Below are positions 1 to 30,440 of a stretch of 30,440 nucleotides of DNA, piece by piece. The first letter of the stretch is position 1; every line of letters starts with the position of its first letter. The DNA is from Paraburkholderia sp. FT54 (GTDB lineage: Bacteria > Pseudomonadota > Gammaproteobacteria > Burkholderiales > Burkholderiaceae). The notes under the pieces were generated by a model. The model was given only the letters and a program-made list of their open reading frames with translations, made no database searches and had not been told where the DNA came from. Position numbers and translations under genes: made by a program. The DNA lies in the NCBI RefSeq assembly GCF_031585635.1, contig NZ_CP134199.1, positions 1 to 30,440 of the forward strand, given 5' to 3'.

Positions 1-35
1 GTGCCGGTTACCTTGTCGTTTGCCGGTGGCGGCAT
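1..35 (-). CDS. N-terminal end of the gene that continues at 30440..29945
   Basis: The minus strand has GGAAGG, then ACC, then ATG at 35-33. The first eleven codons read MPPPANDKVTG and the twelfth codon is completed by the last base of the window (AC plus A). The frame then continues into the 165-residue stretch ending at 29945. This is valid only if the molecule is circular. Confidence 0.65.
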   Translation of the reverse strand, partial: MPPPANDKVTG

Positions 36-71
36 GGTCCTTCCTTGTGTGCTCGACCACATTTATTTTAC

Positions 72-116
72 GTTATTCGTAACGATAAATTTTATATTTT
101 GTTACGCGTAACGCAA
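72..116 (-). promoter_or_regulatory. Promoter with two palindromic operators for the gene starting at 35
   Basis: On the minus strand there is a -35 box TTGCGT (116-111), a 16-base spacer (110-95) and a -10 box TAAAAT (94-89). The perfect palindrome GTTACGCGTAAC (101-112) fills the spacer and overlaps the -35. A related near-palindrome, GTTATTCGTAAC (72-83), lies just downstream of the -10. This is a classic repressor layout. The likely repressor is the gene product itself, which is an inference. Confidence 0.65.
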
Positions 117-119
117 ATG

Positions 120-386
120 TGCACAACCTGCCTGTAGCGATGAGAAATCTCTGCACGAAATCGAACGGTTCCGGACACCCTTAACCTTGCGCGCGACCCT
201 CTGCACCGATGGAGTCTGGCGCAATGTCGCCGCGCTTGCGTGGCCTGAAAGCCCCATCTGGCAGGCTTCAGTGCATTGCGCTGGATTTAACAGGGGCATA
301 TCACTATCGAGGTAGCGCCCACGCTCCTGACGTCTCGTGGGCGCGGACCGGCTCCGTTACCTGGCCTGCTACGGATGCGGGACCTC
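120..386. other. Intergenic stretch without a supported gene
   Basis: Between the promoter at 72-116 and the end of the TraK-like gene at 387 I see only short overlapping frames on both strands. None has a ribosome binding site or a recognisable domain. Confidence 0.5.
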
Positions 387-1379
387 TCAGCGGATCCTGC
401 GTCGTCCAATAATCGAGGTGTCGAGCTCAACAAAGTCGCCGCTTGTTCTGCCCACAGACGGCGGCACCCCGGGTTTCCATTGCCTCCGGTTCATCATCTC
501 CGTCCCTTTCTCGAGACAGGGTGAGCCGGCGGCATTGCGGTATTCCAGCCGTCCGGTAAAGAGGCGTTGAGCGCGGGTAAGCATCAAGGCAGGAATCGCC
601 GGGTGTTCAAGCAGAGCATCCGACAGGACCTCAGGCGGTAAGCCCTCGAGGGTTTCGATCTGGGCGTCGCCCGGGGTGGTCAGGCAGTGAGGCGAACCGG
701 GTGTGCCTGCCGCGCTGAATGGCTGGAACGCCTGTTCTGGGGCCATCGTGGCGCGTGCAGGTGCGGCATGGGCGGCGACAGGCGCAGCAATCGCAACAAC
801 CGGCGGTTGTGGCTTGCAATGCGTGGGTGTGCGGGCCGGGGATAGTTCGGGTCCTGTCGACGGCTCGGGCGACCGCGCCGGCGCCGTCGCTTCCTCTGTC
901 ACTGGAGCCGAGGTTATCGGCGCTCCGCCTGCTGTGGTATCGACCGCAGCAAAGGTCCTTATCGTCGCGGCCGCCCGGATGCTTCCCTCTGCGGTCACGG
1001 CGCTCCGGGCCGCCGTTTTTGCTGCACGAAGTTGCGCGGGGTCGACGTCGGCAGCTTCCCCCACGTCACCCATGACTCTGTCCAGCTTCCTCAGGTATTG
1101 CTCACACTCCTCACGCATCTCGAGCAGGCATTCGCTGTAGTAGGTCCGTAGCGTCGCAAGGGCGATGGGAAAGCCTGTCCGGTGGAGGAGACGATGAAGC
1201 TGCGAGAAAGACATGCCTCGTTGCCGCATGACATACAGCTTTGGCATCGTTTCCCTGAACACCGCCCGATAGCTGTATTCCTCAGGCTCAACGGCAACTG
1301 CCGCTACTTCAAGGCTCATGCCGATCGCATGTTTGTCGATCAGGCCGATCTTTCTAGCCGACTTCCTGATTGCCGTCAT
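387..1379 (-). CDS. Large TraK-like paralogue, possible relaxosome accessory protein
   Basis: 330 residues. Residues 40-90 carry the pattern MPKLYVMRQRGMSFSQLHRL, then PIALATLRTYYSE. The upstream 113-residue protein has the same pattern, and it resembles the helix-turn-helix part of RP4 TraK (glycine turn, then a TLR/TFLRY-type recognition helix). The middle (about 110-230) is Ala/Pro/Thr-rich low-complexity linker. The C-terminus is unrecognised. The start overlaps the stop of the upstream gene by four bases (ATGA, 1376-1379), so the two are translationally coupled and divergent from the TraJ-like gene, with the oriT candidate between. RP4 has the same order (traK and traJ divergent from oriT). 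The function is inferred; this may instead be a generic plasmid DNA-binding protein. Confidence 0.6.
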   Translation of the reverse strand: MTAIRKSARKIGLIDKHAIGMSLEVAAVAVEPEEYSYRAVFRETMPKLYVMRQRGMSFSQLHRLLHRTGFPIALATLRTYYSECLLEMREECEQYLRKLDRVMGDVGEAADVDPAQLRAAKTAARSAVTAEGSIRAAATIRTFAAVDTTAGGAPITSAPVTEEATAPARSPEPSTGPELSPARTPTHCKPQPPVVAIAAPVAAHAAPARATMAPEQAFQPFSAAGTPGSPHCLTTPGDAQIETLEGLPPEVLSDALLEHPAIPALMLTRAQRLFTGRLEYRNAAGSPCLEKGTEMMNRRQWKPGVPPSVGRTSGDFVELDTSIIGRRRIR

Positions 1380-1717
1380 GGTGTCCCCTGGATCGGACTA
1401 GCGCCATGCCCGTCTGCATGCTCTTCAGCATTGAGCTTTTCGTAAATGGTGCGTAGTTCGGTGAGGCTGATCTGAACGCGACCGCCAGCGAACACCCGCT
1501 GGATTTTTATGAAGCTCGCACCCGCTGCGCGCATTGCCTGAATGTGAGGCATCACGGCTCGCACAGCAGCTTCGGTTGTGGCCTGTGCCGCTGCGGTTTT
1601 TGCCGCCTGAATTTCTGACGTCGAGAGCACCGGCAGGGCGACGATCCGCGATTTCTGATCCCGGTCGATAGTTTTTGCGGCGCTCCTGCATCTGGCTTTT
1701 AGTTGCTGGTCATCCAT
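1376..1717 (-). CDS. TraK-like oriT-binding relaxosome protein
   Basis: 113 residues, ATG at 1717-1715; no strong ribosome binding site is seen. Residues about 58-95 read VMPHIQAMRAAGASFIKI, then RVFAGGRVQISLTELRTIYEKL. This matches the general pattern of RP4 TraK (helix, AGY turn, RVRFSYETFLRYVNRY-type helix), a protein known to wrap DNA next to oriT. Placement agrees: it is the first gene leftward from the oriT candidate at 1981-2024, with a TraJ-like gene leaving in the other direction. It is followed with a four-base overlap by a larger paralogue. The family assignment rests on pattern recall, not a search. Confidence 0.6.
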   Translation of the reverse strand: MDDQQLKARCRSAAKTIDRDQKSRIVALPVLSTSEIQAAKTAAAQATTEAAVRAVMPHIQAMRAAGASFIKIQRVFAGGRVQISLTELRTIYEKLNAEEHADGHGASPIQGTP

Positions 1718-1980
1718 CGTTTGGAATGTTCGTTAAGGACGGTAGTTTTCAGGCTGGCATATTGCCTACCAATTAATAATATCATCGGGAAGATGTTTTT
1801 TGCAAAATAACAGAAGTGGAGCGTTTCTGATGCGCTAAAGTTGTCGTAAGCGGTTTCCATGGTAATTCGATAACGCAGAGTTGCCGAACGAGTGGCAAAA
1901 CGTTATGGAGGGGGAATCGCACCTCAACGTCGCCCTCAAGGTACCTTCAAGGCATGTGAAGTAATTTGAGCAAAGTGCGG
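1718..1980. promoter_or_regulatory. Leader between the TraK-like gene and oriT; diverged copy of 4600-4720
   Basis: This gene-free stretch is AT-rich near 1755-1815 and probably holds the leftward promoter. GAGTTGCCGAAC (1877-1888), CTCAACG (1923-1929) and CAGGAT (1982-1987) occur in the same order and with similar spacing as on the opposite strand of 4585-4700. The stretch therefore belongs to an inverted, diverged duplication that includes the oriT-like sites. Confidence 0.45.
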
Positions 1981-2024
1981 ACAGGATGCCAGGTGTACGT
2001 ACAAACTGAAGTTTGCACGTACAC
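1981..2024 (-). other. oriT candidate with RP4-like nic motif
   Basis: An inverted repeat of 15-base arms (1993-2007 and 2010-2024, one mismatch, two-base loop) starts GTGTACGTACAAACT. Read on the minus strand, its GTACGT is followed by nine bases and then ATCCTG. The wider motif CATCCTG is at 1988-1982, putting the predicted nick between 1982 and 1981. RP4/R64-type (MOBP) oriTs place an inverted repeat bound by TraJ/NikA just before a YATCCTG|Y nick. The TraJ-like gene begins 100 bases away. The element recurs at 4555-4595 with identical spacing. Confidence 0.6.
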
Positions 2025-2125
2025 GCGGCCCGTGGCTAGGCCGCTTCGCGTCCGTCGTCACGGCCCTCTGGGGATGCTCAGGGCTGCGCCCCGAGACCCG
2101 CACTACCAACATTCACAGGAACAAA

Positions 2126-2440
2126 ATGGGCTTCAGAAAAGTGACTAACCCGCGTACCGCGCGTATTGAAATACGTCTGACTCCAGAAGAAGAGGAAAGG
2201 ATTATGCATAACGCGCATATGTGCTGCATAACTGTTTCAGATTATATGCGTAAATGTGCATTGGAAAAGAATATCGAAGCGCGATTTGATCATTACGTTA
2301 TTGGTGAATTAAGCGCGATTGCTAAAAATCTTGGTGAATTGCGAAATGCCGTACGCGACCGGCCAGATCTGGAATGTGAAGAAGAGATTTTCCGCCAGGC
2401 CTGCGCGGAGATAATCAGGGCAATGGAACGCCTGATCTAG
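2126..2440 (+). CDS. TraJ/NikA/MobC-like relaxosome accessory protein
   Basis: 104 residues, ATG at 2126 with AGGA upstream. The N-terminus has the ribbon-helix-helix pattern of the IncP TraJ / R64 NikA / MobC group: ARIEIRLTPEEEERIMHNA, then ITVSDYMRKCALEK. The C-terminal half is helical (IGELSAIAKNLGELRNAV). These proteins bind the oriT inverted repeat and recruit the relaxase. In related plasmids a relaxase gene (traI, nikB or mobA) normally follows; here a convergent XRE gene overlaps its last four bases and no relaxase is present. Codon use is clearly more AT-rich than its neighbours (AAA, GAA, ATT, TTA common), suggesting a different origin. Confidence 0.8.
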   Translation: MGFRKVTNPRTARIEIRLTPEEEERIMHNAHMCCITVSDYMRKCALEKNIEARFDHYVIGELSAIAKNLGELRNAVRDRPDLECEEEIFRQACAEIIRAMERLI

Positions 2441-2727
2441 CGATCCGCTTCTGTGAGGGTCGCCAGTTCGCCATCGAGCAGCGCGAGCAGCTCCCTGACG
2501 TGGCCAGTGTCGGGTACCGCCAGCATCGACAGCGCCACCAGCGTAACCGGATGCACCTGCAGAACCGCTGCAAGCTGGGCCAGCTTGTCGAGTGTCGGCG
2601 ACTTCAGATCGCGCTCCAGACTGCTCAGGTAGGTGCGACTGGAAACATCCGAGAAGTCTTCCTGGGTGAGGCCACGTGCCTTTCGCACGATCCGGATCGC
2701 CTTTCCGATACCCATTGGCTGTGTCAT
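2437..2727 (-). CDS. XRE-family HTH transcriptional regulator
   Basis: 96 residues. GGGAG lies upstream of the ATG at 2727-2725. Residues 6-62 form a typical Cro/C1 domain: IGKAIRIVRKARGLTQEDFS, then SRTYLSSLERDLKSPTLDKL. The C-terminus is short and leucine-rich. It is divergent from the gene at 2839, and the gap holds an inverted repeat GAACACT...AGTGTTC. It probably represses itself and that neighbour. The last four bases overlap the end of the TraJ-like gene in the convergent direction. Confidence 0.8.
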   Translation of the reverse strand: MTQPMGIGKAIRIVRKARGLTQEDFSDVSSRTYLSSLERDLKSPTLDKLAQLAAVLQVHPVTLVALSMLAVPDTGHVRELLALLDGELATLTEADR

Positions 2728-2764
2728 TCGAGCTCCCTTACAAAGGAGTCGATGACCTCATTTA

Positions 2765-2795
2765 GAACACTTTAGGGCTACAATCTATAGTGTTC
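2765..2795. promoter_or_regulatory. Inverted-repeat operator between divergent genes
   Basis: GAACACT (2765-2771) and AGTGTTC (2789-2795) form perfect 7-base arms separated by 17 bases. TACAAT and TATAGT, -10-like sequences, lie between and over the arms, and a further GTGTTC half-site is near 2806. This is the expected binding site for the XRE protein encoded at 2437-2727. Confidence 0.5.
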
Positions 2796-2838
2796 ATTTA
2801 ACCGGTGTTCCAATGGAAACCTCAACTGGCGGAGTGCC

Positions 2839-3621
2839 ATGACCGGACAGCAGACGAAAACAGGTTTACGCCGGCTATCAATGCTGGAGAGGATGGAGGA
2901 GGCGGCCCGGCAGGCATGGCTAGAAAACGAACGGACGCGTCACGAAGGGTTCGTGCAGGCGCTGCGGGATCCCAGCCGCGCTGCCGGCACGATTGTTCAC
3001 GCCTGTCGGGAGGTCGACCGGTGGGACAGCGACACGACCCGCACGGTCGAGGAGATCGCCAGTTGGCGTGCGGTGCTTTCACTTCCAGCTGAAGACATTG
3101 CAGCGCTACTGGACGAGCCGTCGCATCCGTTGCTGCAAAAACGGGATCATGAAAGCCCTTTCCGGGAACCGGACCATCCAGAGAGTGACGCCTTCCAGCA
3201 GGAGATGCTGGACCGGCGACTCAAGATCGGAGACGCAAAACGATTCCGTGACATGCTCAAAGAAAAGCGACAATTGTCGCTTGTCAGACAGTCCAAACAG
3301 CGCTATCGTTCGCTGATGAACCATCCCGATTTACCACATCCAGGTGAGTACATTCGCCAGCAATGTCTGGAGCGCTTTGAACTGTCGGTCACGGAAGGCG
3401 CCCGCGTGCTGGGTGTCAGCCGGCAGGCGCTGACTAACCTGGTCACCGGCAAAGCTGGCATTTCACCTGAAATGGCGCTACGGCTTGATCTGGCATTCGG
3501 TGGCGGTGCAGAAACCTGGCTTCAGCGGCAACTGCTGCATGATCTCGCGCAGGCGCGCAGGCGGCTGGCCGAACTGGATGTCGTGCCGGTTACCTCGGAG
3601 CGGCAACCGGCGCTTTTCTAG
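2839..3621 (+). CDS. Protein with HigA-like C-terminal HTH domain and unknown N-terminal domain
   Basis: 260 residues, GGAG upstream of ATG. Residues about 165-245 match the HigA/VapI antitoxin fold: HPGEYIRQQCLERFELSVTE, then VSRQALTNLVTGKAGISPEM, then GGGAETWLQRQLLHDLAQAR. A normal HigA is about 100 residues. Here about 160 extra N-terminal residues precede it, mostly charged helices (LERMEEAARQAWLENERTRH; RFRDMLKEKRQLSLVRQSKQ), with no family I recognise. No HigB-like gene is adjacent. It could be a fused or repurposed antitoxin acting as a regulator or DNA-binding scaffold. It heads a co-oriented group with the zinc-ribbon and exonuclease-like genes. Confidence 0.7.
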   Translation: MTGQQTKTGLRRLSMLERMEEAARQAWLENERTRHEGFVQALRDPSRAAGTIVHACREVDRWDSDTTRTVEEIASWRAVLSLPAEDIAALLDEPSHPLLQKRDHESPFREPDHPESDAFQQEMLDRRLKIGDAKRFRDMLKEKRQLSLVRQSKQRYRSLMNHPDLPHPGEYIRQQCLERFELSVTEGARVLGVSRQALTNLVTGKAGISPEMALRLDLAFGGGAETWLQRQLLHDLAQARRRLAELDVVPVTSERQPALF

Positions 3622-3678
3622 CCTTTCTTCTCATGAAGAGGGAAGGTGAGTTCGATTGAAAAAACTTAGGAGTTCTAC

Positions 3679-3882
3679 ATGACATTGCCGCCGCGATTGA
3701 CCGATGAGCACGTGAGCGGGCTGTTTGATGCTGCCCGGAAACCGGAAGACGTGGTCATGCCCTGCGAGCAGTGCGGGGCGATGCCGGCAATCAGGGTGAA
3801 CCTGACCGGCGAGGTCAAACGGCTCTGCGCGGAGTGCAACCGACGCTACTATGCGAGCAACTGGGAGATCTGGGCGAGCTGA
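3679..3882 (+). CDS. Small zinc-ribbon protein
   Basis: 67 residues, AGGAG eight bases upstream of ATG. Two CxxC knuckles (MPCEQCGAMPA about residue 28, LCAECNRRYY about residue 49) are spaced like a zinc ribbon. The rest is a short helical N-terminus and a tryptophan-bearing tail. It is co-oriented between the HigA-like gene and the exonuclease-like gene, with 57 and 24 base gaps, so probably one transcript. Function unknown. Confidence 0.65.
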   Translation: MTLPPRLTDEHVSGLFDAARKPEDVVMPCEQCGAMPAIRVNLTGEVKRLCAECNRRYYASNWEIWAS

Positions 3883-3906
3883 AGGACACCTGCATACGGA
3901 ACGCAC

Positions 3907-4416
3907 ATGGAAAAAATAACGACCATAGCGGCAATGGGCAGAAACCGGGGACCACGTAGTCCATGGAAAACCCGCTATTTCCTTGATACCGAGTTCACGG
4001 ATTTCGATACCTTCCAGCTCATCAGCGTGGCGATTGTGGGGGAGGACGGGCGCGAGTTCTACGGCGAGTCTGCGGACTTTGAGCGCCCGCTATGCAGTGA
4101 TTTTGTGCGGGAGGTCGTGCTGCCCCAGCTCGGCCAGTTCCCGGGCCGGTCGATGCCGGTCGCCCAACTGCGCGATGAGCTGCGGACGTGGCTGCTGGCT
4201 GTGCCAGTCAAGCCCAAGCCGGTGTTGTGCTACGACTTTCAGGGCGATTTTGAACTTGTCGGCCATCTGCTGGGCGGTCCGCTGCCACGCGGCTGGAAGG
4301 ATGAAAACGTGGCCCAACGGATCGACGCGCAACGTTTCACCGAGTACATCGCAGAGCACGGCGGAGAACATCACGCGTTGCATGATGCCCGCGCGAATGC
4401 ATTCGCTTTTCGCTAG
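3907..4416 (+). CDS. DEDDh-family 3'-5' exonuclease-like protein
   Basis: 169 residues. YFLDTEFTDFDTFQLISVAI (about residues 25-44) is the Exo I motif with Asp and Glu. CYDFQGDFELVGHLL (about 115) supplies the second Asp. EHHALHDARANAFAF (about 153) gives the H-x4-D Exo III motif. This is an RNase H-fold exonuclease signature, closest in feel to the small Rv2179c-like exoribonucleases. The protein ends soon after Exo III, so the C-terminus may be slightly short. The substrate (RNA or DNA) is unknown. Confidence 0.7.
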   Translation: MEKITTIAAMGRNRGPRSPWKTRYFLDTEFTDFDTFQLISVAIVGEDGREFYGESADFERPLCSDFVREVVLPQLGQFPGRSMPVAQLRDELRTWLLAVPVKPKPVLCYDFQGDFELVGHLLGGPLPRGWKDENVAQRIDAQRFTEYIAEHGGEHHALHDARANAFAFR

Positions 4417-4467
4417 CCCTGCTGCTGCGCCCGGGGAGAGGAGCGCCAGCGTGAATCCTGCACACAA

Positions 4468-4515
4468 CGGCCTTTGCCACCTGTCCGGTACGCCTTCTTT
4501 TGTGTGGCGAACGCG
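4468..4515 (-). pseudogene. C-terminal fragment of a DUF2188-like gene
   Basis: The minus strand reads RVRHTKEGVPDRWQRP, nearly the same as the C-terminus of the intact DUF2188 gene here at 13289-13495 (RVRHTKEGTPDKWRKP). About 36 of 48 bases match. A stop lies a few codons upstream in frame and no start is available, so only this 16-codon remnant survives. Confidence 0.6.
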
Positions 4516-4554
4516 CGCAGGGGTCTCGGGCTCGACCCTGAGTCATCCAGTTAT

Positions 4555-4600
4555 GTATGGGCAAACTTCAGTTTGTACGTAGATCACGGATCCTGACGGA
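4555..4600 (+). other. Second oriT-like element, inverted relative to 1981-2024
   Basis: GCAAACTTCAGTTTGTACGT (4561-4580) is the reverse complement of the core at 2001-2016 and beyond. Its GTACGT is followed by exactly nine bases and then ATCCTG (4590-4595), as in the first copy. The base before ATCCTG is G, not the Y of the MOBP consensus, and the left arm is degraded (GTATGGGCAAACT), so it may be inactive. Further along, CTCAACGCC (minus strand near 4635) and GTTGCCGAA (4674-4696) also match the first copy in order. Confidence 0.55.
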
Positions 4601-4673
4601 TTGAGGACGATTTGAAGACGGTATGGCGACGGCGTTGAGTCACAGGAGCGATCAAACACCGTTCCTTTAGACA

Positions 4674-4696
4674 TTCGGCAACCATGAGTTGCCGAA
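4674..4696. repeat. Perfect 9-base inverted repeat
   Basis: TTCGGCAAC (4674-4682), five-base loop, GTTGCCGAA (4688-4696). The left copy of this region carries a single GTTGCCGAAC near 1879. It may be a protein-binding site within the duplicated oriT leader. The rest of 4417-4861 contains the DUF2188 remnant, the oriT-like copy and nothing else I can support. Confidence 0.45.
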
Positions 4697-4861
4697 CAAA
4701 TTTGCGACACATTCCCCGTTTCCCTGTTGCGCATCAATCAGACCGGCAGTTGTCGCGCAACGGACTTGTCGATACGTTCGTAACGTTGAACGTGCCTCTG
4801 CATAGTCACACACAACAAAGGTGGGGCGGGGACCAGATGCCTGGGTGCCGCAACCGAGTTT

Positions 4862-5209
4862 TCAATCGTCTCCAGACAGCAGTTCTATGGCCTCCCGAAT
4901 CAATTTAAGGGCAGTGTCGACGTTGCGTGTCATTGGGTCGGCTCGCTCGGCAAGCGCGAGGTAAGCGAAATGGACTGAGGAAGAGTGCTTGGCCAGCGCC
5001 ACCAGGTGCGGGCCGCTGGGACCTCGAACCGCCGAAAGCCAATTCTGCACCGTCCGCTGGCTCGCACCGGTCCACCGTTCCAAGGTCTTTATCATCCGCC
5101 GCGAATCCCCGAAGTCTTTCTGAAGTGCCAGAGCAATGGCGAGCGGATACTCCGCACCTAACTCCTCGGGCTGTTCGCCGTGCAATTGCTTGCTTGTTTT
5201 GGGCAACAT
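4862..5209 (-). CDS. Small HTH regulator divergent from the recombinase operon
   Basis: 115 residues, GGAGG upstream of ATG at 5209-5207. Residues about 35-75 (RRMIKTLERWTGASQRTVQN, then WLSAVRGPSGPHLVALAKHS) look like a helix-turn-helix of the kind annotated as DNA-binding protein next to serine recombinase genes; that association is from memory. The C-terminus is helical (TALKLIREAIELLSG). It is divergent from the serine recombinase with 99 bases between starts, so the likely role is control of the recombinase operon and itself. A plausible leftward -10 (TATAGG) is at 5233-5228. Confidence 0.65.
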   Translation of the reverse strand: MLPKTSKQLHGEQPEELGAEYPLAIALALQKDFGDSRRMIKTLERWTGASQRTVQNWLSAVRGPSGPHLVALAKHSSSVHFAYLALAERADPMTRNVDTALKLIREAIELLSGDD

Positions 5210-5308
5210 TTTTCCATCCTCCGAACCTATATTTTCCGGGAGCGCGAATAGAACACGTCGCGCACTGTTTCTGCGCGGCCCGCCAATCGGCGATCCATGG
5301 GAGGCGGG

Positions 5309-6880
5309 ATGAGCCGGTCAAAACGCAAGGACGATCCGGAATCAGCTGATGCGCGGCCACGAGCCGCCGCATACGTGCGAATGTCGACGGAGCATCAACA
5401 GTATTCGACCGAAAATCAGCGAGACGTGATCGCGGCCTTTGCGGAATCTCGGAATTACGAGCTTGTGCGCACGTACGCAGATGAAGGGAAAAGTGGGCTT
5501 CGACTCGAAGGGCGTGAAGCTCTGAAAGCGTTGCTCCGTGACGTCGAGTCCGGCACGGCGGATTTTTCAATGGTCCTGGTCTACGATGTCAGCCGCTGGG
5601 GCCGCTTCCAGGATCCAGACGAAAGTGCCAGCTATGAAATCAGGTGTAAGCACGCGGGTGTTCGCGTGCTGTACTGCGCCGAGCAATTTGAGAACGACGG
5701 CAGTCCAGTCTCCAGCATCATTAAAAGCCTAAAGAGAAGCATGGCGGGCGAATACAGCCGGGAGCTGGGCGTTAAAGTCCATGCGGGTCAAAGCCGGCTT
5801 ATCCGTTGCGGCTATCGCCAGGGAGGACCGGCCGGCTATGGCTTGCGCCGCTTTCTGATTGATCAGGCTGGAACGGTCAAGGACGAACTGCATCGCGGAC
5901 AACACAAGTCGATTCAAACCGACCGGGTCATCCTTGCTCCTGGGCCCGAAGAAGAAGTGGTCGTGGTGCGCGGCATCTATCGGCAGTTCGTCGAAGAGGG
6001 GCGCACCGAATCCGAAATCGCGATGGCGCTTAATGAAGACGGCCTGCGGACCGACCGAGGGTCGCCATGGACGCGCGGCACGGTTCATCAGATCCTGATC
6101 AACGAAAAATACGTCGGCGACAACGTGTGGAACCGGACCTCGTTCAAGCTCAAACAGGAGCGGGTCAGAAATCCGCCTGCTTCCTGGGTCCGCGCCGAGC
6201 GCGTGTTCACTCCTGTAGTCGATCGACTGATGTTCGAGGCCGCCCGGCAAATGATTCTGGCGCGCTCCTATCGCCTTAGCGACGGCGAGATGCTCGACGT
6301 GCTTCGGAAACTGCTTTTGCGCAACGGCTACCTGTCCGGGATCGTGATCGACGAGGCGCCGGCATGCCCGTCCAGCAGCGCATACGCGAGTCGCTTCGGC
6401 AGCTTGCTGCGCACGTACGATCTGATCGGCTACGCGCCTGACAGGGATTATCGATACGTCGAAATCAATCGGAGGTTGCGCGAACTGCATCCGGAAGTAG
6501 TCGGCCAGGCGGTGCAGGCGATGGCGGAGACGGGTGCCCGCGTGGATCGCGAGGAGGAGACGGGGCTTCTGTGGGTGAATGAGGAGTTTCGCGTTTCGCT
6601 TGCGCTGTCGCGATGTCGGCCCACCGAGGCCGGAACCAACCGCTGGATCGTCCGCTTCGACAACGCCCTGCGGCCGGACATCACCATCGCTGTGCGAATG
6701 GAGTTCGACGCGCTCTCCATTCGCGACTATTTCCTGTTGCCGGCGATCGACGTCCGCTCGGACTTTGTTCGGCTTGGCGACTACAACGACCACGGGTTCG
6801 AAGCCTATCGTTTCGAAGACCTTTCCATGCTCGTCCATCTGGCGCGCAGGGTTCCTTTAAAGGGAGTCGCGTATGAATGA
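5309..6880 (+). CDS. Large serine recombinase (resolvase plus recombinase domain, no zinc ribbon)
   Basis: 523 residues using ATG at 5309, which has GGGAGG four to five bases upstream; an in-frame ATG at 5297 lies inside that site and is less likely. The resolvase domain has AAYVRMSTEHQQYSTENQ with the catalytic Ser near residue 26, and VSRWGR with the conserved arginines near 96-99. A recombinase domain follows at about 170-290 (GGPAGYGLRR; NEDGLRTDRGSPWTRGTVHQ; NEKYVGDNVWNR). The C-terminal 200 residues (LRNGYLSGIVIDEAPACPSS, GSLLRTYDLIGYAPDRDYRY) lack the Cys4 zinc ribbon and coiled coil of phage integrases. The end overlaps the next gene by eight bases. It should cut and rejoin DNA by a 5'-phosphoserine link; the target site is unknown. 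Confidence 0.88.
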   Translation: MSRSKRKDDPESADARPRAAAYVRMSTEHQQYSTENQRDVIAAFAESRNYELVRTYADEGKSGLRLEGREALKALLRDVESGTADFSMVLVYDVSRWGRFQDPDESASYEIRCKHAGVRVLYCAEQFENDGSPVSSIIKSLKRSMAGEYSRELGVKVHAGQSRLIRCGYRQGGPAGYGLRRFLIDQAGTVKDELHRGQHKSIQTDRVILAPGPEEEVVVVRGIYRQFVEEGRTESEIAMALNEDGLRTDRGSPWTRGTVHQILINEKYVGDNVWNRTSFKLKQERVRNPPASWVRAERVFTPVVDRLMFEAARQMILARSYRLSDGEMLDVLRKLLLRNGYLSGIVIDEAPACPSSSAYASRFGSLLRTYDLIGYAPDRDYRYVEINRRLRELHPEVVGQAVQAMAETGARVDREEETGLLWVNEEFRVSLALSRCRPTEAGTNRWIVRFDNALRPDITIAVRMEFDALSIRDYFLLPAIDVRSDFVRLGDYNDHGFEAYRFEDLSMLVHLARRVPLKGVAYE

Positions 6881-7790
6881 CCGAATCGACAAATCGACCG
6901 CGACGCTCATGCGCAGCGATGAGGTGTCCCTGATCCCTGTATGCCAGTTGCGTGTACTCAATCCGCGAACGCGCAATCCGTACCTGTTCGCGCAGCTGGT
7001 GGAGAACATCGCGACAATTGGCCTAAAAAGACCTATAACAGTCGCCTACGGCGGCCGCGATGACTCAGGCGTCTGGCATGAAGTACTGTGCGGGCAGGGG
7101 CGCCTCGAAGCGTTGAAGGCGTTGGGCGAGGAGATGATCCCCTGCTGCGTCGTTGAAGCTGACCAGATTGAGCGTTTCCTGATTACGCTCGCGGAAAACC
7201 TGGCGAGGCGGCGGCACACCACGGAGGAATTGCTAAGTGGCCTCCAGGTGCTTCGATCCAAAGGCTACAGTACAGAGCAGATCGCGCGAAAAACAAACCT
7301 GGACCCGAGCTACATAAATGGAATTTTGCATCTGCTCGACAACGGTGAGCAGCGATTGCTCAGGGCGGTCGAAAGGAAGGTAGTCCCGATGTGGCTCGCT
7401 ATGGATATTGCGCGTTCGTCAAGCGAAGAGGTTCAGGTGGCGATGGTATCCGCATACGAGCAAGGCACGTTGAAAGGCGAACAGCTCATGCGAGTCCGGA
7501 AGATTATCAGCATGCGCGATGCCGTCGGCAAAGCGTTCCATTCCAAGAAGCCACAGCCCAAGGACAAGCCGACTCCCCAGAAGCTGTTGAAGACGTATCA
7601 AACGGAGGTTCGCCGCAAAAAGATGGTGGTCCAGAACGCCAGAATCCAGGAGCAGCGGCTGCTAATTATCACGTCTGCCTTGAAGAAATTTCTCGGGGAC
7701 GAGCATTTTCGAACTTTGCTTCGCGCCGAAAACGTTCGAGACATTCCCGAAGCCGTCGCGAGCCGCATTCCTCCGGAGCTGTTGCCATGA
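6873..7790 (+). CDS. ParB-domain protein, first of two in the recombinase operon
   Basis: 305 residues; AAAGGGAG lies upstream and the ATG overlaps the recombinase stop by eight bases. The ParB-like N-terminal domain spans about 15-115 (VSLIPVCQLRVLNPRTRNPY; CGQGRLEALKALGE near 74-86; LAENLARRRHTTEEL). A helix-turn-helix lies near 125-155 (GYSTEQIARKTNLDPSYING). The C-terminal third is basic and helical. In chromosomal ParB the CTP-binding box is GERRxRA; here it is GQGRLEA, as in other ParB-superfamily branches. It is not next to parA (20 kb away), so it probably serves the recombinase rather than partition. The stop overlaps the next start (ATGA). Confidence 0.8.
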   Translation: MNDRIDKSTATLMRSDEVSLIPVCQLRVLNPRTRNPYLFAQLVENIATIGLKRPITVAYGGRDDSGVWHEVLCGQGRLEALKALGEEMIPCCVVEADQIERFLITLAENLARRRHTTEELLSGLQVLRSKGYSTEQIARKTNLDPSYINGILHLLDNGEQRLLRAVERKVVPMWLAMDIARSSSEEVQVAMVSAYEQGTLKGEQLMRVRKIISMRDAVGKAFHSKKPQPKDKPTPQKLLKTYQTEVRRKKMVVQNARIQEQRLLIITSALKKFLGDEHFRTLLRAENVRDIPEAVASRIPPELLP

Positions 7791-8686
7791 CCATCGTCAA
7801 ACACGGTTTCGAGCCACAAATCATCGAAGTGCCTGTGGGGCTCATCAAGCCTGGCGCCCCCCTCTCTTCGACTGTCCTGTCCACCCCTAAATATCGCACG
7901 ATTCTCAGCTCGATCGGAGAGTTGGGAATCATTGAGCCACTCGCGGTCTATCGTTCAAATCGCCGTGATGGCGAATACGACTTGCTGGACGGGCGCCTCC
8001 GGTTGGAAGCCCTTAAGCAGTTGGGACGAGAAGTGGCGCCATGCATGATTTCGACAGACGACGAGGGCTTCACGTTCAACCGCCAGGTCAACCGTACCAC
8101 CGCTGTGCAGGAGCATCGGATGATTCGTGCAACGCTTGCGAAAGGCGCGTCCGAACAGCGGATCGCCGAGGTTCTGCGAATGGACGTGCGTCGCATCCGT
8201 GAACGCGCGCACCTGCTCGATGGCATTGCGCCAGAGGCGGCAGCCTTGCTGAAAGACCGGCAGGTCGCACCGGCAATTTTTTCAATTCTGAGAAAGATGA
8301 AACCGTTCCGGCAAATCGAGGCGGCGGAAATGATGATCGCATCCAACCGGTTCAGCGCCACCTACGCGGAAATGATCCTGGTCACGACCCGGCCAGACGC
8401 TCTGACGGACAAGGCGAAGCCTAAAAAAAAGGTAGATGTATCGCCAGAGGAGCTAGCCCGGATGGAGGCTGAGATGGAGCGCCTGCGGCAAGACTGTCAG
8501 ACGGTCGAGGACACGGTCGGCGACACTATGCTTTCGCTTGTTGTAGCGAAAGGTTTCATGAGCCGGCTGCTGCGCAACGAGAACATCCACGGACATCTGA
8601 AGCGCCACCACAAGGATTCGCTTGCCAGCGTCGTCGCGACCATGGAGGCGATCGCCGCCGACAGCCGCATGCCAGATCGGGAATGA
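7787..8686 (+). CDS. RepB-type ParB-like protein, second in the recombinase operon
   Basis: 299 residues, ATG at 7787 overlapping the previous TGA. The N-terminal ParB-like domain has FEPQIIEVPVGLIKPGAPL and LLDGRLRLEALKQLGREVAP (about 66-85). A helix-turn-helix lies near 115-142 (LAKGASEQRIAEVLRMDVRR). The C-terminal half resembles the RepB partition C-terminal domain (ILRKMKPFRQIEAAEMMIAS; SATYAEMILVTTRP; LSLVVAKGFMSRLLRNENIH). It is distantly related to the preceding gene product but clearly a separate branch. Two different ParB-like proteins coupled to one recombinase suggests they bind or slide on the recombination site. No parA homologue is in the operon. Confidence 0.8.
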   Translation: MTIVKHGFEPQIIEVPVGLIKPGAPLSSTVLSTPKYRTILSSIGELGIIEPLAVYRSNRRDGEYDLLDGRLRLEALKQLGREVAPCMISTDDEGFTFNRQVNRTTAVQEHRMIRATLAKGASEQRIAEVLRMDVRRIRERAHLLDGIAPEAAALLKDRQVAPAIFSILRKMKPFRQIEAAEMMIASNRFSATYAEMILVTTRPDALTDKAKPKKKVDVSPEELARMEAEMERLRQDCQTVEDTVGDTMLSLVVAKGFMSRLLRNENIHGHLKRHHKDSLASVVATMEAIAADSRMPDRE

Positions 8687-8728
8687 CGTCGGATCACAGG
8701 TGTTATGTCAATCACGCGCCGGCCGGGT

Positions 8729-9742
8729 TCACTCGAATCCTTCAAGTCGCAGCGAGTCCCCTTTTCTAGGGAAGGCTCGATCCAACATGCCGGTGAACTG
8801 CGTCCAGTTATCGCATGCCCGCATCAGGCCAGTGACGGCATGAATGTGTTCGCTCAAAGCCGGGTGGCCAACATCCTCCGAGAGCCATTGATGATGCTTA
8901 GCGGCACGCCGGCCAGACTCGTTCTTGGGATTACGCGTCTCAAGTTCTTGGACGAGGCCTGGAGCTAATCGGTCATACACGATGTCCATCGTGTATTTTC
9001 CAACAACGCCTGGCTTGCCTCCCGAAACGGTTGGGTATGGCCACTCCCGAAGCCGAAACATCTCTTTATAGAACGAGTCAGGGAATCTCTTCGCCCATTT
9101 GGCAAATTCTTGAAGAAGATACTTGTCCAGCAGTGCAGCAAGCGCTTTTTTATCACGGACCTCTTGGTAGCCTGTGGCTTCGTCGACGAGGGCAACGATA
9201 CCCACGCTCGCAAGCGCTCGCACCAGCATGTCTGCGCGCTCTGCGATGTGTTTCTGACTAGGTAACAGAGCACCCTCGTCGCGTGCCGCCAGATAGACCC
9301 TGCAGACCTCCGGAAGCATTTCCGCCGGATACCCGAGTACGCGCGCGCCGCTAGGCGTTACGAATTCGATGGGAGCGGTCGCTTGAGATAGCTCGCGCTC
9401 CACAAACGACTGCAGATTGGACGCAGCGATAAACGGGGGCAACTTATCGACGGCCGTTCGGACGCCTTGGCCGCCCTTCGCCTTTGCTGCGCGTCCGATG
9501 CTGGTAAGAAAACTTTCTTGCGTCAGCACACGGCGACCGTCATCAAGCACATAACAGTCAATTTGAATTCCGCCAATCATCAGCGGTGATTCACCAGATC
9601 CAAACTGTGCCTGGGGCAGGCCGTGCTCCTTGGCCCAGCGCTTTCCTGCGGCCTGTTTTGCGATCGCAGAGCGATCTTCGGGACTCAGTGAACTCGCGCG
9701 AGCCTTCGCTGCCGCCTGCTTTTTTACATCCTTCGGTTCCAT
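8729..9742 (-). CDS. P63C domain protein
   Basis: 337 residues from the ATG at 9742-9740, which has GGAGG eight bases upstream; longer in-frame extensions lack a site. The N-terminus is a lysine/alanine-rich helix (KDVKKQAAAKARASSLSPED). The P63C domain occupies about 150-290 with AEMLPEVCRVYLAARDEGAL, ALLDKYLLQEFAKWAKRFPD, FYKEMFRLREWPYP, GKYTMDIVYDRLAPGLVQEL and KHHQWLSEDVGHPALSEHIH. P63C proteins occur in phages, plasmids and islands and have no established biochemical role that I know of. The gene converges on the recombinase operon and is divergent from the winged-helix gene at 9999. The shared promoter region carries repeated GCAAGCAT sites. Confidence 0.85.
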   Translation of the reverse strand: MEPKDVKKQAAAKARASSLSPEDRSAIAKQAAGKRWAKEHGLPQAQFGSGESPLMIGGIQIDCYVLDDGRRVLTQESFLTSIGRAAKAKGGQGVRTAVDKLPPFIAASNLQSFVERELSQATAPIEFVTPSGARVLGYPAEMLPEVCRVYLAARDEGALLPSQKHIAERADMLVRALASVGIVALVDEATGYQEVRDKKALAALLDKYLLQEFAKWAKRFPDSFYKEMFRLREWPYPTVSGGKPGVVGKYTMDIVYDRLAPGLVQELETRNPKNESGRRAAKHHQWLSEDVGHPALSEHIHAVTGLMRACDNWTQFTGMLDRAFPRKGDSLRLEGFE

Positions 9743-9757
9743 GCGAAAGCCTCCGTT

Positions 9758-9821
9758 CATGCTTGCATTAAAATCTGTGCAAGCATACATGCTTACACAG
9801 ACATTTTGCAAGCATGTATGC
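9758..9821. promoter_or_regulatory. GCAAGCAT operator cluster upstream of the P63C gene
   Basis: Three copies of an eight-base word occur: ATGCTTGC (9759-9766), GCAAGCAT (9779-9786, inside the near-palindrome GCAAGCATACATGCTT) and GCAAGCAT (9808-9815, followed by GTATGC). Alternating orientation and 20-30 base spacing suggest a cooperative repressor. Farther right, 9895-9950 has two GAAGCGTC copies and an AT-rich stretch. Confidence 0.5.
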
Positions 9822-9998
9822 GAAATCGCAACCTGTCCGAAACGACGGCACAACAGACAGCCTCGCAACCCGGTGCGACGCCTGCCGTATCACGACTTTG
9901 AAGCGTCAAACGAAGCGTCGCACCAAAAAAAGCGACGTTTTTGTCGTTAATAAATAGAAGAATAGATTTTAACTTTGTAAGCGTGTAAAGTTCGGTTC

Positions 9999-10439
9999 AT
10001 GGTGAACGAACGCGAAAGGGAAGTGGTAAAGATTCGCTGGGGCGACGCCGTCACCAGTGGGTTTCAGCCTGTGCCGCACCTTCTGTTCAAGTGTCAAACT
10101 CAACTGGATCTGACCAACAGTGAGATGGTTGTATTGCTGAACATCCTGGACTTCTGGTGGCAAGCGGACTCGTTGCCGTTCCCCGGCGTGTCAATGCTTG
10201 CGAAGCGGATGGGCGTGTCGAGCCGGTCGGTACAACGAGCTGTTGAGTCGCTCGAACGAAAGCATTTTGTGAAGCGCGCTTCAGCGCTTAGCCCAAGCGG
10301 TCAAGCGCGCAAAGGCTTCGATGTGAGTGGACTTGTCTTGCGCTTGCAGGAGATGGCGAAAACAGACGTAACTAAAAAGCTTGAAAGCAACCAGCAACAA
10401 AAAAGCCCGCAGGATGGCGGGCTTCTTGGTAGTGCCTAG
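9999..10439 (+). CDS. Winged-helix/HTH protein, regulator or minor replication protein
   Basis: 146 residues. The start at 9999 (MVNERERE) has no clear ribosome binding site; a GTG at 10023 after AAAGGGA is an alternative. Residues 10-90 read KIRWGDAVTSGFQPVPHLLF, LTNSEMVVLLNILDFWWQAD, GVSMLAKRMGVSSRSVQRAV, then SLERKHFVKR. This is a winged-helix of the type seen in plasmid or phage replication proteins and island regulators. The final codons lie inside a terminator hairpin (10403-10424), so the tail may vary. It is divergent from P63C and may be the protein that binds the GCAAGCAT cluster. Confidence 0.65.
   Translation: MVNEREREVVKIRWGDAVTSGFQPVPHLLFKCQTQLDLTNSEMVVLLNILDFWWQADSLPFPGVSMLAKRMGVSSRSVQRAVESLERKHFVKRASALSPSGQARKGFDVSGLVLRLQEMAKTDVTKKLESNQQQKSPQDGGLLGSA
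10403..10424 (+). terminator. Terminator hairpin inside the last codons of the preceding gene
   Basis: AAGCCCGC (10403-10410), six-base loop, GCGGGCTT (10417-10424), preceded by an A-run and followed by TCTT. It is an intrinsic terminator-like hairpin, useful on both strands because of the A-run. It overlaps codons for about residues 135-142 of the winged-helix protein. Confidence 0.6.
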
Positions 10440-10529
10440 TGCGTCCCTTCCATGTGCAATGGGCCGACCGATATCTTGGACGGGTATTTGCTGCCTATCG
10501 GGATAGTACAAATCAGGGCCTGAAAAGCC

Positions 10530-10553
10530 AAAAGCCGCCCTTGGGCGGCTTTT
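10530..10553 (+). terminator. Intrinsic terminator
   Basis: AAAAGCCGCCC (10530-10540) and GGGCGGCTTTT (10543-10553) are perfect arms with a tiny loop and T/A tails on both sides, so it should work bidirectionally. About 100 bases separate it from the previous hairpin. Confidence 0.8.
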
Positions 10554-10655
10554 AACTCTTTACAAGAGGGTCTTCACCGGCTTTAGGTACCGTAAAGGTG
10601 CGGGAGTGGGGTCCGGCTCTTGCCTACGCGACAGATAATATCGGTTTTTAGATAA

Positions 10656-11615
10656 GTGAACAAGCCCATTTCCCATTCACCTGGCATTTCCGAGTCGAGT
10701 TTGGCACGCGCCGTGCCGACGCCGCCGACTATTCCTCCGGTGGAGGCAACCGATGAAGCGCCGGCCGAGAAAGCTGCGCCACCGGTAACGGAGCAGCAAT
10801 TGACGGCGGCTATGCGCGCCCTTTCCCAGCCTCGACTCGATTCGTACCGCAGCTTCTTCCGAATGCAAAAGGAGGTGGCTCCGACAGACGAGGAATTGAT
10901 AGGCGCCTATTTCTGGGGGCAGGCGATTGCAAGCGCGTTACAACCTTTGGTCTCCACCTACGAGGTTGTGCTGCGAAACGCCATTCACGAGCGTGCCTCC
11001 ATGCTCTCTTCCGGGCAGACGAGCACGTCACACCCTTGGTATGACCATACCAGGACGGACAGCCTCCTCACCAAGGGTAAGAGCCGCGAAAAAGTTATCG
11101 AACTGCTCTACCAACCATCGAATGGAGCAGGGATGCCGATGAGGCGGGCGGTACAGCCGCTACCGGATCAGGTTGTCGCGTCGCTCTCGTTCGGTTTCTG
11201 GCCTGCTTTCCTGAACGATCTGCCACCGATTCAACGGTCCCAGATACTGGCTGAGGTCTTTCCCCATTACCCCAAGGGAAGTCGGAAACACTGGAGCTTC
11301 CCCGACAACGTGAATCAGCTCATCCAAGTACTCAAGGACATTCAGGATCTGCGCAATCGGATAGCACACCACGAACCCATTTGGAAACCCCACCGTCTCA
11401 CGCGTACGGAGCGTCACTGGTGGAATTCTGTGCAAAGCATTCAGAACAAGCATCGCGAGATCGTCGACGTGCTGGGATGGTGCTGCACTGATAGCGCCGT
11501 GCTGTACAAGGCAGGCTTCGGCCGGCGCATGTTCAACGAGTTGTGCACGACACACGCTGTTAAAAAGTTTATGGCAAGCCCGTTTTCAGCTGGCACGATC
11601 ACCCCGTTCAACTGA
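10656..11615 (+). CDS. Abi_2-family (HEPN) abortive infection protein
   Basis: 319 residues from GTG at 10656. The first 50 residues are Pro/Ala-rich and poorly conserved in look. The Abi_2 domain spans about 57-300 with LSQPRLDSYRSFFRMQKEV, LIGAYFWGQAIASALQPLVS, YEVVLRNAIHER, VASLSFGFWPAFL and LRNRIAHHEPIW. The last is the HEPN RxxxxH motif (about residues 233-238) found in AbiD/AbiF-type proteins and thought to be an RNase active site. It stands alone between terminators and on the opposite strand from its downstream neighbours. It is likely a single-gene phage-defence factor; no antitoxin partner is visible. Confidence 0.85.
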   Translation: MNKPISHSPGISESSLARAVPTPPTIPPVEATDEAPAEKAAPPVTEQQLTAAMRALSQPRLDSYRSFFRMQKEVAPTDEELIGAYFWGQAIASALQPLVSTYEVVLRNAIHERASMLSSGQTSTSHPWYDHTRTDSLLTKGKSREKVIELLYQPSNGAGMPMRRAVQPLPDQVVASLSFGFWPAFLNDLPPIQRSQILAEVFPHYPKGSRKHWSFPDNVNQLIQVLKDIQDLRNRIAHHEPIWKPHRLTRTERHWWNSVQSIQNKHREIVDVLGWCCTDSAVLYKAGFGRRMFNELCTTHAVKKFMASPFSAGTITPFN

Positions 11616-11670
11616 CTGACGGTATTCCACATGGATCATTGGGCTGGTTTCCTGGTTACCAGAGTGTCTC

Positions 11671-11700
11671 GGTGCCGGGGGGAACACCGTCCCCGGCATC
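11671..11700. terminator. Strong hairpin between convergent genes
   Basis: GGTGCCGGGG (11671-11680) and CCCCGGCATC (11691-11700) pair over ten bases (one GU) around a ten-base loop. There is no T-run, but the position between the convergent Abi_2 gene and the gene at 11716-11913 suggests a transcription barrier. Confidence 0.5.
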
Positions 11701-11715
11701 CAACAGTCAACTGAA

Positions 11716-11913
11716 TTACGGATGCAGTTTTTTCGCTGCTTCGTGGGCGTGATGCTCGATCTCGGCCAACGTCAGTTGATCCGGATTGTGGTGCGGTTCA
11801 ATTTCGAAGTGCACAGCGATAATGTTGCCGGTGGTGTCGGCCAGACTGGCATTGATTCTGGCGCCTCCATTGGGATGGCGATTAATGCCGACATTGGCTA
11901 GTTTCAGGCTCAT
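11716..11913 (-). CDS. Small conserved-looking protein, unknown function
   Basis: 65 residues, GAGGT seven bases upstream of ATG. The sequence is compact with a beta-rich first half (MSLKLANVGINRHPNGGARI; GNIIAVHFEIEP) and a helical, histidine-rich end (LAEIEHHAHEAAKKLHP). No family recognised. Good start site and composition argue it is real. Confidence 0.6.
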   Translation of the reverse strand: MSLKLANVGINRHPNGGARINASLADTTGNIIAVHFEIEPHHNPDQLTLAEIEHHAHEAAKKLHP

Positions 11914-12099
11914 GCCGTTACCTCACGGGTGTTGGTTATTGGAATGCGCGACTGCGCGCCCGTGCGAGATGGTGACGGGAACCGCAAATATCAAGGGCCA
12001 GATTAATTGGCGCTGCTGGATGGGCGTACGTGGCGTCCGGAGCGATATCGTTCGGCCAGATAGCGGGCCGTCGCCGGCAAAAGGGTGACGCGACAGCTT

Positions 12100-13116
12100 T
12101 TATGTCAAGCGCATGCGTCGCGCTGCGCGCTGGATTGCCTCCATCTTTCGCTGAAGGTCGCGCTGCTTCTTGTTTAGCGGCCGATCTCCTGCCGCGTTCG
12201 CAAGCGCTTGGCGCACGAGTGGCCGCATGGCAGAGTTGTCGAGTATGTCTACCGTAAGGGCATTCAGGAGGTCCCTGCCCTTCTGTGACATCGGTAGCAT
12301 CGCCATCAACGCGAAGTTGCCCGGAGTAAAGAACACTCGCGCTGCCTCGCACTCTTCAAGGACGCGTCTTGCATCTTCTGGCAAATGGACTGATTCGTTG
12401 AATAGTTTCTGGAGGGCTGCGATTTCGACGGCTTGCGGATTAGCAGCGAGCAGCGCATCCGCGCGACGCCAGAGCGAGGAAATCCGTTGCTCCGTGAGCG
12501 ATAGCGCCACCGAGCCGCGGATGACGCCTTTCTCAATTTCCTTGTAGCGCGCCGCAGCACGGTTGCGTGCCTGCCCAGACGCAATCAGGTCGCTGACTTC
12601 GGATTCCGGGCGTTCGACTACGTCGACCACTGCCATACTGGCGCCACCGTTGATCCGGCGCCTCAGTTCCCGGTCCGCCTCTGGACAGACTGCGGCGAAC
12701 GCGGCGACGCGGCGGACCCAATTTTCCGCCTCGTGGTACGCGGCACGTGCTTGGCGCTCCGTTCCTTCAAGCCCTGGTCGGTCGAGAAGGATCGGTAGCA
12801 TTGCCTCCCGGCGTCGCGACTCGGACAACTTGAGCATCTCCACCGTGAACTTCGACGAGAACTTGTCCTTGTCAGCGCCACAGACGTGTCCAATGTTGGA
12901 GACCGTGCCGTCCTCGAGCTCGATGATCACCCCTGCCTTGTGCGGCGTGCCGCAATTCGTCAAGGCACAATGCGTCTCGGATGCAAAGCCGTATGGCCAG
13001 ACGACGCGCCGCAGCCCGACCTGCGCGGGGTTGACCTTCTCCACGTAGCCTGGCAAGTTTCGAAGATCGGCTGGCGTTCTGACTGTACGGCACAGTTGAT
13101 CAATATCCAATGGCAC
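12100..13116 (-). CDS. Unknown protein with N-terminal Cys/His cluster
   Basis: 338 residues from GTG at 13116; the ribosome binding site is weak. Residues about 45-90 contain ETHCALTNCGTPHKAGVIIE and VSNIGHVCGADKDKF. The spaced Cys and His could bind zinc (C-x4-C, H, then H-x-C). The remaining 250 residues are predicted helical and charged (MLKLSESRRREAMLPILLDR; GKRHD-free, arginine-rich), ending in a basic helix (NKKQRDLQRKMEAIQRAARR). No named family comes to mind. The gene stands alone on the minus strand with about 170 bases to its upstream neighbour. Confidence 0.65.
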   Translation of the reverse strand: MPLDIDQLCRTVRTPADLRNLPGYVEKVNPAQVGLRRVVWPYGFASETHCALTNCGTPHKAGVIIELEDGTVSNIGHVCGADKDKFSSKFTVEMLKLSESRRREAMLPILLDRPGLEGTERQARAAYHEAENWVRRVAAFAAVCPEADRELRRRINGGASMAVVDVVERPESEVSDLIASGQARNRAAARYKEIEKGVIRGSVALSLTEQRISSLWRRADALLAANPQAVEIAALQKLFNESVHLPEDARRVLEECEAARVFFTPGNFALMAMLPMSQKGRDLLNALTVDILDNSAMRPLVRQALANAAGDRPLNKKQRDLQRKMEAIQRAARRMRLT

Positions 13117-13288
13117 TCGCTTAGTTGTTCAGTAGCAAGACATAGCGATGACGCCATGCTCGTTCGTTTCGTCGTAAGTGCAATACCGCCTGGCATTGCG
13201 CAGCAAGTGAAGAGATCAAGACGATTGTCGCCTCCCCACTAATGACCGTACAACGTGGTCAAATAAACGCTCAGGATATGACACCAAG

Positions 13289-13495
13289 TTACGGCTTGCG
13301 CCACTTATCAGGCGTTCCTTCCTTCGTGTGGCGAACGCGTTCAACCAATGGCGCACCGCCTTGATTCAGCTCCCGAGCTCGGGCTATTGCTTCGGCTTGT
13401 GTGGGCAAAACGGCGCTGGCCCTTTCCGAATTAGGCTTCCGAACCGCGTAGTCGCCTTCGGGTCGGCGTTCAACAAAGATCTTCTTGTTGCTCAT
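13289..13495 (-). CDS. DUF2188 family protein
   Basis: 68 residues from ATG at 13495-13493, preceded by a perfect AAGGAGG. The pattern KKIFVERRPEGDYAVRKPNS, then ASAVLPTQAEAIARARELN, is DUF2188 (short beta-hairpin, then an A-R-E-L helix). These small proteins are common on plasmids and islands and have unknown function. A fragment of a second copy remains at 4468-4515. Confidence 0.85.
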   Translation of the reverse strand: MSNKKIFVERRPEGDYAVRKPNSERASAVLPTQAEAIARARELNQGGAPLVERVRHTKEGTPDKWRKP

Positions 13496-13578
13496 ATAAC
13501 CTCCTTGGGTTGCAAGCGCTCGCTGTGGGCGTGGGGACGTCCAAGTCCGCATCGATTCTCGTATCTGGCCGACAGCCT

Positions 13579-14064
13579 TCAGGCTGCTTTGGAATGCTTG
13601 AATGGCATCTGGAGTTCTTCCACGTCGTATGTAAAATCAAGAACGACTTGAATAGGTGGCTGCTTCGCGTTTTTTGCGTTGTACACGTCGACGTCTGTTT
13701 TCAATTGAAAACAATCCCCAATAACTTGCTGGCGTCGTTGCGAAAATGACCTGACGAAATGGTCGCGAGGTGCCCGCTCGTCGTCCATGTCCGCCCAGAG
13801 CGACATGGATTTTGTGCCCCGTTTTGAACGAACCGCGTGCTTTGCACGGTAGCGCTGACCGTTTTCATCGGTCCGGTATTCTTCCCGGAATACCTGTGAA
13901 ATGTCAGTGGCGATCGCGTCCAGAATGGTCTTGAGATTGGGCTTATAAAGCCCGTTTTTGCATGCCCACTCAGCTACAGCATGGGGGTCCAGCAAGCCAT
14001 CGGGGCTCACTTCCGCCTGATAGCGCTCTACGAACGCTCTTACCTGATTTGCATATGCAGTCAT
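13579..14064 (-). CDS. Unknown protein, third gene of the higBA operon
   Basis: 161 residues, starting 12 bases after the HigA-ImmA stop, with a weak GGGG upstream. Sequence features: ANQVRAFVERYQAEVSPDGL, DPHAVAEWACKNGLYKPNLK, DAIATDISQVFREEYRTDEN. The second half is basic (RAKHAVRSKRGTKSMSLWAD, RSFSQRRQQVIGD). The N-terminal part might be a small winged helix. It is co-oriented and tightly spaced, so co-transcribed with the toxin-antitoxin genes. Function unknown. Confidence 0.65.
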   Translation of the reverse strand: MTAYANQVRAFVERYQAEVSPDGLLDPHAVAEWACKNGLYKPNLKTILDAIATDISQVFREEYRTDENGQRYRAKHAVRSKRGTKSMSLWADMDDERAPRDHFVRSFSQRRQQVIGDCFQLKTDVDVYNAKNAKQPPIQVVLDFTYDVEELQMPFKHSKAA

Positions 14065-14076
14065 GTGAGCCCCAAA

Positions 14077-15189
14077 TTACTCTGAAAACGATCCCCATCC
14101 ATCAGCGTCCGCTGACGAAATCACATTGGAGCGAACCTTGACCTGATGCTTTCGCAAAAAGTCATGACGTCCAAGCTTGCGTTGCAACTGCCCGACTACC
14201 AAACCGGGATGAACCTTGATCCTTTGGGCGAAGTTCAGCACCTTCTGCTCTGAAAAATACGGTTGCACTCGTGCCACGAAATCGTTTAGCTGATGCGTCG
14301 GGACACAGAAATTTGCCCCGGCTTCATTGGCAACGACCTCACAATCAGGCAGTCCGTCTTTCGCTTCTCCAATATCGTTATCAATGACGGCCATGCTCTT
14401 GCCGTCGCCGCGCAACACGTGTTCGATCTCATGACGCAGTACGAACCAGAAGTTATCGATTCGATCGAACCGCAACGTCATTCCGATAACAGGCTTGTCG
14501 TCCGAGAGCCAGAAGCAGGCACCGTCGAGTTTGGAACCGATCATGGGTTCAACAAATACCAGACGTACCCCGGCCTCGGCCAAAATACGGGGCGCGTGAC
14601 GCGACTCTTCCGGAGCCAGCAACAGGGCCTTGAGCCTGTCGATTGCCTCGACGAGTTTTTTGTCGGAATAGGGCGACAGCTTCTGCTGACCCGCCATAGC
14701 CTTAACGCGGAAAAGCCAGGCGAGCTGTAGCGGCGTCGCATCGAGCGTTGCGTGGGTTTTCTTTGCCGCATGACTGAGAGCAGGGTCCGCCGTCATATCC
14801 GGGATATCAAAGAATTCGCAGAAGCGTTGTTCCAGCACGTCGATGTTTTCACTGGCGCGCACCCATCCGCGACGCATCATTTCGCGCACGGGGAACTTGC
14901 TATATAGGCTGGCCTTGCGGGCAACATGGTCATTCACTGGCCGGACCTTGGAAAGCTGGTATTGGCTTTCCAGGTTCATCCAATACTCTGCTGACGTACC
15001 GAAAGCCTCGCCTAGGCCACGAGCGGTCTCAGGCGTGACAGCACGCTTTCCAGCGATTATTTCGTTGATGAGTCGCGGTGGGCGGTCAAGAATGTCTGCC
15101 AGTTCCTGCTGGCTCCACTCACGCGCTTCCAGCTCTTCGCGCAGGAACTCTCCTGGCGGAAAGACCTCTGCAGGCATGCGTGGGTTCAT
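14077..15189 (-). CDS. higA: HigA-type antitoxin fused to ImmA/IrrE metallopeptidase domain
   Basis: 370 residues from ATG at 15189-15187 with GGAG upstream. Residues 1-95 are a HigA/VapI HTH: PAEVFPPGEFLREELEAREW, SQQELADILDRPPRLINEII, GTSAEYWMNLESQYQLSK. Residues about 220-330 carry an ImmA/IrrE peptidase domain with FWFVLRHEIEHVLRG (HEXXH zinc motif) and a downstream Glu-rich region (DCEVVANEAGANFCVPTHQL). Such HigA-ImmA fusions are known. The peptidase could give self-cleaving or signal-dependent release of repression. It lies 13 bases after the toxin gene; a 35-base palindrome upstream of the toxin is the likely operator. Confidence 0.88.
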   Translation of the reverse strand: MNPRMPAEVFPPGEFLREELEAREWSQQELADILDRPPRLINEIIAGKRAVTPETARGLGEAFGTSAEYWMNLESQYQLSKVRPVNDHVARKASLYSKFPVREMMRRGWVRASENIDVLEQRFCEFFDIPDMTADPALSHAAKKTHATLDATPLQLAWLFRVKAMAGQQKLSPYSDKKLVEAIDRLKALLLAPEESRHAPRILAEAGVRLVFVEPMIGSKLDGACFWLSDDKPVIGMTLRFDRIDNFWFVLRHEIEHVLRGDGKSMAVIDNDIGEAKDGLPDCEVVANEAGANFCVPTHQLNDFVARVQPYFSEQKVLNFAQRIKVHPGLVVGQLQRKLGRHDFLRKHQVKVRSNVISSADADGWGSFSE

Positions 15190-15202
15190 GAATTCTCCAA
15201 CT

Positions 15203-15499
15203 TCAGTGGTAATCGGCAATCTCGACGATCGCAAGAATTTTGCATGGGTGATCTCCACGCAACTGCACGATCAATCGCCATTGCGCATTCAAACGGATTG
15301 AGTGCTGTCCTTCCCTGTTTCCTTTGAGTTTTTCAAAGTGCAACGACTTCAGCTTATAAAAATCTCGCTCGTCGACCGCGCTTCGGATTTGCTGCATGCG
15401 TTTTCGAAACGCACGAACGACCTCCTGCGAATAGCCAGCAGTAAAGTTGCCGTCAATCTCAAGGCGATCCAGATCATCGTCGTCGAACTCAGGTTCCAT
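15203..15499 (-). CDS. higB: HigB/RelE-type toxin
   Basis: 98 residues from ATG at 15499-15497. An upstream in-frame TTG would add eight residues; neither start has a clear ribosome binding site. The pattern YSQEVVRAFRKRMQQIRSAV, LKSLHFEKLKGNREGQHSIR, LNAQWRLIVQLRG is typical of HigB plasmid-maintenance killer toxins, ribosome-dependent mRNA endonucleases in the RelE fold. The toxin-first order is typical of higBA. Confidence 0.88.
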   Translation of the reverse strand: MEPEFDDDDLDRLEIDGNFTAGYSQEVVRAFRKRMQQIRSAVDERDFYKLKSLHFEKLKGNREGQHSIRLNAQWRLIVQLRGDHPCKILAIVEIADYH

Positions 15500-15532
15500 T
15501 GATGAATTGTATGACCAGCGCAATAATTAGTC

Positions 15533-15567
15533 AACACCATCTTTACACATGGTGTAAAGATGGTGTT
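15533..15567. promoter_or_regulatory. Perfect 16-base inverted repeat, probable HigA operator
   Basis: AACACCATCTTTACAC (15533-15548), ATG, then the exact reverse complement (15552-15567). It lies 33 bases upstream of the toxin start. Such long palindromes are what HigA dimers bind to repress higBA. Confidence 0.75.
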
Positions 15568-15635
15568 TGTACATCTTGAGTGGTGGTCTGGCTAGCTTGA
15601 GACTCCGGCTTTCAACTCTCCATTTCGATTGGCTT

Positions 15636-15665
15636 TATATGTGATAATGTCCTTTATCATATATA
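15636..15665. promoter_or_regulatory. AT-rich inverted repeat abutting the next start codon
   Basis: TATATGTGATAA (15636-15647) and TTATCATATATA (15654-15665) form 12-base arms with one mismatch. The ATG at 15669 follows after three bases, leaving no room for a ribosome binding site. It is either an operator or promoter for a leaderless message, or the real start is the ATG at 15675. Confidence 0.45.
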
Positions 15666-15668
15666 CAA

Positions 15669-15869
15669 ATGGCGATGAAAGACGACGAACAAGGAAACGC
15701 GATTCTGGATCAATGGCATGCAGCCAAGGCCGCGCACAAGGCGGCGCTCCCGGGGCAGAAAGATGCTGCTTTTGCAGACGTTCTTGCCGGAGAGGCCGCG
15801 GCCATGAGCCATTTCGGCCTTGGAAGGCATATGGCGGCGTACAAAGATCGCTTCGGCGATTATGCGTAG
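15669..15869 (+). CDS. Small unknown protein
   Basis: 66 residues from 15669, or 64 from 15675. Helical, alanine-rich and highly charged (DEQGNAILDQWHAAKAAHKA; HFGLGRHMAAYKDRFGDYA). No family recognised. GC-rich third positions agree with coding. The start is uncertain because an inverted repeat occupies the site where a ribosome binding site would sit. Confidence 0.5.
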   Translation: MAMKDDEQGNAILDQWHAAKAAHKAALPGQKDAAFADVLAGEAAAMSHFGLGRHMAAYKDRFGDYA

Positions 15870-16033
15870 TTAGTCTGCATCTGCAAGGCAGTGCGTATCT
15901 AGGCGACACGGTTCGTAAGCATGCAAAGGAAGCTGGCATAGGCAATGGAAATGCGGGCACCGGCGCACCAGGTGCACGCCTTGCGGACGACGCCCTATTC
16001 CAGCAACTGGGTACCTACCTTCCGGAGGAAAGC

Positions 16034-16303
16034 ATGGCAGACATCGAACAGTTCAAGGACGATCTGGAAACCAACGCGGACGGCCTGATTGGCGGAAGCC
16101 GCGGTGACTTCATGGAAGCGCTCGGCGAGGCCGTCTATGCGCGGGTCGCTGACGACCAGCTGGACAGCATCATTGCTGCTTATCTGACCCTGCAGGAGGT
16201 GATCGATGCGAACGTCGATAACCTCGAGGAGGAAGCCGACGAGGCGATCGATGAAGCGAAGGCCGAATTCAATGAAGCCGTCGGCAGGATTCTGGGCGTG
16301 TAA
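16034..16303 (+). CDS. Small acidic protein upstream of the tyrosine recombinase
   Basis: 89 residues, GGAGG six bases before ATG. Strongly acidic and helical (ADIEQFKDDLETNADGLIGG; NLEEEADEAIDEAKAEFNEA), so perhaps a coiled or DNA-mimic-like protein, though that is only a composition argument. It ends seven bases before the recombinase gene and may be translationally coupled to it. Confidence 0.6.
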   Translation: MADIEQFKDDLETNADGLIGGSRGDFMEALGEAVYARVADDQLDSIIAAYLTLQEVIDANVDNLEEEADEAIDEAKAEFNEAVGRILGV

Positions 16304-16309
16304 CGACGC

Positions 16310-17269
16310 ATGAACCCGATCGTTCCGTTCGCCAGTCCGGCGCCCCTGCCTGCGCTGGTCGATGCAGCGGGTGAACGGGCCGGCATCCGCTTTCTGGAGT
16401 TCTTCGCGTCGGCGATCCGCAATCCGCACACGCGTCGCGCGTATGCGCGCGCGGCCGCGGACTTCCTCGCCTGGTGTGCCGGTGCCGGCGTGCGCTCGAT
16501 CACGGCGGTGCAGCCGCTGCATGTCGCGAGCTGGATCGAACTGCAGACGCAGACGTTATCGGCGCCGACCGTCAAGCAGCGGCTCGCGGCGATCCGCCAC
16601 CTGTTCGACTGGCTCGTGACCGGCCAGATCATCCCGCACAACCCGGCCGCGTCGGTGCGCGGGCCCAGCCACACCACGAAAAAAGGCAGGACGCCGGTGC
16701 TTGATGCAACCGAGGCGCGGCAGTTGCTGGACAGCATCGATGTGACGACGTCGATCGGCCTGCGCGATCGCGCGCTGATTGCGCTGATGGTGTTTTCGTT
16801 CGCGCGCGTCGGTGCGGCACTGGCGATGCGCGTCGACGATGTCTATGTGCAGCAGCGGCGGCTATGGGTGCGGCTGCGTGAAAAGGGTGGCAAGCGGCAT
16901 GAGATGCCCTGTCATCACACGCTGGAGGCATACCTGCACGCGTACCTGGACGGCACCGGCATTGGCGACGATCCGAAGGGGCCGCTGTTCCGCACGATCC
17001 GGCGCGGCACCGGCCAGCTCAGCGAGACACCCCTACCACAGGCAAATGCCTATGCGATGGTGCGGCGTCGTGCGCTCGCCGCGGGCATCGGCACGGCGAT
17101 CGGTAATCACACGTTCCGGGCGACCGGCATCACAGCCTACCTGAAAAACGGCGGCACACTCGAAAATGCGGCGGCGATGGCGAACCACGCATCGACGCGC
17201 ACCACGCAGCTGTATGACCGGCGGCACGACGATATCAGCCTCAATGAAGTCGAGCGTATCCGTCTGTAA
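16310..17269 (+). CDS. Tyrosine recombinase (XerC/D-like site-specific integrase)
   Basis: 319 residues. The N-terminal SAM-like core-binding domain covers about 20-120 (NPHTRRAYARAAADFLAWCA; SAPTVKQRLAAIRHLFDWLV). The catalytic domain has the Arg of FSFARVGAALAMRVDDV, Lys in LREKGGKRHEMPCHH, H-x-x-R in GNHTFRATGITAYL, His in MANHASTRTTQLYDRR and the Tyr nucleophile in the same segment. It could resolve plasmid multimers or have integrated this segment. No Xer/dif-like core site is evident in the 237 bases after it. Confidence 0.9.
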   Translation: MNPIVPFASPAPLPALVDAAGERAGIRFLEFFASAIRNPHTRRAYARAAADFLAWCAGAGVRSITAVQPLHVASWIELQTQTLSAPTVKQRLAAIRHLFDWLVTGQIIPHNPAASVRGPSHTTKKGRTPVLDATEARQLLDSIDVTTSIGLRDRALIALMVFSFARVGAALAMRVDDVYVQQRRLWVRLREKGGKRHEMPCHHTLEAYLHAYLDGTGIGDDPKGPLFRTIRRGTGQLSETPLPQANAYAMVRRRALAAGIGTAIGNHTFRATGITAYLKNGGTLENAAAMANHASTRTTQLYDRRHDDISLNEVERIRL

Positions 17270-17506
17270 CTGAAGGTTGAAACAGCCGTATCGAATGGCA
17301 AAACCAGCTGCGACGGTAAGTCGCTGATCAACTTGCAAAGACCGTGGGCATTACCACCTGCGGCGGCGAAAGGAGCAGCTATGGCGGCCAAGCCCGCGAG
17401 CATGCCTTCGCCCCCACCAAGCCTCCAAGTGCCGCGCGCGAGGCAAAAAGCTTTGCTCGTACCCGAGCGAATTGGATCCGGGTTAGTACTCCTCCACATC
17501 AAGTGC

Positions 17507-20500
17507 TCAGTCTTCTTGATCCGCCTCAGCGGCAGACGACTCTGCTTGACGTAGTACGAGCTGAGTCGCATCTTCTGACAGGTCCGGCGGATATCCGTAC
17601 TTGGCGAGCAACCGGCGCACGGTTCTCCGCAAACCAGCCCGCACCGATTCACGCTGCGTCCAATCTAGCTTGGGCATTTTCTTTACCATCTCCGTCAGTT
17701 CCCGCGCCATGAGCCGAAGCGTGTCGCTCTTCATAACATCTTTGGCCGAGCCATTTTCCGCCAAAGCGTCGTAGAACGCGGCCTCCTCAGTACTTATGCC
17801 GAGCTCCTCGCCATGTCGCTGAGCCTCACGCATGAATTTCGCCAAGTCTATGAGCCGCGAAATCATCTCGGCTGTCGTGATCGCCTTGTTGGTATAGCGC
17901 AACATAGCGTCTTCGAGCGCTTCACGAAATTTCTTACTTTGAACAATATTCGTTCGCTCAGTGACACGAATTTGATCGGCTAGCAGCTTGCGCAACGTCT
18001 CCAACGCCAGGTTCTTTTGCTCAAGCGCGGCAACCCGCTGCAGGAATTCGTCGCTAAGAATATCGAGTCGCGCCGTGTCGAGTCCTGCAGCCGCAAATAG
18101 ATCGATGACCTGATCTGCGCGGACGGCTGCGCCGATGACCTGTCGGACGGCAGCATCCACGTCGCGCTGACGCGCTGTCGCGGCGCCGCCCGGCTCATCC
18201 GCCAGTCGCTTACGGATCATGGCGGCGACACGCTGGAAAAACGCCAAATGCTGGACCACTGTTTCCGTCTCGACGCGGGGCACTGCCAAAGCGAAGGCCG
18301 CTGATAACTCTTTTACGAGCGCGCGCAAGCGCTGCCAACCGTCCAGCTGCGCAAAAACATGGTCCACCGCGGCTAGATACACCCGCAACGCCATCTGTGG
18401 CTCGGCATCGAGGGCGCCTTCGTAATCACAGCCATGAAAAAAATCGCGCAACTTTTCGAACGCGGCCTGCATGGCTGGCACGGCCTCGTCCTGCACCTGT
18501 TTAACCGCCTCGCCAGTGCCGCCAGCTCGGGTGTAGATAGCCAGCGCGTCCGCCAGCTGGTCCGCGAGGCCCAGCAGGTCCACGATCAAGCCACCGGGCT
18601 TTTCCCCATGCACACGGTTAACTCTGGCGATGGCCTGCATTAGGTTGTGACCGGCTAGGGGTTTGTCCAAATACATCGTGTGCGCAGGGGGGCAGTCAAA
18701 GCCTGTCAGCCACATATCGCACACGATCGCCAGTCGGAAGCCGTCATCCGGATTTTTGAACCGCTCCGCCAGTCGCTTACGTGCGGCCTTGCTGCGGATA
18801 TGACTGCGCAACGGCTCAATGTCGTCGTTCTCGCCGGACACAATGACCTTCATCGCTCCACGGTCGTCGTCGGAATCATGCCACTCAGGTCGCAGGGTTT
18901 TGATCGCCTCGTACAGTCGCGCGGCGATCTCCCGACTCATGGTCACGATCATCGCCTTGCCTTCCATCGCGGCGCGGCGCTTTTCCCAATGATCGACGAT
19001 AAACGCAGCCGTCCGCTCAAGTCGCTCTGGCGCGCCAACCAACGCTTCCAGTGGGATGCGAATCTGATCAACGACTTCCTCGCCTGCCGCATTAGCCTCG
19101 GCGGCCTGCTCCAGTTCAGCTTCGGCTGCAGCCGCGCCCGCGTTGTCAACTGTCAGCTTGACGATGCACGATTCGTAATACAGCGGTTTAGTCGCCCCAT
19201 CATCTACTGCCTGACGAATGTCGTACACATCCACATACTCGCCGAAGACATGAATGGTATTTTTGTCGTCGCGCTCCAGCGGAGTGCCAGTAAACCCGAG
19301 AAAGGTTGCGTTTGGCAGTGCGACGCGCATCCAACGCGCGCCACCTTCAATGAAGCCGTATTGGCTGCGATGTGCCTCGTCCGCTATCACCAGCACATTC
19401 GCTCGGTCCGAGATTCTGCCGTGGGCCTCGGCGAACTTCTGAACTGTAGTAAACACCACTCCACCGGAGGCACGATCCAGCAGTGCTTTCAGACGATCCC
19501 TGCTTTCCGCTTGTACCGGGGCCTGCCGCAGCAGCGCACGGCCTGCAGCGAAAGTACCGAAGAGTTGGTCGTCAAGATCGTTGCGATCTGTGACCACAAC
19601 GATGGTTGGGTTCGCCATTACCGGTTCGCGAACGAGGGCACCGGCCAACATAAGCATGGTCAACGACTTGCCAGAACCTTGGGTGTGCCAGACCACACCG
19701 CCGCGGCCATCACCTACGCCGAGAGGCGGTTTTAGATTCGCAAGCACGCTGTCACACGCCTTGCGCACCGCGCGGAACTGATGATAGCCGGCGATCTTCT
19801 TAGCGATCTCGCCGCGTTCGTCTTCCTCGAAGACAACACATGTCCGCAGGTAGTACAGCAGCAGCGAAGGCTCAAACAGCCCACGAATGAGCGCCTCCAA
19901 TGTTGGCTTGCCGCCTTGGGCTGGACGCCAAGGTGCGAAGCGGCTCGGACCACTGGTAACGGAGCCGACGCGGGTCAAGAGACCATCGGAGGCGACTAGC
20001 AGAAGGTTGGACACAAACAGGTCGGGCGCACACTGCACGTAGCGCCCAAGCTGGTCGATCGCCGCATTCAAATTTGCGTTGGGATCCGTCGGATCCTTCA
20101 GCTCAATCACTGCGACCGGCAGGCCGTTAAGAAATACGGTCAAATCTGGGCGGATAATTTTTCCCGAAGACGCAGCGACGGTCAGTTGCCGCACTACTAT
20201 CAGATCGTTCTGCCGGGGATTATCAAAATCCACTAGCCGCGCCCGTCCACCGCGAGTTTCGCCGCTCGCACTGTCGCGGTACTCTACCTCCACCCCGTCG
20301 ATCAGTAATGTCTGGAACCAGCGGTTATTCTGTATGAACGTCGGGTGGGGCGGCCGAGCTAGGGTGCGGACGACTTGTTCGCACACCTCGTGAGGCAACG
20401 TTGAATTCAGTCGATGGAGCCCCGCACTAATTCTCCCTTGAAGAATGCACTGTGATGCATCGCTTCGCTCGCCAGCCTTATCGAGGTCAGAGCCGCTCTT

Positions 20501-20578
20501 GGTCACAAAGCCAAGTGCGCCAAAGTAGGCCGTGGCGACATCCTCAACTAGGCGTTCGGTTGGTGAGTTCATCGTCAT
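17507..20578 (-). CDS. hsdR: Type I restriction enzyme R subunit
   Basis: 1023 residues, a usual length for HsdR. A PD-(D/E)xK nuclease motif spans IIRPDLTVFLNGLPVAVIEL followed by K (about residues 142-160). Walker A is VWHTQGSGKSLTML (about 298-308). The DEAH box is VIADEAHRSQYGF (about 400). Later helicase motifs include TFLGFTGTPL and MWLTGFDCPPAHTMYLDKPL. This subunit translocates and cuts unmodified DNA together with HsdM and HsdS. Its start codon overlaps the stop of the preceding Abi_C-type gene (ATGA). It is the last gene of the four-gene minus-strand operon. Confidence 0.95.
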   Translation of the reverse strand: MTMNSPTERLVEDVATAYFGALGFVTKSGSDLDKAGERSDASQCILQGRISAGLHRLNSTLPHEVCEQVVRTLARPPHPTFIQNNRWFQTLLIDGVEVEYRDSASGETRGGRARLVDFDNPRQNDLIVVRQLTVAASSGKIIRPDLTVFLNGLPVAVIELKDPTDPNANLNAAIDQLGRYVQCAPDLFVSNLLLVASDGLLTRVGSVTSGPSRFAPWRPAQGGKPTLEALIRGLFEPSLLLYYLRTCVVFEEDERGEIAKKIAGYHQFRAVRKACDSVLANLKPPLGVGDGRGGVVWHTQGSGKSLTMLMLAGALVREPVMANPTIVVVTDRNDLDDQLFGTFAAGRALLRQAPVQAESRDRLKALLDRASGGVVFTTVQKFAEAHGRISDRANVLVIADEAHRSQYGFIEGGARWMRVALPNATFLGFTGTPLERDDKNTIHVFGEYVDVYDIRQAVDDGATKPLYYESCIVKLTVDNAGAAAAEAELEQAAEANAAGEEVVDQIRIPLEALVGAPERLERTAAFIVDHWEKRRAAMEGKAMIVTMSREIAARLYEAIKTLRPEWHDSDDDRGAMKVIVSGENDDIEPLRSHIRSKAARKRLAERFKNPDDGFRLAIVCDMWLTGFDCPPAHTMYLDKPLAGHNLMQAIARVNRVHGEKPGGLIVDLLGLADQLADALAIYTRAGGTGEAVKQVQDEAVPAMQAAFEKLRDFFHGCDYEGALDAEPQMALRVYLAAVDHVFAQLDGWQRLRALVKELSAAFALAVPRVETETVVQHLAFFQRVAAMIRKRLADEPGGAATARQRDVDAAVRQVIGAAVRADQVIDLFAAAGLDTARLDILSDEFLQRVAALEQKNLALETLRKLLADQIRVTERTNIVQSKKFREALEDAMLRYTNKAITTAEMISRLIDLAKFMREAQRHGEELGISTEEAAFYDALAENGSAKDVMKSDTLRLMARELTEMVKKMPKLDWTQRESVRAGLRRTVRRLLAKYGYPPDLSEDATQLVLRQAESSAAEADQED

Positions 20579-21297
20579 TCCGATGCCCCGTTCGCATTGT
20601 CGCCGCCGCCGTTCATTCCATCTCGCTCGGCAATGAACTCGTTCAATGCTGTCTTGTACGCCTCACCGTCTGCGTGGAACAGTACGCGACTTGGCAGCAA
20701 CTCCAGTCGGCCGAATCTGACGACCTCATAATCGCGATCGAAAGCATCATTAAAATCCGCATGATCTTCATAGTAAACGCGTGCACCAGGAGCCTGAATC
20801 AATGCGTCGCGGTGAATGCGGTATAGGAATGACACGATGGTATCCGCAGCCTGAGCCGCAAGCGTGGCCTGTCGGAGGTCGAGCCTGGCGGTATAGCTAT
20901 CCCGCCCATGTGACGCCATCCCGTAGTTGTTCCGGAGTTCGCAGAGTCCTTGGATTGTCTGCAATAGCCCGCGTATCGTCTTCTCGACGGATTCACGTGC
21001 CTTTTGCGGATCTGGGTGGCTGCGAGGAAGGAGAGACAGCCGATTAGTTGTCTCGCGCAATAACTTTGGGGCATCCCAGTTGGGATCGGCAGGCTGGCCG
21101 ATATCGGCAAGGACGGTCTTGCACACCGATTCGACCAACGTCTTTGAAAGATCAAATGCGAAGTCGGGCACACTCTCTAGTGTGCTTTCGATCGCATTGA
21201 TCTGTTGCTCGATCGCCTCTGCAACGGGGCCATCCGCAAGTGCTGCGCGAGCACCAACCATCTGAAAGCGCAACTGGACCATCGAGGATTCAGCCAT
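20575..21297 (-). CDS. Abi_C (abortive infection C-terminal) protein inserted in the R-M operon
   Basis: 240 residues from ATG at 21297, overlapping the hsdS stop by eight bases; the stop overlaps the hsdR start by four. Residues about 60-150 match the Abi_C pattern: LADIGQPADPNWDAPKLLRE, EKTIRGLLQTIQGLCELRNN, YGMASHGRDSYTARL, TIVSFLYRIH. RNNYGMASH has a HEPN-like R-x-n-H arrangement. The overlaps show it is an integral part of the operon, not a chance insertion. It may back up restriction with cell shutdown, which is an inference. Confidence 0.85.
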   Translation of the reverse strand: MAESSMVQLRFQMVGARAALADGPVAEAIEQQINAIESTLESVPDFAFDLSKTLVESVCKTVLADIGQPADPNWDAPKLLRETTNRLSLLPRSHPDPQKARESVEKTIRGLLQTIQGLCELRNNYGMASHGRDSYTARLDLRQATLAAQAADTIVSFLYRIHRDALIQAPGARVYYEDHADFNDAFDRDYEVVRFGRLELLPSRVLFHADGEAYKTALNEFIAERDGMNGGGDNANGASE

Positions 21298-22492
21298 CGA
21301 CGGCCTCGACGCGCGCACTACCACTCAATAGTCGAGGCAGTAAGTAGTCACGGAGCTCCTCTAGCTTTCGAGTCTCCATTTCGGACGCCTCGATCAAATC
21401 GTCTAGAGGCCGCACCAGATCCTCGAACGCTTTGGCAATATCGTCCACAGGCTCAAGGAAGGGCATATTGGCGAGAAACTGTTTTGTAACTGCCTTAAAG
21501 ATTGTGCCATCGCCGATTGCGTCCTCCTCGGCGAATACGTGCCCTAGTTGATGCAACAGAAACGACTGGGAGCCATGACGGTGACGTATCCCCGCCAAGC
21601 CGCGACCTAACACTAGGCGACGATCGGCGACGTTGATACGTCCCACGGGTGCGCGTACCGAGAGAAGAATATCGTGTGGCTCGGCAAGTCTACCGTCAGT
21701 GGCGCAATAGACGCGGTGACTTGGAAAGCGGAAGCCGTAGTCGGTGACACCTTGATGGAATGGCAGTCCATTACCTTCCTGGTTGTAGAACTCAGATGAT
21801 GGCGACTGGCCCATCGTCAGATGAACTATTTGCTCAAGCGGCTTCACTCCCCAACTTTCCGGTATAGGACCGATTTTGGAGGCGACGAGGCGAGTCGGCA
21901 ATGCATCAAAGACGTGCTGAGGCATAGAAGGAAACGATGTGCCACCAGAGGCTCTTACCTTGACGGGCTCGAAATCCACAAACCACGCGCGGAAAATCGC
22001 CCGTGCCAAGCGTTCCAACGCCCGCACGGTGCGGCCGTTTTGATCGATTTTTTCATCCAAAGCGCTGAGTGTCTTGCCGATGGCCTCCTGCGTCGTTAGA
22101 CGATGCGGCCAGACAATTTCTATCGGATGAACATGATTACGATTGAGGGTTGGATTTGCTGAACCAACATCCATTCCAGCAAGCCGAGTGGCCATCATTC
22201 GGAAAAAATAGTAAACGAATCGCGGGTCATTCCCCTTGAAGTCCTTCACCCAGAGCGTTGTGTCATGCGGCCAATAATCCGCTGCCACATAGTAAACGCT
22301 TCCTACGACTCCTTTCCGACCAAGCACCACTCCCGGACCAACGGCCGTCGACGTGTCGTGATAGCTGGACACCCCCCCGGATGAGACCACAGGCACAGAA
22401 CCCTGACGCTGAGTGGCCTTTGTGATATCGAAGCCACGTTGCAGGGTTAGTTGTTCTCCTATGGTGGTGCGAATCCACCCGTCAGGAAGCAT
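21290..22492 (-). CDS. hsdS: Type I restriction enzyme S (specificity) subunit
   Basis: 400 residues, two target-recognition domains. The first runs from [20 protein letters not shown] to [20 protein letters not shown] and is followed by a conserved helical spacer ([20 protein letters not shown]). The second starts at [20 protein letters not shown] and ends with [20 protein letters not shown]. It sets the bipartite DNA sequence the enzyme recognises. It starts 11 bases inside the end of hsdM. Confidence 0.93.
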
Positions 22493-24152
22493 TTGTCACC
22501 TTGTTCAGTTGTGCTCGGATCACAGCGGTAAGTTGTTCGGAAGTGGCAAAGTGCCTGTCCAGCTCTTCCAGCAAACGCGAGTACTTCTCCGCGAACGGCT
22601 CGCCGTCATTCTGCTGCTCCTCTGCACCTACGTAACGGCTGGGAGTAAGGACAAAGCCATGCTTTTTGATTTCCTCGATGTTAGCGGCGTTGCAGAAACC
22701 AGGGATGTCGGAGTAGGACCACGTGCCGTGCTGTGCTTCATCCCACCACTCGGGCCTCTTCTCGCCACGCCATTGGCGGAACGCATAGATGATGCGCCCG
22801 ATATCAGTATCAGGTTTCGGGTCACCTTGCCCGCCAGCCATCAGCGTTTCACCATCTTCGCCGCCGCTAAGCACGCGCAGCGTACGTGTCTCCATGCTGC
22901 CGAGTTTGCGAGCGTCGATGAATAGTGTTTCGCTCGTGCGGTCGCGACCGCCGTACTTGAGATTGCGACCGCTCTTGTCACGGGTCACGAACCACAGACA
23001 TACGGGGATGCCAGTGGTGAAGAATAACTGCGTCGGCAGGGCCACGATGCAGTCCACTAGGTCAGCCTCGACGATGCGCTTGCGGATCTCTCCTTCACCG
23101 CCGACATTGCTAGAAAGCGAGCCGTTAGCCATGACGAAGCCCGCAACACCACCACCGTGGCCATTGGGCGGGGCAATGTGGTGTATGAAATGCTGAATCC
23201 AAGCGTAGTTGGCGTTTCCCGACGGCGGTGTGCCATAGCGCCATCGCACATCATCTTGCAGTAACTTGCCGGACCAATCGGAAACGTTGAACGGTGGATT
23301 GGCTAGGATATAGTCGGCTTTCAGGTCCGGGTGCAAGTCACGAAGGAAGGTGTCGGCCGGCTGCGAGCCAAGGTTGGCTTCAATGGACCGGATGGCGAGA
23401 TTCATATGCGCCAGCCGCCAAGTGGTCGGATTGGACTCTTGACCAAAGATGGAGATATCGGTCTTGTTGCCGCCGTGCGCTTCGACAAAACTTTCGGACT
23501 GCACGAACATGCCGCCGGAGCCGCAGCACGGATCATAGACACGCCCCTCGTAAGGTTCGATCATCTCGACCAACACCCGCACTACACAGCGTGGTGTAAA
23601 AAACTCACCACCCAGCTTTCCCTCGGCTTGGGCGAACTTCCCGAGAAAGTACTCGTAGACTCGACCAAGGGTATCGCGCGCCTTGGCGCGGTCGCCCTTG
23701 AAGCCTATGTCTGCGATGAGCTCGATTAGTCCCTTCAGTTTTACCGGCTCGATACCACGGCGAGCATAGTCGCGTGGGAGCTTGTTCTTGAGATTCGGGT
23801 TGTCGCGCTCGACGACGAGGATCGCGTCGTCAATCAGTGTGGCGATATCGGGGCGCGTGGCTTGGTTCTGGAGGTTAACCCAGCGCGCCTCCGGCGGCAC
23901 CCAGAATACTCGTTCAGCGGTGTATTCATCACGATTTTCGAGTAGTGCCTCCTGCTGCGCCCCAGTGATGCCTTCGGCCACAAGCTCATCCTTGAGCTCC
24001 TCGCGCCGTGCTTCAAATGAGTCGGATATGTATTTCAAGAACAATAAGCCAAGCACAACATGCTTGTATTCAGCGGCATCAACTTGTCCGCGCAAAGTGT
24101 CAGCGGATTTCCAAAGTGTGTCTGTGTAGGCGACTTCGTTGTTGTTGGCCAT
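22482..24152 (-). CDS. hsdM: Type I restriction enzyme M (methyltransferase) subunit
   Basis: 556 residues from [20 protein letters not shown]; longer upstream starts lack support. The N-terminal HsdM domain is followed by the SAM-binding motif [17 protein letters not shown] (about 206-222) and the adenine-N6 catalytic motif [15 protein letters not shown] (about 279-293). It methylates the host site and, with HsdS, forms the modification complex. First gene of the operon; TATAAT-like -10 elements lie at about 24241-24246 on the minus strand. Confidence 0.95.
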
Positions 24153-24419
24153 GTGTGCAACTTTTGCCCTGTGCTCGTAGTGGATGGCAGCCGCCCGGGT
24201 CACCACGCAGGGCTGAGCGGACTGGTCCTATAATCCTCGAATTATATCGGCATCTCGTCATATGCTTTGCGTGGCGTCGCGTGACGCCAAGAGCTCCACG
24301 CCATTTTGAGTCGTCGACGCTCTAGGAACGGCACAAGGACAATCTTGTCCCTCGCGTCGGGCAAATGGTGGGGCCTGCTGTCTGAAAAGCTCGCCAAAAG
24401 CCCAGTTGCCTGAAGGCGT

Positions 24420-24925
24420 TGCAGCTCTTGTGCGTGCAGCCTTCGATGGTTTAGCCGAAGTCCAGAAAGACCTACTAAGCGGCGGGTTGCAACTCGCCCC
24501 TACCCTACGACCAAGCGCTTTCGCTGACCGAGCTGGTCGCCATGGTCAGCGGGCGTCGCATTGTGCTGATGCTCGACGCTTGGGAAAAATCGCCTTCGCT
24601 TCGATCCGAACTGGCCACGCTGGAAAGCTATCTACAGCACCCCGAGCAATGGCCACATACCAATGAAGCCAATCGTGGATTGATACACGCGAAGAGCTTC
24701 GTCAGAAAGCACACGACGTCCATGCTTCTCGATCCTCAGCCGAACAAGTAGCGCAAGCGCTCGTCAGCCGTGGCTTTGCGAAGGGCAAGCAGGGCGACTT
24801 CGACGGCGCGATCACCGACTAAACCGCCGTCATCAGGCTGCCCGGTGCGCCGACCGAACTGATTGCGCAGGCCATCATCACACTGCCCGGTGCCTTGCTG
24901 CATAAGGCTCTCCGGGTGCAGTAGG
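24420..24925 (+). pseudogene. Remnant of a large NTPase/TPR-repeat protein
   Basis: Broken reading frames retain recognisable pieces. 24522-24670 reads LTELVAMVSGRRIVLMLDAW, then EKSPSLRSELATLESYLQHP, as in the ATPase core of a large NTPase. 24745-24830 reads ALVSRGFAKGKQGDFDGAIT, then D and an in-frame stop where the TPR pattern (AITDYTAVI) expects Tyr. More TPR-like residues continue to about 24920. The frames shift between segments, so the gene is dead. It is probably the residue of a defence or signalling NTPase with TPRs. Confidence 0.55.
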
Positions 24926-24988
24926 CAAAAAACTGTCATTCCTAAATTGGGCATGGGATGGATTACAATTACACTCGTTGCGCCTGAT

Positions 24989-25064
24989 GGGGGGATAGCT
25001 CAGATGGGAGAGCGCGGCGTTCGCAACGCCGAGGTCGGGAGTTCGATCCTCCTTCCCTCCACCA
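24989..25064 (+). tRNA. tRNA-Ala, anticodon CGC
   Basis: All arms fold. The acceptor GGGGGGA pairs with TCCCTCC (one GU). The D arm is GCTC/GAGC and the anticodon stem is CGGCG/CGCCG, around loop TTCGCAA with anticodon CGC. The variable loop is five bases, the T loop is TTCGATC, and CCA is encoded (25062-25064). The gene is 76 bases. CGC reads the alanine codon GCG, abundant in this GC-rich DNA. A -10-like TACAAT lies about 20 bases upstream. Scored by eye, not by tRNAscan-SE. Confidence 0.92.
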
Positions 25065-25074
25065 AACACGGTTC

Positions 25075-25446
25075 ATGACCATAATCCCCGAACTGGCTGA
25101 AGAACTGCGGCGGATGGCCCTTATCAAGGCCGACCAGCGACGGCAGAAAGCCATCTGGCAGGAGCTGCGCGAGCTGCGGGCCAAGCTGCGCCCGATTGAT
25201 CGCGCGTGGTCCGATACGCGGCTCGCCCTGAAACAATACGAGTGGGATTACACGCACGTGGTCCCGCAACTTCAGGAGCGGGAGGCCCAGCTGCTGGATG
25301 AGATACGCCCGTTCCTCCGGCAAATTGACGCGCTGGAGAAGGAGGCCCGGCGGCTGGACCGCAAGATACGCAAAGCGCAGCAAGCTAGTGAGCGCACGCC
25401 GGCAGGTCCGGCCGGATCGAGCACACGTACGCCTGCAAGCCCTTGA
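25075..25446 (+). CDS. Coiled-coil ORF immediately downstream of the tRNA
   Basis: 123 residues, ATG 10 bases after the tRNA CCA end; no ribosome binding site is visible. The composition is that of a long charged coiled coil (ELAEELRRMALIKADQRRQK; QLQEREAQLLDEIRPFLRQI; LEKEARRLDRKIRKAQQ). It overlaps the end of the antitoxin remnant at 25385 in the convergent direction. Clear GC-rich codon bias suggests it was coding. It may have been cut off from its original promoter. Confidence 0.45.
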   Translation: MTIIPELAEELRRMALIKADQRRQKAIWQELRELRAKLRPIDRAWSDTRLALKQYEWDYTHVVPQLQEREAQLLDEIRPFLRQIDALEKEARRLDRKIRKAQQASERTPAGPAGSSTRTPASP

Positions 25447-25669
25447 GCTTGTCTATTTCCCGTTGGTCGTCACCGGCAACCCCGAAAACGCGGCTCGCAA
25501 CCGGTCCGTCGCGAAACTGACCACGCAGCATGTTCGATAGTTTCGGCTGCGTCATTCCGAGCACTTCGGCGGCCATCCTTTCGAACGTCGCCACGTTACT
25601 ATTCTCGCGGTGGCTGCGCTCGAGGTAGTCCTGAGCCTTCAGTCTGCAGGCGAACACGCTCGTTGGCAC
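25385..25669 (-). pseudogene. Partial duplicate of the adjacent antitoxin
   Basis: The frame contains AAEVLGMTQPKLSNMLRGQF, identical to the HTH of the intact antitoxin at 25760-26089. The identity is a 65-base exact repeat (25510-25574 and 25888-25952). On both sides the sequence diverges into unrelated residues (KAQDYLERSHRENSN before, DGPVASRVFGVAGDD after). It is best read as a recombinant scrap, though an expressed dominant-negative HTH is possible. Confidence 0.5.
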
Positions 25670-25952
25670 GGTGCCGGCGGTGCCAGGCGGATTTGTCGGC
25701 GGCTTCGCCGGCGCTGATCGTGTGGCCGAATATCGTCGGCGCTTTCTTGCGGCTGCGGGTTAAGCATGCGACTCGAACACGACTTCGACGCGTCCAGCTT
25801 TCGTGGAGCGGCGTGCTGGCCCGACGACGATTTGCACGTTGCGTCCGAGCTTCGCAAGGCACTCAAGCATCTTTGCCTCGCTGATTCCGCGAAACTGACC
25901 ACGCAGCATGTTCGATAGTTTCGGCTGCGTCATTCCGAGCACTTCGGCGGCC
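25510..25952. repeat. 65-base exact direct repeat, 378 bases apart
   Basis: Bases 25510-25574 and 25888-25952 are identical and both encode the antitoxin HTH on the minus strand. The next base differs at each end. Homologous recombination here would delete the 378 bases between, including the end of the intact antitoxin. Confidence 0.85.
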
Positions 25953-26089
25953 CGCATCTGCGTCCATTTCCGAGCCTTGATGATTTCCGCAATCTTCGTT
26001 GCGAGTTGCGCCTTTACCAGCATTCCGCCAGCATCAGGCACGCCTAAATCGGCATACACATTACCGCTGCTTTCTTCGATCTCGATCAT
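25760..26089 (-). CDS. HTH antitoxin of a toxin-antitoxin pair
   Basis: 109 residues from the ATG at 26089-26087, overlapping the toxin stop (ATGA). N-terminus EIEESSGNVYADLGVPDAGG, then an XRE domain: ATKIAEIIKARKWTQMRAAE, VLGMTQPKLSNMLRGQFRGI, EAKMLECLAKLGRNVQIVVG. This matches XRE antitoxins paired with Gp49-like/RelE toxins. The toxin-first order is of the HigBA-2 kind. It should neutralise the toxin and repress the operon at the AT-rich operator near 26456-26483. Confidence 0.88.
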   Translation of the reverse strand: MIEIEESSGNVYADLGVPDAGGMLVKAQLATKIAEIIKARKWTQMRAAEVLGMTQPKLSNMLRGQFRGISEAKMLECLAKLGRNVQIVVGPARRSTKAGRVEVVFESHA

Positions 26090-26448
26090 TTTGCGACTCC
26101 TTTCGCATGATCCTCGGCCGCCTTCAGTCGGCTCCGAATGACGTCCATGTCCGGCTTCGGCGTTGCGATGCCGTGCGCGGACTTCTTCTGGAAACAATGC
26201 AGCACATAGACGCTTCCCGCCAACTTCACCGTGTACACCGCGCGGTATGTGCCGCCTTCGGCCGATTCCACAACCTCGATCACGCCCGCCGATCCAAAGC
26301 CCGATAGCGGTTTCGCGGCCGCGTGCTTTGATCCTGCTTGCGCCAGATGTAGCGCATATCCAAATGTGTCCTTGACGGCCTCGGGCATCGCCATCAAATC
26401 CTTCTTGGCGGATCCGATCCAGTGCAGCTTTTTGGGCTTTTTCTCCAT
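26086..26448 (-). CDS. RelE/HigB-like (phage Gp49-type) toxin
   Basis: 120 residues from ATG at 26448-26446. Pattern KKLHWIGSAKKDLMAMPEAV, DTFGYALHLAQAGSKH, KPLSGFGSAGVIEVVESAEG, TYRAVYTVKLAGSVYVLHCF, QKKSAHGIATPKPDMDVIRS is the Gp49-like family of RelE-fold endoribonucleases. It precedes and overlaps its antitoxin. The promoter has -35 TTGCGA and -10 TATAAT with a 16-base spacer directly upstream. Confidence 0.88.
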   Translation of the reverse strand: MEKKPKKLHWIGSAKKDLMAMPEAVKDTFGYALHLAQAGSKHAAAKPLSGFGSAGVIEVVESAEGGTYRAVYTVKLAGSVYVLHCFQKKSAHGIATPKPDMDVIRSRLKAAEDHAKGVAK

Positions 26449-26455
26449 GCCCGAA

Positions 26456-26483
26456 ATTATATCTATATAGGTATAAATCGCAA
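26456..26483 (-). promoter_or_regulatory. Promoter and AT-rich operator of the toxin-antitoxin pair
   Basis: On the minus strand there is TTGCGA (26483-26478), 16 bases, then TATAAT (26461-26456). The spacer holds the near-palindrome TATACCTATATAGATATA, a likely antitoxin operator. Confidence 0.65.
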
Positions 26484-26829
26484 GCGCACTGCCCCGCCCT
26501 GCTCGGTGCGTCGGCCGTACCGGGCAATACGCGAGCGGCTCGCGGACGCGCCGCAGGACGGCTCGGCAGAGTGTCGGCAATGGCTGTGCGTGCCCGACGA
26601 TCGCCGGACGGCTACAGGGGCGCTTATTAGGGCCGGGTGCGCCGGGCGATTGCCATCCAGTGAGACCGGCGTTGCGGCGATACCCTCTGGCGAGATGGCT
26701 GTCAGGAGATACCGATCTTTACGGCGGGCCAGCTCGCGTGGGCGAGCATGTAGAGGCTACAGTGTTCTGTCATTTCGATGTCTATACGCGACGCTTGTCG
26801 CCGCTCGGCAGAATAGGTCCCGCTGCATT
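26484..26829. other. Gene-free stretch, possibly with a T5orf172-like fragment
   Basis: No intact gene. On the minus strand 26773-26702 reads LYMLAHASWPAVKIGIS and then a stop. The LYxL...VKIGIS pattern recalls the start of GIY-YIG/T5orf172 domains, and arginine-rich residues continue after the stop. This could be a relic. The match is short and uncertain. Confidence 0.3.
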
Positions 26830-26847
26830 GGTGTACAAATCCCCGGT
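26830..26847 (-). repeat. Lone inverted iteron at the 3' end of rep
   Basis: GGTGTACAAATCCCCGGT (26830-26847) matches the reverse complement of the iteron at 27887-27904 with one mismatch. It touches the rep stop codon (26849-26847). The main iteron set lies upstream of rep. Confidence 0.6.
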
Positions 26848-27599
26848 CAGAAGGCGAGAGCCATTTGCTCATTCGGGCGAAACCTGAAGCGCAACCCTAC
26901 GACCTTGCGACCGTTTTTTGTCGGCGTCCAATCGACGATCAGGCCGTTCTTTTCGCTCAATTCTTTGACGGCCGGATCGATGACGCGGCGGCGCAGCTCC
27001 TTGAAGTTCGTCCGGTAGTTCTGTGGCGCGTCCATCGCGTGTTCAAACTCTTCGAGAGTGGGTTCCCATTTGCCAGCCCCGTTCCAGCTTTTCAAGTTCT
27101 CGAATAGGCGCCACGAATAAACACTGCGCAGCGCAGCCGCGTGCTTCAACTTGTATGTCGTGAATTCCTGCCGCAAGCAGAACAGGTATGGGCGCACGTC
27201 GGGGTGCCAAGTGATTGTCACGGTCCCCTGCCCCTTCGAGTACTTAGCCCGCAACAGCCACGCATGCTTGATTTCGTCCCCTTTCCGGTCCCGATCAGGC
27301 CGCACAATCAGTTTCGTCAACAGCTTGTCGGCGCCGTCCTGTAGCTGCTCATAGGCTGTATCCAAGCTGATATCAAAGGTCTCCGCATACTCCATGGCAG
27401 ACAGCTTCACGGTCCAGAATTTTTCCTCAGTCAACGCGCGGCCGTCCGTCGTATCACTCGCCGCGAGCCCAGCGGCGATCATTCGCTTCTCGGAGAGGTT
27501 TAGGTTGTGTGAGGCGCGGACGATGATATTCGCCATCGTCACCTGTCGATCGGCAATCGCCGTTTGGCTGTTAGGCTTGGCTGTGAGGGTCTTCGTCAT
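26847..27599 (-). CDS. Rep_3-family (RepB/RepA) replication initiator
   Basis: 250 residues. Start ATG at 27599-27597 with poor ribosome binding site. Two winged-helix domains of the Rep_3 type: NIIVRASHNLNLSEKRMIAA and VKLSAMEYAETFDISLDTAY in the first; RQEFTTYKLKHAAALRSVYS, WRLFENLK and ELRRRVIDPAVKELSEKNGL, then WTPTKNGRKVVGLRFRFRP, in the second. It binds the upstream iterons as monomer to start replication and, as dimer, the inverted iteron halves to repress itself. That mode is known for the family. Confidence 0.93.
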   Translation of the reverse strand: MTKTLTAKPNSQTAIADRQVTMANIIVRASHNLNLSEKRMIAAGLAASDTTDGRALTEEKFWTVKLSAMEYAETFDISLDTAYEQLQDGADKLLTKLIVRPDRDRKGDEIKHAWLLRAKYSKGQGTVTITWHPDVRPYLFCLRQEFTTYKLKHAAALRSVYSWRLFENLKSWNGAGKWEPTLEEFEHAMDAPQNYRTNFKELRRRVIDPAVKELSEKNGLIVDWTPTKNGRKVVGLRFRFRPNEQMALAF

Positions 27600-27610
27600 G
27601 GCGCCGGCGG

Positions 27611-27654
27611 AAAGGTGGACGTTCCGCGATTATGTACACCATTTAGAAAGGTGG
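27611..27654. promoter_or_regulatory. Inverted iteron half-sites in the rep leader
   Basis: AAAGGTGG occurs at 27611-27618 and 27647-27654. It is the reverse complement of the CCACCTTT ends of the iterons. Positioned just before the rep start, this is the expected operator for Rep dimers. Confidence 0.6.
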
Positions 27655-27676
27655 CAATCTTTGCGTCGAGTACACC

Positions 27677-27703
27677 TGTGAATAACTGATCGTCCCTGTG
27701 GAC
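27677..27703. other. DnaA boxes of the origin
   Basis: TGTGAATAA (27677-27685) is the reverse complement of TTATTCACA, a full match to TTATNCACA. TGTGGACAA (27697 on) is a one-mismatch box. Both lie between the rep promoter and the iterons, as in other iteron origins. Confidence 0.65.
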
Positions 27704-27704
27704 A

Positions 27705-27908
27705 ACGCCGGGAATTTGTCCCATAGACCGGGAAAACTGCCACCTTTTACCGGGGAAACTGCCACCTTTGAACCGGGAATTCGTACACCTTTGCGCCCGG
27801 AAACCGTTGCCTGGTAAGGCTCTCAGGACGACTAAAACGGTTATAAAACGGAAAACGTATACAAAACGAGCGGCGGCCCCACGCAAACCGGGGATCTGTA
27901 CACCATAG
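27705..27908 (+). repeat. oriV iteron array
   Basis: 22-base iterons of the form ACCGGGRAAACTGCCACCTT occur at 27727-27748, 27749-27770 and 27772-27793. Degenerate copies begin at about 27707 and 27795, and a further good copy is at 27887-27908. An AT-rich segment (27830-27866) lies between the last two and could be the melting region. The tandem spacing of 22-23 bases places sites on one face of the helix. Confidence 0.8.
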
Positions 27909-28364
27909 GGACTCGACTTACTCAGGTCGGTCTGCGTGACTCATCGTTCATCCCGCGTCCGCCCGTGGACAACAGCGCTGCCCACACTGACGTGTGGACA
28001 GCCCCGGCTCGTTGGCCGGGGTACCGCAGTTGCCCACCCGTCTCCCCGCGACGTTTTGCCTACGGCCTGACGCGCGCTGCGCGCTTGCCTTAATGAGATA
28101 GCTTTTCGACCTTAAAACCCAGCATCAGCTCATGGCAGGCGGCTCGATGCCAGTCTGCCGGGAACCGGCGGAGTGAATGAGCTCGGCCCACTGCTCGGCG
28201 TCCATCTCCTCCGAGATCGCATCCATGTCATCGGGGTCAGCGTACGGAGTCGCAACCCGGGCCTGACGGCGGCTACTTGCGTCTGCAGGACGCAACACTG
28301 TGGCGCAAAAACTCCGAAAAACCTAAGCGTGTGTGTTCTTCCATCTGTACGATGTACTCCGCCG
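27909..28364. other. Stretch between origin and partition locus, no firm gene
   Basis: GTGGACA words (27964, 27994) may be weak DnaA sites. A GCCCCGGCTCGTTGGCCGGGG hairpin-like segment lies near 28000-28021. On the minus strand a small acidic frame ends at 28125 (DDMDAISEEMDAEQWAELIH...); it has only a GTG or an internal ATG and no ribosome binding site, so I do not call it a gene. Confidence 0.4.
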
Positions 28365-28369
28365 ATACC

Positions 28370-28449
28370 TGTTAGGTACCAGGTAGCAACCGGGAATCTG
28401 TTCGGCACCTAAGAGCTATCGGGAAGCTACCGGATACCAAGCAGCAACC
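28370..28449 (+). promoter_or_regulatory. Candidate centromere/operator repeats upstream of parA
   Basis: TACCAGGTAGCAACC (28377-28391) and TACCAAGCAGCAACC (28435-28449) match at 13 of 15 bases. Shorter variants (CACCTAAGAG, ACCAAATAG, GATACC) fill the interval. Similar words (CACCAAATAGGTACCAAG) reappear just after the partner gene, near 29540-29557. Arrays of this kind flank parA operons as parS and operator sites. Confidence 0.55.
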
Positions 28450-28504
28450 AAATAGATAGCTGGCTGGTGCCAGTGTCACAGTGGACGAAAAAGGAAGAAC
28501 TCGA

Positions 28505-29188
28505 ATGCCCACTATCGTTTTTGTTAGCCCGAAGGGCGGCGCCGGCAAAACCACTTCGGCGCTTGTGCTTGCAGAGCAAATCGCGCGCTCGGTGCCCGTC
28601 ACGGTCATCGACGCGGATCCGAACCATCCCATCAAGACATGGGCGGGCGGCCCGAACACCCCGACGAATCTGACCGTCGTTTCGAACGCCGACGAAGAGA
28701 ACATGATCGACGTGATCGAGGAGGCGGCCTCACGCACGCCGTTCGTCCTCGTCGACCTCGAGGGCACTGCCGCGAAGATCGTGCTGTTGGCCGTCAGTCA
28801 GGCCGATCTCGTGATCGTTCCGACACAGGGGTCGCAGCTGGACGCCGCGCAGGCGTCGCGCGCTCTGCGTGTGATCAAACAGCAAGAGAAAATGTCTCGG
28901 CGAGCCGTGCCGTACGGGGTGCTCATCACGCGCACTAACCCGGTCATCCGCACGCGCACGACGTCGCATCTGGCGAACGCTTTCCGCGAGGCCAGCATCA
29001 ACTTGTTCGAGACTGAGCTCCATGAGCGCGAGGCGTTCAAGGCGCTTTTTGCCTTCAATCAGCCGCTGTCCCACCTGGATCCGAAAGACGTCAGCAACGT
29101 CGACAAGGCTGTGGCGAACGCTGAGGCATACGCGAACGAGGTGATTGATCTGCTGCGCCGCGCGAGCCAGCCGCAGGAGGCCGCATGA
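28505..29188 (+). CDS. parA: ParA-family partition ATPase
   Basis: 227 residues from ATG at 28505, with AAGGAAG seven bases upstream; a GTG at 28481 is unlikely. The deviant Walker A motif SPKGGAGKTTSALVLAE is at residues 8-24. VTVIDADPNHP (about 38-48) and VLVDLEGTA (about 84) follow. No N-terminal HTH is present, so this is a small type Ib ParA such as those that pair with ParG-like partners. It positions plasmid copies over the nucleoid. It overlaps the next gene by four bases. Confidence 0.93.
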   Translation: MPTIVFVSPKGGAGKTTSALVLAEQIARSVPVTVIDADPNHPIKTWAGGPNTPTNLTVVSNADEENMIDVIEEAASRTPFVLVDLEGTAAKIVLLAVSQADLVIVPTQGSQLDAAQASRALRVIKQQEKMSRRAVPYGVLITRTNPVIRTRTTSHLANAFREASINLFETELHEREAFKALFAFNQPLSHLDPKDVSNVDKAVANAEAYANEVIDLLRRASQPQEAA

Positions 29189-29526
29189 GCGAACGCGCGA
29201 ATCCTCTGGAGGGCCTTAACCTCGCCGACGAATTCCCGGTTAAGGCGCCGCGTGAGAGAAAGCCTAGGTTACCGCCCGAGGCTATCGAAAAACTGTCGCA
29301 AGACAACGACTTCCCGAGCCGACAGCCCGCGCTGGCGACGCCTGCGGAGCCAGCCCGCAAACAGCGACGCTATACGACAGGTCGGAACGTGCAGATTCCG
29401 GTGAAGGGCACTGCGGAGACAAAGGCGTTGCTGGAGGCGCTGGCCGACGAACTGCAGGAGCCATACGGTGAAGTCATAGCACGTGCGCTCGCGGCACTCC
29501 GGCGTGAATTGGACGGGACTCGGTAG
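29185..29526 (+). CDS. Small ParA partner, RHH-like centromere-binding protein
   Basis: 113 residues, ATGA overlap with parA. The N-terminal 60 residues are disordered and basic/proline-rich. The C-terminal domain (RRYTTGRNVQIPVKGTAETK, ALLEALADELQEPYGEVIAR, ALAALRREL) has the strand-helix-helix pattern of ribbon-helix-helix proteins like ParG. It should bind the repeats near 28377 and 29540 and stimulate ParA through its flexible N-terminus. Confidence 0.8.
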   Translation: MSERANPLEGLNLADEFPVKAPRERKPRLPPEAIEKLSQDNDFPSRQPALATPAEPARKQRRYTTGRNVQIPVKGTAETKALLEALADELQEPYGEVIARALAALRRELDGTR

Positions 29527-29760
29527 GGAACTTGTGGGGCACCAAATAGGTACCAAGCCGGTATCCGACAGATATCTCGCGGTCCAAAAGGGCAGTGCGT
29601 TCGAGCCGCGCCCCTAGCGTGCTGTCTCCCCGGATGGCCCGCCAGGCCATTCTCCCCTTATGTCGTTTGGGGAGCGCCTGGAGCCCGGCACCTGCAACGC
29701 TGCATGGATTTTAGTTAGGGTTTATACTAATCCCGTCTCCTCCATGTCTCCACATGGATT
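29527..29760. other. Post-partition intergenic region with possible small RNA promoter
   Basis: Centromere-like words lie at 29540-29557. CTCCCC...GGGGAG arms are near 29652-29675. A good -10 (TATACT, 29723-29728) with a poor -35 lies upstream of a 6-base hairpin (29742-29757: CCATGT/ACATGG) and then the terminator at 29761-29790. A transcript of about 55 bases with two stem-loops could arise. This is a hypothesis. Confidence 0.35.
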
Positions 29761-29790
29761 AAGCCCGCCTCACTGAGGTGGGCTTTTTTT
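29761..29790 (+). terminator. Intrinsic terminator after the partition operon
   Basis: AAGCCCGCCTC (29761-29771), three-base loop, GAGGTGGGCTT (29775-29785), then a run of T to 29790. Eleven paired bases with one GU. It ends parA-operon transcription or a short RNA. Confidence 0.85.
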
Positions 29791-29944
29791 CTTGCCGGCC
29801 GGCGAGGATCTCGCCCCCAGGACGTCCGGCAAAAATGCCGGCCATGTCCAGTGACACTCCATGTGGTTCGCTGTTCCGTTGAACTGACACCTGGACGTCC
29901 TGCAGGATTCTGGACGAGTGCGCACCGACCATTGCCGGTGGAGA
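29791..29944. other. Hairpin-containing spacer before the junction-spanning gene
   Basis: CCGGCA/TGCCGG arms (29826-29841) form a small hairpin. GGACGTCC occurs twice (29820-29827, 29893-29900). No gene is supported. Confidence 0.4.
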
Positions 29945-30440
29945 TTATTTTTCGTTACGGTGCCGGTCGATGTAACGGTTAAATGCGGCCTCGTCGTCGT
30001 AAAGGGACCGCGTAAGCGTGTCATCGGCCCAGTCGATCAGGCACTCGATCACCGCGCGCCTAGACAGGCCAAAGTGCGCGACCAGCCGCTCCAGCGCGAA
30101 AATCCGGGTGCCATTCATCGTCAGGTGAAGACGCCGCTCGCCCGAATCGTCCTCCGGACGCGGAAGCCGTCCGAAGACCGCCGCCACGTCCGAAGGAGCG
30201 CGGGCCGACGGCGTCGCCCGTGACACTATCTCAACCTCGTGCCGCGCCTTCGCCAGTTCGCCCCGCAACTGCTCGCACTCCCGCACTAGGGCGTCATGGG
30301 CCTCGGAAGCCAGTGTGTCAATTTTCGTTACGGTAACGGATTTTGTGCGAGCGCCATGCCGGGCGCGCCACGCGGCCTGGCGTTCGGCGTTCGACAGCGC
30401 ATCAGGCTTTCGTGGCCGGCCACGGCCACGTTTTTCCGCT
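29945..30440 (-). CDS. Plasmid regulator-like protein, C-terminal 165 residues (gene continues at 35..1 across the circle)
   Basis: Reading from 30440 down, this frame has no stop until 29945. Joined to bases 35..1 it gives one 176-residue protein with an ATG at 35-33 and a GGAAGG ribosome binding site upstream. The N-terminal part is basic and AT-hook-like (RGRGRPRKPDALS, then AERQAAWRARH). A short coiled segment follows (VRECEQLRGELAKARHEVE). The C-terminal part, RLHLTMNGTRIFALERLV to the end, looks like a small helical or ribbon-helix-helix-like DNA-binding domain (LSRRAVIECLIDWADD). The promoter carries two GTTAC/GTAAC palindromes, so autoregulation is likely. A GTTACGGTAAC element also lies inside the gene near 30326. 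I do not recognise a named family. A plasmid transcriptional regulator is an inference from composition and promoter layout. Confidence 0.7.
   Translation of the reverse strand, partial: AEKRGRGRPRKPDALSNAERQAAWRARHGARTKSVTVTKIDTLASEAHDALVRECEQLRGELAKARHEVEIVSRATPSARAPSDVAAVFGRLPRPEDDSGERRLHLTMNGTRIFALERLVAHFGLSRRAVIECLIDWADDTLTRSLYDDEAAFNRYIDRHRNEK

Follow-up and report, generated by a model that had tools for sequence, protein, structure and literature searches.

A large serine recombinase encoded with two ParB-like proteins in a probably self-mobile, SCC-like unit

Integrons are built on a tyrosine recombinase, IntI, with attI and attC sites. In SCC and ECC elements, one or more large serine recombinases insert units at short att sites, which stand as direct repeats, and the cargo is varied and includes restriction genes, as set out in the main text of one account (PMC6222049). 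The term ParB is absent from that main text, and both ParB and RepB are absent from the main text of a survey of large serine recombinases (PMC10083194). A literature search covering titles and the opening parts of abstracts, with subscription papers and preprints outside its scope, found no description of a serine recombinase with two ParB/RepB-like partners.

Such a combination is encoded in the stretch of DNA analyzed here (30,440 nucleotides, termed the window), which is apparently a whole 30.4-kb plasmid and forms one contig (C5) of a five-contig genome of 8.65 Mb. The recombinase (REC) and its two partners (RB1 and RB2) lie on the plus strand behind a small divergent gene. The unit is delimited by comparison with L046, the nearest copy with flanking DNA that was compared, which lies on a contig of 916 kb in another species. 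Its features are the following.

4862..5209, minus strand: small divergent gene, an open reading frame of 115 amino acids whose stop codon is the left end of the shared unit
5210..5296, no strand: divergent intergenic region, a possible shared promoter/operator; a block is seen in alignment and the function is presumed
5297..6880, plus strand: REC, large serine recombinase, 527 amino acids, from Pfam and PDB matches
6873..7790, plus strand: RB1, ParB/RepB-like, 305 amino acids, from Pfam and an AlphaFold model
7787..8686, plus strand: RB2, second ParB/RepB-like protein, 299 amino acids, from Pfam and a PDB profile match
4862..8699, plus strand: whole shared unit, the stretch in common with L046
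8687..8702, no strand: right junction; similarity to L046 runs up to 8699 and similarity to a Caballeronia plasmid starts at 8702

A preliminary description of this DNA had placed four genes at 4862-8686, and both these coordinates and the overlaps it gave, of 8 bases between REC and RB1 (6873-6880) and of 4 bases between RB1 and RB2 (7787-7790), are correct. The list of open reading frames includes a longer GTG start for RB2 at 7391; the ATG at 7787 agrees with aligned homologues. Within the divergent intergenic region, a block reading CAACATTTTTC...CCTCC-AAACTATATT is visible in 11 of 12 aligned window-clade loci. The 115-residue gene has an 82% identical homologue in the same position in L046, and other loci of the window clade hold divergent homologues. 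Its earlier label of helix-turn-helix regulator is plausible but weak, as the helix-turn-helix matches of the protein and of two of four relatives are all sub-threshold and no Pfam family is matched at E ≤ 0.001; the protein is a possible helix-turn-helix regulator of the unit.

REC joins a Resolvase catalytic domain (PF00239, E = 5.8e-21), with its serine, to a Recombinase domain (PF07508, E = 8.8e-22), the composition of a large serine recombinase. Searches against the PDB match 3guv (9.9e-12), TP901-1 integrase (4.1e-7), and TnpX (2.8e-4). Ser30 of REC, within YVRMST, aligns with a serine of TP901-1 integrase that we take to be the catalytic one, and is the presumed catalytic serine of REC. 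The large serine integrases phiC31, Bxb1, TP901-1, and TnpX thus resemble REC in their PF00239 and PF07508 core and, for the latter two, in direct structure-database matches. They differ from it in that REC has no detected zinc ribbon and stands in constant partnership with RB1 and RB2. About 200 residues follow the two domains, and no zinc ribbon is detected there. The description of the recombinase as lacking a zinc ribbon agrees with the Pfam matches, which include no zinc-ribbon family at E ≤ 0.001, a threshold that a divergent zinc ribbon would escape.

Both partners match PF07506, RB1 at 57.4 bits and RB2 at 118.7 bits. RB1 also matches TIGR00180 at 35.9 bits, under the cut-off of 58.45, and RB2 matches the ParB N-terminal family PF02195 at 23.3 bits, under the cut-off of 26.3. 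Profiles of RB1 and RB2 match Noc (7ol9) at 2.5e-10 and 4.4e-8, respectively. RB1 retains GQGR and ENLARR where Noc and ParB have GERR and ENLQR, motifs that we take to be like ParB boxes II and III, the CTP boxes. RB2 retains DGxxR and is without the second box (EN..R). The AlphaFold model of RB1 (pLDDT 76.8, pTM 0.41) matches structures of Noc, ParB, and KorB, and its CTP pocket is judged from the motifs together with this medium-confidence model. RB1 and RB2 are thereby linked to the ParB/Noc/KorB CTP-switch family, both by sequence matches to Noc and Spo0J and RB1 also by fold. They differ from that family in having a PF07506 C-terminal part, in lacking an adjoining ParA, and in being encoded with a recombinase; RB2 differs further in the missing EN..R box. 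All three plus-strand genes are under purifying selection, with dN/dS between the window and L046 of 0.043 for REC, 0.042 for RB1, and 0.037 for RB2.

The preliminary description had proposed a search for conserved co-occurrence, and co-occurrence is what is found. The order REC-RB1-RB2 is kept in 80 of 80 genome loci (the best 80 of 562 confirmed stretches, all selected by RB1, a sample that cannot show REC occurring without RB1 and RB2). The third gene was counted if it matched RB2 or RB1. The same order is present in 65 of 75 loci from viral contigs; a contig end truncates the remaining 10, so that all 65 untruncated loci have it. Among the first 25 loci, all found via RB1, 24 carry the three genes in order, three of them twice; the exception is L052, in which REC is opposed to RB1-RB2 (5435-8806). 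Pairwise distances among 100 module copies correlate at 0.82 for REC and RB1, 0.82 for REC and RB2, and 0.93 for RB1 and RB2, with at most 0.11 in 500 permutations. By this comparison, the triad has a conserved order and a correlated divergence. Of 299 genomes of the family, 38 contain RB1 at E ≤ 1e-10. The window's own genome has three REC homologues, one of them without RB1 and RB2 behind it, and this host also carries a second, diverged module on another contig (G000:C3:429631-435450, L045), with an extra REC homologue in front. A prophage integrase, the first impression given by the viral contigs, was rejected: RB2 is matched by one phage record, and the collection that yielded the 75 viral loci comprises 2.9 million contigs.

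The module behaves as a mobile unit. The window and L046 have 4862-8699 as their only common stretch of at least 300 bp and more than 75% identity (81% over 3,846 columns); closer RB1 relatives, up to 96%, occur in metagenome contigs. Plasmid p2 of Caballeronia SL2Y3 has no module, and its similarity to the window starts at 8702. Genome G306 matches the right flank of L046 up to the end of the unit and has no module within the 18 kb examined there. In several clades, similarity between related copies ends within about 20 bp of the RB2 end; for a Pseudomonas clade the end lies past RB2 at about +680, for a Comamonadaceae clade at about +1,460, and for an alphaproteobacterial clade at +135 to +150. 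At least three module pairs (L007/L082, L116/L117, and L201/L203) have flanks in common, as would be expected of copies at one place. These comparisons show the same unit, with sharp bounds, in unrelated contexts, and the mobile cassette that had been listed among the options is supported by the sharp ends, the unrelated flanks of L046, and the module-less Caballeronia plasmid.

A homologous four-gene unit of 3.88 kb is carried by the Agrobacterium plasmid pAtC58 (L008 5944-9825), with 58, 42, and 39% identity to the window for REC, RB1, and RB2. Three plasmid loci without the unit match C58 up to L008 bases 5943, 5945, and 5931; other records stop matching earlier, six of them at 4728. Plasmid pAt1D1460 has only 5922-9825 in common with L008, located elsewhere. 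The unit is bounded by direct copies of a site of about 18 bp (CTTGANNGGANTYGAACC), with the left flank and the unit's right end each terminating in the GAACC site. Copies resembling YTTGAANGGNATYGAACC are present on both the left flank and the unit end in three insertions from Agrobacterium and Rhizobium. We take the GAACC site to resemble the antisense T-arm of a tRNA. In pAtCFBP5877a, the same left flank is followed by an 889-bp vapBC segment that terminates in the site, and related vapBC segments occur in other contexts with breaks at sites.

Comparison shows this putative recombination site at both unit ends and at many segment boundaries in Agrobacterium. A test of 11 loci placed 31 of their 38 boundaries no more than 30 bp from a site, where 0.76 are expected; some of these sites had also seeded the site matrix. 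A second test used 51 stretches around the sites of nine plasmids. Two of the stretches share DNA with earlier loci (L289 and L239, 2.5 kb; L318 and L236, 0.5 kb), and the others share none. Of the 79 block boundaries here, 28 fall no more than 30 bp from a site (shuffled mean 1.4, maximum 6) and 51 fall farther away; for distinct boundaries, the count is 24 of 63 (shuffled mean 1.2). Offsets cluster at −18/−19 and 0 from the GAACC end, which correspond to the first base of the site and the position just after GAACC. The site is dispersed over the plasmids and confined to a single strand in six of the nine, with forward/reverse counts of 0/23, 7/0, 3/12, 11/10, 1/1, 0/13, 0/10, 0/11, and 0/5. 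All 23 copies in pAtC58 are on one strand. Reversed-pattern controls give 0-2 per strand across the nine plasmids and 1 per strand in pAtC58. In CP039899 and pAt1D1460, which have sites on both strands, the strand switches once along the map; the strand bias is perhaps tied to replication direction.

The unit is nearest to SCC and ECC elements (CcrAB, CcrC), with which it shares a large serine recombinase; direct-repeat sites at both ends are seen in three Agrobacterium/Rhizobium copies, and such repeats were not found for the window. The best NCBIfam matches of REC are to CcrB (60 bits) and CcrC (35 bits), far under their cut-offs of 900, and CcrA is matched at 19 bits against a cut-off of 700, so that REC is none of these proteins by cut-off. 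The module differs from SCC and ECC elements in pairing one recombinase with two ParB-like proteins, not CcrA with CcrB, and in having sites dispersed over plasmids, not one attB. It recalls integrons in that segments of one or a few genes (toxin-antitoxin, Fic) lie between like-oriented sites, whether or not the plasmid carries the recombinase. Unlike IntI with attI and attC, REC is of the serine type and the site is about 18 bp; the recombinase also lies inside a segment, and the sites extend over hundreds of kilobases.

Repeat or target-site boundaries had also been suggested as something to look for, and the outcome is divided: the Agrobacterium units are bounded by a site, but no direct repeat between left flank and right end was found for the window, in a test that also missed the known repeat of L008 because its site lay beyond the range searched on the right. 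A search for the Agrobacterium site at the ends of the window's unit was negative; in the window clade, the 3' end of RB2 gives a consistent weak match, which conserved coding can explain. A de novo search for boundary motifs in 35 loci, mostly Burkholderiales, gave one clear motif, a Comamonadaceae 9-mer. The window's right flank has short matches only in 144 genomes of the genus, its own genome excepted, and next to RB2 tandem repeats show no enrichment (22 of 167 versus 17 of 167). An rRNA-operon target was considered for four modules of one genus, whose common left flank we take to be the end of an rRNA operon, and was rejected because the break there looks like ordinary divergence; only one of the four, L057, has tRNA-Ile/Ala. 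A 1.2-kb insert in L059 reads by eye as an IS3-type element.

We regard the unit as a self-mobile, SCC-like site-specific recombination unit in which synapsis or site choice is controlled by the ParB-like pair, and give this reading a probability of about 0.6. Its mobility and sites are supported by comparison of sequences. REC would cut and join DNA at the short sites at both unit ends and at like sites elsewhere, so that the unit and other site-bounded segments could be inserted, excised, or exchanged. REC probably acts at sites of the Agrobacterium type, and the window's unit would use a clade-specific site of the same kind. RB1 and RB2, made together with REC, may bind the sites or DNA close to them; RB1 is probably a CTP-dependent clamp in the manner of ParB, Noc, and KorB, and RB2 would be its partner, with a nucleotide pocket that is degenerate. 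The pair would take the place of the zinc-ribbon/coiled-coil part that ordinary large serine integrases have and that is missing here, and would choose, pair, or orient sites, and the divergent small protein may repress the operon. A ParB-guided recombination complex, one of the options in the preliminary description, is still the best mechanism, although the roles of RB1 and RB2 and of a CTP switch are what we infer.

A bolder form of this proposal is put forward tentatively, with the odds against it. The serine recombinase would leave both the choice of sites and their synapsis to two ParB-like clamps, with RB1 loading, sliding, or bridging in a CTP-dependent manner, and only like-oriented sites would be paired, on one DNA or on co-resident plasmids. 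Integron- or SCC-like traffic of segments between dispersed, strand-biased sites would then build mosaic plasmids, and a structured element of about 120 nt at the unit end in some alphaproteobacterial clades may be a further RNA or DNA component. Together these parts would make a new class of system.

The most serious rival, although unlikely, holds that the module is a passenger, that a second enzyme such as a tyrosine recombinase moves the site-bounded segments, and that REC, RB1, and RB2 do something else. RB1 is present in only two of the nine site-bearing plasmids (pAtC58 and pAt1D1460, in a search of the nine plasmids themselves), a count that weakens the main reading and strengthens this rival; the seven without an RB1 match include those with vapBC and Fic segments. 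Tyrosine integrases also lie near some modules, with Phage_integrase in 3 of 101 neighbors scanned. Against the rival, the bounded unit holds a recombinase and no other recombination gene, its ends are sharp in several clades, and cells whose plasmids lack RB1 may carry modules on other replicons. The seven plasmids either contain relics of past exchange or are served from another replicon or by another enzyme. A local DNA-inversion switch is improbable as an alternative to a mobile unit. A segment of about 640 bp is inverted upstream of REC in L058 (6365-7103), REC is opposed to RB1-RB2 in L052, and the ends of Pseudomonas units look inverted, but the inversion is one case among five near-identical group-B copies compared, the units lie in unrelated contexts, and the Agrobacterium sites are direct repeats. 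The two cases in L058 and L052 are local rearrangements near modules.

A part in defense, exclusion, or competition, with RB1 and RB2 loading on foreign DNA that REC destroys or rearranges, had also been suggested and is similarly improbable. Fic (5 of 101 module neighbors scanned), HipA, AbiEii-type AAA, and restriction genes occur among the neighbors, and the window plasmid bears PD-T4-5-like and type I restriction genes. However, the only PADLOC match among the four proteins is a weak one, of RB1 to a type II methyltransferase (E = 0.0011), defense genes occur in the more distant comparison set too, and unit boundaries and sites point to mobility. The neighbor scan covered 101 of 141 near and 58 of 95 far open reading frames, thinned by hand, and is not a clean control, so no enrichment is claimed; defense-like neighbors are as expected for cargo of mobile DNA. 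Least probable, and very much so, are partition or incompatibility genes of another replicon accompanied by a resolvase, as the name of the PF07506 domains ("RepB plasmid partitioning") might suggest. RB1 and RB2 do have the N-terminal ParB/CTP domain of ParABS systems, judging from the Noc and Spo0J profile matches and the RB1 fold, but no parA lies next to them. As had been noted earlier, no ParA adjoins the module in the window, and by annotation none stands beside the triad in five further plasmid loci. The plasmid has its own ParA/VirC1-type gene (28481-29188) and Rep3 initiator gene (26847-27599) elsewhere, so the RB1/RB2 pair is not its partition system, in agreement with the earlier view that these are not ordinary partition genes. 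The triad is also present on megabase-sized contigs, and the bounded unit is independent of a replicon.

If the reading as a self-mobile recombination unit holds, a widespread family now named plasmid partition proteins would be the accessory half of a site-specific recombination machine, and the ParB CTP switch would be linked to recombination. The short site would explain part of the mosaicism of Agrobacterium and Rhizobium plasmids. As tools for DNA engineering, recombinases whose targeting partners are separable could also be studied.

Several further elements accompany modules of other clades. In the alphaproteobacterial clade, a conserved, apparently structured element of about 125 nt (L149:11786-11922, L130:9913-10049, L185:11793-11929, and 22 more loci) follows the RB2 match at a distance of 12-69 bp (707 bp in a single locus). 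It has double-sided compensatory changes in 8 of 26 predicted pairs and no Rfam match in the loci tested. Its use as a multi-copy cassette site was rejected, given one strong copy in eight of ten records (one also with a weak second); in one record, G412, the copy lies outside the module stretch examined. Comamonadaceae-type units terminate in tandem 9-bp repeats (NATTTCGCT, about 2-6 copies), with a further copy about 53 bp inside, for example at L117:13142-13220, L156:10444-10549, and L064:5858-5936. Across 29 loci, this repeat gives 37 matches, which partly overlap and are spread over 17 of the loci, and the reversed pattern gives none; some of the single matches are probably chance. The repeats are possible iterons for the ParB-like proteins. 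Pseudomonas units start with GCTWTCGACCCAAAGC and finish with GCTATGGGTCGATA (L084:7709 and 12406; L007:5710 and 10406), which are opposite orientations of a like palindromic motif.

Elsewhere in the window, a 24-nt inverted repeat (2000-2023 and 4554-4577, 92%) surrounds a HigA-like antitoxin gene (2839-3621) and an RNase AS-like gene (3907-4416), and this segment is possibly another small mobile unit. A PD-T4-5/Abi_2-like gene lies at 10656-11615, and type I restriction genes (R, S, and M), with an Abi_C gene between them, occupy 17507-24206. A tRNA gene is located at 24989-25061, and positions 29734-29791 match a Betaproteobacteria toxic small RNA (RF02278).
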